A DNA stretch of 64,000 bases from Bacteroidota bacterium (GCA_026391775.1 JAPLDK010000033.1:19803-83802), one strand, 5' to 3'. Counted from the stretch's first letter, positions 1 to 64,000 are shown. The notes: generated from the sequence alone by a model not told the origin. Translations and numbers: made by a program.

Positions 1-1554
1 GTTTTACTTTTTGTTTCATTCAGCATCATTTTCCGTTCGGTAAACGAACAATACCTGAATACCGTGATCCGCCAGAATGGCAATAACATCGGTTCCATTG
101 TCGGCGGGTCACTTTATCATTCCATGCTCGAGAATGACAAAAGCACCCTGCAGAACACCTTGGATATAATAAATACCATGCCGGGCATCGATGAGGTCAA
201 TATGTACGACAGCAAGGACAACCTGGTGTATACATCCATTCCTTCCGATACAAACAATTATCACAGCAACCCCAATTGCATCAGCTGCCACAACAATCTT
301 AAAACCATGTTTCCCGGGAAAGGGAAACATTACAAGATCATCGATGCCGACAACTATTGCAGGATGACCTACAAGGATAATAAAAGCCGGCACCTGCTGA
401 TCAAATTGCCGATTCTTAACGAGAAATCCTGTTACGAGAGTTCCTGTCACGCACACCCGGCCAGGGACGAGGTACTTGGTTCCCTTATCATAAAAATCCC
501 CCTTGCCGACCTTGACGCAGCCATACAGAAATCATCGACCGAATTTTTCCTGCTGGCCATCCTTACTACCTTGATCCTGGTTGGGGTTCTGATAATATTT
601 ACCCGGCAAAGAATTAAAAAACCCTTAAATGCTTTGGTAAAAGCCAGCACCGCCGTTGCTCAAGGCGATACCAGCACACGGCTCGAGATCAAGCCCAACC
701 AGCTCGAAGACATGAAGATGGTTTCCCAGGCTTTCAACGAAATGCTTGATAACCTGCAGGCCGCCACAAACGAACTGGAAAACTGGTCCCAGCAGCTGGA
801 ATATAAAGTAAGGAAGAAATCGGAAGAATTAAGCGCCGCCCAGAATGAGATGATCCATATCGAACGGCTTGCTTCCTTGGGGAAATTGTCATCCTCGGTG
901 GCTCATGAAATCAACAACCCCTTATCGGGGATCCTCATCTATGCAAAGCTTATTTATAAACAACTCAGCAACCCCGAATTATATGCAAGCAAGCGGGAGT
1001 CCATGCTGAAACATTTAAAACTGATCGAGAACGAAGCGAAGCGCTGCGGTGATATTGTAAAAGGCCTTCTTGAGTTTTCGAAAAAAGACCAGGAGGATTT
1101 CGAACCCAGGCATTTACATGAGATCCTGCTGGAAACCTATGAACTGATGACCCATCCCATTAAAATTGCAAATATTCATTTTTATACCGATTTCCTTGCA
1201 ACCTCCGACCTGATCTATTGCAGCCCAAACCAGATCAAGCAGGCCTGTATAGCCATACTGGTAAATTCAAGCGAGGCAGTGCATGAGAACGGGGAAATAA
1301 TCATCCGGACACTTAATCCAAATGAAGAAACCCTGAGATTCGAGATCATTGACAATGGCATCGGGATCTCTGCGGAAGACATCCCCCATATTTTCGAACC
1401 TTTCTTCTCGACCAAGCAAAAAGCCAGCGGGATCGGCCTCGGGCTGGCGATTGTCCACGGAATCGTACAAAGCCATAACGGCAAAATACAGGTGAAATCC
1501 GAGCCGGGAAACGGAACTGCCTTTTCAATAACATTACCCCTGATCAGAAATTAA
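1..1554 (+). CDS. Membrane sensor histidine kinase with periplasmic cytochrome-like motifs, HAMP, HisKA and HATPase_c; 5'-truncated by window edge
   Basis: The frame is open from base 1 (VLLFVSFSIIFRSVNEQYLNTVIRQNG...), so the GTG at 64 is probably not the true start. Sensor region has NCISCH and CYESSCH; kinase has SSVAHEINNPLSGIL and G-box GIGLGLAIVHGIVQSHNG. Confidence 0.9.
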   Translation, partial: VLLFVSFSIIFRSVNEQYLNTVIRQNGNNIGSIVGGSLYHSMLENDKSTLQNTLDIINTMPGIDEVNMYDSKDNLVYTSIPSDTNNYHSNPNCISCHNNLKTMFPGKGKHYKIIDADNYCRMTYKDNKSRHLLIKLPILNEKSCYESSCHAHPARDEVLGSLIIKIPLADLDAAIQKSSTEFFLLAILTTLILVGVLIIFTRQRIKKPLNALVKASTAVAQGDTSTRLEIKPNQLEDMKMVSQAFNEMLDNLQAATNELENWSQQLEYKVRKKSEELSAAQNEMIHIERLASLGKLSSSVAHEINNPLSGILIYAKLIYKQLSNPELYASKRESMLKHLKLIENEAKRCGDIVKGLLEFSKKDQEDFEPRHLHEILLETYELMTHPIKIANIHFYTDFLATSDLIYCSPNQIKQACIAILVNSSEAVHENGEIIIRTLNPNEETLRFEIIDNGIGISAEDIPHIFEPFFSTKQKASGIGLGLAIVHGIVQSHNGKIQVKSEPGNGTAFSITLPLIRN

Positions 1555-1566
1555 GATAAAGAAATA

Positions 1567-2904
1567 ATGGCCAGAAAAATTTCAATTTTAGTCGTTGATG
1601 ATGAAGAATCGGTAAGAGATTCATTAAGCAACTGGTTTATTGAAGACGGCTACCGGGTGGAGTGTGCCGAAAATGCGAGGAAAGCTCTGCTTCTCATCGA
1701 ATCCTCCTATTTTGACATCATCCTTGCAGATATCAAGATGCCCGGCATGGACGGGCTGGAGATGCTGAGGCGGATCAAATCACTGAGAAACGATGCCATC
1801 GTGATCGTGATGACAGCCTTCGCTTCGGTCAATACGGCAGTCATGGCCCTGAAGGACGGGGCTTTTGATTATGTTACAAAACCATTTGATCCCGATGACC
1901 TTTCCCATCTGATACGGAATGCTTCAAAACAGATCCTCCTGGCCCAGGAGAACGAAACCCTTAGAAACAAAGTTGTTTCCCTGGAAAGTGTCGAAGACCT
2001 GATCGGGAACAGCGAGGCCATGAAAAAGGTTCTCAAGCAGGTAGAGAGTGTTGCACAGTCAAATTCTTCCGTCATTATCACAGGTGAAAGTGGTACCGGG
2101 AAAGAATTGATAGCCAGGGCGATTCATGCGAATTCCTCCCGGAAATACTATCCCCTGGTGAGCGTGCATTGCGGCGCCCTTACCGAAAGCCTGCTCGAAA
2201 GCGAGTTGTTCGGCCATGAGAAAGGAGCATTCACCGGTGCGATGTATAACCGGAAAGGCAGGTTTGAGATGGCCGACAGCGGTACCATCTTCCTGGATGA
2301 GATTGCCACCATTTCCCCCAAGATGCAGATCGAACTCCTGAGGGTCCTCGAAACAAAATCCTTCGTGAGGGTTGGCGGGAACAAAGAAACTTCTTCAGAC
2401 TTCCGGGTCATTTGCGCAACCAACCGGGACCTGAAGAGCATGGTCGAACAGGGTTCCTTCAGGGAGGATCTCTATTACCGCCTGAATGTTGTGAACATTA
2501 ACGTGCCTCCCCTGCGCGAAAGGGTTGAGGACATCCCCCTTCTGGTCGATTACTTCATAAAAAAATACTGCACTACGATGAACAAGCCGCCCATCAATAT
2601 AGATGACGCGGCAATGCAAAGGATGGAGGAATATCCCTTTCCCGGGAATATACGTGAGCTTGAAAACATGATCGAAAGGGCTATCGTAATCGGAAACGGG
2701 AAGAAAATCACCTTAAAGGACCTGCCCCTGGGTAAGGATATGATCGATAATTCAATAGAAAGCCTGGATGATTTCGAAAAAACCTTCATCCTCCAAATCC
2801 TTAATAAATACAGCTGGAATATCACACGCACGGCCAAGGCATTGAAAGTCGACAGGGTGACGCTTTACAACAAGATCAAAAAATATGATCTGAAGCCTGA
2901 TTAA
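1567..2904 (+). CDS. Sigma54-dependent NtrC-family response regulator
   Basis: Receiver domain (VVDDEESVRDSL, LADIKMPGMDG), AAA+ domain (GESGTGKELIARAIH, ELFGHEKGAFTGA), Fis-type HTH at the C-terminus (WNITRTAKALKVDRVTLYNKIKKY). Lies 12 nt after the kinase gene. Confidence 0.95.
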   Translation: MARKISILVVDDEESVRDSLSNWFIEDGYRVECAENARKALLLIESSYFDIILADIKMPGMDGLEMLRRIKSLRNDAIVIVMTAFASVNTAVMALKDGAFDYVTKPFDPDDLSHLIRNASKQILLAQENETLRNKVVSLESVEDLIGNSEAMKKVLKQVESVAQSNSSVIITGESGTGKELIARAIHANSSRKYYPLVSVHCGALTESLLESELFGHEKGAFTGAMYNRKGRFEMADSGTIFLDEIATISPKMQIELLRVLETKSFVRVGGNKETSSDFRVICATNRDLKSMVEQGSFREDLYYRLNVVNINVPPLRERVEDIPLLVDYFIKKYCTTMNKPPINIDDAAMQRMEEYPFPGNIRELENMIERAIVIGNGKKITLKDLPLGKDMIDNSIESLDDFEKTFILQILNKYSWNITRTAKALKVDRVTLYNKIKKYDLKPD

Positions 2905-2972
2905 TGAGAAGTCCGTTTTGGTCAATACCCTGATTACCCTTAACTGAAGTATTTTTAATTCATGTTTTCCGG

Positions 2973-3527
2973 ATGGCTCAACAAAATATCACATTGATCT
3001 CTTACGGGTATTTCGGGAAACAATTTCTTGAGAAGATCGCAGAGGCAGTAAAACAGGAATATAAATTTCCTGTGAATTTCAAAGAATCCCATTTGGACCT
3101 AAGTGAATTTTTCGACCCGGGAAGAAGGCAGTATAACGGGAATAAATTATTGCATGCGGTTGAGGCCATATCCAGGCCGGAGGCATTGAAAACCGTGGGA
3201 TTATTCAGCGTTGATCTTTTTATCCCTATCCTGACTTATATTTTCGGGCAGGCTCTTTTGAACGGACGTACCGGAATTGTCTCACTCTACCGCTTAAGTA
3301 ATGAACGTTACGGGATAGAAGCCGATGACAAACTGCTCCTGGAAAGGTTTACCAAGGAAGTTATTCACGAATTGGGCCATACCTTCGGATTGATCCATTG
3401 TATGGCTCCAAGCTGCGTTATGAGGTCCAGTACTTATGTTGAAGACATCGATCAGAAAAACCAGAATCTCTGCCACCATTGCCGGGAACAACTATCCACG
3501 GTAATACCTGATCAGATTATTGGTTGA
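2973..3527 (+). CDS. amzA: Archaemetzincin-like metalloprotease (peptidase M54)
   Basis: [39 protein letters not shown] matches the archaemetzincin signature HExxHxxGxxHCx4CxM...CxxC. Confidence 0.9.
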
Positions 3528-5843
3528 ACTGTCATGATCGGGCTGCTTCCGCCTGTTCTGCAATTCGGGGATGATCTTCATGGCCAGGATTTTTCCCAGT
3601 TCCACTCCCATTTGGTCGAAGGGATTGATCCCCCATATTACGCCCTGGGTATAAACGGCATGTTCATACATCGCAACCAGCTTGCCCAGTATCCCGGGCG
3701 TGAGCTTATCCATGAAGAATGTTGAAGACGGCCGGTTTCCTTCGAAAACCTTATGGGGCACAAGATGATCGGGAACACCTTCTTTTTTTACTTCGTCTGC
3801 GGATTTTCCGAATGCGAGGGCCTCACCCTGCGCGATCATATTTGCCATCAGGTAGTCCTGATGAAGCGGAAGCGGGTTTAATGAAGTTCTGAATCCCAGG
3901 AAATCACAGGGAATAATGGAAGTTCCCTGGTGGATCAGCTGATAAAACGAATGTTGTCCGTTAGTTCCCGGTTCCCCCCAGTAAACCGCTCCGGTCTGGT
4001 AATTGGTTTTCGTCCCGTCCAGGGTGACATGTTTCCCGTTGCTTTCCATCGTCAGCTGCTGCAGATAGGCCGGGAAGCGGCTTAGATAGTTATCATAGGG
4101 TAAAACAGCCTGGGTCATTGCCCCGAAGAAATCAACATACCACACACCAAGCAGTCCCATGATCACCGGGATGTTCTTGTCAAACGGCACAGTCCGGAAG
4201 TGTTCGTCCATCTGGTGAAAGCCATCCAGCATCAGATAAAAATTATCAGGACCAATGGCAATCATGGTTGATAAGCCGATAGCGGAATCCAAGGAATACC
4301 TTCCGCCCACCCAGTCCCAGAAACCAAACATGTTACGGGTGTCAATCCCGAATGCGCTTACTTCTTTTTCGTTGGTAGAGACAGCCACAAAGTGGCGTGC
4401 AACAGCCTGTTCATTAACAAGTTTATCCAACAGCCATTTTCTTGCTGTACGGGCATTGGTCATTGTTTCCAGGGTAGTAAAGGTCTTTGAGGAGACAATG
4501 AACAGGGTTTCTTCAGGCAGCAAATCCCTGACGGCCTCTGCGAAATCATTTCCATCGATGTTGGATACAAAACGGAAAGTAATATCCCTCTGAGCATAAA
4601 ACTTCAATGCCTCGTAAGCCATCACCGGCCCAAGATCCGATCCTCCGATGCCAATATTCACTATATTCCTGATGATTTTACCGTTATGACCTTTCCATTC
4701 ACCATACCGTATGGCAGTTGCAAATTCAGCCATCTTTTCAAGGACTTCATGCACATCAGGAACCACATTATGGCCATCAACCATGATAATCGCTCCCTTT
4801 GGCGCCCTTAAGGCAGTATGCAGCACCGCTCTGTTTTCGGTGATATTGATTTTTTTTCCTGAAAACATGGCTTCGATTTTCTCGCTTAAACCTCTTTCCC
4901 CGGCCAGCTGTAAAAGCAGGTTCAGGGTTTTGGCTGTAATGCGGTGTTTTGAAAAGTCAAAATATATCCCCAGCTCCTCTAAACTAAACCGTTCTGCACG
5001 GTTTGAATCCTCGCTGAACATGGATCTCAGGGATATGTTTTTTATCTCCTGAAAGTGCTTCTCCAGTAACTTCCAGGCGGGTGATTCAGTTAATTGGTTT
5101 TTCATTTTTAGTATACATTTTAATTTGAATGCCGATTTCTGATCAAGCAGCCAGACCAGTTCCCCGTTTTCGGGCCTTACAAGGGCTGCAGGCAGATGAT
5201 CCCAACCACTTAGCTGGTTTATAATCCGGGCAACCTTTGAGGCCTTGGCTTCTCCGCTTGCAAGAATTACAACTGTTTTTGCATTGTTGATGATTTTCCC
5301 GCATGCAGTGATCCGTTTCTGCTTCGTTTCCGGATGTTCCGTGACTTCAAAAAATTTATCACTGTGGAAGAGATCGATGTTAGCTGGAAAAATGGAAGCA
5401 GTATGACCGTCTTCGCCAAGCCCAAGCATCAGGAGATCAGCCCGGGGAATCCCATTATATTGATTCACATGCCTGGCGAATAGTTCAGAGTACTTTACGG
5501 CTTCTGCGGCAGGGTCTTGTTCTCCATGGATCCTGAATATATTGGCTGAAGGGATAGGAACATGCTCCAGCAGGTTCTCGCTGGCCATCCTGAAGTTGCT
5601 GTCCTCCGATTCAGGCCCGACACAACGTTCATCTCCCCAGAAAACCTTAACTTTATTCCAGTCAATACTGTCTCTGCAGCATAAAACAATTTCCCTGAAA
5701 ATTTTTTTTGGCGTGGTTCCTCCTGATAATACCCATGAGAATTTTTGGTCACGGGGTGTTTCCCTGACGCAAAGTTCAAGAATTGAAGCAAAATATTGCG
5801 CTAATTCATCAAGAGTTTCAACTATTTTTATTGTAGTCCCCAT
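3492..5843 (-). CDS. Fused 6-phosphogluconolactonase / glucose-6-phosphate isomerase
   Basis: Single 783-aa ORF. N-terminal half is 6PGL-like ([36 protein letters not shown]). From about residue 245 it is PGI ([53 protein letters not shown]). Confidence 0.9.
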
Positions 5844-5845
5844 TC

Positions 5846-7366
5846 TTATAATTCGCAGTAAATACCGTCATCAGCCAGGTTTTTACAAGGGTACCGCCAG
5901 GTCATCTCCTTACCTTCAATCAGATCGTCGGCTTGTTCAGGTCCCCAGGTTCCTGCCGGATACCCATACAGAGGAACTTCATGCTCGTTTTTCCATGCTT
6001 CAATTACAGGGGCAAGAAATTTCCATGCTTCGAGCAACTCTTCGGTCCTTGCAAACAAGGTAGCATCCCCGTTTATCGAATCAAAGATCAGCCTTTCATA
6101 AGCCGACGGGATTCTTTGATTTGAAAGATCTTTGTAGTGAAAATCCATATTAACATTCTGGACCTCAAAGCCGGCGCCAGGCGTTTTCATCCCGAATTTC
6201 AAAAGGATTCCTTCATCAGGCTGGATTCTAATAACCAGCTGATTCCAAGCCTGACGGTACCCGTGGCCCGAGAACAGAAAATGCGGGGTTGGTTTGAAAT
6301 GGATTACAACCTCGGTTACGCGGGTTGGCATCCGTTTGCCGGTGCGGATATAAAACGGAACTCCACCCCAGCGCCAGTTGTCAATATAAAACTTTAATGC
6401 CGCAAAAGTCTCTGTGAGGGAGTCCGGGTCAACACCTTCTTCCTCCCGGTAGCCTTTTATGGCTTTGCCCTTAACCGTCGAGGATACGTATTGCCCTCGA
6501 ATGGCGGAATTTCTCACATCTTCTCTTCGTATAGGCCTTAATGACTGTAAAACTTTTAATATTTCATTTCGTATGGCGGAAGGGTCCAGGGACGACGGCG
6601 GCTCCATGGCTGTGAGGGCGGCCACCTGCAACAAATGATTCTGAACCATATCACGCAGTGAACCTGAGCTGTCGAAGTACCCGCCCCGCTTCTCAACCCC
6701 TATGCTTTCCGCAGAAGTAATTTCAACATGATGTATATAATTCCTGTTCCACAAGGGTTCGAACATTCCGTTTGAAAATCTTGTGACCAGAAGATTCTGA
6801 ACAGTTTCTTTGCCTAAGTAGTGGTCGATCCTGAACAACTGGCCCTCATCCCAGTCATTCAGCAACAGGTTTTTAAGTTTTATGGCAGATTCAAGATCAT
6901 AGCCAAATGGTTTTTCGATGATCAGCCGTTTCCAGCCATCGTCCTGCTGATGAAGGCCCACAGCCGCAAGATGTCGGGGGATTATGCCATACAAACTGGG
7001 AGGGGTTGACATATAAAAAACGGTATTTCCCCCTATCTGGAATTGGCTCCGCAACGTATCAAGCTCCTGCTTTAGTGTAAAATATGCTGAAACGTTATCG
7101 AACTGAATGGCCGTATAATGAAGTTTTGCTGTGAATTCGTCAATTCCTGAAGCATCATCAATTTCCTTAAATTCATTGATGGCCGATTTCATTCCTTCCC
7201 TGAAATCCTCAGTTGTGATCATAGAACGGGAAACACCAAGAAGGATGAACCTTTCCGGCAATAATTTCTGGATATAGAGTGAGTATAAAGCGGGGATCAG
7301 CTTTCTTTTAGTTAAATCGCCGGAAGCTCCGAAGATGACATAGATAAGGCTATCGGTACTACTCAT
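5846..7366 (-). CDS. zwf: Glucose-6-phosphate 1-dehydrogenase
   Basis: [21 protein letters not shown] and active-site [20 protein letters not shown]. Confidence 0.97.
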
Positions 7367-7370
7367 TTTG

Positions 7371-8273
7371 TTACTCTTTTATTTTGACGGCATGGCCACC
7401 GAACTGGTTCCGGAGCGCTGCAAGCATCTTCATGGCAAAGGATTCCTTCTGCCGCGACTGGAAGCGGTTATACAGGGAAGCTGTGATTACATGGGCAGGT
7501 ACGTCAAAATCAATAGCCGTTTGCACAGTCCAGCGTCCTTCCCCGCTATCCTGAACAAAATCTTCCAGGTAATCCAGTTTGGGATCTGCCTTAAGGGCAT
7601 CCACAGCCAGTTCCAGCAGCCATGACCGAACAACGCTTCCATATTGCCAGGCATCGGCGATTTTTGGCAAATCCAGGTCAAATGGAGTTTTTTCAAGGAT
7701 CTCAAACCCCTCGGCAAATGACTGCATCATTCCATATTCAATCCCGTTATGGACCATCTTCACCAGGTGGCCGGTGCCGGATATCCCGCAATAAACATAT
7801 CCATGTTCGGGAGCCAGGGATTTGAACAAGGGTTCAGCATATTTCGCTGCTTCCCTGTTTCCCCCGTACATCAGGCAGTATCCGTTTTTCAGCCCCCAAA
7901 CTCCGCCGCTTGTGCCGCAATCAATGTAATGGACGCCATGTAAAGCCGCTCTTCCGGCGCGGGCCTGTGTATCCCTCCAGTAAGAGTTTCCCCCGTCGAT
8001 AATGATATCCTCTTTGTTTAATAAGGTCAGAAGCAGATCAAGGTTATCGTCCACAGGTTTACCGGCAGGGACCATCATCCAGACGATTTTACGCCCGGGA
8101 AGTTTTTCGGTCAGGTCTTTTACAGAGGTGGCACCGATGGCACCCTTTTTGGAAATTTCATCAACGGTTGCGAGCGTCCTGTTCCATACCACTATTTCAT
8201 GATGATCGTTTAATAAGCGCCGGACCATATTAAAGCCCATCTTTCCTAGTCCGATAAACCCGATTCTCATCAT
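7371..8273 (-). CDS. gnd: 6-phosphogluconate dehydrogenase, short (~300 aa, NAD-type) form
   Basis: GFIGLGKMGFNMVRRLL nucleotide-binding motif, IIDGGNSYWRDT, GTSGGVWGL, MVHNGIEYGMMQ. Adjacent to zwf in the same orientation. Confidence 0.95.
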   Translation of the reverse strand: MMRIGFIGLGKMGFNMVRRLLNDHHEIVVWNRTLATVDEISKKGAIGATSVKDLTEKLPGRKIVWMMVPAGKPVDDNLDLLLTLLNKEDIIIDGGNSYWRDTQARAGRAALHGVHYIDCGTSGGVWGLKNGYCLMYGGNREAAKYAEPLFKSLAPEHGYVYCGISGTGHLVKMVHNGIEYGMMQSFAEGFEILEKTPFDLDLPKIADAWQYGSVVRSWLLELAVDALKADPKLDYLEDFVQDSGEGRWTVQTAIDFDVPAHVITASLYNRFQSRQKESFAMKMLAALRNQFGGHAVKIKE

Positions 8274-8340
8274 TGGTTTTTTGATTTTAAAATGTTAATA
8301 TCATAAAGACAATCTTCAAATCTACAAAATATTGGTCATT

Positions 8341-8371
8341 AAAAAGCCCCGCGAAAATCACGAGGCTTTTT
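8341..8371 (-). terminator. Rho-independent terminator-like hairpin between arsenic operon and gnd
   Basis: AAAAAGCCCCGCGAAAATCACGAGGCTTTTTTT: GC stem with one internal mismatch, flanked by A and T runs (potentially bidirectional). Confidence 0.7.
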
Positions 8372-8519
8372 TTAACATTCTCTACGTGTTGGCTTGGCTT
8401 GTAGCCTTTGTGGCTTCAGAAGTCACAGTTTACGAAGAATAAGCTAAAAGTCAATTGTATGAGTCCTCGGTGCCCAATATCCTGCATCCTGTATCCTCTA
8501 TCCCGTACCCTACAGGAAA

Positions 8520-9566
8520 TTACACCGAAACTTTAAAATACTTCACTTTGAATCTTAACGCCACATTCACCAGGGCGATCAGCACCGGCACCTCCACCAA
8601 AGGACCGATGACAGCTGCAAAGGCTTCACCTGAATTTATCCCGAAAACAGCAATGGCAACGGCAATAGCCAGCTCGAAATTGTTGCTTGCCGCTGTAAAC
8701 GAAAGTGTCGCTGACTGTTCGTATGTTGCTCCAACCCTTTTACCCATCCAGAACGATACCAGGAACATGATCACAAAGTAAATGCATAAAGGAATAGCAA
8801 TGAGAATGACATCCAGGGGGATCCTGATAATGTATTCCCCTTTGAGCGAAAACATCACGAGTATGGTGAAAAGCAAGGCTAAGAGGGTAAGCGGACTGAT
8901 TTTCGGAATAAATTTCGTATGATACCACTCCTTGCTTTTTATCCTTATAAGGATGAATCTCGTGAGAAATCCCGCCAGGAAAGGTATCCCAAGATATATG
9001 AAAACACTTTTGGCAATTTGTAATATAGTGATATTCTCAACGATGCTGTTCGTAGGAAGCCCGAACCATGCAGGGAAAACAGCAATGAAAAGCCAGGCAT
9101 ATAATGAAAAAAACAAGACCTGGAAGATGGAATTGAAAGCCACAAGCCCGGCACAATATTCGGTATCGCCTTTAGCCAGTTCGTTCCATACGATTACCAT
9201 GGCAATGCATCGGGCAAGGCCGATCAGGATCAGCCCGTACATATAGTCTATGTTAAATTGCAGGAAAATAATGGCCAGGAGAAACATAAGCACCGGCCCT
9301 ATCAGCCAGTTCTGGACTAATGACAACCCTAATACCCTGGTGTTTTTAAACACATCGCCCAACTCCTCATATTTAACTTTGGCCAGGGGAGGATACATCA
9401 TCACGATGAGTCCGATGGCAATAGGGATATTGGTCGTTCCCGACGACATGGAGTTCCAGAAGCCGGCAATACCTGGATAAAGCCATCCCCAAAAAACACC
9501 AATAGCCATAGCCAGAAAGATCCATAAGGTCAGATAACGGTCTAAAAATTTCAGTCTTGTTTTCAT
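8520..9566 (-). CDS. acr3: ACR3-family arsenite efflux permease
   Basis: Ten-TM protein with [63 protein letters not shown]; in ars cluster. Confidence 0.95.
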
Positions 9567-9570
9567 ATTG

Positions 9571-9999
9571 TCAAATTTTCAGGTCATTATAAAACTGCAT
9601 AAATCTTGCCCTGATCTCATCCCTCACCCTGCGGTAAACCGCCATCACCTCATCCGCAGTCCCCACAGCATCTGCAGGATCGTCAAAGCCGATATGCAAA
9701 CGATGTCTAACATTCCCGATAAATACTGGGCAAATTTCTTTGGCCCCGTCACAAACCGTGATCACATAATCAAATGGCTCGGCAACAAAAAGATCGACAT
9801 TTTTAGGTTTGTTTTCAGAGATATCAATCCCCGCTTCTTTCATGGCTGCCACTGCATTGGGGTTGGGCCGTAATGCAGGTTTTGTTCCTGCTGAATATAC
9901 TTCAAGCCCGGGATCAAAGGATCTCAAAAATCCTTCCGCCATCTGGCTGCGGCAGGAGTTTCCGGTACAGAGGATCAGGATTTTCATAATTGAATTCAA
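9571..9999 (-). CDS. arsC: Arsenate reductase, low-molecular-weight PTPase (thioredoxin-coupled) type
   Basis: [18 protein letters not shown]-loop, [20 protein letters not shown]; start probably the internal Met ([12 protein letters not shown]). Confidence 0.93.
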
Positions 10000-10015
10000 G
10001 GTTATGAATAAAACA

Positions 10016-11734
10016 TTAATTCCGATTACTCCATTTGATCAGGGCAGCATGATTGTTTGACAACTGTTTTACTCTTTCAATCCATCTTAATTCGTGCATT
10101 GCTTTCTCCCTGAGAAATGGATTTTTTGTCTCAATCATTGAAAAACAGGCATTCACTACCCACCATTTATTATGAATTCCGGCACGTTGCAAGTCTTTCT
10201 GCAACCTTTCAGCTTCAAATACCGGTGTCGCTTCCGGCAGGGTCACAATAACAACCTCGGTTTCCTGAGGATTACGCAATCTCGGTAACAGATTCCGAAC
10301 GGCTTCAGAACTGTCACCCTGGGTTCGCTGTACTTCGCGATGGTAACTTTCCGTTGCATCAAGCAATAACAATGTATGTCCTGTGGGAGCAGTATCAATA
10401 ACGACAATCTCCTGGCCGGCTTTTTCCACAATCCGGGCAAATGCTTTAAAAACAGCTATCTCCTGGGTACATGGGGAGCGTAAATCTTCTTCAATGTATT
10501 CCATATCAGAGGCTGAAATTGCTCCTGCCATTTTAGACCGGACCTCATTTTTATACTCTTCCAATACTTCGGTTTCATCTATTTTGCTGACACTAATTCC
10601 AGAATCAATTGCGTCATCATAGTTTAAATGATTAGCAGGATCTGTTGTTGTTAAATGAACTTTCGAACCTCTTTTGGCTAAACCTATTGCTATTTTAGTA
10701 GCTAAGGTAGTTTTCCCAACACCTCCTTTACCCATAACAAATACAACCCTTTTACCTGTATGGTAAAGGTCATCAATGAGATCTTCTGCCGTCAATTCAT
10801 TAGTTAATAGTCTATAACCAGAATCCTTGTCAGTAAGCACATCCTCATACAGCATCCTTCGTATATTACCGATATTTGAAAGATTATATGAACGCATAGG
10901 CACTGTAAATAAAGGGTACTTTCTCAGAGAATCAGGAATTTGTAATAAAGCCTCCTGTTGATTTTCATGAAGTTGTTTTGAAACCATATCCGATTCATCC
11001 ACATCCTGGAGGATGGCGTTGATAACAAGAATCTGGTTTTTAATTCCCAATTCCCGGAGCTCAGAAGATGAACGTGCTGCCTCCAGGAGCGGAGATATCT
11101 CAGGCCTGCTGACCAATATCAAATTTGTTTCCTTCTCATTAGCTAAAGTCTGAACCGCTTGTTTATAAATTTCCTTTCTTTGCTCGAGCCCCGACAGCTG
11201 ACCTAAACAGGAAGCTCCATGTGTACTTTCACTTATAAATGTACTCCAGGCCGATGGCAATTGTAACATTCTTAATGCATGACCGGTTGGAGCTGTATCG
11301 AAAATAATATGGTCATATTGATCATGCTTTACGGGGTCGGTTATAAAGTCAGAAAATTCGTTGAAGGCTGCGATCTCAACGGTACATGAACCCGATAATT
11401 GCTCTTCCATGTTTTGAATGACACTTATTGGAAGTTTTCCGCGGAATGGGCCTACAACGCTTTCTTTATATACAGCGGCAGCCTCTTCCGGATCAAGATT
11501 AACAACAGTCAATCCGGGAACTTCCAGAATTTGCACACCTTCACCATTTAGTGGTTGGTTGAATACGTCTTGCAGGTTCGATGCAGGATCAGTGCTGATG
11601 AGTAATATCTTTTTCCCTGAATCGGCCAAACCAATTGCCGTTGAACAGGCAAGCGAAGTCTTGCCAACTCCACCTTTCCCGGTAAAGAACAAATATTTTG
11701 TTACTGCTGTTTCAGATACGTTAAATGGTTTCAT
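10016..11734 (-). CDS. arsA: Arsenite-transporting ATPase ArsA (two P-loop halves)
   Basis: FFTGKGGVGKTSLACSTA and FVMGKGGVGKTTLATKIA in tandem halves; FDTAPTGHALRML / IDTAPTGHTLLLLD. Confidence 0.95.
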   Translation of the reverse strand: MKPFNVSETAVTKYLFFTGKGGVGKTSLACSTAIGLADSGKKILLISTDPASNLQDVFNQPLNGEGVQILEVPGLTVVNLDPEEAAAVYKESVVGPFRGKLPISVIQNMEEQLSGSCTVEIAAFNEFSDFITDPVKHDQYDHIIFDTAPTGHALRMLQLPSAWSTFISESTHGASCLGQLSGLEQRKEIYKQAVQTLANEKETNLILVSRPEISPLLEAARSSSELRELGIKNQILVINAILQDVDESDMVSKQLHENQQEALLQIPDSLRKYPLFTVPMRSYNLSNIGNIRRMLYEDVLTDKDSGYRLLTNELTAEDLIDDLYHTGKRVVFVMGKGGVGKTTLATKIAIGLAKRGSKVHLTTTDPANHLNYDDAIDSGISVSKIDETEVLEEYKNEVRSKMAGAISASDMEYIEEDLRSPCTQEIAVFKAFARIVEKAGQEIVVIDTAPTGHTLLLLDATESYHREVQRTQGDSSEAVRNLLPRLRNPQETEVVIVTLPEATPVFEAERLQKDLQRAGIHNKWWVVNACFSMIETKNPFLREKAMHELRWIERVKQLSNNHAALIKWSNRN

Positions 11735-11748
11735 TTTCTTCCCGGATT

Positions 11749-12078
11749 TCAGGATACCTGAGGAATGAATTCAAGATTAACCCCTGTCCATTCGGTGAGC
11801 TGTTCATTGGTAGGATACTTTTTGGCAACTTCCAGTTTGCCATCCACAAGCGTTATCGGAAGGGCATCGGCACCATTCTCCTGTAGAAATTTGTTCACTA
11901 CTGAGTTATCGACATAAAGCTGAGGTACATCCCGTAAATTATGACGCATAATCTCCACATCTTTACGTTTAAGCGCTTCAACTGCCGCTGCAATTCTCAT
12001 TAAATCAGGATTAATATTGGGGCCGCATAATCCCGTAGGACAACACAGAGCCGGGTCAAAAATTTCGATCTTCTTCAT
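11749..12078 (-). CDS. arsD: Arsenic metallochaperone / repressor ArsD
   Basis: Starts MKKIEIFDPALCCPTGLCGPNINPDLMR: ArsD CC...C metal-binding motif. Confidence 0.94.
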   Translation of the reverse strand: MKKIEIFDPALCCPTGLCGPNINPDLMRIAAAVEALKRKDVEIMRHNLRDVPQLYVDNSVVNKFLQENGADALPITLVDGKLEVAKKYPTNEQLTEWTGVNLEFIPQVS

Positions 12079-12104
12079 GATCTGTTTTTGTTTATGATTC
12101 GTTA

Positions 12105-12120
12105 TTCGTAGAAAAACGAA
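12105..12120. promoter_or_regulatory. Candidate ArsR operator upstream of arsD
   Basis: TTCGT-AGAAAA-ACGAA inverted repeat, 27 nt upstream of the arsD start; same arrangement as upstream of arsR. Confidence 0.65.
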
Positions 12121-12157
12121 GTATTAAGATAAAAAATTCATTTTATGATATTCATGG

Positions 12158-12856
12158 TCATAAAAAGAAAATGAGGATGTAATAGATCCCAACCAGAATA
12201 AATAAGACCGCTACCACCCTGCGAAACCAGAGTTCAAACACTTTGATCCGGTTGTAAAGCTTCCCAACATTTCCCACGGCATAAGCCAGGAGCCAGGCAA
12301 AAATGATCACAGGCAAGCCGGTGGCAAACGCAAAAACCACGGGGAGGTACAAACCTGTCGGACTGGCTATTGTAATAGGGATCAGCATGGCGAAATAAAG
12401 GACCCCGCTGTATGGGCAGAAGGCCATTGCAAAGATAATTCCTAGTATCAGTGTACCCCGGTAGCTTCGCTTGCTGTGCTCGCCCATCTTTTCAGCCAGC
12501 CCGGAAAAACCGGGGAACCTGATCTTAATAACGTCCAGCATGAAAAGCCCGATCAGTATAAGCAGGGGGCCCAGCAGCTTTTCGCCCCAGCCCTGGAACA
12601 GCAGGCTGACTTTCATCTTGCTGGCACCGAAATAAAGTATCACTCCCAGCCCGGTGTACGAAATCGCCCTTCCCAGCGTATATACAAGTCCTTTAATAAA
12701 TACTCGCCGCCGGTTCTCAATATCCCGGCTGATAAACCCTATGGCTGAAATATTAGTGGCCAGCGGACAGGGGCTGATGGCAGTCATCAAACCCAGGATA
12801 AAGGCCGTGAGCGTAGCATACTGTGAATTCTCTAAAATCGCCTGAAGATATTGCAT
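12158..12856 (-). CDS. arsG: ArsG-family / cytochrome c biogenesis-like membrane permease in ars operon
   Basis: Multi-TM protein with FILGLMTAISPCPLATNISAIGFISR and MAFCPYSGVLYFAMLIP (DsbD/TauE-like CP motifs), adjacent to ArsF- and ArsE-like genes. Confidence 0.8.
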   Translation of the reverse strand: MQYLQAILENSQYATLTAFILGLMTAISPCPLATNISAIGFISRDIENRRRVFIKGLVYTLGRAISYTGLGVILYFGASKMKVSLLFQGWGEKLLGPLLILIGLFMLDVIKIRFPGFSGLAEKMGEHSKRSYRGTLILGIIFAMAFCPYSGVLYFAMLIPITIASPTGLYLPVVFAFATGLPVIIFAWLLAYAVGNVGKLYNRIKVFELWFRRVVAVLFILVGIYYILIFFL

Positions 12857-12880
12857 AATTTTCGCTATCTCGCTATTTCG

Positions 12881-13276
12881 CTATTTAATCAGGCTGTCTA
12901 CTGCCTTTTTGATCTCAGCTGTAAGCTTTTCCTGACTATCATTGGCATACAGGAATCCCTTATCGGTAAGGTTGATTTTCTTGTCGCCGCAGATCACGAT
13001 CAGGGTCTGGCCGTCAATACTGTATTTTTTACCCAGGGCCTCCCCTGATTTCTCGTCAAGATTAACACTCTGAAAACTTATCTCTCCCTTCTTCAGCTTC
13101 TCGGGATACAGCGTCTCCACTGATTTTTTAGACACATTCTCCACATTCTGGCAGGTAGTGCATCTCCTTGTAAAATGAAAATAATACACTTCAATTTTTC
13201 CGCCGGCAGGTGGATTTATGGCAAACATAGCTGTACAGCTTAGGATTGCCAGGAACAACAAAAGACTTTTATTCAT
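12881..13276 (-). CDS. arsF: ArsF-family secreted/anchored protein (nitrophenylarsenical reductase subunit family)
   Basis: Signal peptide MNKSLLLFLAILSCTAMFA, then IEVYYFHFTRRCTTCQNVENVSKKSVE; position between arsE and arsG. Confidence 0.75.
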   Translation of the reverse strand: MNKSLLLFLAILSCTAMFAINPPAGGKIEVYYFHFTRRCTTCQNVENVSKKSVETLYPEKLKKGEISFQSVNLDEKSGEALGKKYSIDGQTLIVICGDKKINLTDKGFLYANDSQEKLTAEIKKAVDSLIK

Positions 13277-13286
13277 GGTAATGGGT

Positions 13287-13520
13287 TTAAGCGGTTAATA
13301 TTTTTTTGATTTCGTCTGCGGATGGCACCCGCCCTTTGACAACCACCTTTTCGTCAACGACAAGGGCCGGAGTTGACATGACCCCGTATTTCATGATCTC
13401 CAGGATGTCTTCAACCTTTGTGATGCTGGCGTTGATTCCGTTTTTTTCCACGACTTCGCGTGTGATTTTGTCGAGGGACTTGCACTTAGCACATCCCGTA
13501 CCCAGGATCTTTATTTCCAT
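13287..13520 (-). CDS. arsE: ArsE-like small thioredoxin-family protein
   Basis: MEIKILGTGCAKCKSLDKITREVVEKNGINASITKVEDILEIMKYGVMSTPALVVDEKVVVKGRVPS: CxxC plus cis-Pro of TM0996-type redox-active thioredoxins. ORF-track start (13565) is probably too long. Confidence 0.8.
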   Translation of the reverse strand: MEIKILGTGCAKCKSLDKITREVVEKNGINASITKVEDILEIMKYGVMSTPALVVDEKVVVKGRVPSADEIKKILTA

Positions 13521-13530
13521 TATATCAGTT

Positions 13531-13863
13531 TTAACATGTATCTCCTGAAAATACCTTACGCTCATAAAACCTGTGAAACAGCTCCCCGGCTTCTTCCCAG
13601 TTCTTTTGGTTGATGCAGTATTTTATATAGGGCGGATTGATCTCTCCCTGGATCAGGCCGGCCTTTTTCAACTCCTTCAAATGTTCCGACAAGGTGGAGC
13701 GTGCAATAGGAAGCTCCTCTGCCATGTCCCCGCTGTAACAGCATTTCCCGATGCTCCCGGCAAGAAAATCAAGTATGAATATCCTTACCGGATGCGCCAT
13801 TGCTTTTGAATACAGCGCCATCTTTTCCTGGGACTCAGTCGCAAACTTCTTTTTTGATGTCAT
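13531..13863 (-). CDS. arsR: ArsR-family HTH repressor
   Basis: AMAHPVRIFILDFLAG ... CCYSGDMAEELPIARSTLSEHLKELKKAGLIQGEI winged HTH. Confidence 0.92.
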   Translation of the reverse strand: MTSKKKFATESQEKMALYSKAMAHPVRIFILDFLAGSIGKCCYSGDMAEELPIARSTLSEHLKELKKAGLIQGEINPPYIKYCINQKNWEEAGELFHRFYERKVFSGDTC

Positions 13864-13874
13864 TGCATTTAGTA

Positions 13875-13892
13875 TTTCGTAGAATAACGAAA
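13875..13892. promoter_or_regulatory. Candidate ArsR operator upstream of arsR
   Basis: Perfect inverted repeat TTTCGT-AGAATA-ACGAAA, 12 nt upstream of the arsR start codon. Confidence 0.7.
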
Positions 13893-13993
13893 CGAAATTA
13901 CGGATTTTTTAGAATCTCATCAAGGAAATGCCAAAAAAATCATGAATATTCAGTCTGGATAACTGATTTATAAAACTGGATGAACCCTCCTGG

Positions 13994-14488
13994 TTATACG
14001 TATCGGTATTGATTACCGCACGATTCCAGCGATTCAACCAGTTCGGCCATTAATGCAAGAAGCCTTTTTGATTTTGCCTTGCCCAGGCGTTTTTCAAATT
14101 CGGCCGTCATCTGTTTGTTTGCTTCCCATATTTTCATCAGCGCATCCGCTCCTTTGTCGGTAAGTGAAATAATGTTGCAGCGGCTGTCCTGCTCGTTGTG
14201 AGCAATGGTGATTAGTTCATGTTTCAGCATTTCCTGTACAAGCTTGCTCATGGCCTGCTTTGAGACTTTTGCCCGTCGTGCCATCCCGCTGTTTGAAACC
14301 CCTTCAAGCCCTATCGTGAACAACAGGTGGATATGGCTTGGCCCCATATGCTGCAATCCCAGCCTGGGCAAAAGCCCGTCGTCCCATACCACGAGGTAAC
14401 GGTATAAGAAATAAATTTGTCGTCCGAAACTTTCTTCTTTGGAAGGCATTTTTGCGACTACTTTTTTTCTGACTGATTTTGAGAGCAT
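13994..14488 (-). CDS. MarR-family transcriptional regulator
   Basis: MGPSHIHLLFTIGLEGVSNSGMARRAKVSKQAMSKLVQEMLKHELITIAHNEQDSRCNIISLTDKG; divergent from the efflux operon. Confidence 0.9.
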   Translation of the reverse strand: MLSKSVRKKVVAKMPSKEESFGRQIYFLYRYLVVWDDGLLPRLGLQHMGPSHIHLLFTIGLEGVSNSGMARRAKVSKQAMSKLVQEMLKHELITIAHNEQDSRCNIISLTDKGADALMKIWEANKQMTAEFEKRLGKAKSKRLLALMAELVESLESCGNQYRYV

Positions 14489-14577
14489 TGAAAAATAATA
14501 TAAAAATTTTAGTCAACCTGATTGTCTATATTTCGTCAACTTAGTTTACTTTTACAAAAATATAAAAAACTATTTAC

Positions 14578-15627
14578 ATGGACACTGAATCCAAAAAAGA
14601 ACAGAAAGCAGGAAAAAAAATATTGCCCCGGATTATTATAGGCACCGTTGTTCTCATCGGCCTGATCTATCTTTCAAAAGAGGTCTGGTTTGCCATTCAT
14701 CACGAAGAAACCGACAATGCACAGGTTGAGATGAGGCTTGTACCCATCCTGTCCAGGGTTTCCGGTTATGTGGATAAGATCTATGTGGACGACTATATGA
14801 ATGTCACCAAAGGGCAGTTGCTGATGCTTGTTGACTCCACAGAGCTGGAGCTGCAGCTGCAGGAAATGCAGGCCGATTTTAACCAGTCCCTGAGTGATAT
14901 CGAGAATGCAAAAGCATCGCTTACAAATGCGGATGCATCGCTTGCTTCCGCCAGGGCAAACCTTGAGGTGCTCAGGACAAGGCAGACCAAAGCAACGAAC
15001 GACCTGAACCGGGATAAAAAACTGTTCGAAGGCAATGCCATCACCAAACGGCAGATAGACGACACCCAGTCAAACTCAGATGTTATCACCAAGCAACTGG
15101 AGTCAAGCCAGATGGATATTAAGGTCGCTGAAACGCGTATGGAAGTCCAGAGGTCTCTTGTTGGCAAGGCGCAAGCCCAGGCCGATATTAAAAAAGCACG
15201 CATTGACCAGCAAAAGCTGAAACTTTCCTATTGCCGCATTTATGCCATTGCCGACGGAAAACTCGGTAAGAGGAATATCGACCAGGGGCAGTTCATCCAG
15301 GCGGGCACACCCCTCTTTACCATTGTAAACAATCAGAGTCAATGGGTGGTGGCCAATTTCAAGGAAAACCAGGTAAGGAACATCCATGTAGGGCAGATCG
15401 TAAAAATCAAAATCGACGGTTATCCTAAACTAAACGTCCAGGGAAAAGTAGTCTCCCTTTCGGAAGCAACCGGGGCCAGGTTTTCACTTCTCCCACCCGA
15501 CAATGCCACAGGGAATTTTGTGAAAGTGACTCAGCGCATCCCTGTTCGCATTGAGATCATTGATGCGGAAAAATACAAAGATGTGCTCAGGGCCGGGATG
15601 AGCGTGGTTGTTTCTGTTCCTATCTGA
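14578..15627 (+). CDS. emrA: HlyD/EmrA-family membrane fusion protein
   Basis: N-terminal TM, EETDNAQVEMRLVPILSRVSGYVDKIYVDDYMNVTKGQLL lipoyl motif and coiled coil. Confidence 0.93.
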   Translation: MDTESKKEQKAGKKILPRIIIGTVVLIGLIYLSKEVWFAIHHEETDNAQVEMRLVPILSRVSGYVDKIYVDDYMNVTKGQLLMLVDSTELELQLQEMQADFNQSLSDIENAKASLTNADASLASARANLEVLRTRQTKATNDLNRDKKLFEGNAITKRQIDDTQSNSDVITKQLESSQMDIKVAETRMEVQRSLVGKAQAQADIKKARIDQQKLKLSYCRIYAIADGKLGKRNIDQGQFIQAGTPLFTIVNNQSQWVVANFKENQVRNIHVGQIVKIKIDGYPKLNVQGKVVSLSEATGARFSLLPPDNATGNFVKVTQRIPVRIEIIDAEKYKDVLRAGMSVVVSVPI

Positions 15628-15635
15628 TCGCGCCG

Positions 15636-17198
15636 ATGCAATCCCTCACCAGAATAGCGAAGATCATCATCGCACTTACCACCATCTCCGCGGCCATTAT
15701 GGAGCTGATCGACACTTCCATTGTGAATGTCGCTCTGAACCAGATGGCCGGAAACCTTGGCGCCTCCATCGAGGACATTGCCTGGGTGATCACGTCTTAT
15801 GCGATCGCCAATGTGATCATAATCCCGATGACCGGTTTTCTTGCGGCCTATTTCGGCAGGCGCCGCTATTATATGGCATCGATAGTCATTTTTACCATCG
15901 CTTCTGTTTTCTGCGGAATGTCAACCTCGCTATGGCAGATCGTTCTGTGGAGGTTTGTACAGGGCCTTGGCGGAGGCGGGCTTCTTTCAACGTCCCAGTC
16001 CATTCTTTTCGAGACCTTCCCCGGTAAACAAAGGGGACTTGCCGCTGCCTTGTTCGGCATGGGTATTGTGCTCGGTCCTACACTCGGCCCTACCGTTGGA
16101 GGCTTGATCATCGACAGTTATTCATGGCCGCTGATTTTCTACATCAATGTGCCTTTCGGAATTATCGCAAGTATCCTCACCTACCGCTTTCTCCCCAGGG
16201 GATTCGATATCTCGGTGAAACCAAGGATAGACTGGTCCGGTATTTTCCTGCTTACTATCGGAATCGGCGCCCTGCAATACGTGCTTGAAAGAGGGGAGCA
16301 TGAAGACTGGTACGATTCAAGACTGATCATCTGGCTTACCGTTATTGCAGTAATAAGCCTGGTTACTTTTATATGGTGGGAGCTGAAGCAAAAGGAACCT
16401 GTGGTCAACCTGCGCATATTAAAGGACTGGAACCTGTCCTTAACCACCCTGCTTACCTTCATCGTCGGATTTATTTTGTTTACCTCTGTGTTCGTTTTCC
16501 CGCTGATGTTGCAAAGGGTACTGGGTTATACAGCTTATGAAACAGGGCTTACCCTACTTCCCGCCTCCCTGCTGTCGCTGATCATGATGCCATTCATCGG
16601 TAGGGCCCTTCAGGCAGGTACCCCGCCGAAAGTCTTTGTAACCCTTGGTTTTATTACCTTTATGGGCTTCGGGATCTTAATGTCCCGGGCCGATCTGAAT
16701 GTTTCTTCCGGCTTTTTCGCGCTGCCGCTGATGATCAGGGGCGCCGGGCTGGCCTGCCTTATGGTGCCTTTGAATGCTATGGCTGTCGCCGGATTACAGC
16801 CCCGGGACATCCCACAGGGGGTGGCTTTGAATAATATGATGCGTCAGCTTGGCGGTTCTTTCGGAATTGCCATCATCAACAATTATATAGCGCATAGGGT
16901 GGCGGTTCACCGCATCGACCTCATCAGCAATATTTATAACGGCGGACAACAGTTTACCGAACGTTACAACCAGATTTATCAGGGTTTACAAGCAAAACTC
17001 CCGTTTGCGGCCAACCTGCAGCAGCAAACCTACCAGGTGATTGAAGGTTCTGTTATGAAGCAAACCTTTATGCTGAGCTATCTCGACGCATTCCTGTATG
17101 CAACCCTGTTCATCCTCATTGCCTTTCCCCTGATCCTTTTTACCCGTAATAAACGGATTAGTGGTGAACAGGTGGCGGCGGCGGAAGAAGCGCATTAG
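15636..17198 (+). CDS. emrB: DHA2-family MFS multidrug transporter (EmrB/QacA)
   Basis: 14-TM pattern; MELIDTSIVNVALNQMAGNLGASIEDIAWVITSYAIANVIIIPMTGFLAAYFGRRRYY. Confidence 0.94.
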   Translation: MQSLTRIAKIIIALTTISAAIMELIDTSIVNVALNQMAGNLGASIEDIAWVITSYAIANVIIIPMTGFLAAYFGRRRYYMASIVIFTIASVFCGMSTSLWQIVLWRFVQGLGGGGLLSTSQSILFETFPGKQRGLAAALFGMGIVLGPTLGPTVGGLIIDSYSWPLIFYINVPFGIIASILTYRFLPRGFDISVKPRIDWSGIFLLTIGIGALQYVLERGEHEDWYDSRLIIWLTVIAVISLVTFIWWELKQKEPVVNLRILKDWNLSLTTLLTFIVGFILFTSVFVFPLMLQRVLGYTAYETGLTLLPASLLSLIMMPFIGRALQAGTPPKVFVTLGFITFMGFGILMSRADLNVSSGFFALPLMIRGAGLACLMVPLNAMAVAGLQPRDIPQGVALNNMMRQLGGSFGIAIINNYIAHRVAVHRIDLISNIYNGGQQFTERYNQIYQGLQAKLPFAANLQQQTYQVIEGSVMKQTFMLSYLDAFLYATLFILIAFPLILFTRNKRISGEQVAAAEEAH

Positions 17199-17219
17199 AA
17201 TATTGAATATTAACATTGA

Positions 17220-18551
17220 ATGAAGAAGTTTAATCAATTGCATCGTATGAAAATTCTGCTATCAGTAATCGCAATTTTCCTTTTAGGGAATAGTTTAGCG
17301 GCTCAGGAAATCCCGGTACCGTCAATGCTGAAACAACTTGTGGGGCAGTCGTTTCAGAAATACCCTAAGGTGGGTGAGATGAACGACCTGGTAAGGATGA
17401 GCGAAGTGAAAGTAAACCTGGGGAAAGCCGGGTATTGGCCGGTAGCTGGCGCCGATGTATCCTACCGCAGGATGTACCCTACACCTGCGATCCAGATTCC
17501 TGTGGGGCAGGGACAGGTCGAATCATTCAATATACAGCCGGCAAACAATTATAACGCCTCCGTAAGTATTGCCCAGCCGATACTTGATCTGCGGACACCC
17601 GCCACAGTAAACAAGGCAAAAAGCGAGCTTGAAACATCAAAGGATAACCTTAATGGATTTAAAATCCAGCTTGCATACCAGGTTGCCCAGATCTATTATT
17701 CCATCATTTTTCTTAACAAAAGCCTGTTTGTGCAAAATGAACAGATAAATCTCCTTCAATCCACATTGCAACAGATCGACGTAAAGGTGAAAAATGGCGA
17801 TGCGCTTAACTATGACCTGGTTTCAACCCAGGTAAAATATACCAATGCCGAAAATTTTTTTACCGATCTGGTCACCCAGCTCAACAAGCAATATAATTTG
17901 CTTGGGATGCTCACAGGAAGCAATGGTACAGGCTATCTCAGCGATACTGTCGTTAACCAGTCCACATTCAGAATTGCGACCGATTCAATCTTCAGCCTGG
18001 CTTTTCAGAACAATCCTGACATCAGGATTGCAGGGGATAAGATCAACTCGGCCGGTTGGGATATTGTTTCGGCCAACCGGTTGAGAATGCCGCTTCTGAA
18101 CCTGCAGGCCGGGCTGGGTTATAAAAACGGGTTCATGCCCGAAATAGATGCCGTGACCTTCAACTATGCTGTGGGTGTGGGCTTAACTATCCCTATTCTT
18201 TCGGCTTCCCGCCCGGGCCTGCAAAAGAAACTTGCAACAATAAACCTCAATGCATCCAAACTGGCCCTGGAATCCCAGAAAGTAAGCCTGAACAAAGACC
18301 TGTTGAATTCCCTGGAGGACATTCAGAAAAACCGGAAAAAACTTTCCAGCGCCGATACCCTCATCAGCCAGGCCCAGCTGGCTATGGATCTTGCCGCCGA
18401 CCGTTACAAGTACGGCGTTATCACCAACCTTGACCTGCTCACATCCATCACCAATTATAAGGATGCCCAGCTGAGCCGCCTGCAATACGAATACAATCTG
18501 CTTTTGTCCAGGATGGAACTATGCCGCCTGGCCGGGATCAGATGGTGGTAA
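17220..18551 (+). CDS. TolC-family outer membrane efflux protein
   Basis: Signal peptide, paired helical OEP repeats (YQVAQIYYSIIFLNKSLFVQNEQINLLQSTL...); third gene of the MFP-MFS-TolC set. Confidence 0.92.
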   Translation: MKKFNQLHRMKILLSVIAIFLLGNSLAAQEIPVPSMLKQLVGQSFQKYPKVGEMNDLVRMSEVKVNLGKAGYWPVAGADVSYRRMYPTPAIQIPVGQGQVESFNIQPANNYNASVSIAQPILDLRTPATVNKAKSELETSKDNLNGFKIQLAYQVAQIYYSIIFLNKSLFVQNEQINLLQSTLQQIDVKVKNGDALNYDLVSTQVKYTNAENFFTDLVTQLNKQYNLLGMLTGSNGTGYLSDTVVNQSTFRIATDSIFSLAFQNNPDIRIAGDKINSAGWDIVSANRLRMPLLNLQAGLGYKNGFMPEIDAVTFNYAVGVGLTIPILSASRPGLQKKLATINLNASKLALESQKVSLNKDLLNSLEDIQKNRKKLSSADTLISQAQLAMDLAADRYKYGVITNLDLLTSITNYKDAQLSRLQYEYNLLLSRMELCRLAGIRWW

Positions 18552-18617
18552 AATAAAAGGGTACTTTAAAAACTAAGATATCCCAGCAATCCTAAAAGTC
18601 CGGATAATTTATTAAAA

Positions 18618-18647
18618 AAGGATGTCTCAAAAATATGGGACATCCTT
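18618..18647 (+). terminator. Strong hairpin downstream of the efflux operon
   Basis: AAGGATGTC...GACATCCTT 9-bp perfect stem; T-run is weak. Confidence 0.6.
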
Positions 18648-18686
18648 CTTAAATAATAGGAATTATTACGCTTGTTTCAGACCGGT

Positions 18687-18998
18687 TTATCCCCACTTAT
18701 GTACAGCTGCTCCGATAGCCGGACCACCTTTTGCAAGATCCTCCGGTGTCATCACCGGGAGGAAATCAACATCAGCTCCCAGCCATAAAAAGAACGGTTC
18801 TGCGATCGCAGGGATTTCTGAGGCATCGTTGATATTTAAAACGATATACGCCCCTCTGTGTCCGCAAATTGTTGTGAAATAAGCAGCTTCTGCTTTTATA
18901 TCACCAAGCAGTTCATGCATTTTTTGTCCGAACTGAGGATCACTTATGGCCTTATTCCCTTGTTCAAGGCACATCTTTACCTTCATTATATATTTCAT
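18687..18998 (-). CDS. Small DUF3303-like protein
   Basis: MKYIMKVKMCLEQGNKAISDPQFGQKMHELLGDIKAEAAYFTTICGHRGAYIVLNINDASEIPAIAEPFFLWLGADVDFLPVMTPEDL; family from memory. Confidence 0.6.
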   Translation of the reverse strand: MKYIMKVKMCLEQGNKAISDPQFGQKMHELLGDIKAEAAYFTTICGHRGAYIVLNINDASEIPAIAEPFFLWLGADVDFLPVMTPEDLAKGGPAIGAAVHKWG

Positions 18999-19335
18999 GT
19001 TAATTCTCCTTTTTTATGTTTACTCTTAGCCTTGTTTCATTTATTCTCACAAGGCAATAATTTAATTATCATGCAAATATAATATGGATTTGGTCTAAAT
19101 TAACATTTTTGATACTTTATTTAAAAATCTTTGTATAATCTTTATTATTTATAACTACGATCTATATAATTGGTGAATAAGTTTAATTGTAATTTACTAT
19201 TGGGATTCTTTTTTCTTCTATGCTTTATTCCCCGTGAAACCTTTGCTATTAATGCGGTGAAGAACATTGTCGTGTTTTTTCCATCTAATCACTTTAGGGG
19301 TTAGATAGCAGGGGTCGTCCAATGGATGGCTGTTG

Positions 19336-20235
19336 TTATTTAGCATCCTTTACCTCAACAACCTCATACATGTCTTTGCCATCCTGTTTTACCGGCTGGT
19401 AATAAGTTTCCCCGACTTTCACATAGGTTACTTCGCCGATTTTTACTTCTTTTCCTCCTTCCGGCAGCTTTTCTACTACCGAACCCGCAGTTGGGGCGAC
19501 AACTGTATACCCCTGGCCTGATTTCACATAATAGGTACCCCCGTAATAATAATTGTTTGTGGTTTCGTTGATGACTACTGTTTGGGAACCCGGCGGAAGG
19601 GTAACTATGGTTGCTCCGACAGGGGCTGGCACAACGGTATAACCACTGCTGCTGGCCACATAATAAACCCCCTGGTCATAATGATATTGCTGGCTTGCAA
19701 CGGTCACAATGATTGCAGTGGCCGCCATAGTAGCAATGAAGAAGCCTACAGGATGCCATACCGGTCCCCAGCGATAGGGCGTATATGGATGATAAGCGTA
19801 AGGATGGTAACAATAGTAAGCATGCCCGCCATAAGCATATGGAGGCCGCGGATATGGCCTTGGATTCGCCACTACAACCGTGCTTTTATTCACATTGACA
19901 TTAACATTCTTGCTGTTGTCAACATTCACATTTTTCTTGCTGTTGTCAATATTTACATTATTCCCGCTGACGTTGGTTTTATCCCCGCCAGAGACTTTTG
20001 TTTCGCCTGTTTGTTTTGTTCCGGTATTATTTGTTCCTGCATTACTTCTTCCATCAGGCTTTGATGCAGGAGCATGTCCCTGTCCGCCTGCCGGTTTTGC
20101 TGCAGGAGTACGACCCTGGCCCCCTGCCTTACGCTCACCGGCCCTCTGTGCCTGAACAGATAATGATATCAGAAAAACCAGCAAACTTATCAGCAGGCCG
20201 GTCCTGTACAACCTTGATTCAACTCTCTTTTTCAT
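19336..20235 (-). CDS. Secreted/anchored low-complexity protein, DUF6515-like
   Basis: Signal peptide, Asn/Val repeats (NVDNSKKNVNVDNSKNVNVNVNKS), Tyr/Pro-rich segment, TM-like segment, three 'YYV.SGxGYTVVxPxxGxxVxxLP' repeats. Confidence 0.7.
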   Translation of the reverse strand: MKKRVESRLYRTGLLISLLVFLISLSVQAQRAGERKAGGQGRTPAAKPAGGQGHAPASKPDGRSNAGTNNTGTKQTGETKVSGGDKTNVSGNNVNIDNSKKNVNVDNSKNVNVNVNKSTVVVANPRPYPRPPYAYGGHAYYCYHPYAYHPYTPYRWGPVWHPVGFFIATMAATAIIVTVASQQYHYDQGVYYVASSSGYTVVPAPVGATIVTLPPGSQTVVINETTNNYYYGGTYYVKSGQGYTVVAPTAGSVVEKLPEGGKEVKIGEVTYVKVGETYYQPVKQDGKDMYEVVEVKDAK

Positions 20236-20460
20236 AATTCAGTTTTTATCGTTTACTATAATAATCGGTTCTTTATAAAACGAATAGGTAAATTTACAGA
20301 AACAAATTTAAACCTTCACAGGAAAAATAATTTCCAAAATAATTGAGGGATATCTTCACGCTGAAATGAAATTTGATATAATTTATGCCAAACCGCTTAG
20401 AGAAAGGCTTGCAGGATTAATCTCTCCAATGCCGGTCATGGTAATTTTACCCAATTAACC

Positions 20461-20586
20461 CACTACTGGAGTTCTTCGGAGACATCCGCCACCAATGCAA
20501 GGCTGGTGGATTTCTGGTCAGGTTCCAGGGAGGACTGGAATAAAAGCAACAACACGTATTACGTACGCGCTGCCAGGGCGTTCTGA
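20461..20586 (+). pseudogene. C-terminal remnant of a DUF1566/FISUMP-type surface protein
   Basis: Frame reads HYWSSSETSATNARLVDFWSGSREDWNKSNNTYYVRAARAF*, a typical C-terminus with no upstream start or domain. Confidence 0.65.
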
Positions 20587-20602
20587 TATACTGATAACCG
20601 GC

Positions 20603-21646
20603 TTACTTCTTAATTATCTTTTTAAACTCAAATGACATTCCATTGTCAAGTTGTATTACATAAACCCCCGGAGAAAAACTTCCTGTTTGTATAAGGGTTT
20701 TTTCTGTCACTGTCCCCTTGAAAACAACCTGACCCCTTGAATTCAGGATATCAAAACCTGTTTCTTCTTTGTTTCCGTGTGTTTCAATGGTTAATTCATT
20801 TGTCACGGGATTCGGGTACACTTTTATTGAGGTGTTGCTTTCGGCTGATGTTACCCCCGTAAGGTCAACATTGATAGTGTTTGAGGTATCTGAAATGCAA
20901 TCCAAAATTGTTACAATCACATAATAAGCACCGTTTTGAGTTACATCATAGGTTTGATTCGTTGCTCCGTTTATCAAACCGGTCTGATCATACCATTGAT
21001 TACCCGCTGGGGCATCTGAACTTAAAATATGCCCGTTTTGTGTAATTGATGGTGTGGGCGGTTTGGAAGGCGGGGAAACTGATAACGTATTTGTATGTGT
21101 CCATGTATGATTACCATCAGAACGAACCCAGTCATACGTTGCTATCTTATATCCCTCTCCGTACCATGGATCCATATAATATATGTTATTCCCTGATATT
21201 CCATGCCCTACCACAAAATGCCCGCCTCCCGAAGTCCATCCCCAGCGGATAATGAAAACCCTGTTCAGTTGAATATAGTAGGTTATGTCGGAAAGTGTCA
21301 GGTATGACCCATAACCATCATTGGAAATATTTGCAAAGTGGATCAATATATCCTGGATACTGCCGGGGTAGCCCCAGTTATAGTTCCAATAGTTACACCC
21401 GACGTTCGGATTAACGCAACAATCAGTGCTTCCGAAACTATGCCATGTTGCAACCGTACGTGTATATTCTGCAATGTCGCATTGAGCGGTAGTGGTACAA
21501 TAATAATCTAAAGCGCAAGCAGAAACACCGGCCCAACACCATTGATTCTGTTCCTGGGTTATTTCAGGAACATTCAATACCTGTCCTTTCAATTGAACGT
21601 GTACAATGAAAGTCAGTAATAATACAATACCTGCTATTTTTTTCAT
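20603..21646 (-). CDS. Secreted papain-like cysteine protease with T9SS type A sorting domain
   Basis: VPEITQEQNQWCWAGVSACALDYYC active-site Cys context, GGHFVVGHGI His context, C-terminal VYPNPVTNELTIETHGNKEETGFDILNSRGQVVFKGTV...KKIIKK. Confidence 0.8.
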   Translation of the reverse strand: MKKIAGIVLLLTFIVHVQLKGQVLNVPEITQEQNQWCWAGVSACALDYYCTTTAQCDIAEYTRTVATWHSFGSTDCCVNPNVGCNYWNYNWGYPGSIQDILIHFANISNDGYGSYLTLSDITYYIQLNRVFIIRWGWTSGGGHFVVGHGISGNNIYYMDPWYGEGYKIATYDWVRSDGNHTWTHTNTLSVSPPSKPPTPSITQNGHILSSDAPAGNQWYDQTGLINGATNQTYDVTQNGAYYVIVTILDCISDTSNTINVDLTGVTSAESNTSIKVYPNPVTNELTIETHGNKEETGFDILNSRGQVVFKGTVTEKTLIQTGSFSPGVYVIQLDNGMSFEFKKIIKK

Positions 21647-21648
21647 GG

Positions 21649-22269
21649 CTATTTATTTTTTATCATGTTAAAAATATCATGTAAATCAAACAACTTGTCT
21701 TTAGAGCCTTGTATGGGAATAAACTTTACTTGATTTCCTGATGATGCTTCTATCAGATAATCCGATCTGAGTTCATAAACCCTGAGTAATCCGCAGGTAT
21801 GATCCGATTTTTTGGCAAACAATTCCCTGGCGAGTACCCTTGCCCCAAAATCAGTGAGTGTATATTCTTCATTTACTTTAATGATGGTCAGCAAAGCACG
21901 GTACTCCTTATCAACTACAACAGGAACCCTCCATGTCGAAGTAAATACAATATTCGAGTCTTTGAGAGTGTAGACTCTAACAGGTGTATCAAACGTGATT
22001 TTTTGTAATTCCTCCCGGCTATTAAAACCATAATTCGCTAAACTGTTTCCTGGTATAGTTTCAATAAATGAATTGATTTGATTTTCCGTAATCTTTAGAA
22101 TGGAACCCGCTTCAGGATCCTGGGAAAGGGGTTTGAAAATGTTTCGGGCATCGCCTGCATGGGATAAGGCGGTTGTGGCAGTTTTATAGTCCTGTGAAAA
22201 AGCCATAGAATTTACAATTAATGCCACAATAAAAGTTAAAAAGAAAAATTTGATTTTTTTCATAGCCAT
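21649..22269 (-). CDS. Secreted hypothetical protein
   Basis: Internal start gives signal peptide MAMKKIKFFFLTFIVALIVNSMAFSQDYK; the longer ORF-track start overlaps the upstream kinase gene. Confidence 0.6.
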   Translation of the reverse strand: MAMKKIKFFFLTFIVALIVNSMAFSQDYKTATTALSHAGDARNIFKPLSQDPEAGSILKITENQINSFIETIPGNSLANYGFNSREELQKITFDTPVRVYTLKDSNIVFTSTWRVPVVVDKEYRALLTIIKVNEEYTLTDFGARVLARELFAKKSDHTCGLLRVYELRSDYLIEASSGNQVKFIPIQGSKDKLFDLHDIFNMIKNK

Positions 22270-22318
22270 TTGATTTACATTAATAGTTAAAGTTAATATG
22301 ACTCTCTTGCCATTGTAA

Positions 22319-24223
22319 TCAGTTGCCAGTAAGGGTAAAACTGAAAATTGTTCCCTTCCCGGGCTCGCTTTGGGCACTGATTGTGCCACCATGTTTTACA
22401 ATAATACGTTTAACTGTTGCAAGACCGATGCCACTGCCTTTGAAATGTTCATCGGTGTGCAACCGCTGGAAAGGAGTGAACAACTTCCCGGCCTGTCCCA
22501 TATCAAAACCAACGCCATTGTCCCGGATAAAAATAAACTTCCTGTTTTCAGTTAATTCGCTTCCGATGATAATTTCCGGATTTTCAACTTTACTGCTGTA
22601 TTTCCATGCATTATCGATAAGATTCTGAAGTGCAATATGAAGCAGCCGGAAATCGGCCTGAACTATAATGTTCTCTTCTATCCTGCAGGTATAGGTCTTT
22701 CCCGGATAAGTCAGTTTTAAATCCTCACAAATTTTTGCAGCCATATCACTCAGGTGGCAGGGCGCCCTGGTGACAGTCTGACGTGTGATCCTCGATAATG
22801 TAAGCAGGTCCTCGATAAGCCGGTTCATCAGCCCGGTTGATTCAGTAATATGTTTGAGTAGGTCTTTACCTGTGACATCAAGCAATATTTCATAATCATC
22901 CCTTAGGAACATGCACAAACTTTCGATCCTGCGCACAGGAGCCCTCAGATCGTGGGAAACCGAATAGGAGAATGCTTCCAGCTCCTGGTTGGTCGATTCC
23001 AGTTCTCCAAGAACCCTGGTAATTTCCTCCTTTTGCTCCTGGACCAGCAGGTAAGCTTTTCTCTGTCTTCGGCGGCTGTTGATAATAACAAACACGGCAA
23101 TGACCAGGATAATGATACCGAAAATCGCGCCAAAAATGATCACCATCTGCTGCCTGTTGTGCAATTTCAGCAATTCTACCTGCTTCTCCTTTAATTCCTC
23201 CTCATTTTTCCAGCTCAGAACCGAAGCTTTGCTTACAATCTGGGCCCCGTAAACACTGTCATAATCGATAAAGGCGGCGTTGAGATAACCGAGGGCCATG
23301 TCATTACGGCCCTTAGCTTTGTAAATATCCGACAATAACCTGTTGGCAGTGTAACTCTGGATCAGATAACCCAGTTCACACGAGACCTTAAGCCCTTCCA
23401 GAGCAAAAACCTCGGCTTCCCTGAGATATTGATTACGAAGAGAACCTGCATCCTGGCTTTGCCGTAACCTTATTCTGCCCAGTGTAGTGGAATTTTCTGC
23501 AACCATCCGGGTTGATCCTATGGCCTGGAAATATTCCAGCCCGGTCCTGATCAATGCATAAGCAGTATCCACCCTCGACTGTGCCATATACATATAACCA
23601 AACCTGTTGTTGACTATCATGATCTCCCCGCCCAGGTGATTTTCCTTGCTCATTTGCAGGTGGATCTGCATGTATTTCCCTGCCGAATCAAACTGGTCCA
23701 GGTTACGGTAATTGTTCCCGAGAGTCCCGTAGTTCCTGGCTTTCCATAAAATATCCCTGTTATAAGGCAATAAGGCAGTTGCTTTGCGCATATACTCTGC
23801 CGTAATCCCTTTGTCAAGATCTTTGTAGAGATAGGCAAGCATAAGGTAAGTGGCACAAAGGTGGTTGTTCTCCTTAAGGCTTTCGAAGATCGCCTCTGCC
23901 TTCAGAGCATGATCTATTGACTCTGGAAGCCTTGATAAAATATGATAAATAAACGTGAGGGAATAATGTGCCAGCCCTTGCCCGTACTGAAAATTTATCT
24001 TTTCGGCAAGCTGCAGGGCATCCAGTCCTGGGTTCAAAGCCTCCCTTGGATTGATATTCCGAAGTTCATAGCAAACTGTTGTGAGTATCTTTACTTTGTC
24101 GGTATCCTCTTTCATTCCGGGCAATTCTGCAATGAGTGAATCGATCAGCGGCCTGCCAACTTTTTGAGCATGGGTAAGCTGAAAAATTACCAAAGCCAGA
24201 AGGGTGAGTATGAGGTTCCTCAT
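22319..24223 (-). CDS. TPR-containing membrane sensor histidine kinase
   Basis: Signal peptide, TPR-like N-terminus, TM (VIIFGAIFGIIILVIAVFVII), FSYSVSHDLRAPVRRIESL H-box, GSGIGLATVKRIIVKHGG. Confidence 0.92.
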   Translation of the reverse strand: MRNLILTLLALVIFQLTHAQKVGRPLIDSLIAELPGMKEDTDKVKILTTVCYELRNINPREALNPGLDALQLAEKINFQYGQGLAHYSLTFIYHILSRLPESIDHALKAEAIFESLKENNHLCATYLMLAYLYKDLDKGITAEYMRKATALLPYNRDILWKARNYGTLGNNYRNLDQFDSAGKYMQIHLQMSKENHLGGEIMIVNNRFGYMYMAQSRVDTAYALIRTGLEYFQAIGSTRMVAENSTTLGRIRLRQSQDAGSLRNQYLREAEVFALEGLKVSCELGYLIQSYTANRLLSDIYKAKGRNDMALGYLNAAFIDYDSVYGAQIVSKASVLSWKNEEELKEKQVELLKLHNRQQMVIIFGAIFGIIILVIAVFVIINSRRRQRKAYLLVQEQKEEITRVLGELESTNQELEAFSYSVSHDLRAPVRRIESLCMFLRDDYEILLDVTGKDLLKHITESTGLMNRLIEDLLTLSRITRQTVTRAPCHLSDMAAKICEDLKLTYPGKTYTCRIEENIIVQADFRLLHIALQNLIDNAWKYSSKVENPEIIIGSELTENRKFIFIRDNGVGFDMGQAGKLFTPFQRLHTDEHFKGSGIGLATVKRIIVKHGGTISAQSEPGKGTIFSFTLTGN

Positions 24224-24358
24224 AGCAAAAACAATTTTGCCTGCTATACAAATGTAAGGAATAATTCATCAAAAAACACTATTCCGGAAAAGCAAATATG
24301 TGTAATTTAGCTGTATATTTGCATATTAAGGTACCTGATTATATTATATCAAAGGATC

Positions 24359-25111
24359 ATGTCTTCACAAAATGGAATTAATACATTCACAGCAATCATT
24401 GTTGATGATGAGCTTCATGGAAGGGAAAATCTTAAGAAGATCATTGAAACGTATTGCCCGGAGGTTGAAATCCTGGGCCTGGCCGAATCAGTTGTAAAGG
24501 CTAAGGAACTTGTAAGCGTTCTTAAGCCCGATGCCGTATTCCTTGATATCAATATGCCCGTACTCGACGGGTTTGACTTTCTTGCAGAGTACGATGAGCG
24601 GAATTTTTTGGTAGTATTTGTCAGTGCCCACGAGGAATTTGGGATCAATGCCGTGAAAGCCGGCGCAGCAGATTATATCCTAAAGCCCATAAATATCAAG
24701 GAGCTTAAACAGACTGTTAAAAAACTTCTGTTAATTCTGAATAAGTCCATAAAAGTTGAGACTTCCCATGATATTGAAAAACTAGTTATCCCTGCCTCTC
24801 ATGGATTTAATGTAATTGTTATTGATGAGGTAATACGTCTTGAAGCAGATGGATGTTATACAACCATTGTAATTAAAGGTGGAAAGAATACGGTTGTTTC
24901 CCGAACATTAAAAGATTTCGAGGATACCCTGCCAAAGGATAGATTTTTCAGAATTCACAAATCACATCTGATCAATCTGAAATATATTAAAGACTATTCA
25001 AACCTCAGCGGAAATCTTGTTACGATGACAGATGGCAGCAGTGTTGAATTATCCCGCAGGAAAGCACCGGAGTTTATACAAAAAATCAAATCAGTGCTGA
25101 AGTCAGTTTGA
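24359..25111 (+). CDS. LytTR-family response regulator
   Basis: Receiver (IIVDDELHGRENLKKII, VFLDINMPVLDGFDFL, DYILKPINIKELK) plus LytTR (VIRLEADGCYTTIVIKGGKNTVVSRTLKDFEDTLPKDRFFRIHKSHLINLKYI). Confidence 0.95.
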   Translation: MSSQNGINTFTAIIVDDELHGRENLKKIIETYCPEVEILGLAESVVKAKELVSVLKPDAVFLDINMPVLDGFDFLAEYDERNFLVVFVSAHEEFGINAVKAGAADYILKPINIKELKQTVKKLLLILNKSIKVETSHDIEKLVIPASHGFNVIVIDEVIRLEADGCYTTIVIKGGKNTVVSRTLKDFEDTLPKDRFFRIHKSHLINLKYIKDYSNLSGNLVTMTDGSSVELSRRKAPEFIQKIKSVLKSV

Positions 25112-25113
25112 AC

Positions 25114-28104
25114 ATGCCTTTAAAAAAACTTATACTTGCAATAATCCTCAGTCTCCCCTTTGCAGCACTTCATCCGCAAACACCTTCATATTATCATTAT
25201 ACCACAACAGACGGACTGGCTTCCTCAACGGTGTACAGTATAATCCAGGCCAGAGATGGTTTTATCTGGTTTGCCACGATAAATGGAATAAGTAAGTTTG
25301 ACGGAAAACGATTCACAACGTTCAGAACGAATGACGGTCTTAATTCGAATTCGATTATTTCTCTGGTGGAAGGACATAATGGTGAATTATATTTCGGGAA
25401 TTATGAAAAAGGAATAAATGTTTTAAGAAATGGGCGGATCGAAAACTATTGCAATGAAATTGACGGGAAAAGTTTTGCTACGTCTTATTTATTACTTGTC
25501 CCTGAGGGAAAAGATGAGCAAAAAATATTCGCTTATCGCACTCATGGGGTTATCAATTCTATCAGTGAAAAAAAACATGAGAGACTAAAAACTCATGGTA
25601 TCCAAACATCCCCCATTTATATAAACAGATTAGAGATATTAGCGAATAATGAAATTCTGGCTTTAACTCCAACCGGCCTGTACAGTTTCAAAAAGACCAG
25701 GTTAATAAAAATCCGGATTAAAAAGCTGCCTGACACAGAAGTTTTTTGTCTTGCCAATAGTTGCGACGGCAGCTATTATATTGGTACAAGGGGCATGATA
25801 TACAGAATAAAAAAAGATCAGGTAATTGGAAGGTATAAAATACCCTTAGCCGGTAACAATGATGTTTGCAATATGCTAATTGACAGGCATAATAACATCT
25901 GGTTTTCAGTAATGAATAAAGGGTTCTATTTAATTCCTCACGATTCGGAAAATATAAGTGATATCGGAGTTAAAATGGGGTTGGAGAATACTCTTGTAAC
26001 CAATTTCATGGAAGATAATGAAGGAAATATTTGGGTAAGTACCTATGGCAAAGGCGTGTTTTGTTTGAATAACCTGTATCTGAAAAGCTATAATGAAAAG
26101 GACGGATTGAGCAATAACAGTATTTATTCAATTGAGAAAGACAATTCGGGCAAATTACTGATAGGGACTTTTAACGGTCTGAATATTTTAGAAAACGGAA
26201 AGTTCAGCAATATCAAAAACAATTCGACAAAAACATTAACGGAATATATCTACAATATTAAAAAATCGGGTAATGAATTTTATATAAGCGGTGCATTTGG
26301 TGAAACCGGGGTTAAAAAAACTTCATACAAAGGTATAATCCTTAATCTTTTCGACCGGCCGTCATTCTGTAAAACATCTCATGATCTTTATTTGTTTGGA
26401 GGATCAGGGAATTACATTCTGGTTCAACAATCACTTGATTATAAACCCTCGGAAACATGCCATTTATATATCTTTGGAGATAGCCTGAATATAAATCGCA
26501 TTAACGAAATTTTTGAAGATTCGGAAAATAACATCTGGATAGCAACAGGCCTGGGTTTATGCAAAATCACCAAGGCATCTGACTCCTGTAAAGAATGGAA
26601 GAAATCATTTTTCCCCTCTGACCCGGTTCTGAATTCAAGAATCAATGCAATCTGCCAGGATAATAAAAAAAATATCTGGTTCGCTGGTGAAAAGGGAATA
26701 GCCAGCTATAACCCGGGAAATGATTCGGTTAAAACCTATACAAGTTTTAATGGGTATGATTTATCTTCAGCTACTTCTCTTATATCGGATAACAGGAACA
26801 GGATCTGGATCGGGAGTATGAATGGACTGTATCTGTTTGACAGGAGTTCTATCAGATATCTTAACCGTTTAACCGGGCTCCCTTCCGATGAAATCCTGTC
26901 ACTTTATTATGACAGCAAAATAAACTTTCTATATGTCGGGACCAGCAATGGAATTTCTTTCCTGGATGTAAATTTATTCGACAGCTATTCTCCTTCTCCA
27001 CCAAAGGTGAAAATTATCGACATTAAAGCTGGAGATTCGGTTTACACAAGCTATAATAATTTAGTTTTTGAGCCCGAACAACATGATGTATATATCGACT
27101 TCAAGGCATTAAACTTTTCTTCATCAGGCTCAGTAAAGTACGAATATAAATTAAATGATGATTGGACGGAAACCGGGTATGATTTCCTGAATTTCATCTC
27201 GTTGAAGAACGGACTTTACACTCTGCAGATCAGGGCTAAAATTCAAAATACCAGCTGGGGTGAACCATACATCCTCAGCTTTCGGATCCTGCCCCGCTTT
27301 GTTGAAACGATCTGGTTTGATCTCCTGATCATCGTAGTTTTTATACTCATTACTTTTTCTTTTGTAACATGGCGTCAGATAAGAAATAACGACAAAATGC
27401 GCAAGGAATTAGAACTGACTGAAAGGTTCAACAAGCTTGAGCATCAAGCCTTATCTGCAATGATGAACCCGCACTTTATTTCCAACTCACTTAATTCGGT
27501 GCAATATCTTATCAACAGCGGTAAATATGAAGAGGCCAATGATTACATTGCAATGATTGCCAAATTGATGCGGAAAAATCTTGATACAGCCGGAAGCGGA
27601 TTTATTCTCTTATCGGAAGAAATTATACGCCTGAAGCTTTATCTCGATCTTGAGAAGCTGAGATTTCAGGAGAGTTTCTCATATGAGATTATTACCGGGA
27701 CAGATGTTGATACAGGTTCAGTCATGATACCGAACATGATCATCCAGCCATTTATGGAAAATTCAATCTGGCACGGCATCATCAATTCAGGCAATAAAGG
27801 CCTTCTCACTGTTTCATTCACTTTTGAAGACGTGGAAATTGATACTGTTGTCAGCCGGTCATTGATTATTAAGGTTACAGATAATGGTATAGGAATTATA
27901 GAAGCAAAGAAGAATAAAAAGGAAGATCATATTTCAAAAGGGATACAAATTATTGAAGAGCGGCTCAGATTGTTGAGCACAAAAATGCAGCTTCCACAGC
28001 CCATCATGTTTGAAGATCTAAGCAGCCAGGATAACGATGCTCAGGGAACAGAAGTAATTATTTCCCTCCCTCCTCCGCTTTATAAAATTTCAATTCCGGG
28101 ATAA
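25114..28104 (+). CDS. Two-component regulator-propeller sensor kinase (LytS-type His_kinase)
   Basis: Multiple Reg_prop repeats (DNSGKLLIGTFNGLNIL, NNIWIATGLGLCKI), Y_Y_Y domain, TM, AMMNPHFISNSLNSVQYLINSGKYEEA. An ATG at 25114 is preferable to the TTG at 25108. Confidence 0.93.
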   Translation: MPLKKLILAIILSLPFAALHPQTPSYYHYTTTDGLASSTVYSIIQARDGFIWFATINGISKFDGKRFTTFRTNDGLNSNSIISLVEGHNGELYFGNYEKGINVLRNGRIENYCNEIDGKSFATSYLLLVPEGKDEQKIFAYRTHGVINSISEKKHERLKTHGIQTSPIYINRLEILANNEILALTPTGLYSFKKTRLIKIRIKKLPDTEVFCLANSCDGSYYIGTRGMIYRIKKDQVIGRYKIPLAGNNDVCNMLIDRHNNIWFSVMNKGFYLIPHDSENISDIGVKMGLENTLVTNFMEDNEGNIWVSTYGKGVFCLNNLYLKSYNEKDGLSNNSIYSIEKDNSGKLLIGTFNGLNILENGKFSNIKNNSTKTLTEYIYNIKKSGNEFYISGAFGETGVKKTSYKGIILNLFDRPSFCKTSHDLYLFGGSGNYILVQQSLDYKPSETCHLYIFGDSLNINRINEIFEDSENNIWIATGLGLCKITKASDSCKEWKKSFFPSDPVLNSRINAICQDNKKNIWFAGEKGIASYNPGNDSVKTYTSFNGYDLSSATSLISDNRNRIWIGSMNGLYLFDRSSIRYLNRLTGLPSDEILSLYYDSKINFLYVGTSNGISFLDVNLFDSYSPSPPKVKIIDIKAGDSVYTSYNNLVFEPEQHDVYIDFKALNFSSSGSVKYEYKLNDDWTETGYDFLNFISLKNGLYTLQIRAKIQNTSWGEPYILSFRILPRFVETIWFDLLIIVVFILITFSFVTWRQIRNNDKMRKELELTERFNKLEHQALSAMMNPHFISNSLNSVQYLINSGKYEEANDYIAMIAKLMRKNLDTAGSGFILLSEEIIRLKLYLDLEKLRFQESFSYEIITGTDVDTGSVMIPNMIIQPFMENSIWHGIINSGNKGLLTVSFTFEDVEIDTVVSRSLIIKVTDNGIGIIEAKKNKKEDHISKGIQIIEERLRLLSTKMQLPQPIMFEDLSSQDNDAQGTEVIISLPPPLYKISIPG

Positions 28105-28121
28105 GATACTCTGTCTTCTTT

Positions 28122-28184
28122 TACCAGTAAATCAGTTTTATATACCGTTAAATGAACAACACCTACCGCAGGTCTATCTGGTAT
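28122..28184 (+). promoter_or_regulatory. Array of three 21-bp-phased TACC(G/A) boxes (candidate LytTR operator)
   Basis: Units at 28122, 28143, 28164: TACCAGTAAATCAGTTTTATA / TACCGTTAAATGAACAACACC / TACCGCAGGTCTATCTGGTAT. Confidence 0.6.
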
Positions 28185-28239
28185 TGTGCTGGCATAGCAT
28201 TGTCAGTATTTTTGGCTAAAATTCAAGTATAATCTTGAA

Positions 28240-28839
28240 ATGAAGAACTTAATGATCATATTGACCTTAATGACATCATTCATTATTAGTTGTAATATGA
28301 CTTTTTTGAATCACAAAGACTATAAGATCAAGTTAAAGGATTTTGAATGGAATATAAAAATTGAAGGACAGTGCGGCGAGATCTACGTAAAAGGATCAAA
28401 CTTTATTTGCGGTAGAAACTATGACTCAACCTTCATCGAGATATCCTCAACCAATGGCGCTATTTTGGACACTTTACATCCTTATACGGTTGAGAAAGAA
28501 AGGGAGTGTACGATTCTTGACAAGGCAAGTGAATATAAAAACGGCTATTCATTACATAATGTTCCTGTTGACAAAGAGAAATATTTAAAAGTTACTTTGA
28601 AAGTATTCGACCGGCAATACCGTGGCGACGACGAAACATATTACCTGATCATTACCACCCTTACAAATCAAGAGTTTACAATTCTTTTCAGCCGTAAACA
28701 ATTTCCTTCGATCGATGATATTACCTATTTTAAGGACGGCAAGTTTATAATGACTTATAATGGGGAAGCTGGCTACGACCAGCATAAATATTCAATCCAT
28801 ATTGGATTGTTTGACCTGGAGAAAATAATCAAAGAATGA
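28240..28839 (+). CDS. Predicted lipoprotein, unknown function
   Basis: MKNLMIILTLMTSFIISCNMTF signal peptide with lipobox-like Cys; ATGA overlap with the next gene. Confidence 0.7.
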   Translation: MKNLMIILTLMTSFIISCNMTFLNHKDYKIKLKDFEWNIKIEGQCGEIYVKGSNFICGRNYDSTFIEISSTNGAILDTLHPYTVEKERECTILDKASEYKNGYSLHNVPVDKEKYLKVTLKVFDRQYRGDDETYYLIITTLTNQEFTILFSRKQFPSIDDITYFKDGKFIMTYNGEAGYDQHKYSIHIGLFDLEKIIKE

Positions 28840-30425
28840 GAAAAATAAAGATTGTACTGATCGTGCTGATGTTTGTCTTTTACGGATATGGTTTTTCTCA
28901 GTCTCAACAAACTGAACAAAACATGAAAACAAAAATTAGTCAGGAAGAGCGAATTGCAGTTCTTGAAAAGCGGATTGCAGATGCCGGGGATGATTTTGTC
29001 TCACTGACAACAGCGGAATATGATCTCCTGCTTTCACAAGCTGTCGGTGACATTGAAGGGTTTGAGCCGCTCGCTACGATAATGGGGGGAATTATGGTTG
29101 GTTATGGATTTCCCGACGGACCAAAAATTTATAAAACCGACATACAAACCATTTTCCCAAACATTCCCAACATTAGTGAGGGAGAAGTGTTTGTAATTTT
29201 TGATCATGTGAAAGGCAGCAATGGCCTTGATTATCTTGACCGGGAAAGCAATACTGAAATAAAGGCGGATAGCAGCTACCCGGAGAATGACTTTACTCAA
29301 CTTAAACTTTACATCAAGGCTGCCGGTTCGAAATCGTATTTGTTTGGAAGCCGGTATGTTAATTTACGGGATCCTTCTGACAGTATTACGGTTCGGGTTC
29401 TTGGAGCTCTCGGCGGAGAAGTCGTGCTTGGGGCAGTCTCAGGAAAAGTTGTCATGGAACTTCCGACAAACATTACCGGTCTTACATTAGCGAAAGAAGA
29501 TATCGGTATCGAGAAATCATTTGCCGGGGGATTGATCACCCTGAAAGAAATCACGGACGACAAGATTTCCTTTCAGTTTAAAGGTGATCGCAGGATGATA
29601 TATTCATGGAATGCATATGATAATGCAAATGCGATCCTTGAAATAAAGGATGTTCTTATAAAAGATGAACTTCATACCTTATATGCCGAGAACCCAAAGT
29701 CAATGAAAATTTACCAATCAGAAGTTGTCCGCAAGGAATATCCCTTTGCTTTCGGCAACGAGGATCAAACTGCCCCAAAGGAAGCTTCTCCTGCATGGCC
29801 GGAGAAGATTTCTCCTGCAACGCCAATTGTTTACCTCGAAAACAATGATCCGATTGCAATAGCCATTAAAGGACGGGCATTAACTGATCTCAAACAGTCA
29901 GTAAATAAAGCAGACCCGGAGTCTCCTGAAAATAAATTAATTGCCGCGCAAGTGGCAGCATGGCCCCTGGACAAGCAAAATCAATTGCATGAAGCATTTG
30001 AAAAATCAATCAATGATTATCCGGTTCAGACACATTTAAATGTTAAGATATTCAACGCCGGGACTTTTTTCATGGTTTTCAGTGATTTTGGAAAGATGGA
30101 TCAGAAAAAGATGGCAGAGGAGTATGATATTCGCGTTCAAAGCCTCGGCGGGGATAACTATACAGCCGAGTTTTGGGAAGATTCAGAAACACATGCTCTG
30201 GCTGTTGCAAATAACACGAATGTTGAAGCCATAGAAGTTGTGAAAGAACTTATCAGGTTATCCAGTGGTAAGGAGTCTGTTTCTGATGAAGATGGCATTA
30301 AAACCACTAAAATGGTGGCTTTGCGATATACAAAAATGATGGCTTTGCTTTATACCTTAGAAAAGGATGGCTCGGTTTCTTTTCACGACCCGTTTCAGCC
30401 GATGATGGATTTTATCAAACAATAA
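28836..30425 (+). CDS. Secreted protein of unknown function with a C-terminal domain shared with 33199..34266
   Basis: Signal peptide (MRKIKIVLIVLMFVFYGYGFSQ); C-terminal ~190 aa align by eye with the ORF at 33199. Confidence 0.75.
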   Translation: MRKIKIVLIVLMFVFYGYGFSQSQQTEQNMKTKISQEERIAVLEKRIADAGDDFVSLTTAEYDLLLSQAVGDIEGFEPLATIMGGIMVGYGFPDGPKIYKTDIQTIFPNIPNISEGEVFVIFDHVKGSNGLDYLDRESNTEIKADSSYPENDFTQLKLYIKAAGSKSYLFGSRYVNLRDPSDSITVRVLGALGGEVVLGAVSGKVVMELPTNITGLTLAKEDIGIEKSFAGGLITLKEITDDKISFQFKGDRRMIYSWNAYDNANAILEIKDVLIKDELHTLYAENPKSMKIYQSEVVRKEYPFAFGNEDQTAPKEASPAWPEKISPATPIVYLENNDPIAIAIKGRALTDLKQSVNKADPESPENKLIAAQVAAWPLDKQNQLHEAFEKSINDYPVQTHLNVKIFNAGTFFMVFSDFGKMDQKKMAEEYDIRVQSLGGDNYTAEFWEDSETHALAVANNTNVEAIEVVKELIRLSSGKESVSDEDGIKTTKMVALRYTKMMALLYTLEKDGSVSFHDPFQPMMDFIKQ

Positions 30426-30437
30426 TGAATCCCGGTC

Positions 30438-31661
30438 ATGACGATAAATTGGGTTGGGGGGATGTTGAGCGTACTTGTGCTGGGCTTGCTTTTGCTTGCC
30501 GGATTTATGTTGCAAAATTCTGTTCGTTTGCTGATTACTGGTAAAAGAGTTGAAGGCGTTGTCGTTGGAATGGATACGTCTTCACGCTTATCCGGCTCAT
30601 CAACAGATACTCCATTAAAATCGCCAATGGTTGAATTTTCAGTATCAACCGGAGAACGGATCAGGGTCAGCGGCCGGTCTTATTCCGAGTCACCATCAAT
30701 TCGTGTGGGAGACCTGGTCACCGTAGCATACAGCCCTTCAAATCCCCGGAATGCACAGTTGCTCCTATGGAGTGATTTCCCTCTCGTTCCGGCTGGTTTT
30801 GTCCTTGGCTTTATTGCTATTATATTATTAATATGGGTATCGGGTATACTCATATCGGGGAACTCGAAAATGGATGATCCCTTCCATCTTTTGCCTGCCC
30901 TTATTTCTCACTTTCGTCTGAATCCTGTTCGCTTTCCAGCCCTTTTTATCTTATCTATAGCTATTCCTGCGTGCGGACTCGGGACGTATTTAACTTTAAA
31001 GACAGCAATCGGGCTTCGTTCCGAGGGCATCAGGGCAACCGGCCATGTAGTCGGATCCCAAAGAGTGACGTCTTCCCTGAGCGATGGCAGTACAGGAAGC
31101 GGTGTGTTTCCTATGATCACTTTTAAAGATGCATCCGGCGCACCACACATAATCCGCAGATCGCTGGCTAAACCCTTGTCCCGGCTTAAACCAGGCGATG
31201 AGGTAGAGGTCATTTATCCTGCACGTCACCCTGAGCAGGGTGTTGTGAACACCTGGGACGAGTTTTGGCCGCCTCCTCTCTTTTTTGGATTTATGATGCT
31301 CGCGTTTATTATTATATTTCGTATTGTGTTCAGCAGAGCCAGCGTCACCTCAAACAGTAATCCGGGAAGTGAGAAGAAACTGAGGAAATCCGGCGTCCAG
31401 GCTGTTGCGACGGTGATTGAAGCGAATGTTAACACTCACTTACTCCATTATAGGATCGATAAGGAGACGGAAATGCCTGCGGCAAAGTCAAATGATTTTA
31501 TAACGCTTGAGATCAGTCTTTCGGATTGGGAACCATCGCAATCCGAAGCGTTAATTATTAAAGACAATCTTGCCCCGGCCTTCGAAAAGCTCATGACCGG
31601 GATCATGAACCTGCCCAAACCACTTCCCAAGCTTATTCAAGGCATCGATTGGAATGATTGA
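30438..31661 (+). CDS. Membrane protein with two DUF3592-like units
   Basis: Two copies of 'G.V...........P.(V/I)xFxxxxGxxxxxxxR....SxxxxGDxVxVxYxPxxPxxxxxx' flanked by TM helices. Confidence 0.65.
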   Translation: MTINWVGGMLSVLVLGLLLLAGFMLQNSVRLLITGKRVEGVVVGMDTSSRLSGSSTDTPLKSPMVEFSVSTGERIRVSGRSYSESPSIRVGDLVTVAYSPSNPRNAQLLLWSDFPLVPAGFVLGFIAIILLIWVSGILISGNSKMDDPFHLLPALISHFRLNPVRFPALFILSIAIPACGLGTYLTLKTAIGLRSEGIRATGHVVGSQRVTSSLSDGSTGSGVFPMITFKDASGAPHIIRRSLAKPLSRLKPGDEVEVIYPARHPEQGVVNTWDEFWPPPLFFGFMMLAFIIIFRIVFSRASVTSNSNPGSEKKLRKSGVQAVATVIEANVNTHLLHYRIDKETEMPAAKSNDFITLEISLSDWEPSQSEALIIKDNLAPAFEKLMTGIMNLPKPLPKLIQGIDWND

Positions 31662-31798
31662 AGGGAACTCGGAGTCAATCTGGGTCTCAATAAAGGATCT
31701 GAAGATGATAGTAAATTTTGGGAAAAGTTTCGGGTATTCAGAGCCAGGTATAAAAGCATAAAATAGAAAATTTTCAACGGCGACGATTTGAAATCAAT

Positions 31799-32131
31799 AT
31801 GGAAAAGATAATGTTGTTTTATTTGGAAAGACCGGATATTAAAATATCCATGCAAATCTATTTTACTGAGAAAGGACAACTATACTTTGATGGCTATGAT
31901 ATTGGTAAAACTGTTGATGATTTGTGGGGAGATTCTGATTATGAGTATGTTTATACAATAGAACCAGGGGAGGTAAATAAGTTCTACCAACTATTTAACA
32001 TACAAAACGGAGATAAATCTGTTCTTTTACGGGAAATTAAAAACCGCTTCAGTGTAAATGAAGCATATACATTGTTTGGGGAATTTATGCGTGTGAATAA
32101 TATCAGTTTCAGCAGGTTCTCATATACCTGA
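31799..32131 (+). CDS. Small hypothetical protein
   Basis: 110-aa ORF, MEKIMLFYLERPDIKISMQIYFTEKGQLYFDGYDIGKTVDDLWGDSDYEY...; plausible composition, no recognised domain. Confidence 0.5.
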   Translation: MEKIMLFYLERPDIKISMQIYFTEKGQLYFDGYDIGKTVDDLWGDSDYEYVYTIEPGEVNKFYQLFNIQNGDKSVLLREIKNRFSVNEAYTLFGEFMRVNNISFSRFSYT

Positions 32132-32144
32132 TTTTCACCTCCCC

Positions 32145-32207
32145 TGCCGTTTAACTGTTATTCCCTACCATTCAACAAATAACATATACTGCAAAACTGA
32201 TAAGTCA
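32145..32207 (+). promoter_or_regulatory. Second 21-bp-phased box array (candidate LytTR operator)
   Basis: Units at 32145, 32166, 32187: TGCCGTTTAACTGTTATTCCC / TACCATTCAACAAATAACATA / TACTGCAAAACTGATAAGTCA. Confidence 0.5.
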
Positions 32208-32621
32208 AAGCAACTTTACCAGTGGAATGAAATGATGCAATATACTACCACAGAAGGAACGCAGGGGATTTGCCCGGGTGGCTGGCATTTGCCGACTGAT
32301 GCCCACTGGTCGGGGCTAACGAGTTCCCTGGCCGGTCAAAGTGTTGCAGGTGGAAAAATGAAGGAGACCGGACATGCACATTGGACTGCTCCAAACACAG
32401 GAGCTTCCAACAGCAGCGGATTTAAAGCTCTTCCGGGCGGAGCCAAAAACTATATAGGCGGCACATTCGGAGATCTTACTAACATTGGTTTTTTCTGGTC
32501 ATCATCACAGAACTTCTCAACCTCCTCATGGGTCCGGCAGTTGGGTTATAATACCGCAGCCGCGGACCGCATAGATTATATGAAGACTTTTGGTTTTTCA
32601 GTCCGTTGCATCCGGAACTGA
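32208..32621 (+). pseudogene. 5'-truncated FISUMP (Fibrobacter succinogenes major paralogous) domain protein
   Basis: Frame reads KQLYQWNEMMQYTTTEGTQGICPGGWHLPTDAHWSGL...GFFWSSSQNFSTSSWVRQLGYNTAAADRIDYMKTFGFSVRCIRN; no signal peptide and the N-terminal part of the domain is missing. Confidence 0.65.
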
Positions 32622-32703
32622 CCTTCCCTAAATAACCATACACAGATTCAAACCAGAACATATTCGTTCCAGCAGCACTTTTTACCATTAACAGCATAAA
32701 ACC

Positions 32704-33211
32704 ATGAAGAAAAAAAACATAATTCTTATAGCATTGTTCCTTTCTTGTTACTGTTTGGGAGCACAAGCCCAATGGCTTCAGGATACCAGGCTAACCAATG
32801 ATAATTCAGGTTCCTGGACTTACGGCAATACCCCGTCTGATAACAATGTGTGGTGTGTTGCTGCGACCGGTAGCGATGTGCATGTGGTTTGGTACGATTA
32901 CCGGAATGATTTGGGCATGGGAGAGATATACTATAAAAAATCGGCAGATGGAGGTGTGAATTGGGGATCAGATATCAGACTTACCAACAACCATCGGCTA
33001 TGTAATACCCCAGACAAGTTCAGTAAAAATAAGTGTTTATAATTTCCTCGGTGAGGAGATACGGGTATTGGTCAATGAAGAAAAAGCTCAGGGAACTTAT
33101 GAATTGGTTTTCTATGCAAAAGGAATGGCGAACGAAACTTATTACTTTACAATCAGGACTGGAAATTTCGTCCAAAGTAAAAAGATGATAATATTAAGAT
33201 GGACCGTATGA
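32704..33211 (+). pseudogene. Internally deleted BNR-type secreted protein: N-terminus joined out of frame to a FlgD-like C-terminus
   Basis: Frame 1: MKKKNIILIALFLSCYCLGAQAQWLQDTRLTND...GEIYYKKSADGGVNWGSDIRLTNN. From 32993, in the +1 frame: IGYVIPQTSSVKISVYNFLGEEIRVLVNEEKAQGTYELVFYAKGMANETYYFTIRTGNFVQSKKMIILRWTV*. Confidence 0.8.
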
Positions 33212-34266
33212 AAAACCTGGTTATTGACCATATTATAATACGACAACAAACAATCTGCTTCATAATCCTTTTGCTTCTTATCAGTAGTCTGACGAACCAG
33301 GGGCAAACAATCGTGAAGAAAGACTTCCTTGTTGCGTTCAATGATACTATCAAAGGTGGCTATGGTTATAAAGATCATAACGGGACAGTGGTTATCCCGA
33401 TAGGAAAATACCCTATGGTTTTCTCCGACACCTTCAGGACTTATGCAATTGTGGCCAGCCCTGAAAAAGGTTTTGTTACCATTAACCGCCAGGAACAAGT
33501 TTTATATGAAGTATTTCCTTATGACAATGGCCCTGATTATATATCTGACGGGCTTTTCAGGATAATAGCAAACAAGAAAATCGGGTTTGCCGATTCAGCA
33601 ACGGGTAAGGTTATGATTATTCCTCAATTCGATTGCGCCCGGCCTTTTGAAAACGGCCTGGCTGAAGTCAGCACAAACTGTAAGTCCCAGGTATACGGAG
33701 ATAATGCTACATGGATAAGCGACAACTGGTACTATATCGACAAAACAGGAAGGAAAATTGACAAGCCCGATACGAATATGAAGCAAAAAGAATCTGTTGC
33801 CGCCCCGGACTCCGTAAAGCCGGTATACCTGGACCATAATGATACAATATATATAACAATTTATAAACGTGTGGCAGTGGACCTCAGACAAAAAGTCGAC
33901 ACGGGATCAATTGAGAATAAACTCTTTGCGGCTAAAATGAGTGCATTGACTCCCGAACAGCAAAATCAATTGGAGCCAATATTCGTAAAATCAATAACCG
34001 AGTATGCAGCTAAGACTCATTTCGAGGCATGGACACTTATGATGAATTTTAACAACTTGGCGAGAAAAGATGTAAAAGACATTGCAGATAAGTATGAAAT
34101 CCGTGTTCAAAACCTGGGTGACGAATGCTACGCTGCGGAATTTTGGGAAGCCCTTGAGCAGGGGGGCTACAATAAAGTAATGGCTTTGCTTTACGTCAGG
34201 GAAAAGGACGGCTCGTTTACGTTTCACGACCCATACCAGGCGGTGATTGATTTTTTAAACCAGTAA
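33199..34266 (+). CDS. WG-repeat-like protein with the same C-terminal domain as 28836..30425
   Basis: Signal-anchor, WG-type repeat (FADSATGKVMIIPQFDCARPFENGLAEVST...WYYIDKTGRKI), C-terminal domain ending KEKDGSFTFHDPYQAVIDFLNQ. Confidence 0.75.
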   Translation: MDRMKNLVIDHIIIRQQTICFIILLLLISSLTNQGQTIVKKDFLVAFNDTIKGGYGYKDHNGTVVIPIGKYPMVFSDTFRTYAIVASPEKGFVTINRQEQVLYEVFPYDNGPDYISDGLFRIIANKKIGFADSATGKVMIIPQFDCARPFENGLAEVSTNCKSQVYGDNATWISDNWYYIDKTGRKIDKPDTNMKQKESVAAPDSVKPVYLDHNDTIYITIYKRVAVDLRQKVDTGSIENKLFAAKMSALTPEQQNQLEPIFVKSITEYAAKTHFEAWTLMMNFNNLARKDVKDIADKYEIRVQNLGDECYAAEFWEALEQGGYNKVMALLYVREKDGSFTFHDPYQAVIDFLNQ

Positions 34267-34341
34267 CCCTGCCATAGGCATTCCAGATCATTGTCAAGGG
34301 AGCCCCTACCCTGTTTTAAGGGTTTATTCTATTTCTCAGCA

Positions 34342-34404
34342 CGCCGTTGATCAAAGAATTCATACCGTTAAAAAAACAACATATACCGATTACAGGTCCT
34401 CTAT
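34342..34404 (+). promoter_or_regulatory. Third 21-bp-phased box array (candidate LytTR operator)
   Basis: Units at 34342, 34363, 34384: CGCCGTTGATCAAAGAATTCA / TACCGTTAAAAAAACAACATA / TACCGATTACAGGTCCTCTAT. Confidence 0.55.
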
Positions 34405-34435
34405 TGCAACAACATCGTTTTACAAATATGTTTGT

Positions 34436-34723
34436 GTGTTTCTCCAAAAAAGCAAATTGAAAAAATTAGAAAGGTTTAAGAGTTTTTTTACAAAAAAGCA
34501 TTCTGAACCATTGCCTCTTTTAATTATAAAGAAGAATGCCGATGATGCCAATGTGAAAGAATACAATTCCATTGAGGAAGCTATCGAAGACCTGGAAATG
34601 GATCCTAATGTTTCGGCTGATAAAATAGAAAAACTACGATCTGCTTTTAAAAGTCTGAAGAACAAAAGTGCAATCCGGATCAGGAATGGAGAACTTATAA
34701 ATAGTGAGAAATCAAAGAAATAA
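34436..34723 (+). CDS. Small charged hypothetical protein
   Basis: 95-aa ORF from GTG, Lys/Glu-rich, no recognised domain. Confidence 0.4.
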   Translation: MFLQKSKLKKLERFKSFFTKKHSEPLPLLIIKKNADDANVKEYNSIEEAIEDLEMDPNVSADKIEKLRSAFKSLKNKSAIRIRNGELINSEKSKK

Positions 34724-34776
34724 AGAGTCACTGCGAATTAACTGCCAAACATTATAAACTTTTATTTGAAACAAGT

Positions 34777-35055
34777 ATGAAAAGTATAATTACAATATTC
34801 GGAGTGTTATTGATGGCTTCAGGAGTTTTTGCCCAGGCGCCGGAGAAACTGAGTTACCAGTCGGTGATCAGGAACTGATAAATTCGAAACCCTGAGTTAT
34901 CGTCTTTATGATTTTACGGGAGGCAATTACTAAACCAAAAAGTCAGCAGTACAGAAACAAGCATACCAATGGGTAGCCTTTCTTCTGCCATTTATTATTT
35001 GAAAGTAATCGATAATTCAACAGAATTAAAAACTTTCAAAATCATTAAAAATTAA
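34777..35055 (+). pseudogene. Internally deleted secreted protein (signal peptide plus T9SS sorting-domain remnant)
   Basis: MKSIITIFGVLLMASGVFAQAPEKLSYQSVIRN*, then FETLSYRLYDFTG with a frameshift to QLLNQKVSSTETSIPMGSLSSAIYYLKVIDNSTELKTFKIIKN*. Confidence 0.75.
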
Positions 35056-35059
35056 AACC

Positions 35060-38000
35060 ATGAAAAAAATACTTATCCTCATTGCAGTTTTGTTTACAGC
35101 CTGTTTTACCCAGGCACAGGTGAATGGATTTACACTTACCGATCCTTCTTATCCTGCAACACACAATTTAGGTACTTCCTTCCCATTAAATATATCGTTT
35201 AATTGGACAACTGCTACCAAAAGTGATACTGTAAAAATTCAGTACAATGCTGCTTTAGTAAGTTATGATCCTAGTTGTTCAACGGCTTTACCCGCTTGCA
35301 TGATCATAACGAACAGTGGCCCCCAGCTTACTATCACCATGAGCAATTTATCGGCCTGCACAAACACAGGCGCCATAAGTTTTAATGTGTGTTTTAGATT
35401 CAACTGCCCCGATTCTTGTACAGGTGTAACAAAACCGGCAATTTTTACAGGCGTAAATACAGATAATTTAGGTACAACTCAAAATGCTAACTGCACCGCA
35501 AATGGTATTTTAAATAACCTTTTTTCACTTACCCATAGTTTTTATTCGTTCAACATAATGACTGCGGAAGTGACTTTTAGGGTATGGTTTAATAATCCGG
35601 ATTGTTTTTATATTAAAAATCCAAGTTTTGACATTGCACTTTCCCCTTCATTAGGTCTGATAACATCGGTTTATGGTGCCAATTATACTTATACACTTTC
35701 AGGAAATGTAATTACACCTAATATAACTGCCTTTAACCAAAATTCGAATGATTATTTCTTTTATGTGGTAAAGCTTGACTCGTGTAATACAGGGCGTGGG
35801 CAAACGCTTACAAGCAATGTAACTTTTAAAGGAACAAACTGCAGTGTAGCAAACAGTATTATAAAAGGGCCTGTGCCTGCAGCCTATACAATACCAGCGG
35901 TGGCTGTTGCCAATTCAGGTATTTCTGTTTCAAATATGACTGCGACATCATCATCTTTTTCTTATACTATTAACAATACAGGCAATACACCGGTAAATTT
36001 AATAGCTACCAATTTTTTACCACTGGTGCATTTAAAAAGCTTATCTGATCCAACTCCATCCAATACAGTATTACAAAACACGACCCAAGCCGGACTTGGT
36101 GGCAGTATTACATATTATGATTGTACTCTTTCACCCACAGGCCCTTTTCCTTTAACAGGCAACGGAGCTACCAATGGAAGTGCTCCGGCAACCAATACAA
36201 CAAAGTTTAATCATACTGTAAATAATTTATTACCCGGACAATCGGTTAGTCTGTCTCTATATTACGACTTAACTTCATCATGCAATGGAGCCGCAGGAAA
36301 TCCGCCTTATAAAGACAGTTTGGCCATTTCCTTTGATTGTGACGCCGGCCCGGTGGGTGGCTGTGTACCTTGTGACGGGGGTGGAAATGCAAGCGGGGTT
36401 GTTATTTACAATCCGCAACCGGATATAGGTTGTACACAAAATCAATATATTCCGGGTTGCAAAAACGTTGGAGATACCATCGGTTTATGTTATGAATTTA
36501 AAAACTCCGGTGACGCTGCTTTAATTGGTGGGATATTCAACGTGCAATTACCGGTATGGTTACAGGCCGATATTTCCAGCATAGTTTATACCGGCTTTTC
36601 TCCTGATCCTACCATTATACCTTCAACAAATCTCAAATTTAATTTACCAAATATACCTTCCGGCATCAGTACTTATAAAATTTGTTTTAAAGCTGTTGTT
36701 CAAAGTGGTGCAGTTGGCGGATCAAATGGTTATTGGTCTATTGTTTCCGGAGGTAATTTAATTAATCAGCAATTAGTTTGTTATACCTCTCTTAATATTT
36801 GTGCATTTGCAGCAATAGGTATAGATAAAAAAGTAAAAGGGAGTTTGAACGGAAGCTATGCGAATAGCGGCACTGGTAAACCCAATACACCTGTGGATTA
36901 TGAAATTACAATACGTAATACGGGTACCATTGCTGTTGACAGTTTGGTTGTAATTGACAGAATTCCGGCAACAGGGAACCTGACTATTTTAGGCAGCCCG
37001 GGCTCAATAGCTGTAAGCGACCAGTTTAATATGCAGATGCTTACTGCACCCATAAACAGTAATTATACTGCTTCATATACCGCTACTCAAAATATATGTA
37101 CAACTTGGCCAGGTACCGGCACTCCCTGCAATGCCGGCGTATGGGGTGCATCAGTTGCAGATGGAGGAGTTAAATTTGATTTTAATCCAACTTACACTTT
37201 AGCACCCGGGGGCACTTATACGTTTACATTCAGAACACAAATACCGGCCGGAACTGCCGATGGATTGATTGATTGTAACACAGCCGGGTTTATTGCAAAA
37301 TCAACCACAGGCGGATATACAATTAACCCGGTAGAAACAAATCCGGTTTGTATCCAGGTGGTTAATGATACTTGTAACCATTTATGTAATTCTGATTTCG
37401 AGGATAAGCAACTCGTGGCCCCCGGCAGCCAGGGCATTTTTAACGAAGACTCCGTCTCATGCTGGAAAACCACAGCTACTGACCATATGATTGAAGTCTG
37501 GGGTAACGGTTTCAATGGCGTACCTTCTTATTCGGGTAATCAGTTCATTGAATTAAATGCCAATATGGTGGGAACACTTTATCAAACATTTACAGCCACC
37601 CCCGGAACTACTGTTACTATTTCTTTTGCTCACCGGGGGCGTGTAGGGTATACAAACCAGATGAGTGTAGCAATAGAACCAGCTCCTATTGGCAGTGGGG
37701 CAGCTATCGTTTTAGAAACAGACACTGCCAGTATTTCCGCCTGGACAATGCACACTGTAACCTATACATTTCCCGGTTCCGGTTCTTCCTATGTGCTGAG
37801 TTTTATTTCTCTCCCTGTGGGGGGTACTTCAGCAGGCGGGAATTTCCTGGATGCGATTTCTGTTGATTGTCATACAGATATCTGCAGCAAAACAGATGCA
37901 AGAATAACCAGACTGCCCCAGGGTGAATGTTGTTTTCAGGTTGATATCTCCAACACATACCGGCCGGATTATTTTACCGGAATTTCTATTACTTCCGATA

Positions 38001-39616
38001 ATTTGACCCTGGCTAACGTTTCATCCGATAATCCCTGGAGTACTATCACTTATCAATCTCCTACCCAGGTGGTTTTTACGAAAAATCCTCCTTATAACGG
38101 CATTCCTTTGGATACAGCTGGATTTCAGACTCTGGGTGTTATTTGTTTTGCGGGTAGCGGCGTTAACCACATTAATGTTGATTTCATTGGCAATCCTCCC
38201 AAGTATGACACGGTTTGCAGGAAAACACTGACTCTTGAAGGTTGCAGTATTCCGGTCGACACCAACTGTGTTGCCGTTCTTGATCTGAAAGCCGAATGTG
38301 ATACAGGCGCTGTTAAAATGAAGTTCAGAATAAGAAACAATTCCAGTTTTACAGTCCGGGGATTAACGCTGTATTCTCAAACCCCCGATGTAAGCCCTTC
38401 TCCCAAATTTATAGGGATCCCGGATCTGTTACCAGGTCAAACCTCTGCCTATATTGAAACCGCACTGATGGTTTCCAATAATGCAACCAATGCATGCTTT
38501 TTCTTTGCAGCATGCGATCAGTATACAAAACCGGGGCCCACAGGTCCATTTCCAAGCTGGTGTTGCATGGACAGTATACGCTATTGTGTCGATATTCCAC
38601 ACTGCGATCCATGTGATGGTATAACGTTTACAGCAACAAAGAATGATCCCGTCAAATGTTGTTATAATCTTACACTTAAAAGTAATTACTACAACGCCAA
38701 CATAGAATACCTTGAGTTTACCGGACTTGGAGGCACCCAGTTTGCGATCTTCACCGGATGGAATATAATCCCTCCAGTGAGCAGCAGCCATATTAAGATC
38801 AAAGCGCCGGGAGGAGGTATCCCACCGGGGACATACCCTGATTTTGCTTCCTTCTGCCTTACCGGCACTTCAACTTCACCTCATATGATATTGATCAACA
38901 GTATCGATGCAAAGGGAGTTCACTTATGCACCGATACGCTGAAGTTTGATTCCTGTCAAATGGTTACCCCGACCTGCGCCAATATTATCAATGATTCGCT
39001 TTACTGTTCAGGGGGGAAGATCAAATATACATTTTACGTGAAAAACAATGCACCTTTTACGCTGTACCAGATTGACTACAGGACAACCGATATAAGTGTG
39101 GTCCTGGATTCAAATTACACTCAGCCTCACCCTCCGATTGCCCCTGGAGTCACCGGAGGGCCCTTTACGGTTACCATTGTTTCGGCAGGTAAAACCCTTG
39201 ACAGATTTTGCATGTATCTCACAGGCCATAATGGAATTTACGATTCCATAACAGGTCAGGCCGCAACTGAGTGCTGCACCGACTCTCTGGGGGGAATCTG
39301 CCTGCCTATGATCAAATGCGGAGGTACTGATTCTACCTGCTGCGCTTTTGAGAATATGACGATTCCCAACGGGATTACTCCTAACGAAGATGGAAAAAAT
39401 GATGCATTTATAATTCTGAATTCAACATGTTGCAGTTATATCTCCATAAAAGTATTTAACCGATGGGGCAATATGGAATATCAAAACGATGATTACAAAA
39501 ACGACTGGAAGGGAGTAAATAATGGCGGCCAGAAGTTAGTGCAGGGAACCTATTTCGTTCTGCTTGAGCTTCCGAACGGTAATAAAAAAGGTATCTATGT
39601 TGATATCCGATATTAA
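35060..39616 (+). CDS. Giant surface protein with DUF11-like repeats and T9SS type B (gliding-motility-associated) C-terminal domain
   Basis: Signal peptide, Cys/Ser/Thr-rich repeats with DUF11 (VDYEITIRNTGTIAVDSLVVIDRIPATG), C-terminal IPNGITPNEDGKNDAFIILN...ISIKVFNRWGNMEYQNDDYKNDWKGVNNGGQKLVQGTYFVLLELPNG. Confidence 0.88.
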   Translation: MKKILILIAVLFTACFTQAQVNGFTLTDPSYPATHNLGTSFPLNISFNWTTATKSDTVKIQYNAALVSYDPSCSTALPACMIITNSGPQLTITMSNLSACTNTGAISFNVCFRFNCPDSCTGVTKPAIFTGVNTDNLGTTQNANCTANGILNNLFSLTHSFYSFNIMTAEVTFRVWFNNPDCFYIKNPSFDIALSPSLGLITSVYGANYTYTLSGNVITPNITAFNQNSNDYFFYVVKLDSCNTGRGQTLTSNVTFKGTNCSVANSIIKGPVPAAYTIPAVAVANSGISVSNMTATSSSFSYTINNTGNTPVNLIATNFLPLVHLKSLSDPTPSNTVLQNTTQAGLGGSITYYDCTLSPTGPFPLTGNGATNGSAPATNTTKFNHTVNNLLPGQSVSLSLYYDLTSSCNGAAGNPPYKDSLAISFDCDAGPVGGCVPCDGGGNASGVVIYNPQPDIGCTQNQYIPGCKNVGDTIGLCYEFKNSGDAALIGGIFNVQLPVWLQADISSIVYTGFSPDPTIIPSTNLKFNLPNIPSGISTYKICFKAVVQSGAVGGSNGYWSIVSGGNLINQQLVCYTSLNICAFAAIGIDKKVKGSLNGSYANSGTGKPNTPVDYEITIRNTGTIAVDSLVVIDRIPATGNLTILGSPGSIAVSDQFNMQMLTAPINSNYTASYTATQNICTTWPGTGTPCNAGVWGASVADGGVKFDFNPTYTLAPGGTYTFTFRTQIPAGTADGLIDCNTAGFIAKSTTGGYTINPVETNPVCIQVVNDTCNHLCNSDFEDKQLVAPGSQGIFNEDSVSCWKTTATDHMIEVWGNGFNGVPSYSGNQFIELNANMVGTLYQTFTATPGTTVTISFAHRGRVGYTNQMSVAIEPAPIGSGAAIVLETDTASISAWTMHTVTYTFPGSGSSYVLSFISLPVGGTSAGGNFLDAISVDCHTDICSKTDARITRLPQGECCFQVDISNTYRPDYFTGISITSDNLTLANVSSDNPWSTITYQSPTQVVFTKNPPYNGIPLDTAGFQTLGVICFAGSGVNHINVDFIGNPPKYDTVCRKTLTLEGCSIPVDTNCVAVLDLKAECDTGAVKMKFRIRNNSSFTVRGLTLYSQTPDVSPSPKFIGIPDLLPGQTSAYIETALMVSNNATNACFFFAACDQYTKPGPTGPFPSWCCMDSIRYCVDIPHCDPCDGITFTATKNDPVKCCYNLTLKSNYYNANIEYLEFTGLGGTQFAIFTGWNIIPPVSSSHIKIKAPGGGIPPGTYPDFASFCLTGTSTSPHMILINSIDAKGVHLCTDTLKFDSCQMVTPTCANIINDSLYCSGGKIKYTFYVKNNAPFTLYQIDYRTTDISVVLDSNYTQPHPPIAPGVTGGPFTVTIVSAGKTLDRFCMYLTGHNGIYDSITGQAATECCTDSLGGICLPMIKCGGTDSTCCAFENMTIPNGITPNEDGKNDAFIILNSTCCSYISIKVFNRWGNMEYQNDDYKNDWKGVNNGGQKLVQGTYFVLLELPNGNKKGIYVDIRY

Positions 39617-39634
39617 ATAATTAAATTCTGAAAA

Positions 39635-40540
39635 ATGAAAAAGTTTATCATACTGGCAATAATGTGTTCTTCACTGTTTGCGAAAGCCCAGCAGGAACCT
39701 CAGTATACACTGAACCAGTTTAACAGTAACCTGGAGATTAACCCGGCATATGCAGGTGCAAATGACGATGCAAGTCTCAGTCTCAGGTACCGCAAACAAT
39801 GGGTAGGTTTTACCGGCTCCCCATCTACCCTCTGTTTTAATGGCGAAAGTAAAATCATTAAACAGCGGCTTGCATTAGGTCTTACCATTGTTGGTGACTG
39901 GATTGGAATAACACAAAGTACGTATGCCGATCTTAGCGTAGCATCACACCTGCGCCTGGGCGCAAAGGGGACCCTCTCCGTCGGGATTAAGCTTGGCGTG
40001 CAGTTCCTGAAGTCTGATTTTTCGAAGTTGTCGAATGTCGACCTCACCGACCCTCTCTATAATACCAATGCAAGTGTATTCATACCCTATGCAGGGTTCG
40101 GGGCGCTTTTCTATACACGGAAATTATATATCGGGTTTGCTGTTCCACAGGTAGTGTCGTTTGAAAATGTAGCTCCCCAATCCAAGATCATCAAACCTCA
40201 CTTTTTTCTGTATGGGGGTTACAGGGTTATTCTTAACAGCGATTTTGAACTCCGGCCTGCCCTTTTGTGCAAATATGTGACTGCGGCGCCTTTTGAAGCC
40301 GATATTGCCATTGATGCATGGTTCAAAGGTATGGTTGGTGTGGGGGTTTCGTACCGCACTTCTGATGCAGTAAATTTTATGATCAAAGGAAGACTCGGAA
40401 ATTTTTATCTCGGTTATTCTTACGATATGACAGTCTCCGGCCTGAGACCATACAATTCAGGTACACATGAGATCTATCTTGGATTTGAATTCGGTAAAAA
40501 AGGCAATCCCGACAGGAAACAGAATAACCGGTATTTTTAA
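39635..40540 (+). CDS. PorP/SprF-family type IX secretion outer membrane protein
   Basis: QQEPQYTLNQFNSNLEINPAYAGANDDASLSLRYRKQWVGFTGSPSTLCFNGES; immediately downstream of the type B cargo. Confidence 0.93.
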   Translation: MKKFIILAIMCSSLFAKAQQEPQYTLNQFNSNLEINPAYAGANDDASLSLRYRKQWVGFTGSPSTLCFNGESKIIKQRLALGLTIVGDWIGITQSTYADLSVASHLRLGAKGTLSVGIKLGVQFLKSDFSKLSNVDLTDPLYNTNASVFIPYAGFGALFYTRKLYIGFAVPQVVSFENVAPQSKIIKPHFFLYGGYRVILNSDFELRPALLCKYVTAAPFEADIAIDAWFKGMVGVGVSYRTSDAVNFMIKGRLGNFYLGYSYDMTVSGLRPYNSGTHEIYLGFEFGKKGNPDRKQNNRYF

Positions 40541-40548
40541 TAATCACA

Positions 40549-42723
40549 GTGATGAAAAAATTGATAATAATACTGTTCTGCTTGTGTAACATTACTTTGT
40601 TTGCACAGAAATCACAGGCAGATAAGAAGTTCAAATTATATGAGTACAGCGATGCAATCCTGTTGTACAAAGAATACCTGGAAAAATCTCCCGCAGATTA
40701 TGAAGCAACCAGGAACCTTGCTTTATCATACAAGTACACCAATAATATTACAGGTTCAATAGAAACCTACCAATCCTTAGTAAAATTAAAACAAGCAGTT
40801 CCTGATGACTGGTACGAACTGGTCCAGCTTTTAAGGATAAACGGAAATTTGGCAGACGCAAAGCTGTATGCTTTACAATATCAACAGAAAAACACAGGGG
40901 AAAAGGCTCAAACCCTGCTCAAATCAATTGATATGTATGACGAGCTGATGTCGGGAAAGGACAACTATAATGTTATTAATAAAACTGAACAATACCACCA
41001 GTCTGTTTTTTCTCCTGTTTATTACCAGGGAGGGCTTATGTTAACAGCTGAAAATCCGGAAGGTTCCAAAAACGAATGGACAGGCAGGGGTTATACAAAG
41101 TTATTCCTTACAGATTTCAATTGCAGTAAACTGGTTCCCGTTGCGTCTGAACTCATGTCTAAATATAATGATGGCCCTGCAGCTCTGTCAAGCGATGGAA
41201 TGACAATGTACTTTACAACCATTAATAAAAAATCAATACAGGAACAGGATGTAAATACCAGTAAACTGCAAATCTCGGCAGCTGTACTCAAAGATAACAG
41301 ATGGCAACCGGCAGAATTGTTCAGATTCAATAACAACAGTTATAATGTCGCCCACCCAACATTAAGAAGTGACGGGAATATGTTGGTATTTACCTCCGAC
41401 AAACCCGGAGGGCATGGAGGAATGGATTTGTATTACTGTTCAAAGCAACCCGACAACACATGGTCTGAACCAATCAATATTACCATATTAAACACATCCG
41501 GGAATGAAATTTTTCCTTCCTTCGATGCCTCCGGAAATCTGTATTATTCATCCAATGGCTTGCCTGGCTTAGGTGGACTGGATCTGTTTATTTCGAAAAA
41601 CGAAGGCAGCAGCTTTACAGCCCCCGCAAATCTGAAAGCCCCTATCAATTCCAGTTATGATGATTTTTCATTAGCGACAAACAATAATCTGGAAAGTGGT
41701 TTTATATCTACAAACAGGTTTGGCTCTCCCGAAATAGATGATATAGCATACTTTTCAAAAAAAGCAAAGGAGGTTCTGAAACCTGCCGTTAAACCTATTG
41801 TAAAAATAACCGTGTTGGATAAATATACCGCCACCCCATTGCCCTATGTCTCAGTTACTGTTAAGGACGACAAAAAGAATATCGTTTTCCAGGGGATGAC
41901 CGATCCAAATGGCATATTGATGGTAGAAGAACTGCCGGCCGATAATTACAGGGTCCAGGGCATACTGAATGAGGTAACAACTACTATTGCATCTATAGGG
42001 AAAGAAGAATTTACCAAAGAGTTAATAGAAAAGACCATCACACACAATGATCCGAGATTTACCTTATCGGGGATTGCCACAAACGCCAGCAACGACCAGC
42101 CTGTTGCAGGGGTAACGGTAACATGTGAAAATACGGTCCTGAATAAAACCAATAGCAGGATAACAACTGCCGATGGAAAATTCTTCTTTCAGTTGGAACA
42201 GGCTAGTGATTTTAAAGTACATGGTGAACTGCAGGGATGGTTGAGCAGTGAAGCGTTCTATGCAACAACTAAAGGACTGGACCGGAGCAAGGACCTATAT
42301 GTAAAGATAAAACTTAGCATGCAGCAACCTGCTGCAAACGAGGTCATCAGGTTAGATAAAATCTACTATGATTATGATAAATGTGATATTAAACCCAGAG
42401 CGGCGGAGGAATTGGACAGGCTTGTCAAGCTTATGAATGATTTTCCAGATATGAAAATAGAATTATCCTCCCATACCGACAGCAGGGGTAGCAATGCATA
42501 TAATCAGAAGCTTTCCCAATGCAGGGCTGATGCAGCTGTAAAATACATTCTGGGAAAAGGAATATTAAAAAGCCGGATTACTGCAGTTGGTTATGGTGAA
42601 TCCAGGCTTGTAAATGGCTGTTCCGATGGTGTGAATTGCACTGAAAAACAACATCAGGAAAACAGGAGAACGGAATTCAAAATTGTCTCTTGTCCTTCAT
42701 GCCCTGCGATTGAGAAACAGTAA
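40549..42723 (+). CDS. PorE-like OmpA-family protein (TPR - PD40 - carboxypeptidase regulatory-like - OmpA)
   Basis: TPR N-terminus, TSDKPGGHGGMDLYYC PD40-like blades, C-terminal IELSSHTDSRGSNAYNQKLSQCRADAAVKYILGKGI OmpA peptidoglycan-binding motif. Confidence 0.92.
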   Translation: MMKKLIIILFCLCNITLFAQKSQADKKFKLYEYSDAILLYKEYLEKSPADYEATRNLALSYKYTNNITGSIETYQSLVKLKQAVPDDWYELVQLLRINGNLADAKLYALQYQQKNTGEKAQTLLKSIDMYDELMSGKDNYNVINKTEQYHQSVFSPVYYQGGLMLTAENPEGSKNEWTGRGYTKLFLTDFNCSKLVPVASELMSKYNDGPAALSSDGMTMYFTTINKKSIQEQDVNTSKLQISAAVLKDNRWQPAELFRFNNNSYNVAHPTLRSDGNMLVFTSDKPGGHGGMDLYYCSKQPDNTWSEPINITILNTSGNEIFPSFDASGNLYYSSNGLPGLGGLDLFISKNEGSSFTAPANLKAPINSSYDDFSLATNNNLESGFISTNRFGSPEIDDIAYFSKKAKEVLKPAVKPIVKITVLDKYTATPLPYVSVTVKDDKKNIVFQGMTDPNGILMVEELPADNYRVQGILNEVTTTIASIGKEEFTKELIEKTITHNDPRFTLSGIATNASNDQPVAGVTVTCENTVLNKTNSRITTADGKFFFQLEQASDFKVHGELQGWLSSEAFYATTKGLDRSKDLYVKIKLSMQQPAANEVIRLDKIYYDYDKCDIKPRAAEELDRLVKLMNDFPDMKIELSSHTDSRGSNAYNQKLSQCRADAAVKYILGKGILKSRITAVGYGESRLVNGCSDGVNCTEKQHQENRRTEFKIVSCPSCPAIEKQ

Positions 42724-42758
42724 ACATTGTCACTATAGAAGCTTGGACATAACCAGCT

Positions 42759-43292
42759 TCATGCTCCTTTATCACCAACGAATTGGTCCTCCTTGTTCTT
42801 AAAAAGAACGTTGAAGGTTGTAAGGCTGCCGTAAATTCTTGTAATGTACTGCTGAAGCTCCACTTTCTCCTCATCGGTTAATACGCTGGCATTGATCTTC
42901 TGTTCCAGTACCCTGATGCGGTCGCGAACCATTACAATCTTATGGAAAAACACCTCTATAGGAACTTCCTTCTCTTTAAGGATCCTGTCGCCGGGAACCA
43001 TTACAAGTTTACCTCCTGTCCACTTCCCGCCTAAAGGGACAGTTTCCTGCACATCGCTGAACTGCCGCAGCACCCGGATAAGGCTTTTCTCAAGTTTTTC
43101 GTATGTGGCAAGATCTGAAGCCGTTTCAACGGCTTCAATAATTTCAAGCCCTTCAAAACTACGGTTGATCAGGCGGATACCTATATCAATGAATGAAATT
43201 TCATATGCATCAGATCGGATCTGGATGATCACACCTTTCCCGAATTGGGGGTGTTTTACTCTTGAGCCAACGCCCGGTATAATTTCTGACAT
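42759..43292 (-). CDS. Conserved hypothetical cytoplasmic protein
   Basis: MSEIIPGVGSRVKHPQFGKGVIIQIRSDAYEISFIDIGIRLINRSFEGLEII: SH3/CarD-like N-terminus. Confidence 0.6.
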   Translation of the reverse strand: MSEIIPGVGSRVKHPQFGKGVIIQIRSDAYEISFIDIGIRLINRSFEGLEIIEAVETASDLATYEKLEKSLIRVLRQFSDVQETVPLGGKWTGGKLVMVPGDRILKEKEVPIEVFFHKIVMVRDRIRVLEQKINASVLTDEEKVELQQYITRIYGSLTTFNVLFKNKEDQFVGDKGA

Positions 43293-43385
43293 GATGGATG
43301 ATTTTAAGAAAACCCTGAATAGTATTACCTATAAAAGTACAGTAAAAATAACACTTCTGAAGCCCGGAAAGTGGAAATGCAAATC

Positions 43386-44465
43386 CTATTTCGAAGAAGG
43401 TGTCCAGAGAGTCATTTGATGCTTCACAGTTGCCTGGGTTTTCAGGTACGCAAATATCGCTTCCAGATCTGTGGTATCCAACCCCGCATACATGGTCCAT
43501 GGCATGACCGTCACCATATCTGCATTTTCCAAAACGGGTGGGCTGAAGGTCGAAAGATTAAAGGCCTTAAATCGTGCTACGAAACGTTGTTTTGTCCAGG
43601 TACCTATGCCGGTTTCTTTGTCGGGAGTAATATTCGAAGCCAGAATTGTCCCCGTTGGCATTTTAAACTCCCTGCCCCCTGCAAACACCATTTTTTCATC
43701 CAATTTATTCTTTACAAAAGGAGTATGACAATCCTTACAAGCTGCAATGGAAACAAGGTATTTACCATAACTGGCAGTGTCACTTTTTGGCGGGATTACT
43801 ATCGGCTCTGCAGGTCCCGGGAATGTATGCATGATAATATTCACCGGGAAATCCGCTTTTGAAGCAGAAGGTTGGGAAGCAATCGACGGCAGGGTACGGA
43901 TATACGCAATTATTGCGTAAGCATCTTCGGTGCTCAGATTCCGGTAGTATTGATAAGGCATGATTGGAAATAAGGGTTTGTTCCCTTTGCCAACACCATT
44001 TACAATTGCACGGAAAATTTCACCATCTGACCAGTCGGAAAGTTTAAAAGGAGTGATGTTTGTTGAATAGAAATCACCGGGAAGGCCCATTTCATGACTA
44101 AACTTTTCACCGCCTTTTCCTTCGGTCCCGGTTATCAAGGGGCCCGAAAATCTGGACCAGTCGCGCGTGGAATGACAATCCACACAAACAGTCACGTGAT
44201 TTGCAAGGTATTTTCCGCGTTCGATTCGTTCAAGAGTTAATTCCACCTTCAGAACAGGTATGGGTACCCTGGGAAGAATGAAATATATATAACCGATCCA
44301 CAATAGCAGGATCAGTATTAACGCCAGAAAGGCAAAGCCTGTAATTTGGATTATCTTATGCATTTTCATGGTCTGATCTGTTTTAGATTTGATTTGTTGA
44401 TGTTTATTAAGGCTGCGATAATAATGGGAAAGGCCCTGGACATGTTTTTCCCGCAAAAATATCAT
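43386..44465 (-). CDS. Membrane-anchored diheme c-type cytochrome
   Basis: Two CxxCH motifs (CVDCH, CKDCH) in a cytochrome c context; start probably internal near MKMHKIIQITGFAFLALILILLLW. Confidence 0.88.
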   Translation of the reverse strand: MIFLREKHVQGLSHYYRSLNKHQQIKSKTDQTMKMHKIIQITGFAFLALILILLLWIGYIYFILPRVPIPVLKVELTLERIERGKYLANHVTVCVDCHSTRDWSRFSGPLITGTEGKGGEKFSHEMGLPGDFYSTNITPFKLSDWSDGEIFRAIVNGVGKGNKPLFPIMPYQYYRNLSTEDAYAIIAYIRTLPSIASQPSASKADFPVNIIMHTFPGPAEPIVIPPKSDTASYGKYLVSIAACKDCHTPFVKNKLDEKMVFAGGREFKMPTGTILASNITPDKETGIGTWTKQRFVARFKAFNLSTFSPPVLENADMVTVMPWTMYAGLDTTDLEAIFAYLKTQATVKHQMTLWTPSSK

Positions 44466-44595
44466 AAAAATGCATAGTAGTTCCGGGCGCCCTAATTTTC
44501 GATAAGCCCGTTCGGTAAAGCTTGCAATGAACCGGCTGATTTTGCTTAGCTTTGAAAACTGATTGGTTTCATTTTTTTAAAATTTTCCTGGCAAT

Positions 44596-45219
44596 ATGGA
44601 GCATGTAACAGAGTTTCTCAAAGTTTTGCTTAATTCTGAAAACCTGATCCACTATGGCGGGCTGTTACTGCTGCTGCTAATCATTTTCGTTGAGACGGGC
44701 TTGTTTTTCGGGTTTATCTTCCCGGGCGATGCCCTTCTGGTTACTGCAGGGATATTCTGCGGTTCGACGGATCTCTCCGTCAATATATACCTGCTGGTGA
44801 TTACCGTTGCCCTGGCTGCCATTGCCGGGAACGCTACTGGTTTTGCGACCGGGAAATATTTCGGAAAACGGCTTTTCCAGAAGAACGATAGCTTTTTTTT
44901 CAAACAACGGCACCTGGAGAAGGCGAAGTCCTACTACGACAAACATGGAGGACTTGCGCTTATTGGCGGGCGCTTCATCCCGGTTGTCCGTACTTTTGTG
45001 CCGATACTTGCCGGGGCGATCGAGATGAACTTCTGGCGGTTTAACCTTCTGAATGTGGCCGGGGCCCTCCTCTGGTCGGGAACCCTTATTCCTCTGGGTT
45101 ATCTGCTTGGCCGGCAGATCCCCAATTCCGTCGATTACATCGAATATATTGTCCTCGGGATTACTGTCATCACCATGACCATCCTGATCCATGGCACTAT
45201 CCGGCTCAGGAAAAAGTGA
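44596..45219 (+). CDS. DedA-family membrane protein
   Basis: IIFVETGLFFGFIFPGDALLVTAGIFCG, GGRFIPVVRTFVPILAGAIEMNFWRFNLLNVAGALLWSG. Confidence 0.92.
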   Translation: MEHVTEFLKVLLNSENLIHYGGLLLLLLIIFVETGLFFGFIFPGDALLVTAGIFCGSTDLSVNIYLLVITVALAAIAGNATGFATGKYFGKRLFQKNDSFFFKQRHLEKAKSYYDKHGGLALIGGRFIPVVRTFVPILAGAIEMNFWRFNLLNVAGALLWSGTLIPLGYLLGRQIPNSVDYIEYIVLGITVITMTILIHGTIRLRKK

Positions 45220-45320
45220 AAATCCTTTTATTAAAATGATTGATGAACTTTATTCCAGATGCAAATGATAGTAGTATGGTCAGTAATACTTTTCAGGACG
45301 CAGGCGCCCTATAAGATTAT

Positions 45321-45781
45321 ATGGGCCATGCACCCCTTGATTATGATGCCCGGGACAATATTTCTATCGTTAACCTTGGATACTGGAATGGGCTAAACTC
45401 TTTTTCCAAAGGCCATTTGTCCCTTTCTAATCAAGCGCTTTGCCAATTAGTATGTCAAAACGCCGGGTCGCGATAAAAAATATGTCGGCAACGGATCTGC
45501 AATTTGCCGATAATTCCATTGACAAAATGATCAGTACCGAAGCAGCCTTTCATTTTGATTCAAGGATTGATTTCTTCCGGGAAGTCTACCGGACCTTGAA
45601 GCCCGGTGGTATTTTATCGCTGGCAGATATGGTATATAATCAGCCCAGGAATATGTTGGAGAAAATCATTTCACATCCATTCAATCTTGTAATTAACCGT
45701 AAAATCAGCTGGGTATTTTCAACTATTGGTTTCCTTGTTTATCCCTGGGAATATATGTACCTGGTAGCAAAAAAACCATAA
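45321..45781 (+). pseudogene. Class I SAM-dependent methyltransferase remnant with the SAM-binding motif region deleted
   Basis: 45321 frame: MGHAPLDYDARDNISIVNLGYWNGLNSFSKGHLSLSNQALCQLVCQNAGSR*. 45440 frame: MSATDLQFADNSIDKMISTEAAFHFDSRIDFFREVYRTLKPGGILSLADMVYNQP. No GxGxG motif lies between them. Confidence 0.8.
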
Positions 45782-45793
45782 AAGCAGATAGTG

Positions 45794-47734
45794 CTAGAGA
45801 AACTTCTGAATTATCTCCAGGAGTTTCTCCAGCCTGATCGGTTTAGGGATATAATCATCGAAACCTGAATCTAGCGCATTTTTTTCGTCCCCACTCATGG
45901 CAAACGCTGTGACTGCGATTATTGGCAGATCGTTCCTGAAGGATTTGATTTCATTCATTGCTTCCATTCCGCTCAGTTCAGGCATTTTCATGTCCATCAA
46001 CACTAAAGATATTTCAGGATGTTTTCTGCTACATTCTATTGCTTCTTTTCCATTTGCTGCCCGGATGATTCTGATACCGGCTTTTTTCAATAATATTTCA
46101 AGCAATAAATAATTGGATTCATCATCCTCAGCAACCAGAATGACAGGATTTTGAACATTAGGGATATCCTTTTTTTTCTTTTTCGACTCAGTCACCATTA
46201 ATTCCACCTTCTTATATGGAAAAGTAAAGCGAAATTCGGAACCGGCACCTTTTTCTGATTGCAACCTGATTTCACCTCCAAGTAACTCTACCAGTCCGCG
46301 GGCAATAGACAAACCAAGTCCGCTGCCGTCATAAGTTCTTGTAAACGATGTTTCCTCCTGTATAAAGTGATCAAATATGCGGGGTTGGATCTCTTTACTG
46401 ATGCCTATGCCCGTGTCTTTGATAAAAAATTCCAATCCGGAGGTTTTTTTGGCATAACCAAAGGAGATTTGACCCTTTCGGGTAAATTTCACAGCATTAT
46501 CAAGCAAATGTGATATTATTTTTGAAAGTATTTCAGCATCGGAATTTAAAATTAGTGGTGGTTTTTGTTCAGGTGTTTTCAAAAACAATTCAAGGCCCTT
46601 GACAAGGCAAATGGGCTTGAACTGATCCAATAATGCATGCAAAAGATGTTGCAGATCAAAAGGTTTATATTGTATAGCCATAGTCCCTGATACGATCATG
46701 GAGATATCCATATAACTTGTCATGGTCTTTAGCAACCGCGCACTGCTCATTTTGATCAGCGTAGAATACTGGTTTTTTTCCTGATCCGACAGATCAGATT
46801 GGGAAATCAGTTCGCTGAAACCCAAAATTCCATTTAGCGGAGTTCGAACTTCATACGAAATATTGTTAATAAATGCTGTTTTCAGGCGGTCGCTTGCTTC
46901 CACCCGGATTTTAGCTGACATCAATTCTTCAGCAGCATTTTTTCGTTCCGTGATATCAGAGACTATTCCTACGGCATGCCATAGTTCTTTTATTTTAACA
47001 GCCGACAGCTTGAGGGAAACATAAATCCTGGCTCCGTTTTTCCGGATTGCTTCCAGTTCCAGGATTCTGCCGACTGCTTCCCCTTCTCCGGATTGGCGGA
47101 AAGTGTCGAAATTTGTATAAAAAGCCTCATGATACTCCGATGGAGCTATTAGTTCATGCAAATTTTTTCCCTGAGCTTCCTTCTCAGTAAAACCAAAGAT
47201 TTTTTCAGCAGCCGGATTCCAGAACGAGATAAGACCATCATTGTCGATCATGATAATGGCATCACCCACAGCCATGGTTATAGTTTGTAATCTGGATTCA
47301 CTCTCCTGTAAAGCCAATATGGCTTTTCGTTGTTCCGACAAGGCAATTTTCTTTTGTAATGCTTCCTTGACTGCAAAGGGCAAGCGGATCAGATTTTCCT
47401 TGATTACATAATTGGTGGCACCCGAACGCATACACTCCACAGCTACTTCTTCACTGATGGAACCTGTTAATATGATAACGGGGATAGCCGGATTAAACGT
47501 GATCGTTAATAACAATGCCTCCATCCCGGTAAAGTCAGGCATCATGAAATCGGAAATGACTAAATCGGGTTTAAACTCTTGCAGCGCTTCTTTAAACGCC
47601 TCCTTTGTCTCAACAAGCTGTGAATCAAATTCAAGTCCTTCCTTTCGCAAAATCTCTTTGGCCATGATATTATGAACCATGACATCTTCAGCAAAGAGAA
47701 TTTTCACCTTGTTTTTAATTCCTCTGAATGGCAT
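45794..47734 (-). CDS. Hybrid histidine kinase (receiver - PAS - HisKA - HATPase - receiver)
   Basis: N-terminal receiver (ILFAEDVMVHNIMAKEIL, VISDFMMPDFTG), PAS (AIIMIDNDGLISFWNPAAEKIFGFTEKEAQG), INNISYEVRTPLNGILGFSELI, C-terminal receiver (VLMDMKMPELSGMEAM). Confidence 0.94.
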   Translation of the reverse strand: MPFRGIKNKVKILFAEDVMVHNIMAKEILRKEGLEFDSQLVETKEAFKEALQEFKPDLVISDFMMPDFTGMEALLLTITFNPAIPVIILTGSISEEVAVECMRSGATNYVIKENLIRLPFAVKEALQKKIALSEQRKAILALQESESRLQTITMAVGDAIIMIDNDGLISFWNPAAEKIFGFTEKEAQGKNLHELIAPSEYHEAFYTNFDTFRQSGEGEAVGRILELEAIRKNGARIYVSLKLSAVKIKELWHAVGIVSDITERKNAAEELMSAKIRVEASDRLKTAFINNISYEVRTPLNGILGFSELISQSDLSDQEKNQYSTLIKMSSARLLKTMTSYMDISMIVSGTMAIQYKPFDLQHLLHALLDQFKPICLVKGLELFLKTPEQKPPLILNSDAEILSKIISHLLDNAVKFTRKGQISFGYAKKTSGLEFFIKDTGIGISKEIQPRIFDHFIQEETSFTRTYDGSGLGLSIARGLVELLGGEIRLQSEKGAGSEFRFTFPYKKVELMVTESKKKKKDIPNVQNPVILVAEDDESNYLLLEILLKKAGIRIIRAANGKEAIECSRKHPEISLVLMDMKMPELSGMEAMNEIKSFRNDLPIIAVTAFAMSGDEKNALDSGFDDYIPKPIRLEKLLEIIQKFL

Positions 47735-47807
47735 ACTCTTTATTTAGAAGTAATTTACCATCAAACAACCAAAACCAAATGTAGATAAAAAAGTGCAGAA
47801 ATTCAAT

Positions 47808-48845
47808 TTAATTTATTGACTTTTCCTGCTTCCTCTCCTTCTCCAATTTCTCAATCCGATTAACGATTTCCTGGAAATTGCGAAAATGGACGATCGATCT
47901 TCTGAATTTTGAGACTTCCATGGCGGGAGAACCAAGGTAGCTTAGCCCTGGCTTGGTAAGGCTTCTTGAAACACCCGTTGCGCCTCCCATTGAAGTATTA
48001 TCGGCAATAGTGAGATGGGGAGCCATCGCGACATGCCCGCTGATCAGGCAGTTTTTTCCCAACTTGGTTGATCCTGCAATCCCGGTGGCAGCAGCAATAT
48101 ACGTGTTCTCTCCGATTTCACAATTATGGGCAATATGAACCAGGTTATCTAATTTCACTCCCTTCCGAATGATGGTGGATCCTAAAGTTGCCCGGTCGAT
48201 GGCGCAATTGGCGCCCATCTCCACATCATCCTCGATGACCACATTCCCTATCTGCGGTATTTTTTTATTGCCCTCATTCTGGGGAACAAACCTGAATCCG
48301 TCACTTCCTATGACCACACCTGCATGGAAGATGCAGTTTTTTCCAATGATGTTATCGGAATAGATCTTAACACCGGGATGGAGTACTGTGTTGTCGCCTA
48401 TCCTGGTATTGTCGCCGATATAGACCTGCGGATGGATCCTTACATTGTTCCCGATCTGTACGTTATCACCTATATATGCAAATTCTCCAACATACAGATT
48501 TTCACCCAGTATGGCCGACTCAGCAATAAAACATTGTTTCGAAATACCGCTTTTGGTATCTTTTATCTGGTTATAAAGCTCCAGCAATTTAGCGAAGGCT
48601 ACCTCGGCACTATCCACCCTGATTAGGGTACTATTAATGGGGTGTTCCGATATAAAAGATTTGTTAACTATGACGATGGACGCTTCCGTTTTATAGATGA
48701 AATGCGTATACAGCGGATTCGAAAGAAAAGAGATGGAACCGGGTTCGCCTTCTTCGATTTTTGATACTTTCTGAATGGTAATATCCGGATTGCCTTCTAC
48801 AATTCCGTTGACTACTTCGGCGATCTGTTTTGCAGTGAATTTCAT
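47808..48845 (-). CDS. lpxD: UDP-3-O-(3-hydroxymyristoyl)glucosamine N-acyltransferase
   Basis: MKFTAKQIAEVVNGIVEGNPDI start, left-handed beta-helix hexapeptide repeats, VVIGSDGFRFVPQNEGNKKIPQIGNVVIEDDVEMGANCAIDRATLGSTII. Confidence 0.95.
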   Translation of the reverse strand: MKFTAKQIAEVVNGIVEGNPDITIQKVSKIEEGEPGSISFLSNPLYTHFIYKTEASIVIVNKSFISEHPINSTLIRVDSAEVAFAKLLELYNQIKDTKSGISKQCFIAESAILGENLYVGEFAYIGDNVQIGNNVRIHPQVYIGDNTRIGDNTVLHPGVKIYSDNIIGKNCIFHAGVVIGSDGFRFVPQNEGNKKIPQIGNVVIEDDVEMGANCAIDRATLGSTIIRKGVKLDNLVHIAHNCEIGENTYIAAATGIAGSTKLGKNCLISGHVAMAPHLTIADNTSMGGATGVSRSLTKPGLSYLGSPAMEVSKFRRSIVHFRNFQEIVNRIEKLEKERKQEKSIN

Positions 48846-49054
48846 GATTCGGCAATTAAATTGGAATTGATTTTGGAGCACAATTTACAGATAATTTCGA
48901 AAATAATACATGAAATGAGAACACGGGTATTTGAGACGGATTGATAAATTCTACGAAGCGCTGGAGAAGCCGGTGTGGAAAAACTGACTGGTTGACCAGT
49001 TATCACCGGTTCTTGTTAATAAATCTAATGCCACATGCTTGACAGGAACCAAAA

Positions 49055-49507
49055 ATGACCCGTAATTTTATCGGAACAATCAAGGCTTTGGAGCAAGAAG
49101 ACTTTATAAAAAGGCAAATCGAACAGCTTGGGCAGGTACTTGGGAAAATACTCAACCTTTTACTTGGGTTTAAAGCCAAAGGCCAGATAAGCGAAGGAAT
49201 AGAAATAGCAGACCAATCATTGAAAAATGAATTAGGCTTAAATACTGATGACTTGATCTTAATTCCAACTAAATCGTTTATCACAACATTACTGGAGGTC
49301 AGGAAATTTAACGATAACAATTTTGACGAGCTTGCTGAAATACTTTTCATCATTGCAGAAGAATTTAACATCAATAATACCGAAATCAAAAAGATGAAAA
49401 AATTGTACGAGAGGTCATTAATCATTTATGAGCTTCTTGACAAGACAAGTTCGACTTACTCATTTGACAGACATAGAAAGATTGAGAAAATAAAAAATGT
49501 GTTATAA
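49055..49507 (+). CDS. DUF6483-like cytoplasmic protein
   Basis: MTRNFIGTIKALEQEDFIKRQIEQLGQVLGKILNLLLGFKAKGQISEGIEIADQSLKNELGL; family from memory. Confidence 0.5.
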   Translation: MTRNFIGTIKALEQEDFIKRQIEQLGQVLGKILNLLLGFKAKGQISEGIEIADQSLKNELGLNTDDLILIPTKSFITTLLEVRKFNDNNFDELAEILFIIAEEFNINNTEIKKMKKLYERSLIIYELLDKTSSTYSFDRHRKIEKIKNVL

Positions 49508-49584
49508 TCGATTATTGGACAAGCCGGCGCAAGATGAACATAAGTTCCGGTCTTTTCACATATGATTACTTAATTTAGTGTTGA

Positions 49585-52137
49585 TTGAATATGAAAACAA
49601 AAAGATTTTTCATCCTGTTCCCCGGAATAGGTACACTCATCTTGTTATTGGCAGGATTCCTGGTGTACCAGGTAGTCAACCGTGATGACCAATCACCTTC
49701 AAAATGGGTAAAACCAAAACTTGAACCCACAGACTGGATGGCCATGCAACGTGCATTCCCTTTTGGAAGGATCAATCCGGCTGCATACCTTGATGCCGTT
49801 CAGCAAACCGAAATGATGATGAGGGGCCAGGCAAAAAGATCCAATCCATGGACGTTTACCGGACCCGACAATATAGGTGGCCGTATAACCGATGTGGAAT
49901 CCCCGGCCGGGCATCCTGAAATTATCTATGTGGGCGGTTCCACAGGAGGTATACTTAAGTCCACCGATTCGGGAAACACCTGGACCAATCTTTTCAATAA
50001 TGTTCCGGTGATTTCGGTTGGAGATATCGCCATCGATCCCACCCATCCAGATACGGTCTGGTGTGGCACGGGAGAAGCCAACTCCTCAAGCTTCAGTTTT
50101 CTCGGTAACGGGATCTACCGTTCAACCGATGCCGGAGCAAATTGGCAACACATGGGATTGATCAATTCGGCTTACATCGGGAGGGTTGTTGTGGATTATT
50201 CGAATTCGAACCGGATCTTAGTCGCTGCCTGTGGCAATCTCTTTACAACAAGTGATGAACGTGGTGTTTATCGCAGCAACGATGGTGGACAAACCTGGGA
50301 CAGGGTGCTGTACCTTACCGATTCCACTTCGGCCATCGACCTTGTGCAACATCCCACAAATCCGCAGATCTTGTATGCCTCCATGTGGGAACGCTGTCGC
50401 GGACTGGTTTACCGCCATTCCTTCGGCCAGACCTCAGGGATCTGGAAAAGTAACGATGGGGGGACGACCTGGAGTGAACTGACCAATGGTCTGCCAAAAG
50501 GGAACAATGTAGGTAGGATCGGCATCGATATCTCCAGATCCAGCCCCAACATTCTGTATGCCTTTTACGATATGGACAACTCCGAAGTGGGTGTGTATAA
50601 ATCATCCGACGGCGGAGCATCCTGGACCAGGACCAACGATGGAAGCCTGCAGGGAATGAGCAGCAACTTCGGATGGTACTTTGGCCAGATCCGTATCCAA
50701 CCCGACAACCCCAACCGTGTTTATGTAATGGGAGTGGATCTGTACCGTACCGACAATGGCGGTACGTCCTGGACCGATATTTCCAATAACAACATTCATG
50801 TAGATAATCATGCAATGTGTTTTTCACAGAACAACCGCATTCTCGAAGGCAATGACGGAGGATTATACTACTCCACAAACAATGGAAACAATTGGACCAA
50901 AATAAACAAGCTGCCGTTAACCCAGTTCTATGCGATTGATATCGATTACCTGGTTCCTGAAAGAATTTACGGAGGCACACAGGACAACAATACCATACGC
51001 ACATGGACAGGGGGCATCAGTAACTGGCAGGCTATACTTGGAGGAGACGGAATGTATTGCCTTGTAGATTATACAAATTCAAATGTCATCTATTCGGAAT
51101 ACCAGTATGGGAACCTATACCGTTCGGATGATGGAGGGAATAGCATGAATTATATTGCCAACCAGATGGCCGGTGACCGTGTGAACTGGTCGGCTCCGCT
51201 GGCCATGCATCCCCAGGACCCTTCCACCCTTTATTTCGGGACTTACCGCATCTGGAAGACCACTGACATGGGCAATTCCTGGTTAGCCGTCAGCCCAGAT
51301 CTCACCCACGCGATCAACAATTATTTCTATACTCTTACTACCATCGATATTTCCCCGGTCAATCCTGATATCGTGATTGCCGGTAGCGGTGACGGCATGG
51401 TACATGTCTCTGCCAACAATGGAATGACCTGGCAGGATATCTCGGCCGGCCTTCCTGTCCGGTGGATTACCCATGTCAAGGCCGATCCTTTTGATGCCCA
51501 AACTATCTATGTGACCCTTTCCGGTTTCCGCTGGGATGAACCACTCCCCCATGTCTTTAAATCGATCGACCTGGGTCAGCACTGGACTGATATTTCCGGC
51601 AACCTCCCTGAATTCCCTGTGGATGACATCGTTGTGGATCCTGATATTCCAGGAAGGATCATCGTGGGAACCGATGCAGGATTGTATGGAACCTCCGACG
51701 GCGGGCAAACCTGGTCATGGATCTGGGATGGCATGCCTGCTGTTCCCATCTGCGCATTGAAGCTACATGTCCCAACGCGAATCATTGTTGCAGGCACTTA
51801 CGGATTATCCTCCTATAAAGCCAATCTTGACGATATCCTCACAGGTATCCCTACCCGGGATAAAATAGAGAAGATAGCCTTGTCAGCCTCACCGAATCCG
51901 GTCCAGACCCTTACAAATCTTAATTTTTACCTGTCTGCGGATGACAGGATCACTGTAAGTATGTATGCTATGAATGGCAAGGTAGTGAAGCTTTTTTATG
52001 ATGGGTCCCTTGTGCAAGGCAGGCAGAACATCCCCTGCAACCTGGAAAATGATGTGAAGGACATCCCCTCAGGTCTTTACATTATAGAGGCAAAAGGGAC
52101 AAGATTTTCGGGCAGTCTGAAGATTTTGAAATTATAA
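49585..52137 (+). CDS. VPS10/sortilin-type BNR-repeat exported protein with T9SS sorting domain
   Basis: Repeated GGSTGGILKSTDSGNTWTNL / GIWKSNDGGTTWSEL blades; C-terminal ASPNPVQTLTNLNFYLSADDRITVSMYAMNGKVVK...SGLYIIEAKGTRFSGSLKILKL. Confidence 0.9.
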   Translation: MNMKTKRFFILFPGIGTLILLLAGFLVYQVVNRDDQSPSKWVKPKLEPTDWMAMQRAFPFGRINPAAYLDAVQQTEMMMRGQAKRSNPWTFTGPDNIGGRITDVESPAGHPEIIYVGGSTGGILKSTDSGNTWTNLFNNVPVISVGDIAIDPTHPDTVWCGTGEANSSSFSFLGNGIYRSTDAGANWQHMGLINSAYIGRVVVDYSNSNRILVAACGNLFTTSDERGVYRSNDGGQTWDRVLYLTDSTSAIDLVQHPTNPQILYASMWERCRGLVYRHSFGQTSGIWKSNDGGTTWSELTNGLPKGNNVGRIGIDISRSSPNILYAFYDMDNSEVGVYKSSDGGASWTRTNDGSLQGMSSNFGWYFGQIRIQPDNPNRVYVMGVDLYRTDNGGTSWTDISNNNIHVDNHAMCFSQNNRILEGNDGGLYYSTNNGNNWTKINKLPLTQFYAIDIDYLVPERIYGGTQDNNTIRTWTGGISNWQAILGGDGMYCLVDYTNSNVIYSEYQYGNLYRSDDGGNSMNYIANQMAGDRVNWSAPLAMHPQDPSTLYFGTYRIWKTTDMGNSWLAVSPDLTHAINNYFYTLTTIDISPVNPDIVIAGSGDGMVHVSANNGMTWQDISAGLPVRWITHVKADPFDAQTIYVTLSGFRWDEPLPHVFKSIDLGQHWTDISGNLPEFPVDDIVVDPDIPGRIIVGTDAGLYGTSDGGQTWSWIWDGMPAVPICALKLHVPTRIIVAGTYGLSSYKANLDDILTGIPTRDKIEKIALSASPNPVQTLTNLNFYLSADDRITVSMYAMNGKVVKLFYDGSLVQGRQNIPCNLENDVKDIPSGLYIIEAKGTRFSGSLKILKL

Positions 52138-52289
52138 TCTGATTATCTTTACAACGCAGGTACTTAAAATTTCTTTTTGAGAATAGACAAAAGGGACTAT
52201 CCGTATTATGAAAATTTCTAAAGAAAATTTAAATAAGCTCGGATGTTCTTGTTTCTGATTCGCTTAATATTAAATCAAATGATAACGCT

Positions 52290-53033
52290 ATGGCTTCATC
52301 AATTCAGAAACCCATTATCGAATGGGTCGAAATCCCCGCCGGTACTTTTATCATGGGTAGCCCCCTCAGTGAAGAAGAGAGAAAATCCAATGAAACTCAA
52401 CATAAGGTAACTTTAAGCTCCTTTAGGATCAGCAAATACGAGATTACCTTTGAACAATACGACCTGTTTTGTGAAGCTACAAACAGGGAAAAACCGAATG
52501 ATGAAGGTTGGGGAAGAAAAACACACCCTGTAATCCATGTCAATTGGGAAGATGCAAAAGCCTTTGCAGATTGGATGGGATGCCGCCTACCTACTGAGGC
52601 CGAATGGGAATATGCAGGCCGTGCCGGTACCAAAACTCCATTCAATACAGGCAACAACCTAACCACTGCACAGGCAAACTTTAACGGGAATTTTCCATAT
52701 GGGAATAGTCCAAAAGGAGAATTCCGGGCCAGAACAGTGCCGGTAGGGAGTTTTTCTCCCAATGCGTGGGGATTATACGATATGCATGGTAACATATGGG
52801 AATGGTGCAATGACTGGTATGACGATTATCCATCGGCTGATCAAACTAATCCCCATGGCCCTGAATCGGGTACATTCCGCGTGTTCCGTGGTGGTGGCTG
52901 GCGAAACTATGCACAACTTTGCCGGTCGGCGTTTCGATACAGATATTTCCCGGATTACCGTCACTTTAACATTGGCTTCCGTTTGGTTTCACAGGATTCA
53001 AACCATAATTATCCTGCTATGGATAGATTATAA
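52290..53033 (+). CDS. SUMF1/formylglycine-generating-enzyme-like protein
   Basis: WVEIPAGTFIMGSPLSEEER, CRLPTEAEWEYAGRAGT, WGLYDMHGNIWEWCNDWYDDYP, FRVFRGGGWRNYAQLCRSAFR. Confidence 0.92.
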   Translation: MASSIQKPIIEWVEIPAGTFIMGSPLSEEERKSNETQHKVTLSSFRISKYEITFEQYDLFCEATNREKPNDEGWGRKTHPVIHVNWEDAKAFADWMGCRLPTEAEWEYAGRAGTKTPFNTGNNLTTAQANFNGNFPYGNSPKGEFRARTVPVGSFSPNAWGLYDMHGNIWEWCNDWYDDYPSADQTNPHGPESGTFRVFRGGGWRNYAQLCRSAFRYRYFPDYRHFNIGFRLVSQDSNHNYPAMDRL

Positions 53034-53285
53034 GTGGACAAGCCGATGGTGTTGACCATGGCATAAAACACTTTCCGGGATAGCATTACTTTAAAGAAAG
53101 AATATATTTCAGACAATTCAAAGATGGTTATATAGCCTTCCTTCCCTGGAATTTGGTTAAAATTCAAAGTTTTTTTCCCAAAGGGGATTGACAATAAAAT
53201 TATATAATTCTTATTCCATGCAAAAATCCTTTTCATACCATATCGGATTCTCAATTTTTACAAATTCTAACTGATCAAGGGACAG

Positions 53286-53382
53286 GATTTTGGATTTCCC
53301 GCAAAAACGTTCATCCCTATACTGAAAATCAATTAGGTTTCCCGTTCTTCCTGAACTAAATTCGTGTTGAAAAGATAAAAAC
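53286..53382 (+). repeat. Upstream region repeated at 55008..55104 (copy 1)
   Basis: GATTTTGGATTTCCCGCAAAAA...CTGAAAATCAATTAGG.TTCCC...TAAATTCGT.T..A.AAG.TAAAAAC conserved between the two 97-nt copies. Confidence 0.75.
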
Positions 53383-53414
53383 TGAGTTCTGACAACAAAT
53401 TAAAACTTAACAAA

Positions 53415-54839
53415 ATGAAAAAAGCACTACTCTTTGCAATCCTTGCATTTTCAATTAATGCTCTTGCACAAAGCAAACATCCAACATTTTGGTCAAATGA
53501 AAATGGTCAGGATGGAAAGCACAATACAGGAATGAAAATATCCAACCTGAATTCCGAAATAAATTTGGGAAAAGCCCTCAAACCTCAAACCCATAATCCA
53601 CAGGACTTAATTCAAATCTTTGATAGCGTCTACCAATGGCAATGGGATACGCTCAACGCTGGATGGAAGATTGCATCTAAAATCATTAACATAGTTTATG
53701 ATGCCAAAAATAATATGACAAGTTACATAGGGCAAAGTTGGAATGGTAGCGTATGGGAGAATTCCTATAAATATATCTTCACCTACAATGCCAGTAACAA
53801 GCAGACGAGTGAATTAGACCAAGATTGGAATGGGAGCGTCTGGGTGAATTCTTCGCAGTTCACCTTTACTTACGATGCCAACATCAATCAGACTAGTGAG
53901 TTATACCAAATTTGGAACGGTAATACTTGGGTAAATTCCTCACAGAGAATATGGACCTACGATGCCCACAATAATCAGACAAGTAAGTTATACCAAAGCT
54001 GGAGCGGCAATGCCTGGGAAAATCACTACCAATATATCTATACCTACGATATCAACAATAATCAGACAACTTCCTTATTTCAAACTTGGAGCGGCAGTGC
54101 TTGGGGAAATGACTACCAATATATCTATACTTACGATGCTAACAATAATCGGACAAGTTCCTTAAATCAAACCTGGAACGGAAATACTTGGGAGGATTAC
54201 TCGCAAACAATCTATACTTATGATACAAACAATAATCTGACAAGTTCCTTAAATCAAACCTGGAACGGTAATACGTGGGAGAATTCCTGGAAATACGTCT
54301 ATACCTACGATGCAAAAAATAATCTTACAAATGAATTAGAACAACAATGGAACGGCAACGCTTGGGTGAATTCCTGGCAATACATCTATACCTACGATGC
54401 CAACAATAATCAGACAAGGGAGTTATTACAAAACTGGAACGGCAGCTTGTGGGTGAATGCCTATATATTTGGTATAGCCTATGATGCAAACAATTTCATA
54501 AGCAGCTATTCAAGTAAAAGTTGGAATAGCACTGGCACTAAAGTAACAAGTGGTGATAGTGCCTATTATTATTATCACACAGTTCTTGGAATAAATGACC
54601 TGATAGTTCAAAATGGAAATATTACTGTTTATCCCAATCCGACATCTACCATCATCAACATCAAAACCACAACCAAAGGCTCCATCTCAATCTTAAACAC
54701 CAGCGGGCAACAAATCCTGCAACAGGAAATCACCGAGCAAACCACCACGGTTGATGTGAGCGGATTGAAAAGCGGGGTTTATATATTACGGCTCAAAAGC
54801 AACCATACCGTGGCTACTGGGAAATTCATAAAGCAATAG
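53415..54839 (+). CDS. Secreted repeat protein with T9SS type A sorting domain
   Basis: About 10 tandem ~33-34-aa repeats (WNGNAWENSWQYIYTYDANNNQTSELYQ) and C-terminal VYPNPTSTIINIKTTTKGSISILNTSGQQILQQEI...GKFIKQ. Confidence 0.85.
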   Translation: MKKALLFAILAFSINALAQSKHPTFWSNENGQDGKHNTGMKISNLNSEINLGKALKPQTHNPQDLIQIFDSVYQWQWDTLNAGWKIASKIINIVYDAKNNMTSYIGQSWNGSVWENSYKYIFTYNASNKQTSELDQDWNGSVWVNSSQFTFTYDANINQTSELYQIWNGNTWVNSSQRIWTYDAHNNQTSKLYQSWSGNAWENHYQYIYTYDINNNQTTSLFQTWSGSAWGNDYQYIYTYDANNNRTSSLNQTWNGNTWEDYSQTIYTYDTNNNLTSSLNQTWNGNTWENSWKYVYTYDAKNNLTNELEQQWNGNAWVNSWQYIYTYDANNNQTRELLQNWNGSLWVNAYIFGIAYDANNFISSYSSKSWNSTGTKVTSGDSAYYYYHTVLGINDLIVQNGNITVYPNPTSTIINIKTTTKGSISILNTSGQQILQQEITEQTTTVDVSGLKSGVYILRLKSNHTVATGKFIKQ

Positions 54840-55007
54840 GGTACACGCCAAATCAAGTATTTTTCTGTCCTTATAGTTGCGGCTTGGTGCCCCATGACCA
54901 ATATCGGTGCCTGCCACTGGAAGCTAAATTTCATATTTCCCGCAAAAAGTCTTGGTTTGCCAAGCTGATTTTGCAATTTTCCCCAATTCATCCTCATCCC
55001 GCACTAT

Positions 55008-55104
55008 GATTTTGGATATTCCGCAAGAAAGTTTACAATCGTCCTGAAAATCAATTAGGATTCCCCTCATTCCCGATGTAAATTCGTATCAACAAGCTAA
55101 AAAC
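55008..55104 (+). repeat. Upstream region repeated from 53286..53382 (copy 2)
   Basis: See copy 1; both copies are 97 nt long and sit just upstream of the start codon of a T9SS repeat protein. Confidence 0.75.
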
Positions 55105-55111
55105 GCGGATT

Positions 55112-57190
55112 ATGAAAAAGTTTTACATACTATTGATGGCGACGCTGGCATTAAATGTTGCAAATGCGCAATGGACTTGGCAAAACCCTTTTCCAACTGG
55201 TAATGGATTATCATCAGTTTGCTTTACCGATGCGAATGCAGGTTATGCGGTGGGTGGTTATGGAACCATCTTAAAAACTAATGATGGAGGCATAACCTGG
55301 ACTGCGTTATCGAGTGGGACAACGACCTATTTAAGGTCAGTTTATTTTACCAATGTAAATTCAGGATATGCAGTGGGTGATGCTGGAACGATTTTGAAAA
55401 CCAGCAATGGAGGCACAACCTGGACTGCTCTATCGAGTGGAACAACTTTAGGGTTAAGTTCGGTTTATTTTACAGATGCCAATACAGGTTATACGGTGGG
55501 TGGTTCTTATAGTGTTGGTGGAATAATCTTAAAAACAATCAATGGAGGCACAACCTGGACTTCTTTACCTGGCGGAATAAGCAATTTGTTAAGTTCAGTT
55601 TTCTTTACCGATGCCAATATAGGTTATGCGGTAGGTAATAATGGCAGCATCTTGAAAACCAGTGATGGAGGCACAACCTGGACTGCTCAGTCGAGCGGAA
55701 CAAGCAATTTGTTAAGTTCAGTTTTCTTTACCGATGCCAATACAGGGTATGCTGTGGGCGGAATTATATTAAAAACTATCAATGGAGGCACAACCTGGAC
55801 TACTTTATGGAACGAAGGAACTTCTTTTTTTTCTTCAATTCACTTTACCGATGCCAATACAGGGTATGTGATAGGTACATTCGGAACCATTTTAAAAACC
55901 AATGATGCAGGGGCAACCTGGTCTTCAATATCCAGCGGAACAAAGAATAATTTAATCTCAGTTTACTTTGCTGATGCCAATACAGCTTATGCAGTGGGTG
56001 GGTTTGGAACTATATTGAAAACCAACGATGGAGGCACAACCTGGACTGTTTTATCGGGCGGAATAACTAATTGTTTATATTCAGTTTACTTTACCGATGC
56101 AAACACAGGTTATGCGGTGGGGGACTTTGGAAGCATCTTAAAAACATCAGACGGAGGCACAACCTGGACTGTTTTGTTGAGCGGAACAACTTATCATTTA
56201 TATTCAGTTTACTTTACCGATGCAAACACAGGTTATGCGGTGGGTGGTGATAATAATTATTTTATTGGAAAGATTTTAAAAACCGTCGATGGAGGTACAT
56301 CCTGGACTGTACAATCAATCGAATCAAATAATTTTACTTCAGTTTTTTTTACCGATGACAATACAGGCTATGTTGTCGGGTCAAATGGGACTATATTAAA
56401 AACAATCAATGCAGGCGTAATATGGTCTGCATTATCGAGCGGAACAACGGATTGGTTAAATTCAGTTTACTTTACCGATGCCAGTACGGGTTATACGGTG
56501 GGTGGTTTTGGTTTTAATGGAATCATTTTAAAAACCATCAATGGGGGCACAACCTGGAATTCTTTATCAATTGGAACAACTACTCTTTTATCTTCAATTC
56601 ACTTTACAGACGCAAATACTGGTTATGCGGTTGGTTACAAAGGCACCATTATAAAAACCAGCGATGCAGGGACAACCTGGTCTGCATTATCCAGCGGAAC
56701 AACAAATTCGTTAAAGTCAGTTTACTTTACTGATGCAAATAAAGGTTATGCCGTGGCTGATGTTGGAACCATTTTGAAAACCAGCAATGGAGGCACAACC
56801 TGGACTTCTCAATTTAGCGGAACAACGTATGATTTATATTCAGTTTGCTTTACCGATAACAATATTGGTTATGTGGTGGGTAGTAATGGAACTATATTAA
56901 AAACAACAAATGGCGGTGGTTGGAATGCAGGCATAAATGAAAGTTATCTAACTTCTAAACTTTTGAGAATTTACCCCAACCCGTCATTCGATAAAGTAAC
57001 CATCGAATCATCAGCAATCCCAATTAAAAGCCAATTATCCATTTCAAACCTGAAAGGTCAGGAAATAATCACCCGCCAAATCACCCAACCGAACACCACC
57101 ATTGATGTCAGTACTTTGCCCAACGGGGTTTATTTTGTTCGCCTGAAAAGTGACAAGACCATGGCAATTGGAAAATTCATAAAACAGTAA
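55112..57190 (+). CDS. Secreted Ycf48/BNR-like repeat protein with T9SS type A sorting domain
   Basis: Roughly 14 repeats of ~41-46 aa (SVYFTDANTGYAVGGFGTILKTNDGGTTWTALSSGTT); C-terminal IYPNPSFDKVTIESSAI...GKFIKQ. Confidence 0.88.
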   Translation: MKKFYILLMATLALNVANAQWTWQNPFPTGNGLSSVCFTDANAGYAVGGYGTILKTNDGGITWTALSSGTTTYLRSVYFTNVNSGYAVGDAGTILKTSNGGTTWTALSSGTTLGLSSVYFTDANTGYTVGGSYSVGGIILKTINGGTTWTSLPGGISNLLSSVFFTDANIGYAVGNNGSILKTSDGGTTWTAQSSGTSNLLSSVFFTDANTGYAVGGIILKTINGGTTWTTLWNEGTSFFSSIHFTDANTGYVIGTFGTILKTNDAGATWSSISSGTKNNLISVYFADANTAYAVGGFGTILKTNDGGTTWTVLSGGITNCLYSVYFTDANTGYAVGDFGSILKTSDGGTTWTVLLSGTTYHLYSVYFTDANTGYAVGGDNNYFIGKILKTVDGGTSWTVQSIESNNFTSVFFTDDNTGYVVGSNGTILKTINAGVIWSALSSGTTDWLNSVYFTDASTGYTVGGFGFNGIILKTINGGTTWNSLSIGTTTLLSSIHFTDANTGYAVGYKGTIIKTSDAGTTWSALSSGTTNSLKSVYFTDANKGYAVADVGTILKTSNGGTTWTSQFSGTTYDLYSVCFTDNNIGYVVGSNGTILKTTNGGGWNAGINESYLTSKLLRIYPNPSFDKVTIESSAIPIKSQLSISNLKGQEIITRQITQPNTTIDVSTLPNGVYFVRLKSDKTMAIGKFIKQ

Positions 57191-57221
57191 AATATGACAC
57201 CATATTAAAATCGGAGGTTTT

Positions 57222-57430
57222 ATGAAAAAACTATTCTACATTTTAATGTTCTTTTTCCAGTTGTTGCTGTTGCACAGGAAGGCTGGGAAAAATCTTCCTT
57301 ATCGTATGCAATCTGGATGAATGTTGGAAATGCTGGTTTCTCAGCAGGAGATGCTTATACTACAAGCCTTGCCTTCAATCCATCAGGAGAACCCTATGTG
57401 GCTTATACGGATAGTTTAAATATTAAATGA
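57222..57430 (+). pseudogene. Frameshifted N-terminal remnant of a secreted protein
   Basis: MKKLFYILMF, then a frameshift to FPVVAVAQEGWEKSSLSYAIWMNVGNAGFSAGDAYTTSLAFNPSGEPYVAYTDSLNIK*. Confidence 0.7.
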
Positions 57431-57470
57431 GTGTACTTTTTTCATAAGAGATTAGGAGTCGTAAAAAAAA

Positions 57471-57497
57471 TCCCCACCGAAAATGGTGAGGATTTTT
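57471..57497 (+). terminator. Rho-independent terminator-like hairpin
   Basis: A-run, TCCCCACC-GAAAAT-GGTGAGGA, TTTTT; one mismatch in stem; between convergent genes. Confidence 0.75.
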
Positions 57498-57518
57498 GTA
57501 TGGAAGCATACGCTTCTT

Positions 57519-58415
57519 TTAATTATTGCTCACAATAGTAAATTTCAAGGGCAATATTCCGTTTGAAATGATGGCAACTAATTTCCTGACTTCTGTCTTT
57601 GAGAAGCCACCGCCAGTCAATGAAATCTTACCGGAGGGAATTTTATCCATTATCCGTGGTGCAGAGTACACTTTGTTGTCAATGACAAAGGCTAGAAGTT
57701 TATTCATATTTCTGATTGTTGTGTTTTCCCATATCTTCCACACCTTTTCCTTAAATGTGATACACAATGTGGGGTGTTCCGGGTTTTCAAAATCTGCATG
57801 TGCTTCCAATATGTCTTGCTCATTTAAAGTTTTAGCCGAAGATGAGATACAATACAGGTCATACAATTTATCACCAGCCGGATTGATAGACCAGAGAAGT
57901 CTTACTTGATCTGGAAGTAATGCTCTGACATCCTTTGAAGTTAGACATGAGTTTATTGATATTGTGTCCTTGCCATCAGCAATTCCCAGAATGGACTCTG
58001 ACCTCGAACGGATTGTATCCCTGAGGTGCAATGATGTGAAGGCATTCTGAATGCAACCTGTTGACTGTTTCCCGAAACATCTCAGAACTTCCTGTCTGTT
58101 CAAGGGTTCATAAAAATTTAGATGTCCCTGAATCAGCAATAATTCCGAAAGTGTCTCACGAGAAATGGTATCCCCGACTGTTATGACCAATTCAGATTTT
58201 TTATTATTCTGGGCAATTTGAATATCCAGGACCCTCATGCATGATAATCTTCGTAACAGGATCTCTTTCGACTCAGACAGAAGTTTATTTGAAGCATTTC
58301 CAGGTACACTCTGTAATGTGATGACTTGTTTGTTTTTTATCGGAATTTGTGAATTGCAAAAGGGAATGATAGTGATTAACATTATTCCCATTAAAATATA
58401 TCTTAAAGTTTTCAT
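57519..58415 (-). CDS. Orphan SecD/SecDF periplasmic head-like protein
   Basis: VITLQSVPGNASNKLLSESKEILLRRLSCMRVLDIQIAQNNKKSELVITVGD...; C-terminal TLCITFKEKVWKIWENTTIRNMNKLLAFVIDNKVYSAPRIMDKIPSGKISLTGGGFSKTEVRKLVAIISNGILPLKFTIV, typical of the SecD P1 head, without the RND transmembrane module. Confidence 0.75.
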   Translation of the reverse strand: MKTLRYILMGIMLITIIPFCNSQIPIKNKQVITLQSVPGNASNKLLSESKEILLRRLSCMRVLDIQIAQNNKKSELVITVGDTISRETLSELLLIQGHLNFYEPLNRQEVLRCFGKQSTGCIQNAFTSLHLRDTIRSRSESILGIADGKDTISINSCLTSKDVRALLPDQVRLLWSINPAGDKLYDLYCISSSAKTLNEQDILEAHADFENPEHPTLCITFKEKVWKIWENTTIRNMNKLLAFVIDNKVYSAPRIMDKIPSGKISLTGGGFSKTEVRKLVAIISNGILPLKFTIVSNN

Positions 58416-58496
58416 AATCATAAATTTAGATTCAATGAATACACTAATTAAACCATCCATTCTCATGCGATGGTTAAAAAATAAAAGTAGAGGTAA

Positions 58497-58886
58497 CTAA
58501 GTAATTGAGAGGATATCATCTTCCTTTCCCTGCTCTGGAACTTTTTGCGGGAGAATTGAACCGATGATTGGATTGTTAAAAAGTACTTTAAGCTGACATG
58601 AGTTGAAATAACTGGATATTAGATTGTTAAAAATGAATTCTCTGCTTGAAGTGCAATCCAAGCATGCAAATTTCGCATTACGCGTGTTAATCCAGTAAAT
58701 GTCTATTCCCGTGGTTGAAATCGTAGGGCCGATAATTGCCTGAAGGCCGGAACTGTTTGTATTAGAAATAACAGAAGGGGCTATTTCGGTATCCTTATCT
58801 TTTTCTCTTTGAAAAAAAGAAAAAAAGACAATCATTAAGAGAAGCACAAAGATACCTGAACTGCTATTTCGTTTGTTGTCAACCAT
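58497..58886 (-). CDS. Membrane-anchored hypothetical protein
   Basis: MVDNKRNSSSGIFVLLLMIVFFSFFQREK N-terminal TM; same strand and 81 nt upstream of the SecD-like gene. Confidence 0.5.
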   Translation of the reverse strand: MVDNKRNSSSGIFVLLLMIVFFSFFQREKDKDTEIAPSVISNTNSSGLQAIIGPTISTTGIDIYWINTRNAKFACLDCTSSREFIFNNLISSYFNSCQLKVLFNNPIIGSILPQKVPEQGKEDDILSIT

Positions 58887-59332
58887 GTGGCAGCAAATGT
58901 ACGACAGAACCGGTGAATATGTTCTTCGCAATAAAACATTTTCGGGTTTCAGTTGTGCCTTTATTTTTAGAAGGCGTGATAATTCATAGTAAGTTGTTGA
59001 GCAAGAGGCCTGACACCTAAAAAAAGCGATAGACAGGCTGGAAAACCTGTTTATCGTACCTGAATTCTTATTTTTATTTTTATTTTAAAATGTTGTGATT
59101 GAGATAATTAACTGATTAATAAAAGTCTAATCAGCGTTGCGCATACACTACTCTGACGAAATATCTAACTGTCAATTTATAATCGATTTTGCGAAAGTGG
59201 TTGATTTTATTGAGGAATCCTTTAAGCCCCCCCTGTTTTTTGGTCCTTCAAAATTAGAATTTTTCTCCTCCTATGGAGGCGATTTCATTGTAATAATAAT
59301 GGTACCTTTAGAGTGTCCATAAAATTACAGCC

Positions 59333-59653
59333 ATGAAAATCAAAAAAATGCTTCTTCTAATATTATTTGTAATCCCGGCACTGACCTTTGCAGGTGACAT
59401 TTTTGGAACCATAACCAAAAACGGGAGACCTTTTGCGAAACAGCTGGTAAAGATCACTACCAACGATGGTACTGTAATAAAATCAGACAGTACCGATGCT
59501 TTCGGGTACTTCACCATGAACATCAAGCAGTTAGGCCAATTTAAGCTGAGCGCAGGAGGAGCCGTTGCAGATGTAACTTCAAATAACAGTCCAACCGGAT
59601 ACACATTTATCCTGGTTCAAAACAATTCGAAATGGCAACTGATCAAAAAATAG
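59333..59653 (+). CDS. Secreted carboxypeptidase-regulatory-like (Ig-fold) protein
   Basis: MKIKKMLLLILFVIPALTFAGDIFGTITKNGRPFAKQLVKITTNDGTVIKSDSTDAFGYFTMNIKQLG; overlaps the next gene by 22 nt. Confidence 0.7.
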   Translation: MKIKKMLLLILFVIPALTFAGDIFGTITKNGRPFAKQLVKITTNDGTVIKSDSTDAFGYFTMNIKQLGQFKLSAGGAVADVTSNNSPTGYTFILVQNNSKWQLIKK

Positions 59654-60672
59654 AACCTGCAAAACCCAAAAAAGACCTCTGGGAAAAGGCAGATATCATT
59701 TTGCGTCCCTTTGGTGCCCTGATTACAGCCCTTACTATTGCGTTTGTCAGTTATGCTGCTTCAGATTACCTTAGTAAAAACCAGGAAAAGGAAGCAAGAA
59801 CCAAGCTTTACACCGAGTTAATGACAAAACGCGAAGAATCAGAAAGCGCACTTCGCAAGGATATGTTCAACTCCATAATGAACAATATTCTGAAAGATAA
59901 AGCCAGTGCAACCCTTGATGAAAAGATACTTCAGCTTGAACTGCTCACCTATAATTTTCATGAATCTCTGAACCTGATGCCGCTGTTTGAATACCTGAAC
60001 AGGTGTAATAATGAAGAAAAAAGGGATCCGGCTTTAAGACAAGCTTATAAATACAGGTTGATCAAAATGTCGAAAGCGACAATCGCAAAGCAAATATCTA
60101 CCCTCGAAGCTGTATCATCACCCATTACTTTAACTTATGAAGATACCTTGTTTACCTATAAAAACAAAAAGGAGTATAAAACGGACAGCGCATTCAAAGC
60201 GCGGATCGATGAATTATATGAACAAAATTCAACGGCATTAAATGGAACGGAGCCATTCTGCACATATCCGGATTCAGTTTTCAATGGAAAGACCTGGGAT
60301 TCCCTGCAACAAGTTGTACGAATTAAAATTCTGGATTACGATACGAACGATGCTTCTGTACAAGTACGGTTGACGATTCAAACCAATTATCCCGGTAAAA
60401 ACAGAGCTCCCGAAATGCCGCGTCAAACCGAGTTTATGGTTAATTATTTCGAGTTTCCGATGATCGACAATACAAGGTTGAAAAATGATATGCGGCTTGC
60501 CGTGGTTCTGAACAGCCTTGTCAGCGAAAACAGGTTCAATAATTCCGGCCACCTGGCAGGTAAAAGCAACAGGATTGAATTAAAGGTTATTTATTTCCCC
60601 GGCTCACGGTCCAGCCTCAAAGAAAAGCCTTATTTCGACGATATCGTTTCGAAACTTCTGTTAAAGAATTAA
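59632..60672 (+). CDS. Single-TM hypothetical protein
   Basis: One TM (PFGALITALTIAFVSYAASDYL) then a helical cytoplasmic/periplasmic domain; no recognised family. Confidence 0.65.
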   Translation: MATDQKIEPAKPKKDLWEKADIILRPFGALITALTIAFVSYAASDYLSKNQEKEARTKLYTELMTKREESESALRKDMFNSIMNNILKDKASATLDEKILQLELLTYNFHESLNLMPLFEYLNRCNNEEKRDPALRQAYKYRLIKMSKATIAKQISTLEAVSSPITLTYEDTLFTYKNKKEYKTDSAFKARIDELYEQNSTALNGTEPFCTYPDSVFNGKTWDSLQQVVRIKILDYDTNDASVQVRLTIQTNYPGKNRAPEMPRQTEFMVNYFEFPMIDNTRLKNDMRLAVVLNSLVSENRFNNSGHLAGKSNRIELKVIYFPGSRSSLKEKPYFDDIVSKLLLKN

Positions 60673-60771
60673 TTGAAAAGCATTTTATGGTTCGACTATT
60701 GATATGCTGGAAAAACCGAACCTTTCATCACCTTATACAGGTTAAGCCTAACTTGGACAGGTCGGCATCAG

Positions 60772-60862
60772 TGACCACCTTCTGCCGATTTTTATTGACC
60801 ACTTTATCATATCGGCAATCAATAAAATGAGATGGTCAAGCCGTTCTGGCGAAGGCTGGTCA
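60772..60862. repeat. ~90-nt inverted-repeat element, copy A (IS21-like-end MITE candidate)
   Basis: TGACCA at 60772 and 60796 (24 nt apart), TGGTCA at 60833 and 60857 (24 nt apart). Confidence 0.65.
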
Positions 60863-60920
60863 AAGCCGGCGTTTCTTCCAGATGAAATCTTTAATTGTCA
60901 CGTGCAATAAAATATATACT

Positions 60921-62561
60921 ATGAGACATTTTTACTTTATCCTTCTTTTTCTTTATCCGCTTGCTTGTTTTTCGCAGGATACGATAAATATTACTCTTAA
61001 TCCGGGTGTAACAGGAAAAACGATCCCTTCCGATTTTGCCGGTTTGTCGTTCGAGAAGAATTGCCTGAAAAAAGGATATTTTAATCCTCGCTTTGATACG
61101 TTGGTCCGGCTGTTTAAAACATGTGGGATTAAGTCGCTGCGTGTCGGAGGAAATTCAGTGGATACAAACACACTGAGCACGGATACTGCAGGCAGGCATT
61201 ACACACGGGCGGAGTTAGACAGTTTATTTCTTTTTGCACAGCAAGCCGGTTGCAAAATTATTATGGGTTTAAATTTAAAAAATTCTAATGCTTTAAGCGC
61301 CGATACCGAAGCAAGTTATGTTATGCAATATCAGAATAGTTCGTTGTTTGGATTTGAAGTGGGCAACGAACCCGACCTTTACCCTAAATCAAAATACTCG
61401 TATAGCGATTATAAACGGGATTTCACGTCTTACTATAATACAATCAGGCAATCTAACCCTGCGGCTGTTTTCACCGGACCAGATTGTGCCAGTAATTTTG
61501 AAACTTTCACCTTGCCCTTCTGCGGGGAGATGGGTGACAAGATATCTATGCTTACGCAACATTATTACGGAGGGAAAAAAGATTCAGCAACGATTTCTGT
61601 GCAGATCGATTCTTTGATGAGTATGTATAAACTTGCTCATGTATCAGAGGAGGTAAGGAGATTGGCCGGGTGTGCCAGCAGTAAAGGGATCATATTTCGC
61701 ATGAGTGAATGCAATTCAATTGATAATGGAGGACAAAAGGGCGTGAGTGACGCTTTTGTTTCAGCCCTTTGGGCTTTGGACTATATGTACCAGTTGGCCC
61801 GTGAAAGTTGTGCAGGAGTTAATTTTCATGGAGGACTTGATGGAGAGTATACTGTTTTTTCCAGGGACAGTGGTATTTATCGGGCACGTCCGATTGCCTA
61901 TGGAATTCTTGCTTTCCAGATTGGAAGCAAAGGCAGTTTCATTTATGATACGGTAACGAACAAAAATATAAACCTGGATAGTTACAGTGTTATTGACAAC
62001 TCGAATAATATATACACAACGATTATAAATAAAGAAACAGATACGCTGAAAAAAGCAGTGATAAATTTAACAGTGACAGATACCGTGAACTCTACGTATT
62101 ATAGTGCAGAATACGTGAAGCTATACTCCCCGTCATTGAAAGATACAACCAGGGTTAGCCTTGGCGGACAGGTGGTGGATTCCTTGGGAACTATTCCTGC
62201 TTATAAATGGACATCGTCGGCAGTTACTTCGCATCAGACAAAAATTCATGTTAATCCACATTCAGCGGTTGTGATAAAATTCAATTATAAATATGGGACT
62301 TCTATCAATGATTATTCTGAGAACAATAATCACTTTCTCAATCTGTATCCCAACCCTGCATCCAAAAAGGTGACTATTATTACACCCATGACTGAGCATT
62401 CTGTTATTTCCATTTACAATCTGCAGGGACAACTCCTTATACAACAGCAGGCACAGCAAGGTAAAACAGACATTGACATAAGTGAACTTGCAAAAGGAGT
62501 TTATGTAGTGAGATTATACAGCAACTCCAGGGTGGAAGCAGGCAGGATAATAAAAGAATGA
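60921..62561 (+). CDS. GH79-like glycoside hydrolase with T9SS type A sorting domain
   Basis: From internal Met: MRHFYFILLFLYPLACFSQ signal peptide; FAGLSFEKNCL, LRVGGNSVDTN, FGFEVGNEPDLY (acid/base), FRMSECNSIDNGG (nucleophile region); C-terminal LYPNPASKKVTIITPMTEHSVISIYNLQGQLLIQQQ...GRIIKE. Confidence 0.82.
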   Translation: MRHFYFILLFLYPLACFSQDTINITLNPGVTGKTIPSDFAGLSFEKNCLKKGYFNPRFDTLVRLFKTCGIKSLRVGGNSVDTNTLSTDTAGRHYTRAELDSLFLFAQQAGCKIIMGLNLKNSNALSADTEASYVMQYQNSSLFGFEVGNEPDLYPKSKYSYSDYKRDFTSYYNTIRQSNPAAVFTGPDCASNFETFTLPFCGEMGDKISMLTQHYYGGKKDSATISVQIDSLMSMYKLAHVSEEVRRLAGCASSKGIIFRMSECNSIDNGGQKGVSDAFVSALWALDYMYQLARESCAGVNFHGGLDGEYTVFSRDSGIYRARPIAYGILAFQIGSKGSFIYDTVTNKNINLDSYSVIDNSNNIYTTIINKETDTLKKAVINLTVTDTVNSTYYSAEYVKLYSPSLKDTTRVSLGGQVVDSLGTIPAYKWTSSAVTSHQTKIHVNPHSAVVIKFNYKYGTSINDYSENNNHFLNLYPNPASKKVTIITPMTEHSVISIYNLQGQLLIQQQAQQGKTDIDISELAKGVYVVRLYSNSRVEAGRIIKE

Positions 62562-62619
62562 AATTTAAAGCACCTGATAAATAAGGCTTCAATCATCCAG
62601 GTGGAAAAAACGTTCGCTT

Positions 62620-62709
62620 TGACCAGTCTCTGCCGGATATATTGACTGCCTTAGTTAATTGATTGTTAAAAGGATATCGTGGTCAACCAAAATTGGCGAA
62701 GGGTGATCA
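62620..62709. repeat. ~90-nt inverted-repeat element, copy B
   Basis: TGACCA at 62620, TGACTG at 62643, TGGTCA at 62680, TGATCA at 62704. Same 31-nt centre and conserved TGGCGAAGG as copy A. Confidence 0.6.
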
Positions 62710-62724
62710 AGTACTCCGTTTTTT

Positions 62725-63999
62725 TCATATAAGGTCATTAAATTTAAGTTTTGCTTCATCTGGTTCCTTAAATGCATTACATTTTTCTAAATGATCTTGC
62801 ATAAAGTCCATATTTCCCACAATGGTTCCTGAAAATTGTTGCGCCTTATCCAGCATTCTGATATAGGGTTCAGGGCTTTGATCTCTTGTCAGCTTTCGCA
62901 GGGTTAAAAGGTAATCATCCTGAAAAACCGTTGGTATTATTATCCTTGTCTGACTGTTTGCAACAAATTCAGCATTCATCATTATCCTGGCAATTCTGCC
63001 ATTTCCATCTAAAAAAGGATGTACTTCGCTGATCATGAACATCATGAATGCAGCTTTTGCGAAAGGATGAATTAATGCCTGATAAAAATCATACCCTTTG
63101 ATCAAGGTCCCCTTAACAAGTTTATGGTCTACAAAATGAGTCTCTCCGGCACGGTTATTTCTGTCTTTAAATTGACCAGGGTTTTTAGAAGTTCTTGCTT
63201 CCAGTAAGATCTTATGTCGATACCGCAGGATCTCCAATAACTCCTCTGCATTGCCCGGGATAGACTTCATCTCATCCTGATTGCTGACCAGCCGGTAAGT
63301 CCCAAGAATGTCATGAGAATCTTCATCACGTGCAGGCATCGCTGTCTCAGTCTCGATAATTTTCCTTGCATCCTCAATCTCGAAAATCGTTCCCTCAATA
63401 TAATTTGAAAAATATGCTTCGAAAAAAGCAAAATTTTTAAATGCCTGAATTTCTGTGTTTTGTTCTGGTCGGTCAGAAAATTCTTCTTGTTTCAACTGAA
63501 CAAATAATTTCTCAAACAATTCAAGACGGGCAGGGTCATAGGGAGCGCCCATCACCCTTGCGATTGCTAATGGTGAGGATAAATCCTTTATTGATCTTGC
63601 GTTCAACAATGCACTTATAAGCTTATTAAGCTTTTCATATTCCTTCTCTAATCCAAGCTTTGCCGAAACAGATTTTGCCCTGTCTCGTAACTCATTTAAA
63701 CCCTTTTCACCCTTTATATCTAAAATGTGCTCAAGCCTGTTCTCAATCTCAGGCAATGTCAATATTTTGGAATCCGGTCCCGGCTTTCTCGCTGGCTGAA
63801 GGTTCTCAAGCAACGCTCTTTCCAATTGCGAATAATAAAGCTCACCTACAAATGGTATATCTCCGTCAACCGGACCCGGCCCTTCCAGGAATCGAATCGT
63901 TATCCCTGGCAATGATATTTTCTTGGTATACGTGAACGTCAAAAAAATATTCCCCGTTGAAGTCGGCTTGAACTCAAGAGCTGATCGATGGCTTAACAT
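62725..63999 (-). CDS. Fic-domain protein with AbiEi-like N-terminus; 5' end beyond window
   Basis: Fic motif HPFLDGNGRIARIMMN; inhibitory motif SNYIEG ([S/T]xxxE[G/N]) upstream of it; N-terminus LSHRSALEFKPTSTGNIFLTFTYTKKISLPGITIRFLEGPG. Frame open to the window edge. Confidence 0.88.
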   Translation of the reverse strand: MLSHRSALEFKPTSTGNIFLTFTYTKKISLPGITIRFLEGPGPVDGDIPFVGELYYSQLERALLENLQPARKPGPDSKILTLPEIENRLEHILDIKGEKGLNELRDRAKSVSAKLGLEKEYEKLNKLISALLNARSIKDLSSPLAIARVMGAPYDPARLELFEKLFVQLKQEEFSDRPEQNTEIQAFKNFAFFEAYFSNYIEGTIFEIEDARKIIETETAMPARDEDSHDILGTYRLVSNQDEMKSIPGNAEELLEILRYRHKILLEARTSKNPGQFKDRNNRAGETHFVDHKLVKGTLIKGYDFYQALIHPFAKAAFMMFMISEVHPFLDGNGRIARIMMNAEFVANSQTRIIIPTVFQDDYLLTLRKLTRDQSPEPYIRMLDKAQQFSGTIVGNMDFMQDHLEKCNAFKEPDEAKLKFNDLI

Positions 64000-64000
64000 C

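Follow-up and report, generated by a model that had tools for sequence, protein, structure and literature searches.

Triple-box arrays as predicted operator–promoter cassettes of a propeller-kinase/LytTR pair in Bacteroidota

Bacteroidota commonly encode propeller (Reg_prop) sensor kinases with LytTR partners, and in the literature we searched no DNA target of these partners was found. The stretch of 64,000 nucleotides from a Bacteroidota genome that we analysed (hereafter, the window) encodes one such pair, followed by three arrays of a short repeated box. The question raised by this locus is whether the arrays are the operators of the adjacent pair, and what they may control. The elements concerned are:

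24359..25111, + strand: LytTR response regulator (RR), proposed to bind the arrays (Pfam Response_reg 2e-19, LytTR 1.5e-19)
25108..28104, + strand: propeller sensor histidine kinase (Pfam Reg_prop, Y_Y_Y, His_kinase)
28122..28173, + strand: array A1, boxes at 28122, 28143 and 28164 (from the sequence and from orthologous arrays in relatives)
32145..32196, + strand: array A2, boxes at 32145, 32166 and 32187; a decayed operator half without promoter
34342..34393, + strand: array A3, boxes at 34342, 34363 and 34384

We consider it highly probable, from sequence comparisons, that the arrays are operator–promoter cassettes of the pair at 24359–28104, the phosphorylated LytTR regulator activating the promoter from three boxes, with p34457 and surface genes as the target of A3, an accessory block as that of A1, and A2 dead.

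The coordinates reported for all nine boxes in an earlier note on this DNA proved correct on the window sequence, as did the exact 21-bp spacing (9 + 12 = 21 bp, ungapped, in every array). The boxes read TACCAGTAAA, TACCGTTAAA and TACCGCAGGT in A1, TGCCGTTTAA, TACCATTCAA and TACTGCAAAA in A2, and CGCCGTTGAT, TACCGTTAAA and TACCGATTAC in A3. The description of "the same box three times" thus holds for their number but not for their uniformity: they are degenerate, with only the middle box near consensus and boxes 1 and 3 weaker. It is because of this degeneracy that the strict scan for TACCRTT-N14-TACCRTT proposed in the note has no match in the window. When scored against three copies of TACCGTTnAA, A1, A2 and A3 are the sole triples reaching at least 21/27 in the 64-kb window; trying the remaining spacings of 11–39 bp revealed no further one there, and the 200 dinucleotide shuffles contained none. 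A 26-bp two-box pattern run over the whole 3.19-Mb genome matched the three arrays at 0, 0 and 2 mismatches, and its three remaining matches had 3 mismatches each, comparable to the reversed-pattern control (5 matches); a pattern with 20-bp spacing, serving as a spacing control, gave two chance matches. The three arrays are real, yet they are unequal as operators. The scattered regulon that had been envisaged is not present in this genome, which holds just A1, A3 and the decayed A2, all at one locus; as a general idea it finds support in genomes G343, G486 and G434, where arrays are remote from the regulator.

A1 and A3 are copies of one rigid cassette of ~92 bp, in which three TACCG-type boxes are followed, at a constant distance, by a promoter of the Bacteroidota type, with TTG at −33 and TAnnTTTG at −7:

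28182..28186, + strand: A1 −33 element TATTG
28207..28214, + strand: A1 −7 element TATTTTTG (TAnnTTTG; consensus from PMC6847099)
34402..34406, + strand: A3 −33 element TATTG
34427..34434, + strand: A3 −7 element TATGTTTG (PMC6847099)

The consensus described for the Bacteroidota sigma factor is TTTG/TANNTTTG with T at −12 (PMC6847099), and the cassettes carry the expected sigma-A elements, TAnnTTTG at −7 and T(T)TG at −33. Both the TTG of the −33 element and the TA..TT of the −7 element are invariant in 26/26 arrays. Measured from the start of box 1, the TTG stands 62–64 nt downstream, directly behind box 3, the end of which lies ~10 bp upstream of it. Box 3 is conserved, with its CC invariant, yet it is weaker than the others and in most arrays has no GTT core. 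The −7 element is weak in many arrays (e.g. TAGATTCG), and many distant ones have G at its third position, departing from the revised consensus (PMC6847099). From the positions of the −7 elements, transcription would be expected to start near 28219 for A1 and near 34439 for A3, placing the box starts at −97, −76 and −55. The boxes therefore lie upstream of the predicted transcript, unlike a leader RNA, and a search for a riboswitch or leader gave no Rfam match in 24000–43000. A palindrome between box 3 and GGT, seen in G005, was absent by eye from the other arrays.

A2 has neither the −33 TTG nor the −7 TAnnTTTG, and R1, a sequence-only model of the nine close arrays described below, covers it at model positions 2–52 only (22.6 bits); the reading of A2 as a working operator is not supported. 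The start codon formerly assigned to it, 32232, is an ATG internal to a truncated gene:

32232..32621, + strand: truncated FISUMP (Fib_succ_major) fragment behind A2 (PF09603, positions 56–187 of 187 only)

This fragment is without the first third of the domain, and direct reading shows that its coding sequence extends upstream of 32232, so that A2 is a truncated copy. A similar FISUMP fragment follows a box-1 remnant in the relative G002.

Kinase orthologs 59–77% identical to that of the window occur in eight relatives. The search for arrays next to orthologous LytTR pairs, which the earlier note had recommended, found an orthologous array directly behind the kinase stop in seven of the eight, all but G004, in which the array stands before p34457 on a different contig from the kinase; in G002 the copy behind the kinase is the box-1 remnant, and a full array lies ~0.5 kb further on. 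An alignment of the nine close arrays has 95 columns and zero gaps. Among the 46 genomes examined with R1, strong matches (E below 1e-11) are confined to the nine that have a close kinase ortholog, the window's included, and three of these matches, that of G004 among them, are outside the training set; the other 37 genomes have no strong match (best 1e-3).

A regulator profile scan with one genome per species yielded 80 loci with an RR homolog. R1 arrays at E ≤2e-4 occur in roughly two dozen of these, and the RR there always shares 53% identity or more with that of the window; no R1 array was found at the loci where the RR is 28–44% identical. The taxon names of the loci with arrays include Bacteroidales, Lutibacter, Prolixibacteraceae, Ignavibacteria and others. 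In Bacteroidia, Flavobacteriia and Ignavibacteria alike the cassette is preserved free of gaps, with an orthologous propeller kinase on one side and the p34457 gene on the other in nearly every case. The 21 arrays outside the R1 training set are likewise ungapped; their information content peaks at the three TACCG motifs, TTG and TA..TT, and drops between them. A1 is nearest to arrays before orthologs of the 28240 gene (72%), and A3 to those before p34457 orthologs (83% in G002, 77% in G004). Since each finds its closest counterparts among same-type arrays of other species, the duplication would predate these species, with both copies kept; this age is read from pairwise identities, the array DNA tree having had its G006 row shifted by one base.

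The reciprocal comparison started from the DNA. A deeper model, R2, was run without any protein information on 398 genomes sampled evenly across the phylum, and an array at E 1e-9 or better was found in 17 genomes besides the window's. All 17 encode an RR 65–79% identical to that of the window, as against none above 42% identity in 20 array-less control genomes, which are all of the window's order or class and not family-matched to the 17; the 17 cases are not independent events, array presence and RR identity having common ancestry. The regulator co-inherited in this way is the LytTR-domain protein listed above. The R2 training loci had been chosen by regulator, and R2 may thus favour the operators of this RR subfamily over those of unrelated LytTR proteins. 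Most R2 arrays stand behind the kinase, and second arrays precede p34457 or relatives of the accessory genes 28836 and 30438. In G004, G434, the second array of G486, L096 and L108, the array is unlinked from the kinase and still accompanies the target gene, which argues against mere hitch-hiking.

The letters of the boxes lead to the same family of regulators. The LytTR consensus is [TA][AC][CA]GTTN[AG][TG]. When it was slid over the 26 arrays, box 2, box 1 and box 3 were the three best of 86 offsets, with mean scores of 8.5/9, 7.2 and 6.4 and an overall mean of 4.4; box 3 alone is weak. The arrays are also direct repeats of ~9 bp with 10–13 bp between them, situated just upstream of the −33 element, as is usual for LytTR sites. 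The LytTR reading of the boxes is strongly supported by these comparisons, and the proposal that they are sites of the neighbouring regulator is upheld as a prediction by orthologous conservation, reciprocal co-occurrence and the consensus match.

The genome of the window encodes seven LytTR proteins, and the neighbouring RR is for this reason assigned as the binder by co-inheritance. Another LytTR protein, or a member of another DNA-binding family, might bind the boxes instead, the link to the pair being one of synteny only. We regard this as very unlikely: the arrays detached from the kinase are still confined to genomes with this RR, genomes with other LytTR regulators but without a close RR ortholog have no array, and LytTR sites give the best match to the boxes in both sequence and spacing. 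Even less credible is a reading of the arrays as passive repeats, that is, duplicated intergenic DNA or recombination junctions without regulatory function. A2 and the G002 remnant are indeed decayed copies joined to FISUMP fragments, and the gene content between array copies is fluid; however, the A1/A3 duplication is old, and yet boxes and promoter have been kept in both, and ungapped conservation across classes would not be expected of neutral DNA.

The sign of regulation leaves somewhat more room for doubt. The same regulator bound to the same boxes might repress the promoter in the manner of CoxC, a LytTR repressor with three repeats at 18–21 bp (PMC11347149), although we think this improbable. 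CoxC sites overlap the −35 element, whereas box 3 here ends ~10 bp upstream of the TTG, and a position upstream of −35 is where most LytTR activators bind (PMC11347149); the weak −7 element of many arrays would also suit a promoter in need of help. Judged by position, activation from upstream of the −33 element is likely.

The genes behind the arrays are as follows:

28240..28839, + strand: first A1 gene, lipoprotein-like protein of 199 aa (read by eye as a lipoprotein from its N-terminus)
28836..30425, + strand: accessory protein, 529 aa, sharing its C-terminal domain with 33199–34266
30438..31661, + strand: accessory DUF3592 protein (PF12158 1.4e-14)
33199..34266, + strand: accessory protein, WG repeat and the C-terminal domain of 28836–30425 (PF14903 4.9e-9)
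34457..34723, + strand: p34457, conserved protein of 88 aa, at the head of the predicted target operon, with a TTG start (orthologs in 24 loci)
35060..39616, + strand: T9SS-secreted surface protein, 1518 aa, CHU_C signal (PF13585 4e-20)
39635..40540, + strand: PorP/SprF outer-membrane protein (PF11751 7e-64)
40549..42723, + strand: OmpA-family protein with PD40 repeats (PF00691 7.9e-18)

The 28240 gene, the product of which has no Pfam match, opens an accessory block (28240–32131); its orthologs follow an array in G002, G003, G005, G006 and G012. Relatives of the 28836..30425 protein are encoded behind arrays in G367, G494 and G343, and a homolog of 30438..31661 behind one in G343.

The GTG at 34436, previously taken as the start of the A3 gene, lies upstream of the predicted transcription start. 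The correct start is the TTG at 34457, because the distance from box 1 to the start of p34457 orthologs is 114–116 nt at almost every locus. Among the 46 genomes, p34457 was found in eight of the nine with a close kinase ortholog and in no other; the ninth is G006, where the contig ends. An AlphaFold2 model of the protein had a mean pLDDT of 65, and no fold in the PDB matched it at E ≤0.001, so that structure gives no function for it. The promoter as a part of the unit, p34457 as a conserved target and the course of A3 into an adhesin/PorP-SprF/OmpA operon had all been overlooked in the earlier note.

The genes after p34457 differ from locus to locus: a CHU_C adhesin with PorP/SprF and OmpA, a FISUMP/PKD protein, a Por_Secre_tail protein, a Peptidase_S74 protein, or proteins of 1.6 kaa without Pfam match. 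In G007 and G018 there is one array, and the kinase leads straight into p34457 and the adhesin operon; this order is probably ancestral. The varying cargo and the mixed kinase tree suggest, as a tentative idea that we would sooner doubt than assert, that a portable regulatory head, made up of RR, propeller kinase, triple-box promoter and p34457, has moved between Bacteroidota and Ignavibacteria classes and drives interchangeable surface-protein cargo, copies of the promoter bringing new cargo under the same signal. Transfer between classes is itself a suggestion from a quick kinase tree, in which Bacteroidota and Ignavibacteriota labels are mixed on starred branches and MAG names are loose; the regulator-only tree is too weak to decide on it.

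In the mechanism that we propose, an outside signal would reach the propeller kinase and lead to phosphorylation of the LytTR regulator, which would bind the three boxes side by side, two helical turns apart. With the gene-proximal box just upstream of −33, the bound regulator may recruit RNA polymerase to a TTG/TAnnTTTG promoter that would be weak on its own. A3 would probably drive p34457 and then the genes of the CHU_C T9SS substrate, PorP/SprF and OmpA, gene spacing suggesting an operon behind p34457. A1, an old duplicate, would drive the inserted accessory-gene block from 28240, and A2 would be a dead copy. No array was seen by eye in the region upstream of the RR gene, which thus would not be autoregulated through these boxes. 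One propeller-kinase/LytTR family thereby gains a precise predicted operator and promoter together with a conserved first target gene, and the prediction directly connects a surface protein of the type IX secretion pathway, with its PorP/SprF partner, to an outside signal. The array signature also locates regulator and target in unannotated genomes.

A description of this pair or its operator was not found in the literature covered, which included few of the subscription journals. The canonical LytTR pairs (AgrA, ComE, VirR, PlnC) use direct repeats of ~9 bp, with 10–13 bp between, upstream of −35. Our arrays resemble these in repeat length and position and differ in that the canonical systems have two repeats, other bacterial hosts and other sensors. 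Three boxes per array are indeed present, as the earlier note had it, but this is no departure from all LytTR systems: the operators of RcoM1 and CoxC also carry a triplet of direct repeats, spaced by about two helical turns, beside a promoter (PMC11347149), and the triple arrangement as such is not new in kind. Unlike the present regulator, however, RcoM1 and CoxC are one-component CO sensors with the box TTCnnGCA, and CoxC is a repressor.

A close parallel is E. coli BtsS/BtsR (YehU/YehT), a kinase and LytTR regulator with a site upstream of yjiY/btsT, ACCGCTTA-N13-ACCACTCA, 21 bp start to start (oligonucleotide in PMC4847170). The period is the same and the letters similar, near-identical in box 1 of G005 (TACCGCTTAA); the window's RR is 29% identical to BtsR. 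The described BtsR site nevertheless has two boxes where ours have three, and sensor type and target are different. Two-component control touching T9SS-related genes is also described for PorY-PorX-SigP of Porphyromonas (PMC4800418). That system works on the secretion machine via an ECF sigma factor; for the LytTR pair we predict direct control of an operon that encodes PorP/SprF and a secreted substrate. The cassettes combine unusually broad conservation with changing cargo genes.

Of the array's targets, p34457 is the one that stays most constant across classes; it is an 88-aa protein without a Pfam match and possibly serves as a feedback or assembly factor. The features concerned here are:

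24312-24319, promoter-like element TATATTTG upstream of the regulator gene
32232-32621, FISUMP fragment joined to a decayed array
32704-33042, ORF resembling a truncated secreted protein
33000-33210, following stretch that resembles a T9SS substrate's C-terminal tail and lies in a different frame from the 32704 ORF
34457-34723, p34457, array target
13769-13903 of locus L090, FISUMP fragment joined to a decayed array

The joining of a decayed array to a fragment of the FISUMP (Fib_succ_major) family was found in two species, and these fragments are apparently leftovers of earlier cargo. The 32704 ORF, which has repeated matches in locus L085 of genome G002, and the out-of-frame T9SS-type tail are probably a broken gene.

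Upstream of the regulator gene, several relatives carry a stretch, TGTATnTTTG, similar to the promoter-like element, and no boxes were found at this element. In genome G343, two arrays of opposite direction (L199/L195, C44:116875-117213) stand back to back in a single intergenic region, about 10 kb away from the regulator.

The accessory proteins encoded at 28836-30425 and 33199-34266 have in common a C-terminal domain without a Pfam name, and in the latter, WG repeats seem to have been fused to this domain. In genomes G002, G012 and G018, WG relatives are located behind the OmpA gene.
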